A DNA stretch of 64,000 bases. Source: Parietichytrium sp. I65-24A. Lineage: Eukaryota; Sar; Bigyra; Thraustochytrida; Thraustochytriidae. Each line of letters starts with the position of its first letter. Within the stretch, counting starts at the first letter, position 1. Both the position numbers and the translations under genes were made by a program. The stretch spans positions 682,001 through 746,000 of the forward strand of contig BLSF01000006.1 of assembly GCA_012862575.1 (NCBI GenBank), read 5' to 3'. The notes beneath the pieces are model-generated. The model did no database searches. It was not told the DNA's origin and worked only from the letters and a program-made list of their open reading frames with translations. Of the stretch, positions 1-64,000 are shown piece by piece.

Positions 1-99
1 TGGAGGAGTTATTGCAGAGTCAGTCAAGGTGGGCGTGACGTAGACTGCGACGCACGGGCTGGCGGACAAAAACCGGATGTGAAGGAGCAAATGCGCTTG

Positions 100-1122
100 C
101 TAGTATGGGATGGTGCCTGAGACCATGACGCGGTGCATTTCGCGACGCTCAGTATAGTCGGCATTGGCTGCGTGCTGCGTGTACCGGTTGTCCCACAGTA
201 GTGCTTGTCCGGGCGACCAGTTGATGTCAAGGAACGACTCCGGGTGGGACATCGGCATTGCATCGATGTGGGCCAAAAGCCCAGCCAAAAGCTCGTCATC
301 CGCACCCTCGATGCGCCGAGAAAATGCTCTATTCACAAAGAGCGATGGTCGGCCGTCGCGGTGGTCTTTGCGAATGACAGGATGTACTGCCTCAATGCCT
401 GCCCCGTCGCTGTGGATGGACTGAAGCGAGCGAATGCAAGTCTGATTCTCGAGAGGAAGGGTGTCGAACGCGGCGCGCATGTCTAAAAAGTGTGTGTTCC
501 CTCCGTGCGGAGGCAGCTCTCTAGAAACCAAGAACGCTGCGTATGGGGTCGCCTGGCGATAAGTCAGGTCCGAATGCCAGCCTTCACCAAATGCCACAAG
601 GTCACTCGGCTCTTTAACTATACGTGTCACTTCGGACGGAAGCCCACCTGTTTGGGCTGCTCTGCGCATTGTAGAACCCAGTTGGTCTGCGCCCAGACCC
701 GAAGCCGCTGCGCGTTGAACCTGCACCGGAGAGTTGAAGACTCCACGGCTGAGGTAGCTTGGTGTCCCTGAAATGGCCGGATCAACTGGTCCGATCATTT
801 TAGACAGCTGAACTTGCACCTCAGGAGAGATTGTCTCCGAGACATTGTGCATCAACAACACAAGGTGGGTTTCTAAGGCATGCCGAAGCTGAGCCATTGT
901 TTCGCCGTTGTCATGGAGCGCTTGAGAAGGATCAAACCCGTAAACCTCCGCGCCGAATGTCTTGCCCTCAAACGGGACAATTCGCAATTCTTTCGGGCCG
1001 TACTCCATGTACGTTGACGGATTACTTCCCAGCTCTTGTGGCAGGAAATAGTCCATCTCACCTCTTCTCTGCGAGATGGACCACATGACTGCAAGAAGCA
1101 GTCCCGCAGCCCAGTCCTTCAT
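100..1122 (-). CDS. TauD/TfdA-family Fe(II)/2-oxoglutarate dioxygenase
   Basis: A 340-residue protein of the TauD/TfdA superfamily, which uses Fe(II) and 2-oxoglutarate to hydroxylate small acids such as taurine or sulfonates. The iron-binding facial triad is visible: H183 and D185 in WHSDL, and a distal His (H317) in DNRYTQH. Arginines suited to binding 2-oxoglutarate follow (R327, R331). The N-terminal region (FGAEVYGFD, about residues 56-64) is the usual start of the family fold. The frame opens with an ATG whose first 20 residues are hydrophobic and then basic (LLLAVMW...QRR). That could be a targeting or anchor segment; a second ATG at residue 23 (MDYFLPQEL) would give a form without it. 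It lies downstream of and co-oriented with the NDUFAF7 gene. The fold call is firm; the substrate cannot be read from sequence. Confidence 0.9.
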   Translation of the reverse strand: MKDWAAGLLLAVMWSISQRRGEMDYFLPQELGSNPSTYMEYGPKELRIVPFEGKTFGAEVYGFDPSQALHDNGETMAQLRHALETHLVLLMHNVSETISPEVQVQLSKMIGPVDPAISGTPSYLSRGVFNSPVQVQRAAASGLGADQLGSTMRRAAQTGGLPSEVTRIVKEPSDLVAFGEGWHSDLTYRQATPYAAFLVSRELPPHGGNTHFLDMRAAFDTLPLENQTCIRSLQSIHSDGAGIEAVHPVIRKDHRDGRPSLFVNRAFSRRIEGADDELLAGLLAHIDAMPMSHPESFLDINWSPGQALLWDNRYTQHAANADYTERREMHRVMVSGTIPY

Positions 1123-1584
1123 CGTTTTGCTGCCAATCTATTGCCTTGCTGATCTGACTTGGAGTTTGGGATCTGCTCTCAACAGGCATCGACACTGTTC
1201 TTCAATCCGAGCGACCAGGGCGTAGAATCCCCGGAGAATCGTCACCAATGTCGAGAAAGCTTCTGAAACCTTGGTGAAAAAACATCGATCCGGGCTGATT
1301 TACACTATTGCCCCGATGCTGGTGGCAGGCTATGGCTCTAGCTAGATAACTTTCTATTGAAGCAACTATTAGAGCTCATTCATGGCATCCGGTAGTAGTA
1401 CGGTAGGTTTCAGTTCCGCAAAAATAGTGAGCAGCTGCCCTTTAAGTGAAGCCACGAAGTGAGAGCGTAAACAAACCCTATCGGAAGGTGGGGTGGCTGC
1501 CCTTACACAGGTTCAGACTTTTTGGAGGCAGCTGAAAAGCCAACGATGGGGGAGGGGAAGGGGAAGGTCAGGGTAGTTTTGCTT
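1123..1584. other. Intergenic region between the dioxygenase and NDUFAF7 genes
   Basis: This stretch must hold the 3' end of the NDUFAF7 transcript and the promoter of the dioxygenase gene, both on the minus strand. I see no gene. It contains a ~54-bp insertion-like repeat, annotated separately. Confidence 0.6.
1442..1495 (+). mobile_element. ~54-bp insertion-like repeat, copy A, flanked by 8-9-bp direct repeats
   Basis: The sequence from TTAAGTGAAGCC to GGTGGGGTG is identical, in reverse complement, to 6308-6361 (55 matching bases counting one flanking base). It is flanked by a direct repeat, GCTGCCCTT, at 1434-1442 and 1496-1504; one T is shared with the element edge, so the duplication is 8 or 9 bp. 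Copy B has a different flanking duplication, which is what independent insertions of one element would leave. The element has no terminal inverted repeats and no ORF. The family is unknown. A 9-bp duplication would fit mutator-like elements and 8 bp would fit hAT elements. Confidence 0.75.
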
Positions 1585-3342
1585 TCAAGGTTTATCTACA
1601 GTTGGGATAGTTGGATTTGCCTTTGGAGGGAAACCGACAATGTCATCGCTGACCTGCAAAGTCCCTGGGACTGGCGCAACAACAGCCATTGCTTTGTAAG
1701 ATTGGCCCATCCCGTAAACTGGAGTACCGTCGTCGTCAATTTGGTCATGGTCCACCAGACGCTTGAAAGACATGAAAATATTCTCCTGAGTATCCTCGTC
1801 AGCTGTGCCCTGTAACAAAACTGCGACTCGAGTCTCGATTCCCATGTTTCGCAGGAAGTCCCCTTGCGTAATTGGCCCGTGGACCTCAACTTTGCATGTG
1901 CCGTCCTTCTTCGCAAGCTCTTTCGCGTAATTTTCCGTCACAGTGCGGAGGAACCGAAAGTCAACATCCGCGGAGAGATCAACCAAACCAGGCTCGGAGA
2001 GCGGGCTCACAAATTTGTGGTTCTTGATGCCGCGCAATGAATTTTGGCCAGGGAAATTTTCTCCGTAGTCAATTACCAAGGCTGCCCCACCACAACGATG
2101 GAGCTCCCTTGCAATATCTTGCATCAGACCTGCCCCGGCTGCACCAACCTCAATACTTTCGCCACCTTGGAACGATTCGCCGTGAAGCTGATCATTGTTC
2201 AATAAAATTCTACAAGCGGGTGTCTGACCGCGGGATAGGACGAAACGGATGTGATGTCTTTTGTCTACGGTCTCAGGCAAGTTGTTCTTGTCGATACCTT
2301 CAGTCTCTGGAACGACATCTAGATCCACGAGGCGCTCAACCCATTTCTTGGACCGCTCGGAAAACTCGAATTGGTGAATCGGAAGCGCATCAAAGAGTTC
2401 CTGAGCCACAACTAACACGGGCGTTTTAGACTCTTTCACAGATTCGCAAGATTCCTTAAAGTCACGCTTCCAGCTAACGCTAACGAATGGGTCAGTGGCG
2501 ACTGACGGGTCAAGATCCAGCGGGGCTTTCAGCTTGAGCAGCCCCAGTGCTCTGGCCTCCTCCCACTCTTTGTCCATGTGAGGCTCCGTAGTTTGTTCAG
2601 GCACATCGTAATTCACAGGTTTGCCATCTTCCGTGACACACTTCAGGCTTTCTTGCTGGACTCTGCGAAGTGCAGGGCTCGTTTCAATCATGTGCACCCC
2701 GCCTCCGCGAGAGAGCGCTTTGCAAAACTCGGGGAACGAAGAGGCGGCTCGCAATAAATCGGACATCAAAGAACCCTTCCCCGGACCGAGCTCAACTACG
2801 CGCACCGATTCTGGCTCGCCAAGAGCCATCCAATTGGCCACGCACCACACCCCTATAAGCTCCCCGAACACTTGACTGATCTCCGGAGACGTAGTAAAGT
2901 CTCCAGATGAACCAAACACCTCCCTGCACATATAGTACCCATGAATAGGATGCCCTAGTGCGACTGTCATGAACTCGGAAACAGAAATTGGCCCGCGCAC
3001 CGAAATGCGCATGGCCAGCTCGTTTAAAATTGGGGTCCATGGCGACTTGACGACCGGGACGCTTGCGTCTGGCCCATCCACTGGCTCTGTATCATAAACG
3101 GGAATATTCACCAGCCCGCTCCTGTCTATACTTATTTCTGTCAACTTCTTGATCGAGTCCACATCGTCTGCCATTGGCACTGTCCTCAGCTTGATGTTGT
3201 TCTCCGTTCGAAAAATGCGCGTCTTCTGTCCACCGGCTTCATCCTGGGGTCCCGAACCGGACTTGCTGGATAGCAACCTCCACTGCTGCCGTCTCCAGAG
3301 CCCTGCACTCTGCCTCACACTGCTTGGACGCAACCCCCACAT
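1585..3342 (-). CDS. NDUFAF7: NDUFAF7/MidA-like mitochondrial arginine methyltransferase (complex I assembly)
   Basis: A 585-residue protein of the MidA/NDUFAF7 family of SAM-dependent methyltransferases. In animals and fungi this enzyme dimethylates an arginine of complex I subunit NDUFS2 early in assembly. Family motifs: the GPISVSEFM entry and GHPIHGYYM (about residues 117-137), GDFTTSPEISQVFGE (about 148-161), and the SAM-binding ELGPGKGSLM (about 184-193). VAQELFDALPIHQFE follows further on, as in this family. The N-terminus is rich in Arg, Ser and Gln and nearly free of acidic residues for the first 30 positions, as expected of a mitochondrial presequence, which supports the outermost ATG at 3342. 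No introns are needed. Acidic stretches near residues 90 and 370 look like lineage-specific insertions. Confidence 0.92.
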   Translation of the reverse strand: MWGLRPSSVRQSAGLWRRQQWRLLSSKSGSGPQDEAGGQKTRIFRTENNIKLRTVPMADDVDSIKKLTEISIDRSGLVNIPVYDTEPVDGPDASVPVVKSPWTPILNELAMRISVRGPISVSEFMTVALGHPIHGYYMCREVFGSSGDFTTSPEISQVFGELIGVWCVANWMALGEPESVRVVELGPGKGSLMSDLLRAASSFPEFCKALSRGGGVHMIETSPALRRVQQESLKCVTEDGKPVNYDVPEQTTEPHMDKEWEEARALGLLKLKAPLDLDPSVATDPFVSVSWKRDFKESCESVKESKTPVLVVAQELFDALPIHQFEFSERSKKWVERLVDLDVVPETEGIDKNNLPETVDKRHHIRFVLSRGQTPACRILLNNDQLHGESFQGGESIEVGAAGAGLMQDIARELHRCGGAALVIDYGENFPGQNSLRGIKNHKFVSPLSEPGLVDLSADVDFRFLRTVTENYAKELAKKDGTCKVEVHGPITQGDFLRNMGIETRVAVLLQGTADEDTQENIFMSFKRLVDHDQIDDDGTPVYGMGQSYKAMAVVAPVPGTLQVSDDIVGFPPKANPTIPTVDKP

Positions 3343-4035
3343 CCTCGGCAGCTCGTTTCACTCTTTCCCTCCCAGCCACTTGAGCCCTTCGCCCACCATA
3401 CGACACGCAAGTCGATTTGCGACTTGGGAAACGCCAGACGTCTCCGATCTGAACTTCCGATCGTAAGCTCCGAGTTCTCCAAGCCACGCTGAGGCCAACA
3501 CGCACCTAAAGACCAAGCCACCCAATTCGCTATATTCGCTCCATCATCATCCACGCCTACGATCGGCCAGCCTCACGTGACATAGACGCCCTCGTTCCAC
3601 CAACCCAGTAGAATCTAATCTAATCTATCTTGAGTCTATCTATGTCTATCTTGGTGATCTTGATGCATAGAATGAATGCAATGAATAGAGATGAGAGATG
3701 AATAGAGAATGAATAGCTATGAATGGGAATGAATGGGATTGAATTGATTGAATGGGAGATCATACACGGGCTGCGATCTTCGTCACGCAGACGGACCGGT
3801 GACGTGGGGCTTGACATGGACGAGTGTTTGGTTATGCATGGTTATGCTGGTTATTCTGGTTATGCTCGAAGGTGACGTTTCTAATTAGAACAAGAAATAA
3901 GAAATGGAGAGCGGAGAGTGCGGAGGACGAGGGAACGAGGGAACGAGAGGTGGTGGTGCGTGAGTGGGAGCTGCACTGAGGAGAGCGTGGGCCCAAAGAG
4001 CGAAAGGAGAGAAGAGAGGAAAGAAAAGTAGAAAC
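3343..4035. promoter_or_regulatory. Divergent intergenic region between NDUFAF7 and Sm-D3
   Basis: This 0.7-kb region separates two divergent genes, so both promoters must lie here. It contains a TCTATC/TCTAATC-rich stretch (about 3610-3655) followed by imperfect GAATGAAT repeats (about 3667-3762). A GA-rich 5' leader precedes the Sm-D3 ATG. No TATA box is clear enough to call. Confidence 0.5.
3667..3762 (+). repeat. Imperfect GAATGAAT-type simple repeat
   Basis: Repeated GAATGAAT, GAATAGAGATGA and GAATGGGAATGAATGGG units make a purine-rich, degenerate short tandem repeat in the NDUFAF7/Sm-D3 intergenic region. Confidence 0.7.
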
Positions 4036-4380
4036 ATGACAGAAAAGCTGAGTGTGCCGATAAAGCTGCTGTTCGAAGGCATCAACCACACTGTGACGGT
4101 GGAGATGAAGAACGGTGAGTCGTATCGCGGCGAGCTTCTTGACGCGGAGGAGTGCATGAACTTGCATATGAGCGGGGTGCTGCACACTGCGAGGAACGGG
4201 CAGAAGAAGACTCTAGAGCAGATTTTCATCCGTGGCGCGAATGTGCGTCTGATTATTTTTCCCAGTGCGCTCAAAGAAGCCACAATCTTTAGGAAGGTTG
4301 CAAACATGAAAAAGAAGGAGGACCGCAAACAGGGGGCGCGGAGAGGTCGTGGGAGGGGCGGTCGCGGCGGTCGCCCGTGA
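4036..4380 (+). CDS. SMD3: Small nuclear ribonucleoprotein Sm-D3
   Basis: A 114-residue Sm protein that forms part of the heptameric ring on U1, U2, U4 and U5 snRNAs. The Sm1 motif runs from KLLFEGINHTVTVEM through NGESYRGELLDAEECMNLHM. The Sm2 motif is IFIRGANVRLIIFP. The tail is a short Arg-Gly series (GRGRGGRGGRP), as in other D3 proteins, where it is the target of arginine methylation. The open frame runs further upstream, but that part begins with GTG and translates a purine-rich leader, so the ATG next to TEKLSVPIK is the start. Its presence fits a spliceosomal genome even though introns here are rare. Confidence 0.97.
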   Translation: MTEKLSVPIKLLFEGINHTVTVEMKNGESYRGELLDAEECMNLHMSGVLHTARNGQKKTLEQIFIRGANVRLIIFPSALKEATIFRKVANMKKKEDRKQGARRGRGRGGRGGRP

Positions 4381-4706
4381 ATCAGGCCCTGTCTGTTAAG
4401 TGAAAATGCGCGCTTCGGAGCGGGCTCTGATAAACACCTCTGTAAACTGTTTCTGCATTTCTAACCACATGAAAGAAGGGTATTGCGTATTTTCTGCGCT
4501 CCTCCCACCATTCATCTGCCACCCTGATGGCATCGCCATCAGCTGCAGGATTGAGCCACGCGGGGTCTACGTCCGGTTCTCCTTGAACCAGAACTCTCTC
4601 TGCCTCCAACCGTCCACACAATACCAGAAATTGTAATAGATAGAACCAAAAGCACCAACAAAAAATCAGTTCAACATTTCAAGGACAGCGTTGCATTTGT
4701 GGAGAT

Positions 4707-4781
4707 TTGTTAAAGCTCTTGCATACTTTCAAGCTGGATACTCGAGTTGTCAAAGCTCTTGCATACTTTCAAGCTGGATAC
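4707..4781 (+). repeat. Two-copy tandem repeat, 40-bp period
   Basis: A 35-bp unit (TTGTTAAAGCTCTTGCATAC and onward to CTGGATAC) at 4707-4741 recurs at 4747-4781 with one difference (TTGTT versus TTGTC), separated by 5 bp. It is a recent local duplication with no coding context. Confidence 0.9.
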
Positions 4782-6307
4782 GCGGGAAAACCAAACCTTG
4801 TATGTTTAGTTTTCTCTTCGTGTTTTGCCTTTGCTCGCAAAAGTGTATAGGAGGCAAATTAACGCTATTCAGGCTCATGGGCCAGCAATTTTGTTCGTAT
4901 CTTTATCGTTCTGCTCTTTTCTTGTCGAAGTCGCCTTTCGGGACGCGCAACGCTTCGATTTCAGTGCAGTATTCTTGGAAACTAAAATTTTAGAGACCGC
5001 CACTGGATTCGGTTTGTCGTTCTTTCTTGTTGAATAGCACAGCTTGCCCTCAAAGAGAAGCCATTCTTGCTCGGACCACCCCGGTCAAACAAAGCAACAC
5101 TTGGATATCCAGAGGCATGCACTTTGGCGCAGCCACACGAAGATAGGAAGGGCTAGTATGAGAAAGCTCTCTATCGCCGTCGCTTGCGTCTGTGGCAGCG
5201 AATTTAGCTCCCACGGGAGGCCATAAATAGAGATCTTCCTCGTCTCCGTGGATGCATTGGCCTCGAGAGCATCACGGCGGTGGTGGTCTTCCTTGGCTCT
5301 TGCAATACTTTGATTGCTTACGCACGCCTTACGCGGACGGTCGCCATGATGCATCTCCCAATGACTCACGAAATTGAAAGCCAAGAAGAGACCCTCTTTG
5401 GGCATTACCAGGAGAACCATCAGTTTGCATCCTTCGTCCACTCTGTCAAGTGGCTTTGTCCTACCGAGGTGCGATCTTGAATCGTTCTTCTTCCAAGATC
5501 GCTGAAACAGAGGAAATGGCGGGTTGGAGCAAACATAACTTGGCAAACTTTGCATGGGTCGCACGCATTTGGCCTTCCACTCGTTCAAACTACTTCCACC
5601 TTAACAATAGGGCCCAGGTCATCTCGGGTTAATTCCACAAACCATAGCCATTCGTCATACTGTCCTTGATTTTTCTCGATCATTTGTCGGTCTTTCACCA
5701 TTGCGTCTTTGAAAGCGAGACCTTAGATGGCGCCGAAACTGCGCTGTTTCTGAATTTCAGGCAATTCTGAATTCATAGGTTGGCACTAGTACTTGCTAAC
5801 CCTTTCGGCGCGGAGTCATGTGGGGACTAAGTGGTGCTTCTAAGAATAAGAAAATGTTGAACAAGGAGCCACAGGAGTCACTCTTCGTTCGCAGTCTTAA
5901 AGTCCGACAGCCCTGTCTTGATGCAGCGGCAATTAGTAATCGTGATGTGGCAGAGGGCCACCAGCCTCTGATTGTCGGGAACAAATTTTCATTTTCGTCA
6001 GAACAGAGTTATTCAGAACCTGGAACGTCCTGGAACACCCTGAATTCAGATCTTGAGAGTAGCAGATGAGACGCAGCCTTGCTGTTGTGTCACTTTTCCC
6101 AATCACCGTACCGGTAAGGCAAGCTAATAGTTTCAGTATTTTTCATTCACAAGCGTCAATCTATTAGCTAGCTAGCTAGTAGAAACGCTTACAATGTCGC
6201 AGGATGCACAGAACGAAAGGAAAGCAGAAAGCAGCTCTTACTTGCACAAGTTGTTTACCCGCTTCTCGCTTCTGTTCAATCAAACTTTACCTAAACTTAC
6301 TGTTAAT

Positions 6308-6361
6308 CACCCCACCTTCCGATAGGGTTTGTTTACGCTCTCACTTCGTGGCTTCACTTAA
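6308..6361 (-). mobile_element. ~54-bp insertion-like repeat, copy B, flanked by a 9-bp direct repeat
   Basis: This is the exact reverse complement of copy A at 1442-1495. It is flanked by ACTGTTAAT at 6299-6307 and again at 6362-6370. The perfect 9-bp duplication differs in sequence from that of copy A, which argues for transposition-like insertion rather than segmental duplication. There is no ORF and no internal inverted repeat. Confidence 0.78.
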
Positions 6362-8139
6362 ACTGTTAATCTAATTTTGCTTTTCGAAGATGTTCACTTT
6401 CAACCATTTCTGAATTCCGAAAACGTTGAAGTTGATCCTCCGAACACTGGCGAAGAGATGCCTCACTACAAGATCCGTCTCTCGGCGTCACGCGAACAGG
6501 TATAGTCTGCTGGTATAGTACTGGGTATCGACGACTGACGACAGGGACCGGCAATTAGCCAACGTGAAGTGAAGATGAAAAGTGACAACAAGGCACAGCA
6601 GCAACCTCTCATTGTCTCTTATGGACTAAACAAAACCTCCATGCTTCGTATGTGCTAAGTCTTGTCAGTATACTTTATGAGCATGCAGCGTTGTATATGA
6701 TCAAAAAAGCAGATCAGGTCGAATCGACTGGAGGGAAAGTCTGAGAGTGACTCCCTCTGAACTGCCAGAGAAAGAAGATTTGATTCAAAGTCAACCCGGA
6801 TTCGGACTTCTGCAATATTATTGTGGAAGGGCTTTTTCGTCACAAAAGTTCGCCGAGTGGAGCTGAATAGTCAAAATCCATTTCTTTCCCCTTGGCCGCC
6901 TTCAAAGCTCTCAACAAACAACAAGCGAGAGGAGTCCTGGTGCTGCGGAGCACAGCACCACACTTTACTATCCTTCCGTTTTAAAAAGGAAAATTGCAAA
7001 CCCTGATCTCGTCACGTGAAACTAAGAGATCCAACCTTTTCACTAAGGCGTGCATATCCGTGCATAATCAGCGAACTGACTCTATCACGATTTGAGCTCC
7101 ACGACGACATGCGCTGGCACGCGCCCAGGACACTAGCCATCCACGATCTCCATAATCCAAAACTAGCTTGAAGATCTAGAAGCGATAGGCTTTCCAGCCG
7201 TCTTCCGTCTTCTCAATTTCGAACCTGAAACGTTCTTGTCCGAGGCGGCTTTCCATTTTCACTCCTCTCTTATCCTCTCTTAGATGGCGGTCTTTCCGTT
7301 CCGTTCAGCAAAACTGGTATTAGTACTCAGTACTGTACAGTACTTTGTCACTGGAAGAGGCTGTCCCAAAAGTACTGCGCGGAAGACTAATCATGAGGGC
7401 TGTCTCTGCCACTGGCGAAAGTGGCGAAAGAGGCGAAAGGAAAGTTTATTGACCCATCAAAGTGCCTTCTCTTGGGGAGCCATAAGTTCATGGGACACAG
7501 CTCGCGACTCCAACTTTTATGGTCACTACCAGTATCGGTAACGGAGCAGTATCGGTGCTGGTGAAGAGAGAGTTGTCACTTTTCAGATTCAGAACACGAA
7601 TGATTTTGTGCTGCCTTGGGGTACTAGTAGTACTCACAGTCAGTTCTAGCATACCTTTTAGGAGTGCAAGAATAGAGGCTCTGAGGATCTCTGAGGGATT
7701 CAGTCGTCGAAAGTCTGCTTTGATCGCACATTCCTTTGGGTGACATCTGCCCAGTGAGAAAACGTAAAAAAGGGCTAATGCGCCGCCCGGTAATCATGAT
7801 TCATCACAGTCGGGCTGAAATCCTGTTATGCAAGCGACAGTGAGAGACGATAATACTGACCATAATGGGGTGCTATTATCCAGTGTAAGGCAGTGGCAGT
7901 GGGAGTTGTGTTCATTAATTAACAGAATGGCTCGGGAAGGTCTCGGAATATAGTTCTGGGTTCTTGCTTGTGGGAGACTGGGACTTGTCAACAATGTCCA
8001 AAGCAACTTGCGTGAAAAGGTATTGGCAGAGCACGAATAAAAAGGCAGACCACGAATAAAAAGGAAAGCAGTCAAACCCCAAACGCAGAGCTGCTGGACA
8101 AAAGCTGAGCGACTGGATTAGATCGTGGAAGCCGTCAAA

Positions 8140-10557
8140 ATGCGAGCGACGATCAACGCAGCTGTCTTTGCGACCTCAGTGGCCATCGGCCACGCCATCG
8201 ATGCGAACACCGTGACTCAGATCGCACACTACAGTGGAGACTCTGCGCCTCTCATCTATGACGTTGACGAGGACGGCGTTGGTGATCTTGTCATTGGCTT
8301 CAACGGAGGCAACTCGCTTTCAAATGCAGTCAACAACGTCGCCTACTGGCACGGCAACGTAGACGGCACCTTTGCCGACATGTCCTCCAATGGACCGTTC
8401 TCCGGAATCATCGCTGCCAAGAGCGTGGTGCCGGCAATGATAAAGCTGTCTGGGATGTCTCATCCCGTGCTCATCCTTGGAACGGAGGACCCAAGTGTTG
8501 TCATCTACACCTATGACTCCGGAACCGGCAAATACGTCTTGTACACCGGGACCAATCCGTTTGATGGCTTGTACCCCTCCAACTCGGATCACCCAATGGT
8601 GAGCTTCTACAAAGACGGCTCCAACTGGTATGCCACTCTTGCGTACTCTCCGAAGAATGGCAATGAGGCGCAAGACACAACTGTGAAGATCTTCTCAGTC
8701 GTGTCTGACAACGCGGGACTCTTCACCCTGTCGCAGACCAATACTTTTATGGTTGACGATGTACACTCCACACAGTATGTGTACAGCAAAGACTACCCGG
8801 GAGCGGCGTTTCTCGCAAACTTCCAGAACGGCCAAGGCAACAACATTTTGTATGCCACCTCGGCAACTGAGACAGATGTCGCTAACATGCTCAAACTGAC
8901 GAGTTCTAGCCATCCTCTACATGATCTGAACGGGGACATCAACCAGGCGTACACACGTGGAACGTTTGGATTGCTTGGAGCTTCCACTGGAAGCGATGCA
9001 GACGACTTTTGCTGGGGAACCTCAAACGGGTTTGTGTACTGCACGCTAGGTAACGTACAGGTGACAACAATTACAGACTCCCCGACATCGGCACCAACTG
9101 ATGCCCCCACTGATGCGCCAACTGATGCACCAACTGATGCACCAACGAATGCGCCAACTGATGCACCAACTGATGCACCAACCAATGCACCAACTGATGC
9201 GCCAACCAATGCACCAACTGATGCACCAACTGATGCACCAACCAATGCGCCAACCGATGCACCAACTGATGCACCTACTGATGCGCCAACTGATGCCCCA
9301 ACCAATGCACCAACTGATGCACCAACCAATGCGCCAACCGATGCACCAACTGATGCCCCAACTGATGCGCCAACCAATGCACCTACTGATGCGCCAACTG
9401 ATGCACCAACCAATGCCCCAACTGATGCACCTACTGATGCGCCAACGTCTGCACCAACATCGGCTCCGACTTCAGCGCCGACTGCAGGACCAACTGCAAT
9501 GCCGACAGCTGCGCCAACGTCCGCACCAACATTGGCTCCGACTTCAGCACCGACATCTGCGCCAACATCTGCACCAACGTCTGCACCGACTGTGGCACCT
9601 ACTGCGGCTCCAACAAAAGCCCCCACATTCTCTCCGACACGGGCGCCGACAAAGACTCCGACTTTAGCTCCTACCAATGCGCCGTCGGTGAGCCCAACCC
9701 CTGCCCCGACAGCTTTCACTGATTGCTCCGGAACCGACGTACTCCTCGCTCTCGACAAGTCGTTCAGCATCAAGACAAGTGAGCTTCAAAGGGAAAAGGA
9801 CGTCTTAGAAAACCTCATGAACCTTTTGCCCATCGGTTCAGGCACGAGCGTTGCACTGACCAGCTTTGGGAGAACATACACCGATGTCATTGGCGTCTCC
9901 CAAATCAGCACACTTGGTTCTGATGCAGTTGGAGTTCGCACGACCGTGATGGACTTTGTCGATTCGTCAACGGCGCGAGACCGGTACACCGACTTTGTCC
10001 CAATTTTTGACACAGACCATGCCCAGCTGCTCGCAGAGTCGTCTACTCGCCCATCAATCTTGATCCTTTCAGACGGCGAACCATTCACGGCAAAGTACAA
10101 AGGCGGTTCCAAGTCCACCAAATTGGCATGCAATGCCGCATCTTCTTTCAAGGACCAGTACCCGTTGGCAAAGATTTTGTGCTTCCAGTCAGACACCAAC
10201 TCCAAAGCGAAGACATTTTACAAGTGCGCGTGCGACGCAATCTGGCTTGCGAAGGACTCTCGCGCGTCAGGTTCGCCGGCCTCAATTGCGCTGGAAATCA
10301 TGCAGAACCAGATCTGTACGCCAACCTCACGCCAACCGGACCCTTGCGAAGCGGTCAACAACGATTCGTCAATCAAGACCAAGAACAAGCGCAGCGTGTG
10401 CCTAAAAGTGCAAAGGAATGCTCGCGGGATGCTCAACAGTGACGCCGACGCAGTTGCGTCTTCTCTGAGATACCAGTGCTATTGGAAGGGCAAGTGCAGG
10501 GTTTACAACAGATACGCCCCACTCTATGACACCTATGTGGACCCTGGCACCGCTTGA
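8140..10557 (+). CDS. Secreted FG-GAP-like / Pro-Thr repeat / VWA protein, copy 1
   Basis: An 805-residue predicted secreted protein. The first ~19 residues form a signal peptide (TINAAVFATSVAIGHA). The N-terminal domain (~20-315) starts with an FG-GAP/VCBS-like calcium loop (DVDEDGVGDLVI, D41 onward) and includes WYATLAY and DDFCWG segments. Residues ~318-525 are a stalk of tetrapeptides, first PTDA/PTNA, then PTSA and variants. From D528 a von Willebrand factor A domain carries an intact MIDAS: DKSFS (D539, S541, S543) and LSDGEP (D645). A cysteine-containing tail follows (CKCAC-like, KYQCYWK-like). The frame extends upstream to a GTG, but the ATG at 8140 begins the signal peptide. A cell-wall or extracellular adhesion role is inference from architecture. 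Two tandem paralogues follow. Confidence 0.85.
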   Translation: MRATINAAVFATSVAIGHAIDANTVTQIAHYSGDSAPLIYDVDEDGVGDLVIGFNGGNSLSNAVNNVAYWHGNVDGTFADMSSNGPFSGIIAAKSVVPAMIKLSGMSHPVLILGTEDPSVVIYTYDSGTGKYVLYTGTNPFDGLYPSNSDHPMVSFYKDGSNWYATLAYSPKNGNEAQDTTVKIFSVVSDNAGLFTLSQTNTFMVDDVHSTQYVYSKDYPGAAFLANFQNGQGNNILYATSATETDVANMLKLTSSSHPLHDLNGDINQAYTRGTFGLLGASTGSDADDFCWGTSNGFVYCTLGNVQVTTITDSPTSAPTDAPTDAPTDAPTDAPTNAPTDAPTDAPTNAPTDAPTNAPTDAPTDAPTNAPTDAPTDAPTDAPTDAPTNAPTDAPTNAPTDAPTDAPTDAPTNAPTDAPTDAPTNAPTDAPTDAPTSAPTSAPTSAPTAGPTAMPTAAPTSAPTLAPTSAPTSAPTSAPTSAPTVAPTAAPTKAPTFSPTRAPTKTPTLAPTNAPSVSPTPAPTAFTDCSGTDVLLALDKSFSIKTSELQREKDVLENLMNLLPIGSGTSVALTSFGRTYTDVIGVSQISTLGSDAVGVRTTVMDFVDSSTARDRYTDFVPIFDTDHAQLLAESSTRPSILILSDGEPFTAKYKGGSKSTKLACNAASSFKDQYPLAKILCFQSDTNSKAKTFYKCACDAIWLAKDSRASGSPASIALEIMQNQICTPTSRQPDPCEAVNNDSSIKTKNKRSVCLKVQRNARGMLNSDADAVASSLRYQCYWKGKCRVYNRYAPLYDTYVDPGTA
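9085..9705 (+). repeat. 12-bp coding tandem repeat (PTDA/PTNA/PTSA stalk), VWA gene 1
   Basis: Units of the type CCAACTGATGCA alternate with CCAACCAATGCA and later with degenerate PTSA/PTAA versions. The third base varies often (gca, gcg, gcc), which suggests selection on the peptide more than pure slippage. The array also opens a long antisense frame, which is a by-product. Confidence 0.92.
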
Positions 10558-13500
10558 GCCCGCCGGAAAGCTTCAGTCTAGTGAGAGCAAACGAAAACAG
10601 ACCCTAATTATTTAATTAACTTCCCAGAACCTTTGTTCTAAACATCTATTTTTCCCAAAAGACTGTCGTCGACTGTCTAAAATTACCTTCTCTTCGCACG
10701 TTCCCGCGCACTGCTCACTGCTCCCTGCATCCCCTCTTCCTCCATTTAAGATGTAGAGCTCACTGTCAGTTCAAGACTCAGAGCCAATTGCTGCCGTTTT
10801 CACTCGCTGCTCCAGGCATTTCATTCACCTTTGCCCATCGGCTGGTGGATCTACAGGATCTGGTGGATCGCTCTCTTTTTCGAAAACTTCTTTAGAGTAC
10901 TTTTGGGTCAGCGAGCTCCGACCAAAGCGCGGCCATTAGACAGTCTTGTGGCTCCCAACACTCCCAACTCTTGAAAGATATTAATTTAAATGTGATTATT
11001 TACTGGCTGTGAAATAGAAACCCTTCCAGATCCGAGTTGTGCATTTGTGCTCCGGAAGTCGTCGAGCGCTTCCGCAGATGGGGCTATGAAGCTCCATCAA
11101 AACCTGTCAAGTTGCTTGACCGTGTTTCCTTTCTCTCATGCTTCGTTCATTTGGCGGTAGAACAACGGCAGAGATATCAGTGACATCAGAGGCATCAGAG
11201 ACATCAGAGACATCAGAGGCATCAGAGACAGAGACGATTGTGGATCTCTGAATCCCTGAATGAATACTAGTGTCGGTAGTTTAGCTCTAGTAGCTAGCTA
11301 GGCAGCCAGTCCAGAACAAAACTCGGATGTTCACAATTCTCCGAGTCCTCAGACATCGAAGCCCTCTAGCCAATCTATAGATAAATTTTTAGAATTAGGC
11401 AAAGCCAGCTAAGATAAAGCTTAAAGCCCTCGAATCATGTTCTGTCACCACCAGATTCCCCACCACTTCCCCTAACCCATCCTATCCCTCCGCTTCCTGA
11501 GTGCATCTCGGTAGTAAGACCCCGTGGTGCTCTTGCAGTAGGACTACTAGATCCTATAAAACATATAGTAGCCCATATCATTGGGTCCTATCACCTCGGT
11601 AGGACTTCAACAGGCTACTCTCTTTCGGCAATGCACGAGTAACTGTCCTTAATGGCCGGCATGCACAGTACTACTGCGAGATATCGATTTCCTAAGCCTA
11701 AATGGCCCACTCGGTGCTAGTGAAGAGATAGAATTTTCGGTGGGTTTTGTTCCTGACTCTTCACAGTGTGTAAGTCAATGAGTGTACTATGCCTGCGTTC
11801 CCAGTGCCAAATAAAAAGCATAGACGATGATAGAAATAGAAAGAGTTGAATTTTGAAGAAGTAGCTCTCTTTTGGTTCAAGCGTCCTTCAAGTCTAAGTG
11901 CAGCAAGGTGGGGGTGATTGTCGCCGACCAATGAACTCTTTGAACGAATAATTTAGAACTTAGAAGAATTCAGAATTTGAAAACGCCACCTCAAATGTGG
12001 ACCTCACTATGTTGGTGTCCAACCAAACGCCATCGCAAATTTCGGTGCCGCACAAGCGCAGATTTGCGCTGAGGCGCTGAAAAGCCTGTGAGGGAGCGAC
12101 GCACTGCTATCGGCAGGATTGATGGAGGCGGTAAGCAAGAGAATGAAAGAAGAAAGGAAGACAGGAGATGCACACCCTACGCGCGGCAGACGGATAGACG
12201 GACGGTGTGGGCATTCTTACTTGACATATGTGAGGAAGCGAGCCAAGCTGCTCGAGTTCATTGGCTGGACTAGCTTTTGGGGGTTGCAAAAATTCGCAAG
12301 AGGAGACCGACTGAGTGGAGTCTGGATTGGGGGTATTGGGGGGAAAGAAAGGAAGGAGGGAGAGGAAGGTTGCATTCCGTCTTCACTTGACATGGTTTCA
12401 TTCATCCCATTGACAAAGGCTGATGTTTTGTTTTTTTGCTGAGATGGGAAAAGAAAATGGCTCTCGAGCTAGACCATCGTCAGCGATCTGTTTGAAGGTA
12501 GAACTCACTTTCCCAACTCGTCACCCGTTGTGCTCACAGGTCTCACAGGTGTGAGTGAGTGAGTGACCATGGCTGACTGACGATGATGTCAGGATGTCAG
12601 TGTGAGTGATTTGTTTGGAGCACGTCCGAGATGTGCATATCACAGCAGGCACGCGCACTTGCTAAGCGAAGCCTAGGTTTCATCTTCACAAGGGGAGCCG
12701 TGGATCCCTGATTTGTTCAAACAAAAATGACTTGTTATTCTTGAATGTATTGTATAGTTGGCGGTGAAATAAACAATTTTACAGTCAACTAATCAATCAA
12801 TTAATGGTTCCGGTTCGAGGATTGTTGGTGGGCGGACGTCGACAGTGTGAGAGCGAGAGTGAGAGTGAGAGGAGAATGACTTTTGGGAAAGCTTTGAAGT
12901 GGTCGGTGAGGGAACTGAAGGGGCAAGAGGCGAACTTGAGGAGATATTGATGGCAAGTCGCGAGCTTCAAGTTTTGCAACTCTCTTCATCCAATGAATGA
13001 CGATTGATTCAACAAACACCAAGAAATTCATTGACAGGAGCTGTAAGGAAGAGAACGAATGTCTGTCTCACACCGTCTGTCTAACTCTCTTCGTTTCCGT
13101 GCTATGCACATAACACGCTGCATGGATCTCTAAGGCTCACAGTCATAGACACGTGCTGGTGAGAGACTCTCTTCGCCAAGAGGAGAGAATTCGCGGTCTG
13201 TAGAGTGGAATGAACTTGGCGTGGAGTGAGCGATGAAAGGCAGGCTTGTTCTCTCATTAGCACCTGTCTCCTGACTCATGTTTCTTGTGTGTTGAGTATA
13301 TTTTTCCAATGTGTCACAAAGATAGGATAGGAGTCCTATGACGTCTGCCTATGCGCTGGGCAGTTTTGAGATGACGATCGCTTCTTTTGGCGCTCGAGTA
13401 AGGCAAGGGTAAGGCACAGTACCGGGCAAGACGTTTAAGATGTCTGAAACCTGAATACTGAAGGTGGCCTTATCGGCCACATCTCTTCCTCAGGAAATGA

Positions 13501-13577
13501 AGACAAAACAATTGCCACTCAGCCAAGCAGACCTGTAATCCGAGCAGGATTGGAAACCCAAGCCCGAAAGCTCCAAG
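10558..13577. other. 3-kb spacer between VWA genes 1 and 2
   Basis: No convincing gene is visible. The spacer contains an ACATCAGAG-type repeat at 11171-11237, a CTAG palindrome near 11290, several short AT-rich runs and a GAGAGTGAGAGTGAGAG run near 12850. It does not resemble the region upstream of VWA gene 1, so the similarity between the two genes begins at their start codons. Confidence 0.5.
11171..11237 (+). repeat. Degenerate ACATCAGAG/GCATCAGAG tandem repeat
   Basis: Successive units GACATCAGAG, GCATCAGAG, ACATCAGAG, ACATCAGAG, GCATCAGAG and ACAGAGACG form a short minisatellite of about 9-bp period in non-coding DNA. Confidence 0.8.
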
Positions 13578-16151
13578 ATGCGAGTGACAATCAACGCAGC
13601 TGTCTTTGCGACCTCGGTGGCTATCGGCCACGCCATCGATGCGAACACCGTGACTCAGATCGCACACTACAGTGGAGACTCTGCGCCTCTCATCTATGAC
13701 GTTGACGAGGACGGCGTTGGTGATCTTGTCATTGGCTTCAACGGAGGCAACTCGCTTTCAAATGCAGTCAATAACGTCGCCTACTGGCACGGCAACGTAG
13801 ACGGCACCTTTGCCGACATGTCCTCCAATGGACCGTTCTCCGGAATCATCGCTGCCAAGAGCGTGGTGCCGGCAATGATAAAGCTGTCTGGAATGTCTCA
13901 TCCCGTGCTCATCCTTGGAACGGAGGACCCAAGTGTTGTCATCTACACCTATGACTCCGGAACCGGCAAATACGTCTTGTACACCGGGACCAATCCGTTT
14001 GATGGCTTGTACCCCTCCGACTCGGATCACCCAATGGTGAGCTTCTACAAAGACGGCTCCAACTGGTATGCCACTCTTGCGTACTCTCCGAAGAATGGCA
14101 ATGAGGCGCAAGACACAACTGTGAAGATCTTCTCAGTCGTCTCTGACAACGCGGGGCTCTTCACCCTGTCGCAGACCAATACTTTTATGGTCGACGATGT
14201 ACACTCCACACAGTATGTGTACAGCAAAGACTACCCGGGAGCGGCGTTTCTCGCAAACTTCCAGAACGGCCAAGGCAACAACATTTTGTATGCCACCTCG
14301 GCAACTGAGACAGATGTCGCTAACATGCTCAAACTGACGAGTTCTAGCCATCCTCTACATGATCTGAACGGAGACATCAACCAGGCGTACACACGTGGAA
14401 CATTTGGATTGCTTGGAGCTTCCACTGGAAGCGATGCAGACGACTTTTGCTGGGGAACCTCAAACGGGTTTGTGTACTGCACGCTAGGTAACGTACAGGT
14501 GACAACAATTACAGACTCCCCGACATCGGCACCAACTGATGCACCAACTGATGCACCAACCAATGCGCCAACTGATGCACCAACTGATGCACCAACCAAT
14601 GCACCAACTGATGCGCCAACCAATGCACCAACTGATGCACCAACCAATGCGCCAACTGATGCCCCAACTGATGCACCAACTGATGCACCAACTGATGCAC
14701 CNNNNNNNNNNNNNNNNNNNNNNNNNNNNNNNNNNNNNNNNNNNNNNNNNNNNNNNNNNNNNNNNNNNNNNNNNNNNNNNNNNNNNNNNNNNNNNNNNNN
14801 NNNNNNNNNNNNNNNNNNNNNNNNNNNNNNNNNNNNNNNNNNNNNNNNNNNNNNNNNNNNNNNNNNNNNNNNNNNNNNNNNNNNNNNNNNNNNNNNNNNN
14901 NNNNNNNNNNNNNNNNNNNNNNNNNNNNNNNNNNNNNNNNNNNNNNNNNNNNNNNNNNNNNNNNNNNNNNNNNNNNNNNNNNNNNNNNNNNNNNNNNNNN
15001 NNNNNNNNGACTGCCCAACTGATGCACCAACTGATGCACCAACTGATCGCACCACATCGCGCAACGATGCCCCAACTGATGCCCCAACTGATGCGCCAAC
15101 CAATGCACCAACTGATGCCCCAACTGATGCACCAACTGAGGCACCTACTGATGCGCCTACTGATGCGCCAACTGATGCGCCAACAGAGGCACCTACCGAT
15201 GCTCCGACTGATGCGCCGACTGAAGCACCCACTGATGCTCCAACTGATGCTCCAACTAATGCGCCGACAAATGCGCCAACGGTCAGCCCAACCCCTGTCC
15301 CGACAACCTTCACCGATTGCTCGGGAACCGACGTGCTCCTCGCGCTCGACAAGTCGTTCAGCATCAAGACAAGTGAGCTTCAAAGGGAAAAGGACGTCTT
15401 AGAAAACCTCATGAACCTTTTGCCCATCGGTTCCGGCACGAGCATTGCGCTAACCAGCTTTGGAAGGAAATACACCGATGTCATCGGAGTTTCGCAAATC
15501 AGCACGCTCGGTTCTGACGCAGTCGGAGTTCGCACAACCGTGATGGACTTTGTCGACTCCTCGACAGCGAGAGATCGGTACACGGACTTTGTACCAATTT
15601 TTGACGCAGACCATGCCCAGCTGCTTGCAGAGTCGTCTACACGTCCATCGATCTTGATTCTCTCAGACGGCGAGCCTTTCACCGCAAAATACAAAGGTGG
15701 CTCCAAGTCCACCAAGCTGGCATGCAACGCTGCAAATGCTTTCAAGAACCAATACCCTCTGGCGAAAATCTTGTGCTTCCAGTCAGACACCAAGTCGAGA
15801 TCTAAGAAATTTTACAAATGCGCTTGCGACGCAATCTGGCTTGCGAAGGACTCTCGCGCGTCAGGTTCGCCGGCCTCAATTGCGCTGGAAATCATGCAGA
15901 ACCAGATTTGCATGCCTACTTCACGCCAACCAGACCCTTGCGAAGCCGTTAATGGGCTCAAGAATAGGTCATCGAAGAAGAAACGGAAGATATGTCTAAA
16001 AGTGAAGAGGAACGCCCGTGGGATGCTCAACAGCAAGACGGAAGCCATCGACTCCCCGTTGCGTTACCAGTGTTATTGGAAGGGCAAGTGCAGAGTGTAC
16101 CATCGATACGCCCCACTCTACGACACCTACTTCGAACCCGGCACCGCTTGA
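13578..16151 (+). CDS. Secreted FG-GAP-like / Pro-Thr repeat / VWA protein, copy 2 (contains assembly gap)
   Basis: A paralogue of the gene at 8140, with the same order: signal peptide, FG-GAP-like domain, PTDA/PTNA stalk, VWA domain with DKSFS and LSDGEP. The N-terminal ~310 residues differ from copy 1 at only about two positions (A3V and an N/D change in YPSxSDHP). The VWA part and tail differ at roughly 35 positions. The stalk contains 307 unknown bases (14702-15008). Just after the gap the repeat phase is disturbed (DCPTDA, then DRTTSRND), which looks like misassembled or low-quality repeat sequence. The true stalk length is therefore unknown, and the apparent 857-residue length depends on the placeholder. 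The start is the ATG at 13578, at the signal peptide. Confidence 0.83.
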   Translation: MRVTINAAVFATSVAIGHAIDANTVTQIAHYSGDSAPLIYDVDEDGVGDLVIGFNGGNSLSNAVNNVAYWHGNVDGTFADMSSNGPFSGIIAAKSVVPAMIKLSGMSHPVLILGTEDPSVVIYTYDSGTGKYVLYTGTNPFDGLYPSDSDHPMVSFYKDGSNWYATLAYSPKNGNEAQDTTVKIFSVVSDNAGLFTLSQTNTFMVDDVHSTQYVYSKDYPGAAFLANFQNGQGNNILYATSATETDVANMLKLTSSSHPLHDLNGDINQAYTRGTFGLLGASTGSDADDFCWGTSNGFVYCTLGNVQVTTITDSPTSAPTDAPTDAPTNAPTDAPTDAPTNAPTDAPTNAPTDAPTNAPTDAPTDAPTDAPTDAXXXXXXXXXXXXXXXXXXXXXXXXXXXXXXXXXXXXXXXXXXXXXXXXXXXXXXXXXXXXXXXXXXXXXXXXXXXXXXXXXXXXXXXXXXXXXXXXXXXXXXXDCPTDAPTDAPTDRTTSRNDAPTDAPTDAPTNAPTDAPTDAPTEAPTDAPTDAPTDAPTEAPTDAPTDAPTEAPTDAPTDAPTNAPTNAPTVSPTPVPTTFTDCSGTDVLLALDKSFSIKTSELQREKDVLENLMNLLPIGSGTSIALTSFGRKYTDVIGVSQISTLGSDAVGVRTTVMDFVDSSTARDRYTDFVPIFDADHAQLLAESSTRPSILILSDGEPFTAKYKGGSKSTKLACNAANAFKNQYPLAKILCFQSDTKSRSKKFYKCACDAIWLAKDSRASGSPASIALEIMQNQICMPTSRQPDPCEAVNGLKNRSSKKKRKICLKVKRNARGMLNSKTEAIDSPLRYQCYWKGKCRVYHRYAPLYDTYFEPGTA
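14527..15290 (+). repeat. 12-bp coding tandem repeat (PTDA/PTNA/PTEA stalk), VWA gene 2, interrupted by Ns
   Basis: Units of CCAACTGATGCA type run on both sides of the 14702-15008 gap. The 3' part uses PTEA as well as PTDA and PTNA. Tandem identity is the likely cause of the gap. Confidence 0.9.
14702..15008. other. Assembly gap (307 N)
   Basis: A run of undetermined bases inside the PT-repeat stalk of VWA gene 2. The 60 bases after it (GACTGCCC..., ATCGCACCACATCGCGCAACG) break the repeat pattern and should be treated as unreliable. Confidence 0.99.
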
Positions 16152-17668
16152 TTTTGTTAGTGAGCGTCAAGCCTCCGCAAGTCGAAAGGAAATACTGCAG
16201 CGTCTTTGTCCAGAAAAAGCTTTATAATAATGCGACATTGAGTGAGTTGGATGCACGAAGGTTTCTTTTGTTCTGAACTCTGATAAAACAGTCAAATCAA
16301 AATAAGATTCTCCTTTTTCTTCTGTTTCGTAAACATGGAATGCGGACGCGAAACCCGAGGCTTGTGTGGCTAGTTGCTTCTTTGCTTTGCGCTTACGGGA
16401 AGGATATTGTGTGGGCGCAATTTTTGCCATGTTTTCTGAAAGGGGAAACGTCGACGCAGCAGACGGAGCGCGGAATATTTAGCTGACATCACCTAACGAT
16501 GACCCGTCTTGATAGAAAACACGGTTTGCATCTTAGCTCTCCCACACCACATCACCACGCGTCACCAGGACACCTTTGCAATCGAATTCTTTCGCTTGTT
16601 GTGCTCACGTACGTAAATCTGTTAGGTGCCAAGTAGGTAGTCACAAACACAACCAAATTCCGTGAACTCCTTTCGGGTCACGCGCTTCTTGTCCATCTGC
16701 ACTTCGCGTTGTTTCAGACACCCCAAAGCTGCGCGATTTCCCATGCCCGCTGGCTTGGGGTCTCAGGTGCCATGTATGGGCACAGGCGTCTAATTCTTAG
16801 TTTCTACTTATCTTCATTTTTATTTGCAGTATAAACGCAAAATTCTTCCATCTTTGTTTGGTAGCTTGGCGCGAAACGATCTCAAAATGAAAGCTAGAAT
16901 TTATTTGTCCGGTAAAAGTTCTTACAAAGTTCTAACTAACAGTTAATCTCCTGGCGTCTGAAGGCACTACCGAAAGACGTAGCACAACGATAATACACAC
17001 ACCTATGTTTGGACATCTGTTCATTGAGCAGATGAGAGAATGTGTGACTAACAAACTTTATTCTGTTTAGGAATGGAATGGGCTATGGAATGTGAGCGGG
17101 ACAAAGAGCTTCTCTGGCGCGGAGTGTGCGGTGGTCCATAGAAACATGGATGGCTGCAAAGGCGAACACCCCACGCTGATGTCCATGGCGATGTGTCCAA
17201 GTATTTCCATTGAGTTGGTGGGAGGGAGGAATCGATTTGGCAATTCCAGTTGCTCGCTAGTCCCCACTCATTACTCGCTACTCGCTATGCTGGCACCTCT
17301 CTCCACGTCTCCCAAAGGAAGTTCGCCATGGTGGGAAGCTTTTGCAAGCTAAATAATTTGTTGCATTTTGATGAGCTCGCCTGAACGCCGGCTCTACAGC
17401 AACGAGTTTGGCGCGCAAATTGTAGAAGGATTACGGTGCTGGAACAGAAGAACACTATTACTCGAGCCAAATCGCGCGGATACACAAGCTCCATCAGTAG
17501 CTTATGTGCCTCTATTGCCATGACTAGTCGCAGCTCACTTTAATTCCTCTTAGATGACCTTGCTGTCCAATGGACTGTGAATGTATATCTTGTTTTGTCT
17601 CCTGAGAATTGGCCAAGGCTGCAAACCCGAATCGCGGGCGGACTCGGCCTGACTGTGGATTAAGGAAG
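16152..17668. other. 1.5-kb spacer between VWA genes 2 and 3
   Basis: No gene is recognisable. Short frames lack motifs. The region must hold the 3' end of VWA gene 2 and the promoter of VWA gene 3. Confidence 0.5.
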
Positions 17669-20149
17669 ATGTTGAGCAAGTACCAATACCGAGCTGCAGC
17701 CTTTTGTGGGCTCGTTGCGATTGCCTATGGGGCGCTGAGCCCCAGCGCTATTGTTTACGAAATTGCGAATTTGAGCGGAGCATCTGCCCCTCTCATTTAC
17801 GATGTTGACGAAGACGGGATCGGCGACCTCATCATCGCATTCAATGGCGGGAACTCGGTCAACAATAATGTTAATAATGTGCTTTACTACCGCGGATACT
17901 CGGATGGAAGCTTTGTTGATGAATCAACCAACGGGCCATTCTCCGAAATCATTGCTCCAAAGAGACCGGTGCCAGCCATGATCAAGTTACCGGGGATGTC
18001 GCACCCTGTGCTAGTTTTAGGCACAGAAGATCCAAGTATTTCAGTCTACACGTACAATTCTGTGACGAGCAAGTATACGGCTTACTCTGGCTCAAACCCT
18101 TTCGCAGGTTTATTCCCTACTTCCTCAGACCATCCCATTGTGAGCTTTTATGAAAGCAATTCTGAATGGTATGCTGTTCTTGCATATGCCCCACGGACTG
18201 GTAACTCCAGAGATATATCCACCGTCAAAACGTTCAAGGTTCAGTCTAGTAATACCGCGCTTTTCAGCCTCACTGAAGTAACAAGTATATCTGTCGACAA
18301 CCTGCACTCCGCTCAGTACTTTTTCAGTAAGGACTACCCTGGGGCGGCATTCATTGGAAATTCAAGGAGCTCCCAAGGCAAGACCGTCTTTTATACAGTC
18401 AGCCCTTCGACTGTTACGAACTCGGATGACATGACAGTATTGACAAGTACCTCACACCCACTACACAGCCTCGAGTCCCTACTGCATATACCCATCACGA
18501 GAGGAACATTTGGCCTTCTCGGAACTTCAACTGCAGCTGACCTTGACGACTTTTGCTGGGGAGCGGAGAACGGAAAGGTTTATTGCACCATAAGTAATGT
18601 GCAATCCACGGTCATCACCGAGTCGCCAACTGCGCAACCAACAGAGACTCCAACTGCGCAACCCACAGAGACTCCGACAGCGCAACCAACAGAGACTCCA
18701 ACAGCGCAACCAACCGAGACTCCAACTGCGCAACCAACTGAGACTCCAACTGCGCAACCAACTGAGACTCCAACTGCGCAACCAACAGAGACCCCAACAG
18801 CGCAGCCAACAGAGACTCCAACAGCGCAACCAACAGAGACGCCAACCGCGCAACCAACAGAGACGCCAACTGCGCAACCAACAGAGACCCCAACTGCGCA
18901 ACCAACAGAGACCCCAACAGCGCAGCCAACAGAGACCCCAACCGCGCAGCCAACAGAGACCCCAACAGCGCAGCCAACAGAGACCCCAACCGCGCAGCCA
19001 ACAGAGACCCCAACAGCGCAGCCAACAGAGACTCCAACTGCGCAGCCAACAGAGACTCCAACTGCGCAACCAACTGAGACTCCAACTGCGCAACCAACTG
19101 AGACTCCAACAGCGCAACCAACTGAAACCCCAACTGCGCAACCAACAGAGACTCCAACTGCGCAACCAACAGAGACTCCAACAGCGCAACCAACAGCGAC
19201 GCCGACTGCGGCACCAACAAAGACACCAACTGCGCAACCAACAGAGACGCCGACTGTTTCACCAACCACAAGTGCCCCAAGCGTGTCTCCGACTGTATCT
19301 CCGACGGCGTTTACTGATTGCTCAAACACTGGTGTTCTCCTTGCAATTGACAAGTCATTTAGCATCAGCAGCAGCGAGCTGGCCCGTGAAAAGCAAGTGC
19401 TTGACTATTTGATGCAGACTTTGCCGATAGGATCAGGAACCGATATCGCCGTGACGGCATTCGGCAAAACCTACAACGATCTCATTGAAGTCTCTGCCAT
19501 GTCGACCACCGGAAGCGATGCGGTCGGCGTGGAGCAGATCGTATCGAACTTTATCTCAGAGGCGACTGATAGAAACACTTACACAGACTTTGTCCCGCTG
19601 TTCGGTAGCGAGTATGGAGTCTTGTTGGCAGAAACCTTCCAGAGGCCGTCAATCCTGATCCTTTCGGATGGAGAACCCTTCACGGCAAAGTATAAGCGGT
19701 CCAAAAAGTCGACCAAACTAGCTTGCAGCGCTGCGACCACGTTCAAAACTCAGTACCCTCTGGCAAAGGTTCTGTGTTTCCAGTCAGACACCTCGTCTAA
19801 GTCCAAGACATTCTACAAATGCGCCTGTGATTCGATTTGGCTTGCCGGAGACAACCGGGCAACGAATAAGCCGGCATCAGTGGCCCTGGAGATCATGCAA
19901 AACCAAATCTGCACACCCAACACGCAGCAAGCAGATCCCTGCGAAGAAGTGAATTCGCTAAAGTTATCCACGAAGAAAAGGCGCCAAGCCTGCTTAAAGG
20001 TTCAGCGAAATTCTCGGGGTCAGCTCAACAGCGACGATGATATCATGCAGTCTCCATTGAAGTATCAGTGCTACTGGAAAAGCAAATGCAGAGTTTACGA
20101 GCGCTTCGCGCCGTTGTACGACTCCTACCAAGCGCCAGATGCCGCGTGA
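17669..20149 (+). CDS. Secreted FG-GAP-like / Pro-Thr repeat / VWA protein, copy 3 (divergent)
   Basis: An 826-residue third member of the tandem family. The start is the ATG at 17669, giving [21 protein letters not shown], a signal peptide with a basic start and hydrophobic core; the frame extends upstream only from a TTG. The N-terminal domain keeps the calcium loop [12 protein letters not shown] and the DDFCWG motif but is clearly diverged from copies 1 and 2. The stalk is of a different type: about 24 octapeptides PTAQPTET in place of PTDA/PTNA tetrapeptides. The VWA domain begins near D550, with MIDAS DKSFS (D561) and LSDGEP. The tail keeps the cysteine pattern seen in the other copies ([16 protein letters not shown]). 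Its different stalk shows that stalks are replaced or re-expanded independently of the end domains. Confidence 0.85.
18627..19202 (+). repeat. 24-bp coding tandem repeat (PTAQPTET), about 24 copies
   Basis: Units of the type CCAACTGCGCAACCAACAGA-GACT encode the octapeptide PTAQPTET. Synonymous changes (gcg caa/cag, act/aca/acc) are scattered across units and the peptide is almost invariant. Confidence 0.93.
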
Positions 20150-20448
20150 TTGCCCCTCTCGAATAATGCGCACGGCTCAAATATACTCTAATTCCTATAA
20201 TTCGTACTGGCACTCTTCTTCAACCATGAGAGGAGATAAAACATAATACTGACCACGGAAGTGTAAAGATAGAACGCAAATTGACGTAAATAGATCTTCT
20301 TGAGGCCCTTCAATTGAAAGAATGTGTCACAAAAAAGAACTCGACCCCACAGGTGGCAACCAGGCAATGCACCACAAAATGCTGGATGAGAGATGAAAGA
20401 TATTTCTTTGATTCTTGGTACTTGCACTGACGCAATGAAGTATGATGA

Positions 20449-21771
20449 TTACAGGTATAAGCCCTCTGGGACTCCGCTCTTTTTGCGGTACAGAGCAGTT
20501 TCTTTAGCTTTGACGAAGTCCTCCATGCACACCTTCATGCGACGTTCGCGAAGCGCCAAAAGTCCAGCCTCTGTGCAAATGGCCTTTACGTCTGCCCCAG
20601 ACAGATCATCCTTTGCCATGATGAATGATTCAAGGTCTACATCGTCAGATAGACTCATCCGAGACGTGTGGATCGTGAAAATATGGCGCTTCGTGTTTAC
20701 GTCTGGTAGTGGGAATTCAATCTTACGATCGATACGTCCAGGTCGAATGAGAGCCGGATCGAGCGACTCGATCCGGTTGGTCGCCATGATGACCTTGATG
20801 TCGCCACGATTGTCAAATCCATCCAATTGGTTCAGGAGCTCAAGCATAGTACGTTGAATCTCTTTTGCTCCGCCAGAGTTGGTGTGGTACCTCTTCATTC
20901 CGACGGCATCAATTTCATCGATAAAGATAATGGACGGTGCATGGTCCTCGGCTACCTCAAACATTTGGCGAACTAGCTTGGGGCCATCACCAAGGTACTT
21001 TTGAATCAACTCAGATCCTACCACACGAAGAAAGGTGGCGGATGTCTGATTTGCGACTGCCCTGGCCAAGAGCGTCTTACCAGTCCCTGGGGGGCCGTAC
21101 AAGATAACACCCTTCGGTGGATGGATTCCGATGTCTTCATAAAGCTCGGGATGTGTAAGGGGCAGCTCTACTGCTTCCTTGATCTCCTGGATCTGTGTCT
21201 CGAGACCACCAATATCAGAGTAAGACTCCAACGGGGCTTTGTCGACCTTCATCGTGGTGACCAAAGGATCCGTGTCATCGCTTAGCAGCCCAACCACGGA
21301 AGAAGTCTTGTGATGTAGAAGCACAGAAGCCCCCGGTTCAAGTTGATCTTGATCCACGATTGACAAGATGTTTACGTAGTACTCCGGGCCAACGCTAGAG
21401 GACACAATCGCGTGATTGTCATCGATAATCTCCTCCAACGTTCCTACGCTCATCGGCGTTCCGCGTAACTCATCCACCTTGGAGTGCTCCTCCTCGTCCT
21501 TCAAATGCTTTGGCTTGAGCACTTCCTGGTTCCTGATAAACTCCTCTTCCAGCAGCAAAAAGTCCTTGATGCGCTCGAACTTCATCAGACGCAGCTTGCA
21601 TTTCGCCGTCGGGAACACCTGCGGCACCTTCGTCGCCGTCGCTGGTCCGCGCTTCCTCTTCTTCTTACCCACTCGAGTCGGCGCTCTGTGCTCGAACTTT
21701 TTCTTCTTCTGCTGCTGCTGGTCCTTCTTTCCGCCGCCGCCGGGCGCACCGCCCCCGGGAACGTTCCCCAT
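20449..21771 (-). CDS. RPT2: 26S proteasome regulatory AAA-ATPase subunit Rpt2
   Basis: A 440-residue AAA ATPase of the 19S base, which unfolds substrates and opens the 20S gate. It is close to PSMC1/Rpt2 throughout. Walker A is GPPGTGKT (residues 226-233) and Walker B is FIDEID (283-288). The pore-loop region includes [10 protein letters not shown], and [23 protein letters not shown] carries sensor 1 and the arginine fingers. The C-terminus ends LYL, the HbYX gate-opening motif. The start is the ATG giving MGNVPGG: Gly2 begins a myristoylation site, as known for Rpt2. The frame extends three codons upstream only from a GTG. The gene lies divergent to the PAN-domain gene. Confidence 0.97.
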
Positions 21772-22406
21772 CCTCCTCACTCCTCACTCCTCACCCCTCA
21801 CCTAACCAACTTTCCCGCTTTCCCACTTGTCCGCTGCGCTCAAGCTGGCCCAAAATCGTCCCACTGTCCCAGAATCGTCCCACTGTCCCCGGCGCGTCCC
21901 ACTGTCCGCTCGGTCGGAGGTGCGCGGAGAAGGGCACACTGACACAGAGAGAGAGAGAGCGTTGAATGAAATGTGTTGGATGATCAGTGAGTTGGATACC
22001 TGGGTTCGGAGGGCTAGTGTTTACGGTAGACGAGGGTGCAACGGCGCTACGAAGCTTCGCTGTGTAGTGGGGTTATCGGGATGGATAAGATTGTGGAAGA
22101 GTCAGGTAGTCTGCGGGTGGCAGTGGAGAGAAGGTTCGCTCGACGGTTCTTGGAGAACATTCTTCCGTTCACGAACAAGTGAGCTCACACAAAGGTCCCC
22201 ACGAATCGTTCCTTCAATCCTTACCCCGAACAGTAGCACAGACCAGCGCATTAGCCCCTGATCCTATCCCCGGACTAGATCGATCTACCTGATCTACCAA
22301 ACAAACATACGGGTGAAAGTAGAATTTAGAATTTAGAATTTAGAAAAAGTGTCCGCGACGCGTACGCCCGCCCGAGCAAAGGAGTGTACGCGCCGCGGAT
22401 AATGCG
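21772..22406. promoter_or_regulatory. Divergent intergenic region between Rpt2 and the PAN-domain gene
   Basis: This 635-bp region between divergent genes presumably carries both promoters. It holds repeated CCCACTGTCC units on the Rpt2 side (about 21860-21910), a GA run near 21950 and a TTTAGAATTTAGAATTTAGA run near 22325. No defined element is callable. Confidence 0.5.
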
Positions 22407-24467
22407 ATGGACGTCAAGCCGCGCCGAAGCGCGCGCACGGGGGACAAGGACAAGGACAAGGAGAAATTTAAAGATCAAGATCCCTCCGACAAAAATAAGG
22501 ATAAGGACAAGGACAAAGATCGCGCCATGGCGACTGCGAAAAGCAGGTCTTCCTCCACACGTCGGGTAGCAGGCGTAGGCTCAGGCGTAGGCGCGCGGGT
22601 AGCCGCGGCGGTGGTGAAAGTGGCGCTGGCGCTGGTGGTGTGCAGCGGACTGGCGGTGTTGCTGGCGCAGTGGTGGGCCGGAGAGCCGCTAAGCGAGCTA
22701 GCAGAATTGTATAGCGATGGCGGCGAGGCGGTTTCCTATGAGCGAAGGTTTGACGCCAAAGTGGACGCGATGCGGCGGCAGCTGGAAGAGTATTCTACGC
22801 AGCTGGGGCTGCACAAGGAGGAGGCGCTGCGGAATATGGTGTCCAGGGATAAGTTTGACAAGCTCAAGCATAAGGCGCTGGAGATTTCAAGTGAGCTGGT
22901 GCGCATCAGGGGCGAGATTGATGGGTATAAGAGCGACGCGCAAGAGGCCAAGGAACGGTATCAGAGCAGCGGGCAGAACGAGAAGGCGGCGATTGCCAAA
23001 CTCAATCAGACGTACGCGGGCGTGCTGAAGAGGGCCAAGGACCAGATGGACAAGTTCCGCTCTGACCTGAAGAGCTGTGAGGGCGCCAATGAAAAGCTGG
23101 AGGACAAGCTGTCCGCCATGACGGCGACGTTGACGCTCGAAAAGTCCAAGCAAGGCGCTGCTGAGACCGGTGCCAATGAGAAAGTGAAGGCGTCGCAATT
23201 GGTGGCCGAAAGACTTGCGAGCGAGTTGCAGGCTATGAAAAAGGAGCTCGCTGAAGTGAAAGCCAGGGAGGCGTCGGCCAAAGGCTCCCAAACGAATTTG
23301 CGAGAAGAGTTGGACACTACTCGCAAAGACCTGAGCAATGCGAAGAGCCAAGTAGAAAATTATCAAAAGACGATCCAGGAGTTAGAGGCCAAGGCCGCAA
23401 TCTCTGCGCTCACAGTGAACGAGCCTCTCAAGACAACGCCACAGCCTACCGCACTGGAAGGCGGGGCGGATACAGTCGGCACGCCTCCTGCCTCAGAAGA
23501 GAGGAGCCACCCCAGTGAAGCCGAGTACGAGGCTGCGATAGAGCGAGTCAAAGCGAACGCGCAAAAGCAGATTACTTTGCTAGCTGCAAAACATAGCGAG
23601 AGGGTCAAAAGCATCGAAAGTGAATGTAATAGTCAACTGGCGGCTTTGAGAGCAGAGCTGAGCGAATTATCGTCGTCAGCAAATGCTGCGAAAAGCATAC
23701 AAACACGTGCCGAGAACGAACGGGTATCTCTTGAGAAGAAAGTTACGGCTATGGAGGAAGAGAGTCGTGCTCTGAAGACGCAAGTCTTGACGTTGAAATC
23801 CGAACTTGAGACAGCAAAGTCTTCTGCTGCTAATGTAGGACGAGATCAATGGCAGCGCTCCTCCTTCGACGACGAAAACGATCTGAGTGATCTTGGCTTT
23901 TCCAACTCCGCCTCTCGTATGAACGGGCCCGCCTCGGCCGGATCGACTCAACAGGCATATCAGCAGCAGCAGCAGCAGCAAGGTGCCCAAGGAACGTTTG
24001 TGCCTCGACAGCAAGCGCAGTTCTATGGCCAGCAGCCAATGCAACAGCAACAGCAACAACAGCAGTACATGGGAAATCCACAAGGATTTGGTTCTTCAAC
24101 GGGGTTTGGCGGGTCGGGAATGGCTCATGTTAGCGGAGGGTACCCTCAACAGAATGGTTATCCTCAAAACCAGAACTTTGGGCCTCAACAGGGCTATGGA
24201 CAAATGCAGCAGCCTCAAATGATGCAGACCCAAGGTGGCCAGCAACCCTGCGACGGAAGCCGCAAATTCGAATTTAACGCCGACAAACCTGGCGATTATT
24301 ACCGCGAGCATCAGGTGGACAGTGCACGGCGCTGCAGAGAGGTGTGTCTCCAAGATTTCCAGTGCCAATCCTGGGTGTATGTCAAGTCCGTAGCAATGTG
24401 TTATTTAAAAGCTATGCAACTTGCGTCAGTGCAAAATGCGTGTTGCGTAGCCGGGGCCAAGTGCTAG
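22407..24467 (+). CDS. Type II membrane coiled-coil protein with Gln-rich region and C-terminal PAN/Apple-like domain
   Basis: A 686-residue protein not recognised as a named family. A Lys/Asp-rich N-terminus (DKDKDKEKF, residues 13-38) is followed by a transmembrane helix (~64-90, VALALVVCSGLAVLLAQWW). A long coiled coil runs from ~110 to 470. Residues ~500-610 are rich in Gln, Gly and Pro with glutamine runs. The last ~75 residues resemble a PAN/Apple domain (SARRCREVCLQDFQCQSWVY...CYLKAM), with paired cysteines and a CC at the end. Basic residues before the helix predict a type II topology with the coiled coil and PAN domain outside or in the lumen. A surface or Golgi/endomembrane tether role is inference. 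The start is the ATG at 22407; a later ATG at residue 41 would remove the DK-rich part. Confidence 0.72.
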   Translation: MDVKPRRSARTGDKDKDKEKFKDQDPSDKNKDKDKDKDRAMATAKSRSSSTRRVAGVGSGVGARVAAAVVKVALALVVCSGLAVLLAQWWAGEPLSELAELYSDGGEAVSYERRFDAKVDAMRRQLEEYSTQLGLHKEEALRNMVSRDKFDKLKHKALEISSELVRIRGEIDGYKSDAQEAKERYQSSGQNEKAAIAKLNQTYAGVLKRAKDQMDKFRSDLKSCEGANEKLEDKLSAMTATLTLEKSKQGAAETGANEKVKASQLVAERLASELQAMKKELAEVKAREASAKGSQTNLREELDTTRKDLSNAKSQVENYQKTIQELEAKAAISALTVNEPLKTTPQPTALEGGADTVGTPPASEERSHPSEAEYEAAIERVKANAQKQITLLAAKHSERVKSIESECNSQLAALRAELSELSSSANAAKSIQTRAENERVSLEKKVTAMEEESRALKTQVLTLKSELETAKSSAANVGRDQWQRSSFDDENDLSDLGFSNSASRMNGPASAGSTQQAYQQQQQQQGAQGTFVPRQQAQFYGQQPMQQQQQQQQYMGNPQGFGSSTGFGGSGMAHVSGGYPQQNGYPQNQNFGPQQGYGQMQQPQMMQTQGGQQPCDGSRKFEFNADKPGDYYREHQVDSARRCREVCLQDFQCQSWVYVKSVAMCYLKAMQLASVQNACCVAGAKC

Positions 24468-24628
24468 CTAGATAGTGCTTCACGTTTCTTTTATTTTTTT
24501 AGTCTAAGTCTATCAAAATCAAAAAAAAGTATTTTGGCATTGTACAGTTAACAGATAAATTTTCTTTACCGGAATGCAGCGTTTTCGTTGAAGAATCCAC
24601 AGACACTACCCTCTTATTTTATCACAAA

Positions 24629-26908
24629 TTACACTCGCTGGCGTTTCTTGGCGCTCTGCTTCCTTGCCCCAGCACTTGATGACTCACCGCACGCGATGCT
24701 CAAAGCAGACAAGAGAATCGGCTCTGAAAGCACTCTGTATTGCTGCATGTCGAGCAGAAGCATGCTGTGGAATGAGCCATCAGACAGGATGCGCTCGGGC
24801 AGAAGAATACTTAGTTGGTTTGTAGCTCCATCGAATTCCAGGTTGTCAAAAAACTGCAGATCCTTTGATGAGCAGCTCTCTACCAGATCGAAAAGAAGGT
24901 TAACAGACACCACCTCGGAAGTAGTATGGTCCTTCGTGTCAGCGTACTTGGTGTCTCTGCTAATCAGTGCGCGCTCCAGCTTTTCACTCTTGACTAAAAC
25001 TGCCCCAAGCGAAGGCTCCAAGATACCTCCTCTGGGTGTGAAGAGGTCGTGCTTTGGAACTACTTTTGCGCTTACCCTGCAGACGTTCAAGACCGACGAA
25101 TACTTTGCCGAGTTTAGTAGAATCTTTGCGGACACCAGCTCTTGCAACCTCGTGCTAATTTCTGTCTGTAGTGCCAAATTGCGATTTCTGACATGCGGAT
25201 AGTCATGCAATTGCGGGTTGGAAAAGTACGTGTCCAAAAGCCCCATCGTGAGCTCCGCACCAACTCTGGAGGAGCTCATACAAAGCACAATGCAAACAAA
25301 GGTGGCCACCGTGGAGAATGGCATTGCATAGCTCGAGAGCACTGTATTTTCTACACTGCGTATCATCGCTGGGGTCATGGGCTGAGGAACAAAAATTAGC
25401 TGCATGAATTTAAATAACGCCGTTTGGAACTGTGCGAGCCCTTCGTTTCCAGACGAGATTTCTTGGGCGCTCTCGAATTCTCCCACGATCTGAACAACTT
25501 CTCGAAGCAGACGCTTTCTCTGAACTCCGGCATCGCGGCCCTCCTCGCAAACAGCGAGAATTTGGTCGAGCTCCTGTACCCAGAGGTTCTCGAGGCGCTT
25601 CCGCAAGGGGGGCTTTGCGACATCCTCTGGCAGGACCTTCTCAAGGCTCCTCAACAAATCTTCCTTTGTGCCCTGGCTGTCTTCATTCAGCAACATGTCG
25701 CTTTCTGCTGGCTCGTGTCTGTACCACCTGGTGTGCACGACCTTCTCGTGTGTGAGGGGGGCCAGTTGCTCCGGAACAGGTTCGCATCGCAGTCCCATAA
25801 GAGCCGCAAACGTTTTCGCAGCGGCAACGCTATGAGGAGCAAGCTCTAAAAGCATGCTCTCCATGTTCTCGCTGACGCCCATGATCTGCTCGGTCAGAAT
25901 AAACGCAGCCGACGAATTCTTTCTCAGGACGGTTTCCGTGACCAGAAGAAGGTTCCATAAACCCACGTAATCCATCACGTTGCTAGTGTCGATTGCATCG
26001 AAAGCGCCGTGATACGATTCGTTCGTTTGAAGCACCTGCATGCAGTCTCCGCAAACTACTTCAACCATTAACGAGTTGGCGAGCACTCGCTGCTTGAACC
26101 CATCAAAAAGCGGTCGCCAGCACCTGTGCAACGTTTGCGCAAATGCCGTACCGCCCGCAAAGCATCCCTCTAGCTCTTTAAACGCCACAAATGGCCCTTG
26201 CTGCTCCACAAGCCTCGGTTTGTTCAGGTCCTGTAGATCAAAAATGGTTGGGTTGCTAAAGACATATCGTCTCCCTTCGCTTTCTGCTACCGACGAAACA
26301 CCAATGTCCACCCACGGTTTAGTATGGCCAGCTCTGCCGTGACCCACATTTTTTGTGCTGCGCAAAGTCTTCTTGCGCAGCTCAGCAAGTGCAAGTGAGC
26401 CCCCTTTCGAAAGTTGTTCCCGAATGTGGGTCGCCCACGACTTCCAATGCTGTCGCACAGACGCGAGCGTGACAGGATCCAGCGAGAGCCACGCTGGAGC
26501 GCTGACTTTGCCCATCCCAAAGCTATTGAGCTCCTCGAGCACCTTTTGCAGGCATTCTGCACTCGAAGAAGACAGCGCCGCGTCGCTCCAGAGCGCAACG
26601 GCTGCCTCAACGCTGCGCAGACACGCCGCGAGCAATACCACGTCCCGCGCCAGTGTCAGAGGGGCCACATCATTCAACACCAGACGGACACTACGCTCCA
26701 TGCCCACAGCCTCCAGGCTCTTCAGCGCATTGCGCACGTCGCCGACGCCGAGGAATAAGAACCGGAGAGGCTCTGAAGCACTCTCCGACGTCAGAGTCTC
26801 GCACTCTCCCTTTGTCACCAGCGATCTCGCGTTCGTGTTCCCCAGCACAAACCCGCCCATCACGCCATCCAGCAACTTGCGCCGCGCGATACGACCATAT
26901 TCCCGCAT
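24629..26908 (-). CDS. DUF4470-domain protein
   Basis: A 759-residue soluble protein. The N-terminal part (about residues 45-150) has the DUF4470 signature FLFLGVGDVRNALKSL. Further on, FDAIDTSNVMDYVGLWNLLL (~310-330) matches the region found in fungal and algal proteins with this domain, often attached to MYND fingers. DUF4470 also forms the N-terminus of the dynein-assembly factor DNAAF3, but the rest of this protein does not look like DNAAF3, and nothing in the window suggests flagella. No MYND zinc finger is visible. The fold resembles a Rossmann-like methyltransferase (LGVGD); catalytic activity is not established. It is a single uninterrupted frame from an ATG. Confidence 0.72.
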   Translation of the reverse strand: MREYGRIARRKLLDGVMGGFVLGNTNARSLVTKGECETLTSESASEPLRFLFLGVGDVRNALKSLEAVGMERSVRLVLNDVAPLTLARDVVLLAACLRSVEAAVALWSDAALSSSSAECLQKVLEELNSFGMGKVSAPAWLSLDPVTLASVRQHWKSWATHIREQLSKGGSLALAELRKKTLRSTKNVGHGRAGHTKPWVDIGVSSVAESEGRRYVFSNPTIFDLQDLNKPRLVEQQGPFVAFKELEGCFAGGTAFAQTLHRCWRPLFDGFKQRVLANSLMVEVVCGDCMQVLQTNESYHGAFDAIDTSNVMDYVGLWNLLLVTETVLRKNSSAAFILTEQIMGVSENMESMLLELAPHSVAAAKTFAALMGLRCEPVPEQLAPLTHEKVVHTRWYRHEPAESDMLLNEDSQGTKEDLLRSLEKVLPEDVAKPPLRKRLENLWVQELDQILAVCEEGRDAGVQRKRLLREVVQIVGEFESAQEISSGNEGLAQFQTALFKFMQLIFVPQPMTPAMIRSVENTVLSSYAMPFSTVATFVCIVLCMSSSRVGAELTMGLLDTYFSNPQLHDYPHVRNRNLALQTEISTRLQELVSAKILLNSAKYSSVLNVCRVSAKVVPKHDLFTPRGGILEPSLGAVLVKSEKLERALISRDTKYADTKDHTTSEVVSVNLLFDLVESCSSKDLQFFDNLEFDGATNQLSILLPERILSDGSFHSMLLLDMQQYRVLSEPILLSALSIACGESSSAGARKQSAKKRQRV

Positions 26909-27192
26909 GGCTCTCTTTCTTGGCTTCCTTTTCTTCTTCCCTGGAATGCACCGAGTTCGAAGATGGGCCGGGTGTGCTCACAGTTTGCTTTCACTGTCAA
27001 GACAGGCAAACCCTTTGACGTCCACACAACTTGTGCAGGCGGTGGCCGGTAAAAGCACACAGCGTTAACTGTAAATGTGGGCATCGGAGAGTAGTCAGAA
27101 AAAGGTGTCGCAGCTCAGGATGAAATGTGAGCTCGGCGATGCTCAGCGGTCACGATGTGCGTGGAAGAGGCAAATGCGTGCCAGATACATGG

Positions 27193-28131
27193 TCAGGCGA
27201 AGCCTTCCTCGTCGTCGCTTTCTTCGAAATCTTCGGTGGTGAGGTTCATTAACGCGTATTCCGGAAGTAAGGCTTTGCTCGCAGGAATGCATCCACGAGC
27301 GAGGTCCTCTGCGAGATTGTCCTCGAGGACCCTGATAAGTTTGTTGTTGATGAATTCCACTTTGGTGCGGCGCCCACCTGACCATTCCACTCGGAAGACG
27401 CCTTCTTTCAAGTCATCCAACCACCTTCCACTGGCTGTTTTGGTGCAGCCCAGTGCGGTTTCACTTTCCGAGCCGACTCCGCAACGCACATCACGCCGCC
27501 ACTCCCCGTCGTAGAGCTTATTGGTCCTTTTGTCAAAGAAAGCTCCGCAGCCGTGCCGAAGGCCCTTCACCCAGTCACCCTCGTACCAGCTCCCGTCCTT
27601 GTACTCCTGTGATCCATGGACACAAACCTGTTAGGTGGAGTGTTCCCGAATCAATCTCATGTCCTTTTTGCGTTGGAAACTTACTTTCCTGCCAAAGCCG
27701 TGCGGGACGCTGCCAGAACTCGAACCCAAATATTTGTCGCCGCTTTTGTACCTGATTGGATGAACGTGTACGCCAGGGTCCCTCACGTTAGCCAAGATTG
27801 CTGCCTTCATTGCTTGCTTGCTCTGCGCAATTGATGCGATGTCGTTGACCGTGAGAGCCTTGCGCAAGAACGCCTGTGGGCCATCGTCTTTGAACTCCGT
27901 CTCCAGCACAAAACTCCCTTCATGGCTTTCGCCTTCAAGATCTGCCTGCAGCTCTTTCTCCGCCGAATCCCGTTCCTCGTCCTCCAGGCCCCCGTTCAAC
28001 TTGAATGCATCAGTCGAGCCTCCGGTAGTCAGACTCCGGCCCTTCACCCCCTGAGCTCCAAGCCCGCTGCCCATCATCATCATCGTCGCCGACTTTTGCA
28101 ACACCGACCACCTCTTCGTAGCTTCCTGCAT
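27193..28131 (-). CDS. MORN-repeat protein, two exons
   Basis: A spliced gene: exon 1 28131-27685, intron 27684-27628, exon 2 27627-27193, joined in phase 0 to give 293 residues. Exon 1 ends in VPHGFGRK followed by a perfect GTAAGT donor. The acceptor is CTAACAG, and exon 2 continues VCVHGSQEYKDGSWYEGDW. Joined, they give about three MORN repeats (PHGFGRK..., WYEGDWVKGLRHGCGAFF, LYDGEWRRDVRCG). Without splicing, both halves are incomplete: exon 1 runs into a stop inside the intron. The N-terminal ~100 residues are non-MORN and contain a QAMKAAILANV helix. The tail is acidic (EESDDEEGFA). MORN repeats usually bind membranes or act as scaffolds. The frame is open upstream of the chosen ATG but only to a TTG, so an additional 5' exon is possible. 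Confidence 0.75.
27628..27684 (-). other. 57-nt spliceosomal intron in the MORN gene
   Basis: Donor AAA|GTAAGT, acceptor CACCTAACAG|GTT. Removal restores a MORN repeat across the junction. The intron contains an in-frame TAA, so retention truncates the protein. Confidence 0.8.
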
Positions 28132-28913
28132 CCTGCTTTGCGCCGGTCGATTGAAATCAATCAGCCACAAAAGCAAGCGCGGGCCATACGACACCTCCGC
28201 CAATCAGCCACGCTACCCTTCCTTCGTCTGCCTCGCCTGGCCTTGCTTGCTTCCAGCGCTCGAGGCCAATGCTCCGGAGCTACCAATTGGCCTGCGACTC
28301 AACCCTCTCTCCCAAATCATTTTCACATTCATTCCATGGACAATCGATGTCAAGACAATTGGAAGAATCAAAGTTGTTGTTTTGCAATTGCAGTAACTAA
28401 AAAAAAAAAAACCTTAACTTAAAACGCCGAAGTACTGCCAAGCCAATGCAATGCGGTACCCGTAGGATTCAATAGGAGTCACGTAGCCAAAAATGCACAC
28501 CTCGTTGAAAAAATTTACACTTCTATTCCACGCTATGACAAAAGGTTAGCTGCGAACGTGAGTTTCTTTTTCTTTACGGCTAAGGAGAGGGTAGCCTTTG
28601 CTAGCATCCGCTTTGCATCCGCGCTTGGCGTTGCGGAACCCTTCCGTCCAGCGAACAAGAGAATGCTCCCTGATTGCGTTCCGCGGGTCGGGAAGGTTAG
28701 GGTGCGGTCTAGGGTGTATGGATGGTGGTGGCTGCGTGGGATGCGTGGGTGAGTCGTGCGAAAGGAGTGCGCTGTGCCAAGTGCGAAAGCGAAGGACACT
28801 GAAGAAAGACAGAATTGCGGAGGAGCTGGGGTGAATTCGTTCTACACTTGCGTACAAAACAAACAAACAAACAAACAAATAAACAAACAAGCAGTAGGAT
28901 CCTGATCAGCAGC
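28132..28913. promoter_or_regulatory. Divergent region between the MORN and mitochondrial L32 genes
   Basis: This 0.8-kb region lies between divergent genes. It includes a poly-A run near 28401 and an (AAAC)n microsatellite at 28857-28890 in the presumed 5' leader of the L32 gene. No coding feature is supported. Confidence 0.5.
28857..28890 (+). repeat. (AAAC)n microsatellite
   Basis: About eight AAAC units with one T substitution (CAAATAAAC) lie 24 bp upstream of the L32 start codon. Length variation here would alter the 5' leader. Confidence 0.95.
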
Positions 28914-29369
28914 ATGGTGGTGTTGTCGCGAGTTTGCTCTGCAGCGGTGGCTGTGCTGCGGCATCAGCTGTCGGTACCAAAATCGGCGCTGGGAGGATCT
29001 TCAAGCTTTGGGGTGTTCTCCAGGCTGAGCGAAGCGCTGTTCGGTGGGGCGCAGAAGGCGAATGCGCCGCCGCCACTCAGCTTTGAGTTGGCCGGAGCGC
29101 AGTGCAGTTGCGGGGATCATGACCTGGCCGAGGAGGTGAACGAAATTGTTGGAGATGGGATCCTGTTTGCCGCGCCAAAGCGCAAGCAGTCTCCTTCGCG
29201 GAGGAAGATGAGGCAGTTTACTTACAGGTTGAAACCAAAGACTGGATTTAAAACTTGTGCAGTGTGCGGCGAGCAACACCTTCGACATTACCTGTGTCCT
29301 TTCTGCTTCCCGTTCATTAAATGGACCATCAAGAAACACATCGCTCCTCCAAAGCGGGAGTTTCGCTAG
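28914..29369 (+). CDS. MRPL32: Mitochondrial large-subunit ribosomal protein bL32m
   Basis: A 151-residue protein with an L32 core at the C-terminus. APKRKQSPSRRKMRQ (about residues 87-101) is the conserved basic start of mature L32, followed by the zinc ribbon C115-x2-C118 and C128-x2-C131 (TCAVCGEQHLRHYLCPFC). The N-terminal ~85 residues are an extension whose start (MVVLSRVCSAAVAVLRH) is hydrophobic and basic without acids, as in a mitochondrial presequence. Mitochondrial L32 is known in other eukaryotes to be matured by the m-AAA protease, which fits the long extension. A plastid location is less likely, as plastid L32 is usually plastid-encoded. The frame extends upstream through the AAAC repeat, so the ATG after it is chosen. 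Confidence 0.9.
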   Translation: MVVLSRVCSAAVAVLRHQLSVPKSALGGSSSFGVFSRLSEALFGGAQKANAPPPLSFELAGAQCSCGDHDLAEEVNEIVGDGILFAAPKRKQSPSRRKMRQFTYRLKPKTGFKTCAVCGEQHLRHYLCPFCFPFIKWTIKKHIAPPKREFR

Positions 29370-31585
29370 TTGACTACATTCTCTTTCATCTGCCCTCCTC
29401 CTCTGCCCAAGCTCTCGCTCCTTGCCGGGAGTGCGGAAACTGGATTGCAATGTTTTGCTTGGCTGAGTCTTTCGTCTTACTTTGTTGCGACGAAGACGGC
29501 TTGAGCGACATTGATTTTTCTGTCGTGTCAGAAACCTGATTCGGCGTACTGACCTGCTGAACCCAATAGCTTTTTCATCCACAAACTTTTATTTTTCAAA
29601 AGACGCATCAATAGAATTGTAAAACGCATATCATTCTTCGCGATGAGATATCTTTCTTCTACTTTTCGCCATCAAAACGGATTCTATATCGGAAAACCGC
29701 GGGAAATTGCTGCGGCGTTGCGTCTGGGCCATCAAGGTGTTTTGAGTGAAGATGACTTTCGTGGCATATTCAAGTATGCCAACCCGAGAGGGATCGCTCG
29801 CTGGTAGACCTGATCATCAAAATGCGTATGTCGAATTTCCACACTTCGACCATCCACGTCACTCGTCTCCGCTTATTTTTCAAGTTCTTGCACAAGACTT
29901 GAGAATACTCTGCCTGCCTATCCAAGCAAGTTACCACATTCCTGTCATTCCCAGTTTCTCCCGAGCGGTAGTACCTCCCCTATAGTAGACAGTAATTACG
30001 TCACCATAACATCCTTCTCAACGAATATAAAGACCACGTCAGCGTAGGATTAGATTTAGACAAGAGAGTGACAATGGTGACAATGCAGAATTCAGACGCT
30101 CGGACGCTCAGACTTCGAGCTCGTGATCTTGCCAGACCCCAAACCCAGCATCATTGAACAATTGCATTCTCTTCCCAGGCGATCTTGGTGTTAAATTATA
30201 CAAGACATCTCTGCAACCCAGGCACGTCACGTTCTGCCAAGTGTACATAAGGTAAGTTCCCCGGTCGTGTTCCTTTTTGTTCCTCGTTCCAGGCTGTAAG
30301 GAAAAGTGCTCCTGCGATTTCACACTAGCCGGGACTCATCAGCCTCACAAGCGGCAAAGCTTCTATTTTGTTCCTTCCCTCACACCACTTTGTTCCCTCA
30401 GCACTCCCTCACACCTCCACACAGACACCTTTTCACTATCATTCCGTCGCCTTCCAGAGAAGACTGTTGCCCTGACCCTACCCACTCTCTATCCACTCCT
30501 AGTAATGGAGAAACGCTCAGATGCGTCCGCCTCTTACCCGCCTGCATACCTCTTTCCATAGCCCTCTTTTCTCCACTATCCAAATCCCTAAGGATTCCTA
30601 TCCCTCTGAGCTCAGTCTAGGAACCACCACCCGTAGCCTCTCTTATCTCCTGGTCTACCAGAAATAGTATCTCTCTGTAGTGTGAAGTAGCCTGCCTGGC
30701 AGAAGGACGGAAAGCCCCGCCTAGCCCCACTTAGCCTCACTCAGCTAAAACTGGAACCTCCCAGGATACGCCAAAGCCTAGTATTCTCACCACCCAGGCC
30801 TAGGCCAACCTGATCCTCTGCCGCCTAGCCGCCTCTACCAGTCGCTAGTGAGGCAGTGCTCAACTCCCAAGAGGGGCTATGCAGGTTGGAGAGACAGAGA
30901 GAGAGAGGGAACAGAGAGGAAGAATGGAGAAAGTGAAGACTTTGTCTACTCCAGCTAATCCAGCTACCGAAAAACAGAGAGAGAGAGCAGGAAAGAAAGC
31001 GCAGAATTCGGGAAAGAAAGAGGAGCAGAGCTAGAGAGTTTAGAGAGTGGTGGAAACTGAACAAAGAGAAAGAAAGAAAGAAAGAAACAATCAAACAGAG
31101 AGAGTCAGACAGGTCAGAGAGGTCAGAGAGACGACGGAAGAAGCACGGCTGAGACGCGAAGGGATTCACTGTTTGTCTGGTTGTCTGATTGTCTGTTTGG
31201 AGGCAAGAAAGAGGAGCAAGTGTGAGTGCAGGTGGCGGATGGAAGCGGATAGTCGCCAGTTGGCAGACGGCAGCGTTGGAGAGGAAGAGTATCTAGGAGA
31301 GTTGCGGATGGTTTGGTGGATGGATGGATGAATGGGATAATGAGGTGGTGCGATGTGGGTGTCAGGGTTGATGTTGAGGTCGCCTGGCGAAGAGGCAGGG
31401 GGAAGGTTGTGGGAATTTAGTTTGGCGTGCGAGGGAGGCCCCGGTATTGCGTGTATGAGAGCGGGTAGCTGACATGGCGTTGTTTTTGTTTGTTGTTGTG
31501 TGCTGTTGATGACTCCGTGGGGCTGGACTGGATCACAGTTGGATTGAGTGCTGGGAGATTCGATATCGTGGTTTGTAGAGACAAG
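29370..31585. other. 2.2-kb intergenic region upstream of Rab1
   Basis: No gene is supported. The first part must hold the 3' end of the L32 transcript. The distal part is a marked purine-rich tract (about 30880-31150, annotated separately) followed by GGATGGATGAATGGG-type sequence. Short frames here are of low complexity. Confidence 0.5.
30880..31150 (+). repeat. Polypurine (GA/GAAA-rich) tract
   Basis: An almost uninterrupted purine strand with GAGAGAGAGAG, AAAGAAAGAAAGAAAG and GGTCAGAGAGGTCAGAGAG repeats. It is about 0.45-0.7 kb upstream of the Rab1 ATG. Confidence 0.8.
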
Positions 31586-32188
31586 ATGAGCCATCCAGAT
31601 TACGACTATTTGTTCAAGCTGCTCCTGATCGGAGACTCTGGAGTCGGGAAATCCTGTTTGCTGCTGAGATTTGCAGATGACACATATACCGAAACCTACA
31701 TCTCCACCATTGGCGTGGATTTCAAAATCCGAACCATTGAGATGGACGGGAAAACCATTAAGCTTCAGATCTGGGACACCGCTGGACAGGAGCGATTCAG
31801 AACCATCACGAGCAGCTATTACCGCGGTGCACACGGAATTATCATAGTTTACGATGTGACAGACCAGGAATCTTTCGATAACGTCAAGCAGTGGCTCCAA
31901 GAAATTGATCGCTACGCTTGCGAGAAGGTCAATACTCTTCTCGTCGGCAACAAGAGCGATTTGACCACCAAGCGCGTTGTTTCGTACGAGGCTGCGAAGG
32001 AGTTTGCAGATAGTGCTGGCATGGAGTTTCTCGAGACCAGTGCGAAGAACTCCACCAACGTAGAAAAGGCATTTATGGTGATGGCTGCGCAGATCAAGCA
32101 GCGCATGGCTAGCCAGCCGATCGCAAACAGCGGAGAGACTGCAAAGCCAGTGTTGAACGGACAGGAGGTTCAGTCCGGATGCTGCTAA
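31586..32188 (+). CDS. RAB1: Rab1/Ypt1-type small GTPase
   Basis: A 200-residue Rab GTPase controlling ER-to-Golgi traffic. All G motifs are intact: GDSGVGKS (16-23), the switch-I threonine in TIGVDFK, WDTAGQE (63-69), NKSD (122-125) and TSAK (151-154). The switch and Rab-family sequences ([35 protein letters not shown]) are nearly those of Rab1/Ypt1. The protein ends GCC, a double-geranylgeranylation site. The start is the ATG giving [16 protein letters not shown]; upstream in-frame sequence is leader opened by a non-ATG codon. It is convergent with the cysteine-rich gene downstream. Confidence 0.96.
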
Positions 32189-32573
32189 CGTGCCTTTTTT
32201 CCTTTCCTGCTGCGTACCGGTACTCCTCATCCCTACTTTCACGTCGACACCTTTTATCTTCGCATTTCTCAACCCTTTTCTACTGCAGATTCTGCCTAGT
32301 TTCTTATCAATATTTTGATTGAAATGTCTGCTTGTATACCAAGTTTTTTTCTCCAAAATTTTCCTTTCCGCATCTCTCGTCCAAGTTCATGTTCTTCATA
32401 CACATTTGGTTGCTGCTGGCTTTTCTAAACTGGCTCGCTTCCGTAGTAGATTCGTCTTTTCTCAATCAAAAGAATTCATATTTTATCTTACAAGACAGCT
32501 ATGGTACTGAGTACGCATTGAATTGGTGGAAATACGTATATGATGAAAGTCGGGCCCTCCTCGAACTTCTCGG
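32189..32573. other. Intergenic region between convergent Rab1 and cysteine-rich genes
   Basis: 385 bp, T-rich on the plus strand after the Rab1 stop, as expected of 3' untranslated sequence. No gene seen. Confidence 0.5.
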
Positions 32574-33428
32574 TCATCCGATTACATTTATAGGGTTGCT
32601 ACCTCGCATCGCACAAGTGCAATACGCGTCGTTGCCACAGCAAGCTGCAGCACACTCTTCGGTTGGACACTCCTTTCCTAGGCGAGTCTTGCACTCGCTA
32701 CACTTTGGTGCACCTCCCAGGTTCCAGCACTGAGCTCTGGAGTTTTGCTTTGCATTTACACATCCAAGGCCTTGACGGCAGTAGGTGCACTGGAAAGGGC
32801 TGGGTTCTGCGAATCTCTCTGGTTTATCGTGGTTCCGCTTTCGATAAGGAATCAAAGTATTTTGGTCCTGACACCCGAGCTTGGTATTATCGATGGGATG
32901 ATGACATGGGGACACATAGCACCCTGGAAAATCTCGACCGTGGAAGTACAGATTGTCTTCGCGTGTCCACCAGACACATCTTCCTCCAGTGTGCTGGATG
33001 GTGCAACGGCCGTTGTTGATTCTTCGGCATGGGTTCGGGACGCAGCGATGCTCTTTTGGGCGTTTGCTCGGCGGTCCGTACCATTGGCAGGCGTAGTCCT
33101 CCTGGCACTGCGTGCGTCTCTGATCTAGCCTGATTGAGTGGTCATTATGCTGCTCGCAAACGTTGCTCTCCATTTCTTTCTCGTTCATGCACGTCATCAG
33201 ATCTTCCGCCGGGGGGGAAGCTCTCACTGCATCACAGAGCTCGGGATCCGATTCGCGATCTTTTCTTCGAATACGCTTTCTTCTGAGATTCCGTCCTTGG
33301 CTCTCCATCGCCTCGGCAGGCAAGTCCGCAGCTTTGGCAGTGGCAGGTATAACGTCTTGGGATGCTGAGGCGAGACACACCAAGAGCACCATACTCCAGG
33401 GGAGGAGGAGTGGGCGAAGCATTTTCAT
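32574..33428 (-). CDS. Secreted cysteine-rich protein
   Basis: A 284-residue protein of unknown family. MKMLRPLLLPWSMVLLVCLASAS is a signal peptide with cleavage expected near residues 22-24. A basic run (RNLRRKRIRRKDRES, ~46-60) follows and could be a furin-type processing site. The rest is rich in cysteine, with pairs and motifs such as CQWYGPP, PNPCRRINNGRC, GCYVSPCHHP, CTYCRQGLGC, KCSECKTRLGKEC and ECAAACCGNDAYCTC. This spacing predicts several disulfide-bonded modules. No enzyme motif is visible. An extracellular matrix, lectin-like or protease-inhibitor role is possible but not shown. Confidence 0.65.
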   Translation of the reverse strand: MKMLRPLLLPWSMVLLVCLASASQDVIPATAKAADLPAEAMESQGRNLRRKRIRRKDRESDPELCDAVRASPPAEDLMTCMNEKEMESNVCEQHNDHSIRLDQRRTQCQEDYACQWYGPPSKRPKEHRCVPNPCRRINNGRCTIQHTGGRCVWWTREDNLYFHGRDFPGCYVSPCHHPIDNTKLGCQDQNTLIPYRKRNHDKPERFAEPSPFQCTYCRQGLGCVNAKQNSRAQCWNLGGAPKCSECKTRLGKECPTEECAAACCGNDAYCTCAMRGSNPINVIG

Positions 33429-34224
33429 TTGCAGCTATTCTCAAGATTCGCACGAGCTCTTCAGTTTTGGGATTGCTTGCCAGCAAACTCGAACCGATCT
33501 TTGGGTTGTCCCATTTCTTGCCATCACTCTCTTTCGCGACCGCTGACTCAATGTCAGGACAGTTACTTTTTCTTACCGCCTTAGCGAGTAACGTACATAT
33601 TCCATAAGAAGCCACAGAGTTTTTCCAAGGTGTAAAAAGCTTCCAGTGTTGATCAATTAGTGCAGGGAACCAACCCCCCACTAGCACTCCCCCTTCGTGC
33701 AATAGATCGAAGCTGAGTGAGAACATGCCCTCGAACCCTCCTCCCCTCCACCACTCTTCTAATTGACCAACCGCGCAAGTTTGCCCAGTCTAAGACCAGA
33801 AGTATCGGGCCTCTTGCCCTGTGGTCTTGATTCGGCATCTTGAAAAGTGAGCAAATTGAATCGCATTAAGCCAGGCTCAGGTCAGGCAACAGCCTACATT
33901 TGATTCGCGCCCACCGAGACGTTGCTCGGTGCGCACGGTAAGGAATAGAAATTATGACATTAGGATCTTCAGCTCGTTCTTTGGGTTGATTGGCAACTAA
34001 CGACGAAGGACAAAGAATTATTTGGTTCAACGCCACTGCATCATACTATGTCGCTACTTGCATCGAAACAAAACGCCACACTCATTTCGGTGAGCGCGAT
34101 CGCTGAGGGGAGCTTTTCATTCGACTCTTGACTGTGAATGGGGCCAAGTTAAAATTTTATGTCGTTTGTTAAATAAGGTGGAGAGTGCTCGTTTACTCCG
34201 GGAAAGATCACGTTTTACAATTTT
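33429..34224. other. Intergenic region upstream of the cysteine-rich gene
   Basis: 0.8 kb. A minus-strand ATG frame (33726 down to 33232) overlaps the start of the cysteine-rich gene in another frame; about 100 codons of it lie in this region. It has no recognisable domain. Nothing else is supported. Confidence 0.4.
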
Positions 34225-35064
34225 TCACAAGTGTGAATCTCCGAGAGGATGCACAAAAGAGAACTTCAACCCTCCAAGTTCCTGGGACTGTCCATTGCGT
34301 AATTTTGGCGAAGAGGTGTACACATGGCATTCCACAAGACCAGACTCCATAGGGGAGCGGGGTTTGCGAAAGTCAAGAAAGGAGTCATCATCTAGAGTTA
34401 CTCGAAAGCTATCGTCAGAGAGCTTTTCCAATCTAGACTCTGGATCGAGATCGAGCAGAGAAATCCATGTTGAAGCGACCTTCTCGGGATTTGGAACTGC
34501 TAGTACGGCTCCAGCGAATCCAAGCGATGACGAATGCGCAATTTTCGTTCGATTGTCGTGTTTGAGCCATTCGTTCCCAGCCCAAGTCCATTTATTTCTT
34601 GGCGTCTGCAAAGCAATCTCTACAATGCATCCCATGTCGCGCGGATGAAGATGAAAGCCAGCAATCCCATCGCTCGAGAAGCCAGGCCCGTCATCGGAAT
34701 AGGGTTTTGACTCCAGATCTTGTGTTCTGCTGCCTTCATGAATAATCTGAAAACCCTGTTCTTCTGAGTATGCCCTCGCATGTCTCATCACTCTCTCGCC
34801 CTGCACCTGAATGATGAGCATGTAGCCACCGGGACCAAAACGCGATATGAACCTCTCGGCGGCGGACTTACTTCCGCGCTCACCCTCCAACGGAGCCACC
34901 AGCTCGAGAAATCCATGCCCGACCGGGAAAAGCCCATTGCGAAGCCCAAAGACTTGGATCTCCGGGTCGCGGTAGACCAGAAAGCTCTCCAGAGCACGAG
35001 CCACCTTCTGCTCGTCCTCGGCAAGGCTATTCGTAGCCACCACAACCTGACGCAGTCTCGACAT
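34225..35064 (-). CDS. VOC/glyoxalase-fold protein
   Basis: A 279-residue protein with the layout of vicinal-oxygen-chelate proteins. LRQVVVATNSLAEDEQKVARAL opens like a glyoxalase βαβ unit. NGLFPVGHGFLELVAPLEG with GGYMLIIQV is typical of the Glyoxalase_3-like group. A second module follows (FAGAVLAVPNPEKVASTWISLL, after GIAGFHLHPRDMGCIVEI). Metal-ligand candidates are the H and E of GHGFLELV and FHLHP...CIVEI, but a complete ligand set cannot be assigned by eye. Activity (dioxygenase, isomerase or binding protein) is unknown. The start is an ATG at the beginning of the first βαβ unit. Confidence 0.7.
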   Translation of the reverse strand: MSRLRQVVVATNSLAEDEQKVARALESFLVYRDPEIQVFGLRNGLFPVGHGFLELVAPLEGERGSKSAAERFISRFGPGGYMLIIQVQGERVMRHARAYSEEQGFQIIHEGSRTQDLESKPYSDDGPGFSSDGIAGFHLHPRDMGCIVEIALQTPRNKWTWAGNEWLKHDNRTKIAHSSSLGFAGAVLAVPNPEKVASTWISLLDLDPESRLEKLSDDSFRVTLDDDSFLDFRKPRSPMESGLVECHVYTSSPKLRNGQSQELGGLKFSFVHPLGDSHL

Positions 35065-35916
35065 ACTGCGGCCCTCTCAAACTCTCTCCCAGAAACACTC
35101 GATCATACAATCCAGAAACACTCGATCATACAATCCCTCGGCCTGGCGCTGACCGTGGTTCTGTCCGACACTCGCGCACCTCTCGTCGAATTTCGGACAT
35201 GGACATCACCGCCATCTTCGCCATCTTCGGTGTGCTGGTTTAGCTGGTTTAGTATAGTTCATCTCACTGTTACCTGTGTTATTGGCACCTTCCCCCTTGG
35301 AGTAAGGTCCATTGTTATCAACATGGTCGACCTATCTTAGATGGTAGAACTTTTAAGGAGGAGGAAAGCTAGGAAAGAAAAGGACGAAACGCTCCATTTC
35401 ACCGGACCTGGAGAAGCTTCTTATTATAACAAATAGATTACTCAGTACAGGTGACTCAGTACACTTGAAGCTTGTCCGAACGAAATACTGTTTTGTGATG
35501 TGTGTTTTGCGGATGTTGTATGACGTCAGCAAAATTTGAATTTTTTCTTTGCTTTTGAAGAAGATGATTTATAGGCTTTTGAAAGGAGCAAAGCGCGCGC
35601 GAGATGGCAAAATCTGAGGTGCCAGTGCCAACGTGAAAGCTTCGAAGGAGATAAGAGGCGGGCGGAAAGCGGTCCTTACTTGGTGGAGGACGCACGTTGC
35701 TACTTCGGTTGAGTGTGTCAGTGAGTGAGTGAGTGAGTGAGTGAGGTTTTTTCGTGGCCCCAAAGCTGCGGGAGGCAGGCAGGCACGCATTTTCTAACTT
35801 TGCCTTCTTCCCTTTGCGTAGGTCCCCAGCGTGGACGGTTTCCTTGGCTCGTCGGGACGGGTTGTACCTCGGCGCATCTGATTCGTGAGGAGTGTGCATC
35901 AGCTGCAATTGAGGAG
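35065..35916. promoter_or_regulatory. Region between the VOC gene and the MULE-like gene
   Basis: A divergent intergenic region of 0.85 kb. It includes a tandem CAGAAACACTCGATCATACAATC pair near 35090-35135 and a (GTGA)n run at 35721-35744. A well-formed 3' splice site at 35820-35821, with a CTAAC branch point, suggests a 5' intron for the MULE-like gene. Confidence 0.5.
35721..35821 (+). other. Possible 5' intron of the MULE-like gene
   Basis: CTAAC at 35794-35798, then a pyrimidine-rich run and GCGTAG ending at 35821, form a strong acceptor. GTGAGT donors are available inside the GTGA repeat beginning at 35721. No upstream exon with an ATG in a compatible frame is evident, so it may lie in the 5' untranslated region. 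Confidence 0.4.
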
Positions 35917-38900
35917 ATGAGGAATGATGAAGGATTTGAGGACTGGACCTTCGAGCTTCCAAGCCCATACAATCAGTTGGGGCCTGCTGACTCATCGAAA
36001 GCGCACAAGTCAGCACGTGAACCGTCGATAAACATAGAGACGGTGGAGGCGGCTACTGCAGAAACAGAGCGAGACTTCCTTCGTGAGGACTATTTGCCTG
36101 TTGTAAGAAAGGACGGCAAGGACACATACTTGGACTTCCCTGGCGAGGACTCTTTTGTTTACTTCTGGGCTATGTGCAGCTTCGACCGTTTTCTGAGCTC
36201 TTCTGCACCCAAACCAGACACTCAAGGTGGGTATGTGTATCACACCCAGGGGATGGGATTCGACGCCATCGACAGCTTGGCAGCAACTAATGCATACAGG
36301 CAAAAGGCCATTAACCTTGCTGCGAAGTTACTTCCAATTGACAAATTAGTCAGTGTCAAAGTTGAGAAGCATATTAAATTTCTTGTCGGTGCCAGCGACA
36401 GTCGAAAACACCGTAGTCGTCGGCTCGGGCTCATTAAACTTGTCGATGAGGTGGGCTTGGCCTACAAGAAAGGTCGTGTGGATGCTTTGGTGACTTTCAT
36501 GAAGATTCAGCGCGCAAGCTTCAAAATTTCGCCTGAAGTTATTGCTGACAAAAGTCCCGAGCTGGCTCAGGCACAGTGGTTCTTGGATACTCATCGAGAT
36601 GAGCCAAAGTTCCGTCAGCTTGTGACCCTTTTAGACAGCTGGAGAGGTCATCTCAGAAGTGCGCAACAATCACTTCGTGCCGCACGGCAGAAGGAATATA
36701 GATCTGCGTGCATTCTGATTTACAGGTGTATTTCGGATGTGATGGATCCCGCCACTTTTCTCGCGACTAGTGAGTGTCTTGTCAAAGTTTTGGTGACTCC
36801 GCTGCGACACACTCAGGAATTTCGTTGCAATACCTACAGCAGAGACTCGCAGCAGTCTATCGTTAAAAAAAACCTGATCGACCCGAGGCGAATCAGCTCT
36901 CATCTAAGCAGCTTGGTTGTCCTTCGAAATGTACTCGAGTGCACCTTGTCTGCGAAAAATGCCTCAACAGGGAATGGACTCAAAATTGAATCTACAAGAA
37001 AGGGGCAACTTTGGTTTGACACGAAGGAGAACAAGCGGCGATATAGAGCGGCGGAAGAACTTGAACTCTCGAGCTTGACCTGTCAGGTCGGTTCGGATCT
37101 CAAAGTTTTATTTGGCGAAGGCAGCACACCAGTTCGCGAGCCTATGCTGATGGGTTTTTCCGGAAAGGTACTTCGCGCAATCGATGCAATCGCGAGTCTT
37201 GTTTGCAACAAGCAGAACTCGGACGTGGAGCTAGAGGATCGTTGTGTCATCGAAGATGGTCTTGCTGCAGCGGAGTCTTGGCTAGCACAGGTGACGCCGT
37301 ACGTGTTGGGAACGGTGCCGACCGCTCAAGAGATTTTAATGAAGAAGAGCAACACCTTGACGTGCTACATGACAACATCATCCAAATTATTCGATGAGAA
37401 CGGCCGTGCGCTTTGCACCTTCCGCATTGCGGTGGATCGCTTCACTGATTCGGACAGAATAGTAGTGCGTTTGCCAGCTTCCGACCTGACCCACTCGTGC
37501 AATGTGAGCCAAGCCACTTGGTCCACAACTCTGTCCCTTGAGGACATCAAATTCATCGAAGAACGCGCTCGGCTGGGGGTTACCTCAGAGGATATTCATA
37601 GGCAAATGGTGGCTAACTATGGCAATACTGACAAGGATGGGACCCACAGAGAATTGGCTTGCTCGAGGACTGACGTCGAACTGATTCGAGAAAATCTTGA
37701 ATTGATGCCGTGGCGACGAAGGTCGGATGATCTGGACACGCAGGAGTACGTTCTTGCGCACGAGGAGAGTGCAAGGAAAGGTGAGACAAACCGCTTTTTC
37801 TTGGCGTACAAGCCCTTCGTGCAAGCGAGGAGTGAGAAAGCTTTCGGCTTAGATGGCATCTCAGGGTTAGACGACGATTCCTTCTTCCTTGCAATGGCAG
37901 ATCCAAGCATGATCAAGCTTGCTGCAAAGTATGGGGGCAAGATCTTTACAAACACAACCCACAACCTCACGATCAAACCTGGTGTAAAATTGAGCACCCT
38001 CATGATAGAATGTGAGTCCGGACGCGGCTATCCGTGTCTATGGGCACTTTCGCAACACAAAACCGAAGGAACTTACTCAGCTATGTTTGAGATCCTTCGG
38101 CGTGAGGTGAACGATCCAAATTGGAGAGTGGAGCTTCTCTTGAGCGACATGAATGGTGCACCCCACGGTGGAGCTGAAAAGGTTTGGGGAGCACCTGTGC
38201 GTTGGCTTTACTGCAGTTTTCACGTCATGAAAGCCGTCAAGGTCAAAGTGCGGAGTTGTTACGTGGAGGAGCAGCCGACAACGACGCGGCAGCAGAAGAT
38301 AAATCTGATCACCTCCCTTTTCGAGGATCTCATGTATGAGGAGACGGCAGCGGGATTTGCGGAGAAGAAGTCCAAGTTTCTGGATGCGCTTCAGGGGCAG
38401 AAGACTCTTTTAGAGTACTTTGAGACAGATTACTTTGCCGAAGAGAGCGTAAGCCGGTGGTCATCCGTTTATAGGCAAGATGATGGAGCGCGGCTTGCAA
38501 CTGGGAAGCAAGCTCCCACCAACGACTTTGTAAAGACTCACCATCGCGTGCTCAAGCAAAAGTTTATTACCTCTCGCATTCGCCTGGGACTTGCCGTGCG
38601 GCGATTCCAAGACTCTGTAGCGCCGTACTTTTTGCGACATCTCCACCAGACTGACGGTAATATGGATTCGGGTCGGAGCATCAGGACTCATCAGAGTGAA
38701 GCTGACAGGCGCGGCTACTCTACCCCGCAGGAAGTAGGGCAACTTCGTTTCGGGGAGGAGGAATTCTGCGATGATGACGTTGCTTCCCTCTGCAGCATTG
38801 ATGACGACCTCGACTATAACGCCGACATCACGGCAGAACCTCCTGGTGCTCTCACAGAGCTCCAGTGTGCGGCTTACAACCCGATAGGCCAGGTCACGAT

Positions 38901-40347
38901 GGAGAAGAACGCTGCAGATATGCAGGAAGCGGTAAGCCGGGCCCGAATTGTTTTTCAAAAGATTTGCAGCATCGCCCAAGCCAATGCTGGAGTGGATGTG
39001 GCGTTCGAACACGTCTTGAAGGTTAGAATGTTGGTTGAAGATTTTAAGAAATTGTACGATAAAATGAGGAGTTCGCCGACGCTGTTAAGTACACGTACAC
39101 CGCTTCCAACGGGCGAGGACGTGGAGATTGCGCTTGGATCACAATCGCGCGACTGTCCTCGCGCCAGAAAGCCCAACAAGAAACGGGCCCGCGATGTTTT
39201 GAGTGGCGAGCAAATTGAGCAACCGTGTCTGTCTCCCTGCACAATGAAGGGAGTTGCTAAACGGAAAGCAAATGTCAAGAAGCTTGCTGTCAATGAAGGG
39301 CTCCAGGCAGGGTATCTCAGCGCGAAAGCGTCCCATGAGGAATCTGCGGAGGCTGACGCCAGATTGAAGGAAAGAAGAGCTTCGGTCGAGGAGAGGCGCA
39401 GAAGAGAGTTGGAAGAAGATGTAGAGGAGCTCAGGCGCACTGTGGCAAGTTTCCGAGCTAGCGAAGGAGAACTGGTGTCTACGTCTGCAGCTGGCCTGAC
39501 CGCAGACGCTTTCGAGACATTGTTGCCAGGGAATGTCCTGGACAGCACCGTGCTAGCTGCCCATGCCGTCGCCATCAACCAGGAACAAGGGTCCTTTTAT
39601 GTTGAAGACAGTAGCTTGTGGGACCGCCTCCTTCAAAGTCCTGCGGCAGCGGCAGGCGAGGAGCTGATGGCTCTGGGAAAAGAAAGGCGCCGGGTAGTCA
39701 TCCCTGTGCACGACCATGAGGGCAGTGAGTGGAACCTCATCTTGCTTGACTTTGACAGCAAATCTATACTGTGGTCGAACGCACATGGTGTAAGAGCGAA
39801 GGAGTCAATGGGGTATGTGTGCGGCTTACTTGATGGCGAGTGGCAAGTCCACCAAGCTCTTTGTGCAAACGCCACCCCTCTGGCGCACGATCGAACAGAT
39901 TCCAAAGTTCTTGTGGCTCTCTGTATTTCCATTGTTGCGGAAAATTTCGACTTGCAAAATTTAAGCTTCGTTGCGGCGAGACTTGAAGCGGTACTCTCGC
40001 ACACATGCCTGACCTCCTACCGTTTGCAAATCGCGAAAACACTTTTCAGATCACGGGTGAAAACAGTCGATCCTTCAGACTCACCAGCTATAGTCGCTTA
40101 CGCGACGCCATACCTTCCGCGCAGAGAATCAGCGCAGGAGCAGTCATCTGAGACAAACGATGAGGTCAAATATGTGGTCTATCAAGTGACTGGGAGACGG
40201 CTTGAGCGCATGCATTGCGATGATCTGTACGAATTTCTGACAAAAACTTTGCAAGTTGAGGTGATGAAATCTGGAAGGAAGAACGCGATGCACCTTCGGA
40301 CTAAGATACGTGAGTGGGGAAGAGGACACGGCATCCTTCCAAATTGA
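35917..40347 (+). CDS. MULE-type transposase-like protein with possible degenerate Ulp1-like C-terminus
   Basis: A 1,476-residue uninterrupted frame. The centre resembles the MULE transposase core. KIFTNTTHNLT sits where MULEs have the first catalytic Asp (DATH-type), but Asn679 occupies that place. LLLSDMNGA supplies the second Asp (D744), 65 residues on, a usual spacing. WLYCSFHVMKAV gives the C-x2-H motif (C766, H769). The N-terminal ~600 residues are unassigned. A coiled coil (RRASVEERRRRELEEDVEEL) lies near 1140-1180. The region from ~1255 (VVIPVHDHEGSEWNLILLDFDS) resembles a Ulp1/C48 peptidase, as in Kaonashi-type MULEs, but E1271 stands where the catalytic His is expected and no catalytic Cys is clear. 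I see no terminal inverted repeats. It is either a recent element or a domesticated, catalytically altered copy. The frame also extends upstream from a GTG across the predicted acceptor. Confidence 0.62.
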   Translation: MRNDEGFEDWTFELPSPYNQLGPADSSKAHKSAREPSINIETVEAATAETERDFLREDYLPVVRKDGKDTYLDFPGEDSFVYFWAMCSFDRFLSSSAPKPDTQGGYVYHTQGMGFDAIDSLAATNAYRQKAINLAAKLLPIDKLVSVKVEKHIKFLVGASDSRKHRSRRLGLIKLVDEVGLAYKKGRVDALVTFMKIQRASFKISPEVIADKSPELAQAQWFLDTHRDEPKFRQLVTLLDSWRGHLRSAQQSLRAARQKEYRSACILIYRCISDVMDPATFLATSECLVKVLVTPLRHTQEFRCNTYSRDSQQSIVKKNLIDPRRISSHLSSLVVLRNVLECTLSAKNASTGNGLKIESTRKGQLWFDTKENKRRYRAAEELELSSLTCQVGSDLKVLFGEGSTPVREPMLMGFSGKVLRAIDAIASLVCNKQNSDVELEDRCVIEDGLAAAESWLAQVTPYVLGTVPTAQEILMKKSNTLTCYMTTSSKLFDENGRALCTFRIAVDRFTDSDRIVVRLPASDLTHSCNVSQATWSTTLSLEDIKFIEERARLGVTSEDIHRQMVANYGNTDKDGTHRELACSRTDVELIRENLELMPWRRRSDDLDTQEYVLAHEESARKGETNRFFLAYKPFVQARSEKAFGLDGISGLDDDSFFLAMADPSMIKLAAKYGGKIFTNTTHNLTIKPGVKLSTLMIECESGRGYPCLWALSQHKTEGTYSAMFEILRREVNDPNWRVELLLSDMNGAPHGGAEKVWGAPVRWLYCSFHVMKAVKVKVRSCYVEEQPTTTRQQKINLITSLFEDLMYEETAAGFAEKKSKFLDALQGQKTLLEYFETDYFAEESVSRWSSVYRQDDGARLATGKQAPTNDFVKTHHRVLKQKFITSRIRLGLAVRRFQDSVAPYFLRHLHQTDGNMDSGRSIRTHQSEADRRGYSTPQEVGQLRFGEEEFCDDDVASLCSIDDDLDYNADITAEPPGALTELQCAAYNPIGQVTMEKNAADMQEAVSRARIVFQKICSIAQANAGVDVAFEHVLKVRMLVEDFKKLYDKMRSSPTLLSTRTPLPTGEDVEIALGSQSRDCPRARKPNKKRARDVLSGEQIEQPCLSPCTMKGVAKRKANVKKLAVNEGLQAGYLSAKASHEESAEADARLKERRASVEERRRRELEEDVEELRRTVASFRASEGELVSTSAAGLTADAFETLLPGNVLDSTVLAAHAVAINQEQGSFYVEDSSLWDRLLQSPAAAAGEELMALGKERRRVVIPVHDHEGSEWNLILLDFDSKSILWSNAHGVRAKESMGYVCGLLDGEWQVHQALCANATPLAHDRTDSKVLVALCISIVAENFDLQNLSFVAARLEAVLSHTCLTSYRLQIAKTLFRSRVKTVDPSDSPAIVAYATPYLPRRESAQEQSSETNDEVKYVVYQVTGRRLERMHCDDLYEFLTKTLQVEVMKSGRKNAMHLRTKIREWGRGHGILPN

Positions 40348-41882
40348 TAACATAGCACATATAACAGCACAGCATTTTATCAAAAAATACACGAGAATCG
40401 AAGAGATGTGTGTTCCGAGTTGGCAGAAAGATAGTAGTTATACATGGTATCAAATCATCACTCCAAGCGACCCCCGAGCGTTTTACAGTCAAGCCCAATA
40501 ACAAAGACGAAGTTCACAAAGCGCTGCTTCGAAGAAAGCCTTTTGAATGAAAGGCATGGTCAACGCATAGCGACAGAACAGGACTCCAGAGTTCTATCAT
40601 CTACTCCTCGAATGTGTCTCTTTGTGGAGCGATGTGGAGTGTAAAAGGTGCGGAATGGCAAAATGAAAGTAACGAAAAATGACGAAAGCAAACTCGAAAA
40701 AGTCGAAAGGTTCGAAATGTTTGTTCGAAAATATCTCGCGACGTCAGTTGAGAATGGGTTCCGCAATAGCAAAGACTGGAACGACCCTTCTCTTTTGTTC
40801 CTCTAGGAGAACTCCTCGATAAATTCTATCTACTATTATTCTACCATACAGTACCACATTTTCTGCTCGCGTCGTGAACTGCAGTTTATTCGTCGGGCGT
40901 TGGTAGCCGTGAATAGAAGTAATCCATCCACCTTCGGAGACGCCAGTGTCCCAACCCAACTCACTGTCAACTCACTATGGCACTGTCAGCTTTTGGAATG
41001 CTTCTGATGACTACGAGAATCAGTGAACAGTCGCTTCTGTTTCCTCGTTTCTCGGGAGCAAGAGTCACAATTCACAATTCAGCTCTCGAACGTCGAAGGG
41101 CGTATCAACATGTTGTGAAATACGCAAATACCGAGTACCAAGACGTTGTGGCTGTTTCGAGTCTGGAGTTCTCTCTTGAATCGCTCAAAACCAGTAAATT
41201 AGACAAAGCAAACAACACGCAATGGCAAATCGTGGCAGCAGCCTCCGGTAACCCGGCGCCTCCAACGTTGCTTGCCTAGCCTGGATCTACAGCTCGGGCA
41301 ACGTACTCACTGTCCGCTCGAGAAATTAAGCCCCGCGGCCTGGCAACTTGCATGTGCGTTCAAGCTCAGGCCCATTTCCACGAGCGACCTCGTTGACGGC
41401 CCAGCCTGACTCGCCGTTGAGAAACTCTCAAACTTTTTTTCTAAATAAAAACCTTGAAGGCGGAATTGCTTGCGAAGACGTTTCCAATGGCATGCATGCT
41501 CTGATAAGAAGCACTTGCACTTGCTCAACTTGCTCCTGGAAGACCTGGCGTTCAGATCTTACCCAAACGCTTATATGCTACTATACCCTCGCCCTCGATG
41601 AAAGTTTGGTGCAGAGAGATTTGAACGCATTTTTGAACAATCTCTCTCTCCCTGTCTCTCTCTCTCTGTCTCTCTCAGACAGAGGTCAGTTCCCCTGGTC
41701 GAGCGCGGACCCCCTCGTATCCGTTACGTACGTTAAGAACGCTGAGCACGTTACGGACGTTGCGAGCGTGGGCTGAAGGGCGTTCGTTGGTTTGTTGGTT
41801 CGTCGGTTTGTTGGTTTGTTGTTGCGAAAAGAGCAGAAGAACGGAAGAGCGGAAGAGCGGAAGGCGCTGCGAAGAGGGCGCG
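40348..41882. other. 1.5-kb region between the MULE-like gene and SCAPER
   Basis: No convincing gene. Near 41641-41685 a CT-rich run ending TCTCTCTCAG|ACAG could be a 3' splice site of a SCAPER leader intron. GGAAGAGC repeats lie just upstream of the SCAPER ATG. Confidence 0.45.
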
Positions 41883-44800
41883 ATGACGTCCATGCCGTCG
41901 TTCTTCCTGCTCGGGTCGGAAGGCGACGTCGGCGGAGCATGGACGAAGGTCCAGCGTAAGAGTTCGCAGAAGAGGCAGGCAAAGCGGGAGCAAAATGGCG
42001 GCGGGGTGAAGCAAGGACAAGGACAGGGGCAGGGGCAGGGGCAAAAGGGGAAGCGGCGGCATAGCTCGGGGAATTCGGGCAAGTCATCGTCGCGAAGGGA
42101 CAGTGTGGCGTCCGCTAGGTCAGCGGACGGGCCATCGAAGAGCAGGACGACAGATTCACCGAGTTCTCGCGAGATGAGGAGCGTCTCGTGGCGCGTGCCG
42201 CATGGACTTGGCGACGCGCTCAAAGAGGAAGACGTGCATGTCGCGCAGAACTACTTTGACACAGTTCGAGACGAAGATGAGATTGCCGACGCGCATGTCC
42301 CGAAGAGGCAAACGAAACAATTCGAAGCCAAAACAGCTTCGGACCCGCTCTCATTTGCCTCCAAAGCTGCCCTCAAGCCGATTTCGCAACAACATGCGCC
42401 TCGAGCTGCTAGAACGGTGTCTACCATGCCACGCGGGGCTTCAGTGAAGCTAGACGGTGCGCCTCAGATTATGAACAACAATCTACAAGAGGATCAAAAC
42501 TCCCCTGCGCCTTGCAGCGCAACAAGCAATGGCAGCAGGATCATGGACGAAGAGGATTCGCTGCAAAGCAAGGTAGATGCCAACGAGCGCGAAAAGCTGC
42601 GGCTTAAGATATGGAACATTCTCTTTCGCAACGCAACCAGGACTTTGGACGAATTGTACTACATGTGCGAAGTAGACAGTGCAGATGAGCATTGCGAAAC
42701 TGCCGTGGAGCTCCTGGAAAACTACTTGAACGACTTTAAGGACCTGAAAGACCGTCTTCACACGCAAAACAAATTCGCCAAGGTACAATCATCTGAGACG
42801 GATTTGGACATGGATTTGCGAGAGACAACGAAAGGTCTCGCCTGGGAGGTGCGCAAGGGTAACGCATCTCCTTCCCCAATCACACTTCTTTTCGGCAGTC
42901 GCCTGCGAGACAACGCACTTTCAACCGACGAGACCAGAGGATCCATCCTCAAGCGTCGAAGCCTGAAGGAGCTCCGTTTCTCAACCAACAAGGTGAACAA
43001 GGAGTGGGAGACTTTTGCATCCTCTCAAGAGTCAAAGAACCAGAACGCCCCCATGCGCCCGTCTGCATGGATCAATCGACCAAACATCGTGTCCGACGCT
43101 CCTTCGGAGAACCTGTTGGCAGCCAGGGCAAAAGGATTTTCGACTATCAAGCAGCAGCAAGACAAACTCTCCCAAAAACAAACGGACGGTCAGGCAACTG
43201 ATGGACCTGCGGGCTTCAAGCTGAACACTCTTCAGACCGCGGCAGTGTCTCAAAAGATGAAGAAAGACAAGCAATCCAAGCTTGCCAGCGCCAGAAAGAG
43301 CGCAGTTGCGGACAAGCCTCAGATCGTCACACAGCTTGATGATCGTGAAAAGATGAGCCACGAGGAACGAAAGGAGCCAAACGACGAGCAACTCCCAGAG
43401 CCTGAGGCAGACGTTGACGACGCGATTTCTCGGCCCGAGGTGGACACACCGACCTCAGGTCACGGCCACGCTCCGGGAACTGGGTCGCCGAGCGACGCCT
43501 TTACGTTTGATGACCTTGCCAACATGTCTTGCCGTTGGGGTGACGACATGGTGGGCCTCTCAGAAGACGCGGCTGCGCTCGTGTCTCCAAAGAGGGCCGC
43601 GAGAAAGGCTTGTGAGGGTTGCTTCAGACATGTGCTCCCCACCACAAGCGAGAGTAAGGTATGCTCCTCCTGTATCGCAAACGCCGCTTCGAAGACCAAC
43701 AGCGCTTGCTCGCGAGACATGATGCGGACTCTGCATGAGAAACTGTCCAGCCCTGAACGCAGAAAGCCTAGCCCCTCTGAGACAAAACGCAGACAAGTCG
43801 AGAAACAGACTACAGCGAGACTAAACCGCGAAAAAATTGACCTTCAACGCCAAGCTAAACTACGCTTGCAATCAAGTCGTCAAGAGCACGTTGCTAAAGT
43901 GAAGGAAGAAGGTATTCTTGCGCAAGAGCGAGCAATCAGCGAGAAACTTGAGCGAGCTGCAGTCGCTCGAGAGGCCAAGCTCAAGAGCGTAGCCAAGAAG
44001 GCCGAAAACGAGAGTCTCAAAGTCAACGAAGTGCAGTTCATAAATGAGCTAACAGAGCAGGAGCGAAACGCTCAGCTGCACAAGAGGCTTGAGGACGGCG
44101 AAAAGCGAAGGATGGAGTTCATTGGCACTATTCGCGAAAAAGCCGAGAAGGTAAATGAACGCGCCGAAGCCCGCCGTCTGCGCGAGGAAGACAAGGAAAG
44201 ACAGTTGCGAGAAGCTATTCAACGTAGGCACGAAGAGGCAGAGAAACGCAAAGCTGAGGCTCTTGAAGAGCAACGTCGCAAACTCGACGAAATGGTTCTT
44301 GAAGCTTCCGCCAAAGTCAACGAACGTCGAACAGAAATGGAGAAAGAGAGGGAGGCAAAACTTGTACTTATCAAAGAGCGAGAAGAAAGGGCCGAGCAGG
44401 AGCGACTTCGGCACTTGCTTGCCAAGCGAGGCTCCGGGAGGGGGTCTACAGCATCCCCCGTATTTACAGCGCAGCCGCCTAGCCCTTCTTCATCCGGCGG
44501 GGTTCTTCCCGAAGAACATAGAGCCGAGGGATTTGTCGACTCTAGTATTGTAGCCAACCAGCTTTTGCAAGAGAGCGCTGCTCGAGGTGACACATTTTCC
44601 GAATGCGAGAGCTCTGAGGAACGCCAAAAGCGCGTGATGGAGGAGGAGAATAAGTCCGCCATTGAGATGAATCTTCGCGAGAGCCAGATGAAGAAGAAGT
44701 TTCGCAAGGCTCGAGCAAAGATTGCTCAGATTTGTGCCGAGCACAAGACTGACTTCAACTTGACTGCCACTCAATTCGCGCAGCATGAGCGCGCAACAAA

Positions 44801-46340
44801 CATGGGATCTCAAACTTTTAACCGAGCAAAGCTTGCGAGAGCGTTGGATGCGCTCGGAGGCGAGAAGAAGTATGTGGGGGCACTGGAGACGCTTCTGCGC
44901 CACGTGGTCGACTTTCAGTCTGCCGAGCTTGTGCGATCTAGAGCCTACATCATTGTCGATCGCCTCTTGAATGAACTCGCCGCTAGTCAGAACTTTAAAC
45001 GTGAGCCGCAGTGCGCCGCTATGGCCCTGGAGCTGTTGATGCGTGTTTGCGAACTAAACAAGCCGTTCGCGCTGCACATGCTTATTAACGACAAGATGTC
45101 TGGTGTTATTGACCTTTGCGTCTATTTTCTACGCGAGCCAAGTGGAGAGGAAAGTGTGAAGGCCTTGGCCAGCGGCCTTTGGTTGATCAAACTTGTGTTT
45201 GCAGCAGGCGAAGATGCGAAACGATTCGAGGAGAGCCAGCCTGGGCACGACGGAAAGGCAGGCATTTTGGAGGGCTTGATTCTTGAGCTCACCAAACTGT
45301 GCCTGTACTCTTCCCTGATTATCAGGGCAGGTGAACGCTGTACACAAATAAAGTGCGGCCGCCGCTGGATGGGCTGCGCAAGCGAAGCTCAAATTGGCAA
45401 TTGCGAACAAGAGGGCAGCCAGAGTCCGGGATGCCCGCACGTGCGCCCTGCGCTGAATCTTGTCCGAAGCAGCTTGGGACTTACTGAGGCTCTGCTTTGG
45501 GCCACAGCTGGAAAGAAGGCCATTCGGCAAACTGTTCATGATCGCGACCTATTCCAAAACACTTGCTCGGCTGTCTTTGACGCCATTGAGAGCTCCTCGC
45601 TGTTTAGAATTGTGTCTCAGCTCGTTGCGGCTTTCATCGCCGTGGAGGGGCTCGAAGAGGGATCTGCTCGCCGAGGGCAAGCAGAAAGAGCTAGCGAAAG
45701 CAAGCAGTCGGATTGTAAAGGTTCCCCGGAGATCTTTCGAACAATGCAAGCAGCAGCTCATTCAGGCTTGCGTGCTCTCAATTTGATAGCTCTTGTGCGG
45801 TTGGAGACTTTACAGTCAGCATTGGGCTCGCCGGCTCTGGCATTTGAGCTTCAGCAACTCATCCGCTATATCATGACTGCTTGCCAAGGTGACCCTCAAA
45901 GGGACGACCTTCCTAACCCACCGACGCAGAACTGGGCGATGCTTTGCAAATCCCTCGTGAGTCGTTGGACTTCGCGAGAAGAGCTCTTTGCAGAGCTCAT
46001 CGTGCTGATGGGATTTTATGCCTTAGCAAACCCAAGCAACCAGGAATCTCTCAGCTGGGGTCTCAGCCCGACGCCATTAACAAAGCTTTGCCGCGCGCCT
46101 TTTGCATATTTCACCAGTGCCATAGGCAAGTCGATCCTTTTCCCATCGTTGCTCTCCATCTCATCGAATAACGAGCACGCCATCACCATCATCTCTGAAG
46201 ACCTCAGCCCCTTGATGCTGCATGCCTATCTCTGCAAAATATCCGAGAACGGCCCGCAGACAAGTGACCCGATTCAACTCGCTCGTTTTCCTGCCAATTT
46301 ATGGGATTCCGCGAAGAGCACTTTGGCCGAATCCAGCTAA
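41883..46340 (+). CDS. SCAPER: SCAPER homologue (cyclin A-associated ER protein family)
   Basis: A 1,485-residue protein. The N-terminal signature region of SCAPER is clear: LRLKIWNILFRNATRTLDEL, then CEVDSADEHCETAVELLENY (about residues 240-285). A very long basic-acidic coiled coil follows (about 625-870); it contains KVNEVQFINELTEQERNAQL, which matches the family's NEVxFI...LNEE segment. A CxxC pair (CEGCFRH...CSSC, ~580-600) could bind zinc. The C-terminal third is a mostly helical region of armadillo/HEAT-like character. In animals SCAPER binds cyclin A at the ER, and its loss affects cilia and retina; its role in an alga is unknown. A GQGQGQGQ run near residue 45 is a simple repeat. The frame opens upstream only with TTG, so the ATG at 41883 (MTSMPSFFLL) is used. 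Confidence 0.82.
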   Translation: MTSMPSFFLLGSEGDVGGAWTKVQRKSSQKRQAKREQNGGGVKQGQGQGQGQGQKGKRRHSSGNSGKSSSRRDSVASARSADGPSKSRTTDSPSSREMRSVSWRVPHGLGDALKEEDVHVAQNYFDTVRDEDEIADAHVPKRQTKQFEAKTASDPLSFASKAALKPISQQHAPRAARTVSTMPRGASVKLDGAPQIMNNNLQEDQNSPAPCSATSNGSRIMDEEDSLQSKVDANEREKLRLKIWNILFRNATRTLDELYYMCEVDSADEHCETAVELLENYLNDFKDLKDRLHTQNKFAKVQSSETDLDMDLRETTKGLAWEVRKGNASPSPITLLFGSRLRDNALSTDETRGSILKRRSLKELRFSTNKVNKEWETFASSQESKNQNAPMRPSAWINRPNIVSDAPSENLLAARAKGFSTIKQQQDKLSQKQTDGQATDGPAGFKLNTLQTAAVSQKMKKDKQSKLASARKSAVADKPQIVTQLDDREKMSHEERKEPNDEQLPEPEADVDDAISRPEVDTPTSGHGHAPGTGSPSDAFTFDDLANMSCRWGDDMVGLSEDAAALVSPKRAARKACEGCFRHVLPTTSESKVCSSCIANAASKTNSACSRDMMRTLHEKLSSPERRKPSPSETKRRQVEKQTTARLNREKIDLQRQAKLRLQSSRQEHVAKVKEEGILAQERAISEKLERAAVAREAKLKSVAKKAENESLKVNEVQFINELTEQERNAQLHKRLEDGEKRRMEFIGTIREKAEKVNERAEARRLREEDKERQLREAIQRRHEEAEKRKAEALEEQRRKLDEMVLEASAKVNERRTEMEKEREAKLVLIKEREERAEQERLRHLLAKRGSGRGSTASPVFTAQPPSPSSSGGVLPEEHRAEGFVDSSIVANQLLQESAARGDTFSECESSEERQKRVMEEENKSAIEMNLRESQMKKKFRKARAKIAQICAEHKTDFNLTATQFAQHERATNMGSQTFNRAKLARALDALGGEKKYVGALETLLRHVVDFQSAELVRSRAYIIVDRLLNELAASQNFKREPQCAAMALELLMRVCELNKPFALHMLINDKMSGVIDLCVYFLREPSGEESVKALASGLWLIKLVFAAGEDAKRFEESQPGHDGKAGILEGLILELTKLCLYSSLIIRAGERCTQIKCGRRWMGCASEAQIGNCEQEGSQSPGCPHVRPALNLVRSSLGLTEALLWATAGKKAIRQTVHDRDLFQNTCSAVFDAIESSSLFRIVSQLVAAFIAVEGLEEGSARRGQAERASESKQSDCKGSPEIFRTMQAAAHSGLRALNLIALVRLETLQSALGSPALAFELQQLIRYIMTACQGDPQRDDLPNPPTQNWAMLCKSLVSRWTSREELFAELIVLMGFYALANPSNQESLSWGLSPTPLTKLCRAPFAYFTSAIGKSILFPSLLSISSNNEHAITIISEDLSPLMLHAYLCKISENGPQTSDPIQLARFPANLWDSAKSTLAESS

Positions 46341-48190
46341 TCTCGAGGCGCGGACGTTTAGCGAAGAAATTCACAATTTACATTTTTTTCCAGCTGCATA
46401 TTTAATGTCCTGACCTCATTCTCACTTTCATTCCACCAATTGTGTTTCACAATGTGTTCAACAGGCTTTTTCACTCATTTTTAAAGGAAAAAAAGGAATG
46501 AAATGGCGCCTACAAGAATCAATCCTGGCCTTTTGAGCAGGTTTTTGGCTCGATGAGCAGATCTACTTCCACAACCTGTCCGAGGTCCAAGCCCTCCTAT
46601 TCCTCCCATTTCGCCCGTTGCTCTTTACGACGTTTGGGTTCCTGCGAGGAGAACCCAAGCGCGGAGAACCGGGAGACTAGGAGTAAAAGTCCAAGATCGG
46701 TCCCACTCCCTCATTTGTCCGAGTCGGCTCTTAAGGTAATATCTAATATGCTAGTGGAAAGAAATGTCCACATTGCAGTGATAATTCTGCGTCCCACTTT
46801 TCCGGACCCATATTATAGAATTTGCTGGCATCAGCATTAACCCCCTCACTCACCCATTGCATCCTTAGCCTCATCAGTACGATGAACTATCAAGCAAAAT
46901 CGCCGAGAAGAAGCCCTTTGGATTATAGCTTGTCTTTGATTTCTTTATCGTTGTCAGCTTATTTTGTAAAATCTGTTTGTCAAGGAAAGTTTGGAGGACA
47001 GAATTCGATGCATGGCAAGCACTTTGACGGACACTCTTCATGGACATTTTCACAGTCTATCAACTTCTGAATTCTGAATTCAAATTCTTAAGCGACAGTG
47101 ACTTTGACTTTTGATGCTGCCTACCGACAGCGTCAATCAGTGGCAGGCTAGGCACGCCCTCTACTGTGAGTCGTTGTGAAGCTGGTGTCCTTTTCCTCTC
47201 TCAATATTCTCTCAATCGAGAGTATTGCTTACCACACAGCAAAGTTTGTACTGGTAGTATAATACTCTCCCTCCACATTCCTTTCCTCATCGAGGATCTT
47301 TGCGCAAGACCCAAGAGCTACCGATAGTTATAGCAGGTCCGACGCCATCCTACAGTCGTGCAACGCTCCCTTCTTGCGCCATCGAAACATATCGAAACGC
47401 TCTCAAAGCATGATCTGTTTCGCTCAAGACGCTGAAAGCGGGAGTCGCCACAGCGCCAGTGCGTGCTCGCTGGCTGCCACTTGCAGTAAAGCGAAAGTCA
47501 CAAAAGAGCTCGTGGTGAATGGATAGTTTACTTCGAACGAATTATTTCTCCGAAGCTCCGAGGCGCCTTGGCAAGACGTGCACGAAGGAACAAAGAAGGC
47601 CCGAGTTTCCTGACGAGAAGTGAGCGGAGATGTGATTCAGACACCAAGCAAAACAAAATTCATTCAAGTCATTGTTGACTGTGAGTTCAAAAGCAATCGA
47701 TCAATCAATGATTGGATCAATCCATTGATGAGAAACAAATGTGAATGAGACCACTACAGTTCTGGCTTGGCAAATCCCTCAGACTCACGAGCCGAGTGAG
47801 TGCGGGATTCAAGACGCAGGAATCAAGCAATGTAAGAGGGAGACGGGTCAAGGTTTGGCATTCTCCGGCGCAGGAAGCGAAAGAGGGAAGAAAAAAGAGA
47901 GAGATAACTTACAAAGAGAGAGCCCGGTGTCTGGGAGTCCAACGTCAACAACGTTTAGGAAAAGACAAACTTTGAAAGCCGGAGCGAAGAAGAAAAAGAA
48001 GAAGCGATTAGGAAAAAGGAATGTGATAGAGATGACGGTAACGCGATGTATCCCTAGAGGCGATCGATTGTGAGTGTGGGACCAGTGGGACCAGACCAGA
48101 TCAAACCAGACCGTTCAGACCAGGTTTGTGCGGGCACAGCAGGCGCAGCAGAGGCGAGGACTTGTGACACGACAGTGGACAAGTAATAAG
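46341..48190. other. 1.85-kb intergenic region
   Basis: No gene seen. It contains TTCTGAATTCTGAATTC near 47065, AT-rich stretches, an AAGAAGAAAAAGAAGAAGCG run near 47985 and GGGACCAGTGGGACCAGACCAG repeats just upstream of the next gene. Confidence 0.5.
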
Positions 48191-50015
48191 ATGCAGCGGT
48201 TCAGTAGCTCTGCGGTGAACCCGCAACCGAGCGCGGACGCGCAGAACACGCTAGTGCCTGTCGCGGAGCAGTCGGAGGGAGGCAATAATGTGGAGACGCA
48301 AGAGCAGCCCAAGTTTGCGGCGAGTCGTTTCACGGCGCTGGATTTAATGCGTGGATTGATCATGATTATTATGAGCTGGGACCATACGTAAGTGTTGGGA
48401 GGAAGGGGAAGAAAGTTAACGCCGGCGAAACGATCGAGTTGCTGACGAAAACGTCGCTTTTACAAAACTTAGCAAGGACATCTTTGTATCGCCCAACTGG
48501 CAGCCGAAAGTTCGGGGCCAGGAAGGATGGCAGGGTCCTTTTGAGAACTTTGGGAACAACTGGGGTTACTTTTTCGCTCGGTCAATTTCAAACCTGTGTG
48601 CCCCAGGCTTTTTTTTCACCATGGGCATGTCGATGGCCCTGTTCATGATCGTGAGGAAAAGTCAAGGATGGGATTCGAGCAGAATCCTAAAGCATTTCTT
48701 TGTCCGGAGTATGATTTTGCTCTTGGTTGGTCGTAAGTTCAAGAAACCACTCGCAAATGCAAACCCTGATCGCGAGCTCTTGCGTTAACCCGCACTCTTT
48801 CCCATGTAAAAATGTTTGATTGCAGGCCTGGTCGACCCACCATTCATGATGGGCCTCATCGTGAGGGTGCTGAAAGGCGAGTCAATGGATTCTTGGAGGG
48901 GGCATTATGACGATGCGCACAAAGGAGCGCTTTTCCGGGACACTTTCCTCGGAGTGTTTGAGGTGATGACTGGACTCGGACTGACCATGCTCACAGGGAC
49001 GATGATTTTGTTTCCGTGCTACTGGCTCTACACTCGGAAAACCGATGCAAGCAGCAGCCAGTCCGATACGTGGGTGCAGTCCGCTCGCCAGGCGCTTCTT
49101 CCCACCCGAGGAGATGAAGCCGACGACGACGAAGAACAAAGGCAGACCTGGAAGGAGTGGTTCAAAGAAACAATGTTCACGTCAGTTACTACTGCCGAAG
49201 CAGTCTGTTACGTGGTATTCATTGCAATCTACGCCTTCGATAATGTCTACATTATTGCTGCGCAAGGCGGAGACTTCTACTTGACGAAGAATAGCACCTT
49301 CCCAGACCTTGGATACCGCGCATCAACGGTCGGACAAACTCTGAGCCGATTTTTCCTCATTCCTGGAGCGTTACCGCTGCCGCTTGGGTTCGCCAGCTAC
49401 CCGGTTATTCCTTGGCTTGCCTTGACGGCGCTTGGCATCGGAATGGGATTCTCTCTCAAGCGCGACACAAAAGCAACCGTAAACAGACTGGGAGTGGTTT
49501 CGGTTCTGTTTCTCATCGGGTTCTTCCTAATCAGGTTTTTCGGTGGTACCGTGGGCAACTACAGAGGTCTCCCTCGAAACGATGGCCAACGGGCAGAGGA
49601 TCTTGTGCACGTGGACAAAGTTTTGGCCTTTTTTATCACGTCGAAATATCCTCCAAGTCTTGCTTACACCTTCTTGTACCTCGGCATGGATATGGGTATC
49701 ATCTTCATCTTTTTCAAAACAATGGACATGTTGCAGTCCCCAGAAGATGGTCGCGGTTGGCGGCAAATCCCACGGTTCTTCCGCAGATCGTGCCAAATCT
49801 ATGGAGAAGTGCCTCTATTCTTCTATGTCTTGCACTTTTATATCTTGGGCCCTCTGTCAGGATTTCTTGCGATTTTCACTGACAACTATAAGATTTCGCT
49901 GCCAGGATGTGTGCTTTTGTGGTTAGCCCTGTTGACCTTGTTGTGGCCAGCATGCGAAAAATACGGTCGGTTCAAGAAGACCACTCCTAAAGATTCTTTT
50001 TGGAGGTACATCTAA
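48191..50015 (+). CDS. HGSNAT/DUF1624-like multipass membrane acetyltransferase, three exons
   Basis: Exons 48191-48387, 48473-48732 and 48826-50015 join in frame to give 548 residues. The protein starts with a soluble leader and then FTALDLMRGLIMIIMSWDHT|KDIF, the hallmark of the heparan-alpha-glucosaminide N-acetyltransferase/DUF1624 family, with the active-site His in WDHT split by intron 1. Many transmembrane helices follow. The C-terminal half contains FITSKYPPSLAYTFLYLG and GEVPLFFYVLHFYILGPLS, both typical of the family, and ends KDSFWRYI. Members move acetyl groups across membranes to sugars; the acceptor here is unknown. Both introns have GTAAGT donors and AG acceptors, and splicing restores conserved sequence across each junction (DHTK and VGRLVDPP). 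It is convergent with alkaline ceramidase. Confidence 0.85.
48388..48472 (+). other. Intron 1 (85 nt) of the HGSNAT-like gene
   Basis: Donor AC|GTAAGT, acceptor AAACTTAG|CAAG, phase 2. The coding sequence across the junction reads WDHTKDIF. Confidence 0.88.
48733..48825 (+). other. Intron 2 (93 nt) of the HGSNAT-like gene
   Basis: Donor GGTC|GTAAGT, acceptor TTGATTGCAG|GC, phase 1, with a possible GTTAAC branch point about 40 nt upstream of the acceptor. The junction reads LLLVGRLVDPP. Confidence 0.9.
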
Positions 50016-50285
50016 AAAGTATATTTGTGGTCAAAGTCGCGCTCGTTGATCGTGGATGGTACGATGCATGAGAGCGCAAAACACAGGAAAGAGCTGCGTA
50101 CCCAAAACAAAATGTTTAATTCTTATCGGAGCTCGGCATTTTAAAAAAACTATTTTCTTTTCTTATTTCTATTTGCGCTTTCTACTAGGATGTCAATCAG
50201 ATGGCTGGCTGAAGAGAGACGTCGGCCAGTACAGTGCGCCGAGACTGCCAAATCGCGGGACAATGTATCTGGAAACGCCGCAATT

Positions 50286-51137
50286 TTACACAACTTTGCC
50301 GAGTGCAACGTGAGGCATAAAGAATCGGGTTTTCTTAAGCTGTACTTCATGCCCTTCCGCATAGCAACGAAGAATGATTCCCGTCGCGACAGCAGACCAA
50401 AAGGTGAAGCTTACGAAGATGTGCCAAAACGCATGGAGAGGCACTCCTGGAAGGAGCTCACCCATCCGTTCGCAGGCAAAGCGGTCAAGTAGCCAGCAAG
50501 TGAACGCAAGGCCGAACGATCCCATCGTGATGGAGAGCATGCCAAGCGCGTGTTTTCTCGCGGCCGGGCTGCTCTCAAAGTACTCCTGGAAAAAGGTGTA
50601 GAGCACCACTGGGATCCATGACACGCAAAATACGTGCGAGAGAACTGGAAACAAGGTGCATGCGAGCGTGGAGCCAACAGTGACTGCGATGAAAAACGAC
50701 TTTGAAAACAGCACAGCCCTGAGCCTTGGGTTCCACTTTGCTGGTGGACGAAGCATGAAGCAACCAAACATAGAAAGCAAGCTGATCGGCAGCTCGTCGA
50801 GAACTTGGCCAGCAATGCTTAGCGTTCCGTGGAAGAGGGTTGATCCAATGCCAACAAAGCACATCACCGCCCAGAGCAGATACGCTCCCGGCTCCAAGTC
50901 ATGGATGCGGCTGTCTACGAATCTCGGCGCGATGAAGGCGATCGCAATGAGGAACAGCGAGCTCAACGAGTTCCAAAACTCCACAACGTGCTCCGTCACG
51001 GCATAGTTCTCCTCGCACCAGTCAATAGGAGACGACAGCGGCTTGAAGGACGCGATGAGGACATGCCTCTGCTCGTACGCCACCCACACGCATCCCATCA
51101 GGAACAGACCCAATGCCTTGTGCTCGACCGCAACCAT
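50286..51137 (-). CDS. ACER: Alkaline ceramidase (CREST superfamily)
   Basis: A 283-residue seven-transmembrane hydrolase that cleaves ceramide to sphingosine and a fatty acid in the ER/Golgi. The zinc and catalytic residues are present: S99 and H103 in GSTLFHGTLS, D114 in QVLDELP, and H235 and H239 in PLHAFWHI. The calcium-site residues of alkaline ceramidases are also present in PIDWCEENY (D39, W40, E42, N44) and E53 in VVEFWNSLSSL. The length is normal for the family. The frame extends upstream only from a TTG; the ATG giving MVAVEHKALG is used. The 3' end faces the HGSNAT-like gene. Confidence 0.94.
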   Translation of the reverse strand: MVAVEHKALGLFLMGCVWVAYEQRHVLIASFKPLSSPIDWCEENYAVTEHVVEFWNSLSSLFLIAIAFIAPRFVDSRIHDLEPGAYLLWAVMCFVGIGSTLFHGTLSIAGQVLDELPISLLSMFGCFMLRPPAKWNPRLRAVLFSKSFFIAVTVGSTLACTLFPVLSHVFCVSWIPVVLYTFFQEYFESSPAARKHALGMLSITMGSFGLAFTCWLLDRFACERMGELLPGVPLHAFWHIFVSFTFWSAVATGIILRCYAEGHEVQLKKTRFFMPHVALGKVV

Positions 51138-52273
51138 CTTTCCCGCTCCCAAGCTCAACTCCCGACGCCTGCTCCCGCAACCTGTCCTTGTCCTCCGACG
51201 TCAGCAAAGCCTGCACTGCACTGCACTGCACTGCCCAAATCCACGAGCTCAAAATTCAACCTTTCAGCCCCGCACAAGCTCGAGCACCCACTCCACTCCT
51301 CTCTTCGCACAACAAAAACGCAAAACGCTCGCTTGACCTTCTTCCTCTTCTTCCTCATCTATTTTCTGCTACCTTCTTGACTCTTACAGCCAACCACTCT
51401 ACTAGTCGTTACTATCCAGGCAAGAGTACACACCCTTGGGTTTTTATACCACATCTACGTACATGTGTAAGACATGGAATGTACGGTAGGGTAGGTACTG
51501 GTGCTCTACCGGTGCGTATCGCTAGCTAGCAGGCTATCACTGTACCTTCTGTACTAAGGTAGCACTGCAGTCTTGTGTTTGCTGCTACGGGGTGGAGTAG
51601 TGGGGAGTGTGAGAGGTGGGGAGAGAAGGTTGGGATGAAGGGAGGCGTTCGAGGTAAGAGGCGCTAAGCCATGGCTTGCGAGAGAGACGTTTGCGTGTGT
51701 TTGCAACACCACCTACATTGCACTCGACTGGCGACTTGGGTCTCAGAATTCAGGTCTTTGGAGAGGGCGTTTGCGAAGGTTGGTTGGACATGGTCTGCAT
51801 TTGTTTGTTTGGTTTTGGTTTGGAAGAGAATGCCCTCTTTCAAGTTTGAGAGAAGTTGTGAGATCAGGCGTTTGCACTCCTCGAGATCTTTGAGAGGACC
51901 GTGTGAGTAAATAGAGTAATTGAACTTTTCGTTTCACAAACTCCCTGACGCAGCCTGTTAGATCAGGATCGCGCTTGTGGCGCGAACTAGTACTGTGAAT
52001 ATGTGCCTGAGGCTGGGCAAGTCATAGAGGTTGTTTATTGATTGGGGTTTTGTTTTTCCGGCAATGAGGTCTAGCGAATTCGAGGCTCCAAAAGCAGCAT
52101 AATCGAGCTCAGGGGTTCAGGGTTCAAAGCGAAGCGTCTCTGAGCTTTGTGTCGGAGAAGAAATCGAAACGAGTGCTCACGTGCGGAACACTCTAACGAT
52201 GGAGAGCAAGAAGGAAGGAAAGAGAGAAAGTAATGCGTTGGCATGGTACACGTAGACGGAAACAAGGTTTCCG
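51138..52273. other. 1.1-kb intergenic region upstream of alkaline ceramidase
   Basis: No gene seen. It includes a CTGCACTGCACTGCACTGC run near 51210 and a GCTAGCTAGC palindrome near 51520. Confidence 0.5.
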
Positions 52274-53668
52274 CTAGGCGGGGTAGATTGTGTCTGCCCG
52301 AGCAAGGAGAAGATTGCGATACTCTTCCTGGGTGAATGCTAAACGGCCACCACGAGATCGCACAGTATAGTCGAAAACTCGAAACTCGGGATAACGCATT
52401 ACGACGCCGCTTATGTTCGCACACGCGTGCCTATTCAAGTTTGACGAGCTCGCCGGCTTTATGACACACGATTCGGGTCTCCACGTTCGAAAGTGCGTTT
52501 CGAGGGGAAGCCTGCGAACGAGAACCCTTGCTTGGTGTAATCTAAACTTTAAGAATCGCTCTGCATTCATCTCAGCGACGTTGGCCTTGATCAAGGTATC
52601 CACCTCGTTGCTTAAAAGCATTCTTGAAAACATATTCCCATACGCTTCGTCAGAAATGCCGTCCCGCTTGCAAAGTGCGTACTGGTCACAGAACCCACCC
52701 CAATCTTGAAGGCCGCATGGTATCCAGCACCCCACGGCAGGAAAGCACCCCAAGATGCTTAGCGGAATGTGTGGTATCGGAAAGCGAGCGTCAATCCTGG
52801 AGTACGCGACATACGAATATTTTTCGTTACGACGTCTTTCGTGCGCGCCAACAAGCTTATAGCAGTAAGAGAGGTCAGCGAGCTGGCAATGCCCGTGACC
52901 AGAAGACAATTTCTTCCCGCTGTCGTCAAAGAGGCACCCAAGCAAATTTCCTCTTCGCGTGGACTTTGGCAAGTTGGAGAGGTGTTCAAAATACTTGCCA
53001 TTCAGGCTCCGCACCAAATTAGATACATTTCCTCCGTGGGCGGCCTGGTCGGTATAGTTCCAGACTGCAACAGCCGATCCGAGCACAAGCCTTCCCTCCG
53101 TGTTCTCAAAGCTGGGCATCACAGCGAAGAGGTCAGCGCCGAGGACATCCAACACGTTTTCTCGCAGCGACTTGACGGTCTCTCGAAAGTTGTCGAGGCC
53201 GCTCGCCGACCCATACGCACACAAGGCAACCTTTGCCGCCTCTTTGCTAGCCCGCTTTCCCTTCCTTTGCGTCATTCTCTTCGTCTTTCGGACCATTTCA
53301 ACCCCAAACTCATCACGCAGCTCCCCTTCCCTAAAAGATGCCCACGTGCTCGCGCTGAGCTGCGATTCAGTCCTCCGCCGTCCAAACAACGCGCCAGTCT
53401 CCGTCTCCACCAGCGGCGCCAACTCCTCACACGTGCTCCATCTCGGCAAGCTGGGCAAGCTGGGCAAGCTCGACAAGCTCATTAAGCTGTTCGTGTGGTC
53501 TTGTCCTCCTTGGAGCTCCGCTGCCGCCGCCTCTCCCAAGTCATACTTGCCGTCCTCATTCTCATTCTCATTCTCATTCTCGCCAGCCGCTGCCTTGTTC
53601 CACAGCCACCAGTACGACGCCGCTGCCGCCGCGGCCAACACTCCAACGGCCAGCTTCAGCCTTTTCAT
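52274..53668 (-). CDS. Type II membrane glycosyltransferase-like protein
   Basis: A 464-residue protein. MKRLKLAVGVLAAAAAASYWWL (residues 1-22) is a short basic tail plus signal anchor, the usual start of Golgi glycosyltransferases. A low-complexity stem follows (GENENENENED and a PSLPSLPR run). The C-terminal ~300 residues are globular. They contain YSRIDARFPIPHIPL, which resembles the RSD-type segment of algal and fungal glycosyltransferase-like proteins, and QDWGGFCDQYALCKRDG, similar to their DWGG..DQ/R motif. Neither motif proves a donor or acceptor. The frame reads upstream only from a TTG. Its ATG lies 157 bp from the divergent PNGase ATG. Confidence 0.65.
   Translation of the reverse strand: MKRLKLAVGVLAAAAAASYWWLWNKAAAGENENENENEDGKYDLGEAAAAELQGGQDHTNSLMSLSSLPSLPSLPRWSTCEELAPLVETETGALFGRRRTESQLSASTWASFREGELRDEFGVEMVRKTKRMTQRKGKRASKEAAKVALCAYGSASGLDNFRETVKSLRENVLDVLGADLFAVMPSFENTEGRLVLGSAVAVWNYTDQAAHGGNVSNLVRSLNGKYFEHLSNLPKSTRRGNLLGCLFDDSGKKLSSGHGHCQLADLSYCYKLVGAHERRRNEKYSYVAYSRIDARFPIPHIPLSILGCFPAVGCWIPCGLQDWGGFCDQYALCKRDGISDEAYGNMFSRMLLSNEVDTLIKANVAEMNAERFLKFRLHQARVLVRRLPLETHFRTWRPESCVIKPASSSNLNRHACANISGVVMRYPEFRVFDYTVRSRGGRLAFTQEEYRNLLLARADTIYPA
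53548..53583 (+). repeat. (ATTCTC)n coding microsatellite
   Basis: ATTCTC units encode the Glu-Asn dipeptide run ENENENEN in the stem of the minus-strand glycosyltransferase-like protein. Confidence 0.9.
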
Positions 53669-53825
53669 CCTTTTCACGCCCTTGCTTTCAACCTTTCCAC
53701 CTTTCAACTTGACGGTTCAAGTTGAGCTACTCAGTACCGGACAAGCAAGCAGGCAAGAGGCAGCAGACCCCTAACGCGGAGGCGAGGAAGAGAGCAGGGC
53801 AGGACGGGCGGGACGGGCGGGAGAG
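53669..53825. promoter_or_regulatory. Compact divergent promoter between the glycosyltransferase-like and PNGase genes
   Basis: Only 157 bp separate the two start codons, so the core promoters must overlap or be shared. The sequence holds CAAGCAAGCAGGCAAG and GGACGGGCGGGACGGGCGGG repeats; the latter is GC-box-like and lies just 5' of the PNGase ATG. Confidence 0.6.
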
Positions 53826-54725
53826 ATGGCGTTCCATGACGCGTACATGGACGCGGGGGCGCGTGGTCGCGCGCTGAGCGTGGTGCCGTGCGCAGCCGTG
53901 GCGGATCGCGCGGGCGTGGAGGGCCTGCCGCTGGGCGCGGACGCGGACGCAGGCGCCCACGAGCGCGTGCTGCGCGAGCTGCTTGCGTGGTTCAAAGGCG
54001 AGTTCTTCAAGTGGGTGGACGGGCTGGAGTGCCCCGGGTGCGAGAAGAAGATGCGCAGCGCCGGGGCGTGCGCGGCGAGCGCTGCGGAGCGAGAGGAGGG
54101 GAATGCGTCGCGCACGGAGATACACGAGTGCGCGGAATGCGGGCTGAGCGCCAGGTTCCCGCGGTATAATGCGCCGCTGATGCTGCTGGAAACGCGCATG
54201 GGCAGGTGCGGCGAGTGGGCCAACTGCTTCGCGATGGTGGCGCTGGCAGCCGGACTGGAGGTGAGGGTGGTGGTGGACAAAACGGACCATGTCTGGTGCG
54301 AGTGCAGAGTCGGGGACAGGTGGGTGCATGCGGACGCGTGCGAGAATGCCATGGATGCGCCGCTCATGTATGAGCAGGGATGGGGCAAGAAGCTGAGCTA
54401 TGTACTGGCGCACGGCGTGGACCACGTGGTGGACGTGACGCCCAGGTACACGGCAGACTTTGAGGAGAAGATCATGCCGCAGCGATCACCGCAGAGTGAT
54501 GTGAGGTACATGCAGGAGCTGCAAAGATTGCACACTGCGCAGCGGAAAAAAGCAGTCCGCAATGGATGGTGTGCTAATCCCCGCGAGAGGAATGCAGAGC
54601 TTCTCAGGGAGCAACTCGCGCTGTTAAACTCGAGGCAGAAGATCACCAACGAGCAGGAGATGCAGGGCAGAATATCCGGCGACGCAGCCTGGCGCAGAGC
54701 ACGCGGCGAGGACGGCGCTCGGTAA
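53826..54725 (+). CDS. PNG1: Peptide:N-glycanase (cytosolic PNGase)
   Basis: A 299-residue transglutaminase-fold deglycosylase that removes N-glycans from misfolded glycoproteins during ER-associated degradation. The catalytic triad is present: C128 in GRCGEWANCF, H155 in DHVWCE and D170 in WVHADACENAMD. The structural zinc cysteines are C69/C72 (ECPGC) and C102/C105 (ECAEC). The signature WGKKLSYVLAHGVDHVVDVTPRY follows the active site. It lacks the PUB and PAW domains of animal NGLY1 and is shorter even than yeast Png1, so it is a minimal core enzyme. The coding sequence is notably GC-rich compared with its neighbours. Confidence 0.95.
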   Translation: MAFHDAYMDAGARGRALSVVPCAAVADRAGVEGLPLGADADAGAHERVLRELLAWFKGEFFKWVDGLECPGCEKKMRSAGACAASAAEREEGNASRTEIHECAECGLSARFPRYNAPLMLLETRMGRCGEWANCFAMVALAAGLEVRVVVDKTDHVWCECRVGDRWVHADACENAMDAPLMYEQGWGKKLSYVLAHGVDHVVDVTPRYTADFEEKIMPQRSPQSDVRYMQELQRLHTAQRKKAVRNGWCANPRERNAELLREQLALLNSRQKITNEQEMQGRISGDAAWRRARGEDGAR

Positions 54726-55066
54726 CCTCGCAAGGATTGTTATGTAAACTTTGCACCTTATAGCATATAGAAAAAATTCAGACAATCAGTGTTCATTGTA
54801 GATACGCGTCTTCGCTGAAATTCACTAACAAATGTAAACCATTGCTCTGTAAAAGGTATACATAACAGTGATGTCAATACCTTTTGGTCTTCTCAAGTGC
54901 CTGGGGAAGAAATTAATCCCTCCAGATCCACGTTAAGACGCACTGTTATGTATTTTTTTTAGTTAGTAGCAAGGGCATGGAAGTCTGCAGATACCATTGA
55001 AATTTCTGTCCAACATTTTTCGGTGGATCGGCACGGTGCAAAATAAAAAGACATAAAATCACAAGC
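54726..55066. other. Intergenic region between convergent PNGase and coiled-coil genes
   Basis: 341 bp of AT-rich sequence, as expected for facing 3' untranslated regions. No gene seen. Confidence 0.5.
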
Positions 55067-55909
55067 TTAGAGACCTGGCGACTGTTGCGGCGCTTTCTTT
55101 TTGGGGCTGGAAATGTAAATGTCGTTCTGCATATCGAGCACCATTGCATTGAATTCCACATGATCATAGTCTCCAAGAGCGTTGACAAACGGCTTCTTCT
55201 TCCCCTTTATATCCGGTCTCTTTTGAGACTCTCGAACCCGCCGAGCTCTCTCCAGTTTCTCTAGCCAGCTCCGCTTCTCTTGCTCCAAGAGCGCAAGTTG
55301 CTGTTCGAGTCGAGAGATTCTCTCTTCGTATTCCGCTCGTTCTGAATCAGCAAGCTGATGTGTTTGAGAGGAAAGAGCTCTAAACCATTCGCCTGGAGTC
55401 TGCGTCGATCGCGTTTCCTTTCGCCTACTGTGATCTCCTGGAAACGTACTTATATTAATAGACACTTGCTCTAAAGCCTTGCGCAGCTCTTGTGCTGTTT
55501 GATCGGGCACCTCGCGAGGTATAGTGCACACTTCAGAATTGCTCTCTGCTGCCTTGAACTCTTCCATCCCATCCGCATTTGCTTTTTCACACGCTTCCGC
55601 CTCTCTCGCAGATTGCGCGGATCCTACCGAACCGGTCGCCCACGTATCCACCGTCGGCTCGCACCAGCTCGCTAGTCGACCATCTCCCGCCGCGCCATCA
55701 GCAACAATTTCGAGTGACTCTGCAGAAGGTCTTCTAGCCGCAGCATGCCTCTCGCCATCGTTCTTGGCCGTTTCCCTGCTTCCCGCAGCTGGAAACCACG
55801 GCGTAGCTCCTACAAACGAGTGAATGGCAGGTATCCTCGGCGGCTGCCCAGGCTGTACTGCATTTGGCGGCGGGCTCAGCGCCGTTTTCCTGGGAGGCAA
55901 GAAGCTCAT
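55067..55909 (-). CDS. Coiled-coil protein of unknown function
   Basis: A 280-residue protein of no recognised family. The N-terminal ~50 residues are Pro-rich (PPRKTALSPPP, PGQPPRIP). The middle is acidic and probably disordered. A coiled coil of about 40 residues (EYEERISRLEQQLALLEQEK) lies near 193-232, followed by a basic stretch ending in SPKKKAPQQSPGL. It is a clean frame from an ATG and divergent from the small basic gene at 56418. Confidence 0.6.
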   Translation of the reverse strand: MSFLPPRKTALSPPPNAVQPGQPPRIPAIHSFVGATPWFPAAGSRETAKNDGERHAAARRPSAESLEIVADGAAGDGRLASWCEPTVDTWATGSVGSAQSAREAEACEKANADGMEEFKAAESNSEVCTIPREVPDQTAQELRKALEQVSINISTFPGDHSRRKETRSTQTPGEWFRALSSQTHQLADSERAEYEERISRLEQQLALLEQEKRSWLEKLERARRVRESQKRPDIKGKKKPFVNALGDYDHVEFNAMVLDMQNDIYISSPKKKAPQQSPGL

Positions 55910-56417
55910 TCACAAACACTTGTGCCGTCTTCCGCTACTCCGCCAACGCAATATACAACTCACAGTTTACGATTCACAACTCACAACTCACAATTCGCAA
56001 GTGCAAGTGAAAGTTCTCTCAGTCCGCTTCCCGCCCACGTTCAAGTCCGCGTCCAAGTCCTCGCGCTTCCACATCAGCATTAGCATTAGCATCATCGCCA
56101 TCTCCACCACACAGCCTTAATCCCCACTCAGTCTAAACTATAAAAGTGTCCGTTAACGGCCAAATTGGCTCCGGCGTGGAGAGGATTCTTGTATTCTTGC
56201 AAGCGCTGCATACAGACGAGAGAGATTGGAGAGATCAAGAGAGACAGGACGAGAGAGGGCAGCGAGTAAAGAGTTCCGGAGGCAGAGAGTGCTGCATGCG
56301 CGCACAAGTGACGGTGAGTCGTCTCCTGCACATAGCAACATAGCAACATAGCATCATAGCAAACATAGCAACATAGCAACAAAGCAGAGAGCGGGAAACT
56401 CGGAAAAGCGCGGCAAG
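55910..56417. promoter_or_regulatory. Divergent region with an ACATAGCA repeat
   Basis: Between divergent genes. It contains CATTAGCATTAGCATCATCGCC near 56075 and an ACATAGCA-type tandem repeat. A GACG|GTGAGT sequence near 56312 could be a donor of a 5' leader intron of the gene at 56418. Confidence 0.45.
56330..56383 (+). repeat. ACATAGCA-type tandem repeat
   Basis: About six 8-bp units of the type ACATAGCA, some with an inserted base (ATCATAGCA, AACATAGCA), 35-90 bp upstream of the ATG at 56418. Confidence 0.88.
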
Positions 56418-56933
56418 ATGGACCTGCGCACCCAAAAGCGCATCGCGCAGTTCAAAGCTAAGGAGAGGGAGCGCCGACGCAGCACGGGTGAGGCCACGAG
56501 CGGGCCGATCGGCGAGGCTGAGCGGCAGCGTCGGACGAAGATGAAAGCGGCCAAGCAGAGGCGGCCTGGGTTTGGAAGCTCGGTGCCAAGCGTGGCTGAC
56601 CATCTTAATGAGGTTGTGGGGCTCACAGAGCGCAAAGTGAGCAAGCGCGAGGAGCGAGACAAGAGGGTTGAGGCAGCCGCAAAGTCTGGCGCGGGCTGCC
56701 GAAGATTCGAGGTCGCAGGACTTAAGTCAGGTGCCACAAAGTTCGCCGGAAAGGGCCAATCTATGACTGCAACTAACCGGACCGGGCCATCCGGAGGCAC
56801 TGCTGTGGCGCCACAGCGCGGGCCGGGAGGAAATCAAGATAGGAGAATGCAAGACGCTAGGGCAGCATTTTTAGCCCGATTGGCAGACCAGTCGAAGTCA
56901 AATCAGCAACCTGAAGAGCAATGCGCCTCATGA
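56418..56933 (+). CDS. Small basic hypothetical protein
   Basis: A 171-residue protein without a recognised domain. It is strongly basic at the N-terminus (TQKRIAQFKAKERERRR, residues 5-21), then Gly/Ala/Arg-rich and probably disordered, with short helices near 65-90 (EVVGLTERKVSKREERDKRV) and near 145-160. Charge and composition suggest a nuclear or RNA-associated protein, but this is only inference. Confidence 0.5.
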   Translation: MDLRTQKRIAQFKAKERERRRSTGEATSGPIGEAERQRRTKMKAAKQRRPGFGSSVPSVADHLNEVVGLTERKVSKREERDKRVEAAAKSGAGCRRFEVAGLKSGATKFAGKGQSMTATNRTGPSGGTAVAPQRGPGGNQDRRMQDARAAFLARLADQSKSNQQPEEQCAS

Positions 56934-57143
56934 TTCTGTAGCTTGTTCTGTAAGGAATATTTTTGTGAACGAAGTGAACGAAGGTTGAGATATTATATTA
57001 CGTGCGGATACAACCCCTTTGCATTTTAGTAGAGAATAAAGTGATTTGGATTAAATTTAAAAGGTCTTTAAAATTTTCTTATTTCACTCGAAAGATATGT
57101 CATGATATTTACTTGATTTGAAATGTGACATTATGGTCGCAAT

Positions 57144-58718
57144 TTAAACCATCTTTGGCTTCTGGGTCTCCGAAAGAAGCGGATCGCCTCCGATTCCGTG
57201 GGTGCCGCGCTCGCGGCCAACTTCATGAGCAGTGCTGAAGTGGTTGTCCTGATGAGCTGATGGCATGTTATGGTACTCGTCGTTGTTGTTCTTTCCGAAC
57301 ACAGACTCCTTTGCGGAGTTGAAGGCACCTTTGATCTTTTCTCCCACAGTTGGCTGCTGGGAGGTAGTAGTGTGATGATCAGTGGTGTTAAAGTGGGTTC
57401 CAGTCTCACCATTGATGATTGGAGTGGTGGAATGGAGTCCGGTTGAGCGATGATCATCGCCGATCACTGGGGTGGTGCTGGTATGGTCGCCATGTCCGAT
57501 AGCTGGGCTCAATCCTGCGGTTTGGCCTGGCAAGTGAGTGCGGCCGTCCGAGTCCAGACCCATGGTGTTTGCGCCGGTGGTGTTGTTGTTGTGGCCAAGT
57601 CCTGCTTCGTGGGTACCTCCCATTCCTCCAAAGGTATTGAGGTTGGACTCATTGTCGAAGCCAGGGTTGCGGTCAGTGCCGGTTGCTCCGACAAAGCCAG
57701 GCATGCGATCAGAGGTGTGGCGCTCATTGCCAAAGCCAGCGTCGTGGTGGCCTGGAAGGTGTGCATCCTGCTTGTTCAGCTTGAGAGTTCCCATGCCGTG
57801 GGTGAGCTCACCTTCTGGGCTTTGATGGGTGAGCCCGGTGTTGGTGTTAGTGTAGACATCCTGGTGATGGTGGTCGTGGTGGTGGTCATCGTGGGTCGAG
57901 GACTTGGCACCAACCTTCTCTTTGGCTTTCTCGAAGGTTCCCTGAAGCTCGTTGTGCTTCTTTTCGGCCTCATGCATTCCAGCGATTTTGCCGAGCTCCT
58001 TGTTGGTGCTTGGCGAGTTGTGATGGCCGTAAGTGTTTGCCCCAGTAGTCGTTGTGCTTGAAACTGGATAGTTCACTCCGCCAACTTGGCGCTGGTGAGT
58101 TACTCCGCCAACTTGGCGCTGGTGAGTTGCGTGACCATCGTCCGAGATGCTGCTGTCCGAGCTGCTGCTGTCCGAGCGCTTTGCTAGCTCCTTGGTGCGT
58201 TCCTTGGCTCCCTCTTTCTTGCCATCCTTGTATTGCAGCTTTGCCTTCTGATGGTACTTGGCATCTTCCTTGACGTGGTCTTTGCCATGCTCATCGAAGG
58301 TTGGCTGCTCGTTGGAGGAGTGCTTCTTGCCGGTCATCTTCTCCTTCATGTGCTCCATGGTTCCTGCAGTTTTGCCTTCCTTCTGGCGCAACTTGAGCTC
58401 AGTCTTGTGCTTCTCATGCTCCTTGATGTTGTTGCTGTTGTCGCCAGGAACCGGCACCTCCTGGTTCCACGCTTTGTCATGCTCATTCTCCTTTTCCTTC
58501 TTCTTGCTGCTGGACATCTTCTCCTTGACGTGCTCGAACGCGCCTTCGATCTTGCCCTCCATCTCCTTGAACTTCTCCTTCACCTTTTCCTTGGTGCTCT
58601 TCTTCTCGGTCTCATCGTGTTCGTACTCATGTGGGGTGTTGTGCAGCGTCTTGCCGTTGGCATCGTGCTGCTTGGTGTGGGTATTGTCCACGTGCAACTG
58701 GTCAGTGTTGACAACCAT
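57144..58718 (-). CDS. LEA-like hydrophilin
   Basis: A 524-residue, extremely hydrophilic protein rich in Lys, Glu, His, Gly, Thr and Asn, with almost no Cys or Trp. The N-terminal half contains LEA-type amphipathic stretches (EKVKEKFKEMEGKIEGAFEHV, KAKEKVGAK), and one recurs near the C-terminus (GEKIKGAFNSAKESVFGK). The middle has a His-rich patch (HDDHHHDHHHQD) and Gly/Thr/His-rich disordered sequence. A 9-residue duplication (THQRQVGGV twice) comes from a 27-bp tandem repeat. Such proteins protect cells against drying, salt or freezing; a role in metal binding is also possible. The start is an ATG with a plausible short disordered leader. Family assignment is by composition rather than a strict LEA profile. 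Confidence 0.72.
   Translation of the reverse strand: MVVNTDQLHVDNTHTKQHDANGKTLHNTPHEYEHDETEKKSTKEKVKEKFKEMEGKIEGAFEHVKEKMSSSKKKEKENEHDKAWNQEVPVPGDNSNNIKEHEKHKTELKLRQKEGKTAGTMEHMKEKMTGKKHSSNEQPTFDEHGKDHVKEDAKYHQKAKLQYKDGKKEGAKERTKELAKRSDSSSSDSSISDDGHATHQRQVGGVTHQRQVGGVNYPVSSTTTTGANTYGHHNSPSTNKELGKIAGMHEAEKKHNELQGTFEKAKEKVGAKSSTHDDHHHDHHHQDVYTNTNTGLTHQSPEGELTHGMGTLKLNKQDAHLPGHHDAGFGNERHTSDRMPGFVGATGTDRNPGFDNESNLNTFGGMGGTHEAGLGHNNNTTGANTMGLDSDGRTHLPGQTAGLSPAIGHGDHTSTTPVIGDDHRSTGLHSTTPIINGETGTHFNTTDHHTTTSQQPTVGEKIKGAFNSAKESVFGKNNNDEYHNMPSAHQDNHFSTAHEVGRERGTHGIGGDPLLSETQKPKMV
58075..58128 (+). repeat. 27-bp coding tandem duplication in the LEA-like gene
   Basis: ACTCCGCCAACTTGGCGCTG-GTGAGTT occurs at 58075-58101 and again at 58102-58128 with near-perfect identity, encoding two copies of THQRQVGGV on the minus strand. 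Confidence 0.93.
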
Positions 58719-60529
58719 CTTGCTCTCTCCAATCTATGATAATCCGCTTGCTTTGTTATTATTGTCACGAAGAGGTCGTTACTTTCCAATCTTTTCTTTT
58801 TGCTTGCTCGAGTTTGGGGTTTGCTGATTCTGATTCTGATCCTGATGAGCGATCGCTCTTCGGGTCTCCAACATGCATGCATGCCTCTTCGAGCAAGAAC
58901 CCTATTCCGGGACTTGAGCTTCAGAGACTTGCTACGTTTCGACCTAGCTCGGCGTGCCCGGAGCCTTCAAGACCTGGTTGCACCAAGCTCGGGTCCCGCG
59001 ACTGACACTCATTTCTCTTCCCAACACACTTTTTCTTGAATCCAGGTTCGCATCTTTGGTGTTGTCCTGTCCTGAACTTTCTGAAGAATAGAAGAATAGA
59101 AGAATACAGAGTTGGGAGATGCAACGTTCGGTACTGTTCGAGACTTGTGGACGTCTGGACTCCGTGTTCTGAGCTCTGAGCTTTGTTTGCCTGGACTAAT
59201 TGTTCTGGTCACAGCTCCAGCCCAAATTTTGACATGACAATGACAACCGAACAGATTCCTGGTGCTGTGCTGTGCTGTGCTGGCTGGCTGGCTTGGGGTG
59301 GCGTGATTGGAAGCTTTCTTCTTCACAAGTCATCTCTCTCATGTCAGATTTTACATGTCAGAACAAACGCGAGAGTGAGGACAACTCAAGGCACCGCCAT
59401 CCTTCAGTTGATATACTGTTGTATTCGTGCGGATTCCTGTGTGAGGAGGGCGTGAAGAATCGAAGATATCCATCGCAAAAGGATCTTTCGGCGCAGAGGT
59501 TCAGTTACTGGAGCAAGTTCTTCTCTGCGTCGGAACGAAACGGCCTGGAGCAAACCGAAGATAGAAGGGGGGGCACATCCACATCCCTAGTTTAACCAAC
59601 ATGTAAATCAAACAGTTCATACTTTCAATTCTCAAGAATCATGCAAACATCTCGACTGACCATGAGACTTCTCAGTACTTCCCGGCCCCAGTACAGTACC
59701 GGTACTCACAGTCAGTACTAGCAGTCAGCACACCTGCCACTCCTCAACATACGCAAACGAAAGCCTCAGTCACACCAGTGGTGCACTTGGAACAACTCCG
59801 TTCGCGATGCTTTCGATGGCTGTGCACTCGTCGATACATCAAAACTTCAAGCAAATCCTTCGAGAATTTTCTTTTTCAATTCAATAAAAGAAAATAAGCG
59901 CAATCGATTCTGCCCGGACCTGGATCCTCGGCCCTAAAACGAACGTGGTACGAACACTCTATCGGCTGAGCAAATTACTTTGCCTGAAGCAAAGCCAACA
60001 ACGAGTCGGGAGTTGAAGAGCTAGCAGGACCAAAAGGCATTCCTGATGATGAAGGTGAGAGCCCTGCATGAAGATGCGAGTTCTCCTGACTTCTGAAAAT
60101 TCTGAATTCATTTATTTTGAAGTTCTGGTCAAGAGAGCGAGGAAGTTTTCACTGTCAATCTCACGATCAAATAGCCTGGTCGGCTGAAACCTCCCCCGCC
60201 AGGACTCCATTACAGGGAGCTCTAGGAGAAAAAAGAAGTTATTCTAGCTACTAGCTAGGAGCGATTATTGAGGCTTAGCGTTGCGTATGCGGATGAGCGA
60301 CTGGAGAGTAAGCACTAGAAAAGTCATTAGGAGAGCATACTGCTTCACGCTCTCATTTACCGCGATCGATCGATGTTTTCACAGTCAAAAAATCAAATCA
60401 AAGGAAATTCGCACTTTGGATTTGATAAAGTTTAAAGCAATTCTACTAGAGCTAGCTAGCTCTACAAAAGACACAGATGGCACCAGGAGGTTATTGAAGT
60501 GATTCTGGAGCAGAAAGCAATGGCACTGA
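58719..60529. other. 1.8-kb intergenic region
   Basis: No gene seen. It contains short repeats: GATTCTGATTCTGATCCTGATG near 58825, GAAGAATAGAAGAATAGAAGAATA near 59080 and GTGCTGTGCTGTGCTG followed by GGCTGGCTGGC near 59263-59290. Confidence 0.5.
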
Positions 60530-62479
60530 CTACACTTGACGGTGATTCTCATCGTTTGGATGAGAATGAGCTTCAACATGAGAATGAGCACCGTCTCTTC
60601 CGTTTCCAACTGCAAGATCCGTGCATGAAACCGTGGAGTCTGAGTCAGCCTCATCATCGGGCATGTCATGGGAACCGAGAATCGGCCGTGAGCAAGTCAA
60701 AGCATTCGCGGTAGCGAAAAAACAAACAAAGTCCGTCGTGGTTCCGGTAGCCCAAAACTTGGTGGTATTGTGGTACGCCGAGAGAAGAACCAAGATGAAG
60801 AACGGAAAATCTTGGCAAAAGACTCGGACTTTTCCACCAGCTGCAGCGTCCAAGTCATCGTCTACCGAGGCCGGAGCATGGCAGTTATTATTGAACTTGC
60901 TCCAAGCAATGCGAACAAAGACCGGCGTTAACGGGCACAACACAACCATCAGCGGGAAGTACCACTTTCTGTTCCGATCAACCCAGATTTCAAACGCCGT
61001 GTTTCGACGGCGTATCGACATGATAATAAAGTAAGACGCGATGAAATGAAGAACTTTGGCCACACACAGGATCGCCAACCCAACCGGGCGGTAAGAGCTT
61101 CCGAGAGGGCTGTGAAATGCATTCACGATATACCATATTTGCGCAGAGTCTGCGGCGAGGACAGCAGCAAGAACAGAGCAGATTTGAGCGACGGGGCTCG
61201 TCATACACGATGTCACCCAGGACAGAAGAATCATGGCCAGAAATACTACCAATGGGCCTACTAGTAAGCGCGAGACCATTTGAACTTGAAACAGTCTACC
61301 CATAGGAAAACTCTCCGTCGCAAGTTCCGTCGCAAGGAGCAGATCAGCAGAAATACTCACGGAAGAGCCAAAGTACGCAGCTTTCACACCGTCCACAGGT
61401 TGAAAGACAGCAGTATTTTCCCATTCTGAAGAGTGTTGCTCAAACAAGAGCACCGCTCCACAGTTTTCTACCGGTAGTGTGGGGGTCGGTTTGCTGAAGC
61501 CCGGTGCACCAATCAGCATGTACTGATCGCTTATAGCAATCGACGCTCCAAAGTAGTCGGGCTCGGTACTGAGGATTTCCCCGCTGCCTAACAGACCAGT
61601 CTTCGTCCAGGTGCCTTCAACCAGCGCGTAAATGTGTACTTGACCTTGCAAACCTATATCTGGAAGTCCCATCGCGAAAATGGAGCCGTAGAGTGTGATG
61701 ACGACCCTGCCTAATGCCCCGGTTGTGGGTGTTGGAGAACAGACCGTGTCTAATTTTTCAAGAACCAAGCTTTTAAGGACGAACATATCCGCGCACGACT
61801 GCCCGTCTCCATTTTTGCGTAGCACGGCCAAGTGACTGCCGTGGGCAGCCAAAGCCACAATTTTAGATCCCACGTTTGACCCTGTCACATTAATGTTCTG
61901 TTCAGCAGCTTTCCACGCCCCATTACTGCGGGGCAGATAAACCAAGACCCCATTGAATTGCTGGTCAGCAACCACCAGCATGTTCGTTGATAGCGCCAAT
62001 ATACTCCCGAACTTGCTATCCTTCTCACCACATAGAATTTGCACTAGGTCAAGAGTCTCAAAGTTGGACATGTATACGCACGGCATCGACACATTCCCCG
62101 GAGCAGCCACTGCCACCCAAGATTCCGCGATGGCCGCTGACGCTCCGTACATACCAGTCCACGCCGCACTTGCTTTCAACACATTGCGCGGCTCTGCGTC
62201 GCCATTATTATTCCCGAGCAACCTCACTACACCATCAAGTTCCGTGTCTCCGTCCGAGGCCCAACTCGCCGACGCTTGCACCAGGGCTGCAAAGCTCTCA
62301 GACCTTCCTGGAGCCAACGAAATAGAACCCAACCCGCTCTCCGCTATCCCGCCTTCCTCTGCCCAGCTCACTTCCGCTGCTGTTTCGGAGAGCACTGCAG
62401 CGCAATCACCAACCAAGAACGCCACTACAAACGTCAGTGCCAAGCCGCAACTTCGGCGGACTCCGCGCACTGACGCCAT
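60530..62479 (-). CDS. Membrane protein with FG-GAP-like ectodomain and C-terminal multipass region
   Basis: A 649-residue protein. A signal peptide (LALTFVVAFLVGDCAA, to about residue 28) is followed by a ~370-residue ectodomain with repeated beta-propeller-like blades of the FG-GAP/kelch-like kind: YGASAAIAESWVAVAAPG, FGSILALSTNMLVVADQQ, YFGASIAISDQYMLIGAPG and YFGSSVSISADLLLATE. From about residue 405 there are several transmembrane helices (LLVGPLVVFLAMILLSW, LAILCVAKVLHFIASYFIIM, YFPLMVVLCPLTPVFVRIAW and more). The C-terminal tail is acidic, then His-rich (HSHVEAHSHPND). The layout suggests a surface receptor or sensor. The family is not recognised, and the N-terminal repeats are unrelated in detail to the VWA genes. 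Confidence 0.7.
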   Translation of the reverse strand: MASVRGVRRSCGLALTFVVAFLVGDCAAVLSETAAEVSWAEEGGIAESGLGSISLAPGRSESFAALVQASASWASDGDTELDGVVRLLGNNNGDAEPRNVLKASAAWTGMYGASAAIAESWVAVAAPGNVSMPCVYMSNFETLDLVQILCGEKDSKFGSILALSTNMLVVADQQFNGVLVYLPRSNGAWKAAEQNINVTGSNVGSKIVALAAHGSHLAVLRKNGDGQSCADMFVLKSLVLEKLDTVCSPTPTTGALGRVVITLYGSIFAMGLPDIGLQGQVHIYALVEGTWTKTGLLGSGEILSTEPDYFGASIAISDQYMLIGAPGFSKPTPTLPVENCGAVLLFEQHSSEWENTAVFQPVDGVKAAYFGSSVSISADLLLATELATESFPMGRLFQVQMVSRLLVGPLVVFLAMILLSWVTSCMTSPVAQICSVLAAVLAADSAQIWYIVNAFHSPLGSSYRPVGLAILCVAKVLHFIASYFIIMSIRRRNTAFEIWVDRNRKWYFPLMVVLCPLTPVFVRIAWSKFNNNCHAPASVDDDLDAAAGGKVRVFCQDFPFFILVLLSAYHNTTKFWATGTTTDFVCFFATANALTCSRPILGSHDMPDDEADSDSTVSCTDLAVGNGRDGAHSHVEAHSHPNDENHRQV

Positions 62480-63645
62480 ACTTGGCCCGGCAATTTGCCC
62501 ACACTAAATGGCCCCAAGGCCTCGCTAGCCTCCGGGACCACTGTGCGCGCTGGGACGATTTTGCGACGTCCGCGCACACCGGGGCGACGGGGGACTTGAG
62601 ACTTACTTATGGTCCTCCTAACCAGCATGTCGCTCTACAGGGAAAAGTGTTTCACTACTTCTGCGCGCATATTACCAGACGACCAGAGGATTGTGAATCA
62701 AATATTACATAATACTTTGGGTCTGGTGGGACAAACACCTCGGTGGGAACACTCGAACAGGTCAATTTCCACGACTGCTTAGCATTTGCCATAGCATTAT
62801 CACTAGCGCCGATTGACAGACTTCTCAGCGGCAACATCTTGAGGTGGCACACACTTCCCGACTAAAGCTAACCTATAGGTTATAGTAACGATCGCAACTT
62901 TTTGTGCTTTTTACAGTGACGTGAGATTGCATTGATTTGCATTGTGAAGACTGATTGTTTGAGTTGATTTTGATCAATCAAAAAGATGAAGATCTCTTCA
63001 AGGATCAATTGGCGGAACCAAGTTGCGAGTATACTCGAGCCAAGCCTCGCGTCGCACTTTATGATACAAGATCGCTCATTCGCCGTGACCGAGGCGCTTG
63101 TCTGTCCATGGCCATTCAATGGTTAAGATTGCCAGTGATTTGAGAGGTACGTCGCAATCTCCGAATGTAACTCTTGAGAGGTCAATCGCTGTTATGCAAA
63201 AGCTCAAGATAAACCCGAACGGGGCGGGTTCCAATGCGAACGCTCAGAACGGGCAAACGCGAATCGCACGATCTTTCAACAGCCATTGCCACGCAGCACG
63301 ACGATCCGCTACGGCTATTCAATCAAAAAGAGACGTTCATGGAAAAAAAGCCTGCCTTCCACTGGCACGAGCGTCGCAGCCGAGGCGACCGCCAGCCACT
63401 TTCTGCTGAGCCAAAGTCTTCAACAGATCAGAACGGAACCCATCAGTGAGCTTGAAGGAAATACCAAATGCAGTATCGAGCAAGCGCCTGCCGCCAAGAC
63501 CCCGCCGTGGCTCTCGCACGCCGCGATTTTGTTTTGTAAATAAATACAAATACAACGCCCAACGCTGTGCTCCCACTGCAAACGCTCAACAACACAGCCT
63601 CATCGAACCGCGTCCGTCCGTCTCCTCAACACACATCATCCTATT

Positions 63646-63680
63646 GTCACAGGTGTCACAGGTGTCACAGGTGTCACAGG
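63646..63680 (+). repeat. GTGTCACAG tandem repeat (9-bp unit)
   Basis: About four perfect 9-bp copies, in the 5' region of the gene starting at 63886. Confidence 0.95.
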
Positions 63681-63784
63681 TTCGAACCCTCCCACCTCCG
63701 TGCGCTTCTAAAACCAAACCAGCGACGGACGGCCTTCTTGTGCGGTCAGCTCGGAGACTTGCACGAAGACAGTGTCTGACCTGT

Positions 63785-63829
63785 ACGCTGGACGCTGGAC
63801 ACTGGACGCTGGACACTGGACACTGGACG
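63785..63829 (+). repeat. GGACGCT/GGACACT tandem repeat
   Basis: Alternating CTGGACGCTGGACACTGGACG units with 7-bp period, about 57 bp upstream of the ATG at 63886. Confidence 0.9.
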
Positions 63830-63885
63830 TGCGGTGGGTTGGTTGCGGTTGGTTTGGTTTGGTGGATCCCATTGGAGTAAAGATC

Positions 63886-64000
63886 ATGGCAAGTCGCGAG
63901 CTGAAGCGCGTGGCAGGCGCCGCTTGTGCCACGGCGGCGCTGATCCTCTCGCTGCGAGTTGCAGCAAGGGCGCTCGGTGCCAAGCGGGGCGAGGAGCAGG
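63886..64000 (+). CDS. 5' end of a gene running off the window
   Basis: An ATG opens a frame that continues to the last base. The 38 visible residues start MASRELKRVAG and continue into a hydrophobic stretch (ACATAALILSLRVAA), suggesting a signal anchor or targeting sequence. The product cannot be identified from this fragment. Confidence 0.5.
   Translation, partial: MASRELKRVAGAACATAALILSLRVAARALGAKRGEEQ

Follow-up and report, generated by a model that had tools for sequence, protein, structure and literature searches.

Several described systems produce short, dispersed insertions. MITEs of the MULE type are small, carry no open reading frame and are flanked by 9-bp target-site duplications (TSDs), introners are short dispersed units with small TSDs that form spliced introns in genes, and Helitrons leave no TSD. 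SINEs derived from tRNA, 7SL or 5S RNA are short, non-autonomous, dispersed and TSD-flanked, with subfamilies; they are mobilised by LINEs, transcribed by Pol III from an internal promoter, and either share a 3' tail with their partner LINE or carry poly(A). Short internally deleted elements (SIDEs) of the R1/R2 type derive from both ends of a LINE and sit at its target. The Platy-1 SINE is described as about 100 bp long (PMC10378772). The non-LTR retrotransposons R1 and R2 of insect rDNA, together with their SIDEs, are reported to have fixed-length TSDs (14 bp for R1 of the ancestral type) and 5' truncation; at the 5' junction of R1 and R2 additional bases and microhomology are described, as is recognition of the RNA 3' end (PMC2718515, PMC3414825).

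The window, meaning the whole stretch of 64,000 nucleotides analysed here, contains two identical units of 53–54 bp (copies A and B) in opposite orientation. Each is flanked by its own perfect repeat, as an earlier note had described, except that the duplications, put there at 8–9 bp, are both 9 bp and the shared unit, put at 54–55 bases, spans 53–54 bp. The 45-bp core (≤3 mismatches) occurred at 2 places in the window and at 0 in 100 dinucleotide shuffles. Terminal inverted repeats and poly-A are absent from the copies inspected by eye, in agreement with the first description. The features are as follows.

1413–1420, forward strand: target motif of copy A, GTTCCGCA, beginning 21 bp from the edge of the TSD
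1434–1442, forward strand: left 9-bp TSD of copy A, GCTGCCCTT
1443–1495, forward strand: micro-element copy A (53 nt), left-end type T+AAGTG
1475–1495, forward strand: predicted 3'-terminal hairpin of copy A, ACCCTATC-GGAA-GGTGGGGT with a single-G overhang
1496–1504, forward strand: right 9-bp TSD of copy A, GCTGCCCTT
6299–6307, reverse strand: 9-bp TSD of copy B on the side of its 3' (hairpin) end, ACTGTTAAT (ATTAACAGT in element sense)
6308–6361, reverse strand: micro-element copy B (54 nt), left-end type TT+AAGTG
6308–6328, reverse strand: predicted 3'-terminal hairpin of copy B
6362–6370, reverse strand: 9-bp TSD of copy B on the side of its variable 5' end, ACTGTTAAT

Genome searches showed that the element is multi-locus, which removes the single-locus origin that the earlier note had named as a possible refutation. 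In the 42.5-Mb genome its right end was found at 341 places (≤2 mismatches), the mid-core at 188 (≤3 mismatches) and the left end at 163 (≤2 mismatches), and reversed-pattern controls gave 0 matches in each search. Nine-bp duplications with at most one mismatch flanked 123 of the 159 copies examined, a strong excess over the 2.6% expected by chance, while 36 had none at this threshold; the duplication was exact at 98/159. Beyond the ninth base pair, identity among these exact cases was 24/98 and 21/98 at the two sides, about the chance level of 25%. Long shared flanks between copies, which the earlier note had named as a further possible refutation (segmental duplication), were absent except at L069 and L070, which form a duplicated pair, and at L022, which contains an internal duplication. 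Some loci have other repeats in common, at other positions. At L046 and L094 successive insertions with differing left ends share one TSD, and a LINE relative supplies an empty-site comparison for L115. The reading as a minimal non-autonomous element that inserted independently, and probably recently, is supported.

The anatomy of these copies is polar. The right end was absent from a single copy (L087) among the 116 found with a mid-core 24-mer probe, or 1/96 after loci retrieved solely through the full-length search were dropped. By comparison, 75 copies that have an exact TSD and agree throughout their last 37 nt showed 28 distinct left parts, one of which is a plain substitution; admitting one-mismatch duplications, whose left edge is uncertain, raises the count to 34 left parts in 90 copies, hence our use of the stricter figure. 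Left-end type was not associated with the internal subfamily of a copy (p 0.57 by permutation), in a weak test with 25/123 copies outside the main subfamily. A perfect 9-bp TSD was kept by ten copies of ≤48 nt, of which one (L115) is an internal deletion and the smallest insert is 24 nt (L136). At L045 and L083 a stretch of the right end occurs again ahead of the TSD, and extra G's stand there at L145. Among 77 unambiguous cases the insert opened with C in 53 and with T in 21, 74 in all; the start is usually CA, so that most copies have CA...TG termini. Copying of the filler from the TSD was significant in 2 of 12 tested and is not used here as main evidence; a TSD-templated origin of the L012 filler was not supported by the templating test, and the L078 filler, at 5 nt, is below the length tested. 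A fixed 3' end with a variable or truncated 5' end, as in SINEs, was therefore found, and the conservation of both ends expected of MITE/MULE elements was not. The fixed right end with its many left parts, the shortened copies and the right-end repeats fit synthesis primed at one end.

Read as sense-strand RNA, the right end is predicted to form a terminal hairpin with a GGAA loop, with modest fold z-scores (-2.3 to -0.5). Stem positions have changed in older copies with G-U/A-U pairing mostly retained, and the stem is broken in some copies; support for the predicted hairpin comes from folding and from this inspection of the pairing. A reading of AAACCCTA as a telomere template was dropped, as an older form is AAACCTTA. 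Rfam analysis of window positions 1–8000 gave two matches up to E 5 (E 0.18 and 3.2), both far under gathering scores, and the former, which overlaps copy A in antisense, was not accepted as real. No tRNA, 5S or 7SL part was recognised in this search, although a distant origin is possible, and no ribozyme was recognised, with nothing near a gathering score.

Insertion is targeted. At 58/123 sites the motif GTTCCGC (≤2 mismatches) begins at a distance of 21 or 22 bp from one or other side of the duplication, in comparison to about 7 at other spacings, and it was found equally often to the left (19/123) and to the right (19/123). No motif of this type is among those listed for the copy B site. 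Local preference is mirror-symmetric, position -4 avoiding G and +4 avoiding C. Only 5/100 sites lay in a reading frame that stays open across 409 bp of the empty sequence, against 49% of random positions, and the introner-like unit suggested earlier is left unsupported by this result.

A second family, more diverged than the first, was found at 130 places in the genome. Its body is partly alignable with that of the first family, it shares the hairpin end ...GTGGGGTG and its left end is variable. Nine-bp TSDs (≤2 mismatches) were present in 22 of 39 copies (mean 1.4 and maximum 6 in 300 permutations), and 20 of these 22 begin with C, while GTTCCGC was found at 0/22 of their sites. At L160, a member of this family, the right end is likewise partly repeated ahead of the TSD.

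Searches for a partner enzyme or a longer element returned few candidates. Ten compared 3' ends of the sole LINE lineage found are A/T-rich and lack this hairpin. Neither a LINE 3' tail shared with the element nor poly(A) was seen; a partner is perhaps missing from the assembly. The APE-type LINE endonuclease PF14529 gave 0 matches in the genome search, and the RVT_1 search gave two, one telomerase and one LINE, although it missed LINE relics later recovered by protein search and is not exhaustive. No LINE with element-matching ends was found in the genome by family searches, which can miss weak matches. Inspection of the 159 right-end copies revealed no longer element that shares their ends, and comparison of all loci against each other after masking yielded local duplications and other repeats only. 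A MULE/ZSWIM-like open reading frame lies at 35737–40347 of the window, with a weak Pfam match below cut-off, and the four inverted repeats listed around it do not resemble the element.

We consider it fairly probable that these are SINE-like micro-retroposons, in which a structured RNA of ~53–57 nt has been copied into the genome via target-primed reverse transcription (TPRT). The RNA intermediate would end in ...GGUGGGGUG. A putative enzyme, supplied in trans and with a sequence-specific DNA-binding part, would hold GTTCCGC(A), which begins 21–22 bp outside the cut, and would cut the strands 9 bp apart, the spacing and the TSD being what is observed. A reverse transcriptase would then prime at the extreme 3' end of the RNA, the end seen to be fixed, which it may recognise via the predicted terminal hairpin. 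Copying would often halt before the RNA 5' end, a few bases would be added, the first mostly C or T on the sense strand, and the left end would be attached inexactly at the opposite side of the cut, giving the observed junctions in this presumed order. We propose that insertion may work like that of the R1/R2 type, with which the units share fixed-length TSDs, 5' truncation and added 5'-junction bases; in contrast to R1, R2 and the SIDEs, they are only 53–57 nt long, their sites lie on many contigs with a short motif at a fixed distance, no autonomous partner with the same 3' end was found in the genome and no ribozyme was recognised. As in SINEs the units are short, non-autonomous, dispersed and TSD-flanked, with subfamilies, but they are about half the Platy-1 length, lack a poly(A) tail and contain no recognised tRNA, 5S or 7SL part. 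The micro-elements are not assigned to any known SINE or LINE family.

Several observations weigh against TPRT. No partner LINE was found in the genome, the ten LINE 3' ends differing; a symmetric target with the motif left and right equally often is transposase-like; and the second family's sites lack GTTCCGC. The Bombyx mori R2 reverse transcriptase is moreover reported to add mainly adenosines in vitro, which would appear as T in this reading (PMC8857657), against the C-first starts seen here. The 36 copies lacking a 9-bp TSD, the modest fold z-scores, the stems broken in some copies and the few significant fillers count on the same side. An unlikely alternative is a very small DNA element mobilised by a transposase of the DDE type, MULE-like or other, in which the hairpin side would be the strong end and the left end would be permissive, requiring only terminal CA or TA. 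The earlier note had suggested MULE or hAT transposition as a possibility, and such a mechanism stays alive because of the 9-bp duplication (within the 8–10 bp of MULE MITEs, which are likewise small and without an open reading frame), the symmetric, palindromic target preference with orientation random relative to the motif, and the CA...TG termini, joined by the C-first starts of family 2 and the sub-cut-off Pfam match of the MULE/ZSWIM-like frame. It is weakened because otherwise identical copies carry so many left parts, because shortened copies, even that of 24 nt, keep a perfect TSD, and because the right end is partly repeated at some loci. Unlike MULE MITEs, the element has no terminal inverted repeats by eye, one variable end and a hairpin solely at the other; the repeats at the MULE-like frame differ from it, and the 159 copies included no noticeable longer form bounded by these ends.

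Quite improbably, a short double-stranded cDNA of the RNA might be made first and both its ends then joined by an integrase-like enzyme preferring ...TG-3'; this would combine RNA-like polarity and shortening with a symmetric target and CA/TG termini, but it requires two enzymes, both hypothetical, and direct synthesis at the target is the simpler account of repeated right ends. Introner-like units, or patches left by templated repair of breaks, which would likewise be short, dispersed and without an open reading frame, are very improbable, since a constant TSD and fixed motif spacing are unexpected of patches and open frames are avoided, unlike in introners. The 9-bp TSDs also separate the micro-element from Helitrons.

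Returning to TPRT, a broader and more doubtful proposal is that the two families represent a class of 50–60-nt retroposons whose common sign is the 3'-terminal hairpin only, inserted by a putative reverse-transcribing machine that would join TPRT-like synthesis to transposase-like target symmetry and a terminal CA/TG preference; it would cut symmetrically with a 9-bp stagger and, for the young family, read GTTCCGC(A) at a fixed 21–22 bp. We know of no LINE or transposase with this combination of synthesis, target symmetry and terminal preference. In the open-access literature, no element of comparable size and anatomy was among the matches listed.

Second-end joining of a retroposed copy has been termed "very poorly understood" (PMC6895275), and this family may serve as a natural record of that step, because its copies are nearly identical and their two junctions differ in quality. 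If the proposed reading is true, the lower size limit of retroposons would move to ~53 nt, recognition would probably depend on one 3' hairpin, and the micro-elements would be unusually small genome parasites, for which GTTCCGC at 21–22 bp would be a natural fixed-distance target code, with insertions lying mostly outside open frames.

Copies A and B, the two identical units lying in opposite orientation in the window, had been described in the earlier note as two inserts with flanking duplications of their own, and inspection of the window sequence bore this out:

1443-1495, + strand: copy A, between target-site duplications (TSDs) GCTGCCCTT at 1434-1442 and 1496-1504
6308-6361, sense on the - strand: copy B, between TSDs ACTGTTAAT at 6299-6307 and 6362-6370

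The window holds two occurrences of their 45-bp core, and 100 shuffled sequences contained none. The genome-wide search and copy tally proposed in that note revealed a dispersed family in the 42.5 Mb genome (172 contigs, with the window on contig 6), as 24-mer probes matched 188 places for the mid-core (≤3 mismatches), 341 for the right end and 163 for the left end (both ≤2 mismatches), with 0 for every reversed control. All 100 mid-core places listed (0 mismatches each) lay within fetched loci or the window, and a further set of loci was added from a full-length element search. Among the 100 right-end places listed, 46 were absent from the mid-core places listed; 38 of these 46 were fetched (two of them as one locus, L096), and these 38 were for the most part other subfamilies of the first-family short unit (GTGCAGCG, GTGACAGCG, GTGAGTGCG) and not longer elements, with a few left-shortened copies. 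More than one copy was present in 23 of 141 loci (window counted), a count that is not a rate, as some stretches were picked to span neighbours. In the clusters at loci L046, L094 and L124, several copies share one 9-bp site or sit within a few hundred bases of each other in either orientation. A 144-bp repeat (91% identical) also occurs near micro-element copies at L079:14-157 and L148:64-207.

TSDs were analysed in 159 distinct first-family copies that have a right end. In 123 of them the 9 bases that follow it recurred near the left end with at most one mismatch (exactly in 98), in comparison to 2.6% for permuted duplications, and the excess of flanking direct repeats that the first reading had suggested checking is therefore present. 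Identity extended at least one base beyond the 9 in 24 (one side) and 21 (other side) of the 98 exact TSDs, which is only chance level and indicates a true length of 9. The 36 copies lacking a 9-bp TSD include three with extra bases after the right end (L045, L083 and L145), several visibly older copies and clustered copies.

Copies of the first family have a fixed right (3') end and left (5') ends that vary throughout. Since the right-end probe favours intact right ends, the mid-core probe is the fair comparison; of 116 copies found with it, only L087 was without a right end, and the proportion becomes 1 of 96 once loci from the full-length search alone are left out. The 75 copies with an exact TSD and identical last 37 nt had 28 different left parts. 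The commonest have C (17 copies) or T (15 copies) in front of AAGTG; TT, CAT, CATTT and CAA also occur, along with shorter starts and longer fillers. No link between left-end type and internal subfamily was seen (permutation p 0.57, a weak test with just 25 of 123 copies outside the main subfamily). Ten copies no longer than 48 nt, one of them (L115) an internal deletion, kept an exact 9-bp TSD, and the shortest insert (24 nt, L136) reads CTGCTCACT|CAAACCCTATCGGAAGGTGGGGTG|CTGCTCACT as TSD, insert and TSD. The L115 copy sits inside a LINE relic with GTTCACATC on both sides of the insert, where a related LINE copy has a single GTTCACATC, and the sequence just beyond it differs too. Successive copies in L046 and L094 have different left ends with the same 9 bases between them, and a repeated portion of the right end precedes the TSD in L045, L083 and a copy of a second family (L160).

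This second short repeat, CAGCGGAAGCGAACGACAGTGAGCAGCTGTAACCCCTGCCATAGTGGGGTG, was exposed by comparison of loci, with some copies left-extended (e.g. CGTTC):

L010:1584-1688, L091:62-113, L121:563-612 and L150-L189 (fetched loci): second family, sharing the 3' hairpin end of the first

The shared-end pattern matched 76 genome places, five of them first-family variants (reversed control 13), and a 27-mer from the body matched 130 at ≤3 mismatches (control 0). The second family is more diverged than the first, with which its body is alignable in parts. Forty of the 76 places were fetched, 39 of them distinct, and 9-bp TSDs were found in 22 of the 39 at ≤2 mismatches, 18 at ≤1 and 9 exactly (permuted means 1.4, 0.7 and 0.3).

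The first-family sense strand is predicted to fold into a 3'-terminal hairpin, ACCCUAUC-GGAA-GGUGGGGU, followed by one G, with z-scores for four sense forms of -2.0, -1.4, -2.3 and -0.5 (the last an older form) and of -0.6 for the antisense strand. Older copies carry the stem variants ACCTTATT-GGAA-GGTAGGGT or ACCCTATT-GGAA-GGTAGGGT, whose changes leave sense-strand pairing intact, as standard or G-U pairs; pair-breaking changes occur in other copies (e.g. GGCAGGG). The retained pairing is suggestive of a sense-strand hairpin, though it is not a covariation test. The CATTT left form, the longest common one, may additionally pair with AAGTG as a predicted 5' hairpin. Three short hairpins were predicted for one full-length second-family form and two elements for a shorter form, the last having the ACCCC...GGGGU end of the first family.

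The micro-elements resemble the products expected of R1/R2-type target-primed reverse transcription (TPRT) in their fixed 3' end, remade 5' end and shortening with a fixed-length TSD; 5' junctions, TSDs and template jumping of this kind are described in passages of PMC2718515, PMC3414825 and PMC8857657. Repeated 3'-end pieces would be an expected trace of the same process. Together these features indicate that first-family units are probably retroposed copies of an RNA of ~53-57 nt made by R1/R2-type TPRT.

Target choice bears on this reading. With ≤1 mismatch, GTTCCGC started 21 bp from the TSD in 24 and 22 bp in 14 of 123 sites, in comparison to 0-2 sites at each other distance from 7 to 60, and lay on the left in 19, on the right in 19 and never on both sides; at ≤2 mismatches it was found at 58 of the 123 sites (other spacings mean 7.1, maximum 13). 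A clear motif is absent at about half of the sites, and at second-family sites it was found in 0 of 22, a result that argues against a single shared machine obeying one fixed target rule. The frame was open across 409 bp of the empty site at 5 of 100 sites with enough flank versus 49% of random window positions, an avoidance that may reflect targeting or selection. Base preference next to the TSD is mirror-symmetric (-4 avoids G, +4 avoids C), and the insert starts with C in 53, T in 21, G in 2 and A in 1 of 77 unambiguous cases, most often as CA; 20 of the 22 TSD-bearing second-family copies also start with C (ambiguous bases retained). This symmetry and the C/T start are left unexplained by the TPRT reading taken alone and leave room for movement by a transposase, which we nevertheless regard as unlikely given the polarity of the copies, or a hybrid insertion route, which appears more doubtful still.

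A candidate transposase lies in the window:

35737-40347, + strand: 1536-aa ORF, with a weak ZSWIM RNase-H-like match (PF21056, E 0.0044, below cut-off)

By eye its sequence is MULE-transposase-like, and no convincing terminal inverted repeats were found around it. Three neighbouring related long ORFs with amino-acid repeats (8125-10557, 13578-16151 and 17609-20149, + strand) are similar in their N- and C-terminal parts, and a run of X occurs inside the second. Elsewhere, C66:8562-22499 holds a polyketide-synthase-like open frame (5583 aa) with partial PUFA-synthase model matches below cut-off.

For the reading as retroposed copies, an RVT_1 search of the genome returned two places. One is a telomerase, whose Telomerase_RBD match is the ground for taking the genome as eukaryotic; the other encodes a LINE-type reverse transcriptase and lies at the end of contig 1:

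C1:1287782-1290001 (locus L127) and L190-L197: LINE-type retrotransposon, with reverse transcriptase and a knuckle/endonuclease-like C-terminus

Its C-terminal part has a cysteine/histidine knuckle and an R-AD...D stretch, which we take to be a restriction-like endonuclease. The C-terminal query (232 residues) gave 29 genome matches, 20 of which begin at residue 114 or later, as 5'-truncated copies would; stop-free stretches of the LINE occur on contigs C46 and C143. The micro-element hairpin was found in none of the ten LINE 3' ends compared, all of which are A/T-rich, and APE-type endonuclease PF14529 had 0 genome matches. A LINE partner may exist and have been missed, as weak matches may escape genome searches.

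No element of this size and anatomy was found in the open-access literature searched, in which the smallest SINE encountered was Platy-1 at ~100 bp (passages of PMC10378772). A tail shared with a partner LINE (ten LINE 3' ends compared) or of poly(A), and an origin from an RNA gene (Rfam search of window 1-8000), are two SINE features that were looked for and not found in the micro-element, which is therefore called SINE-like.
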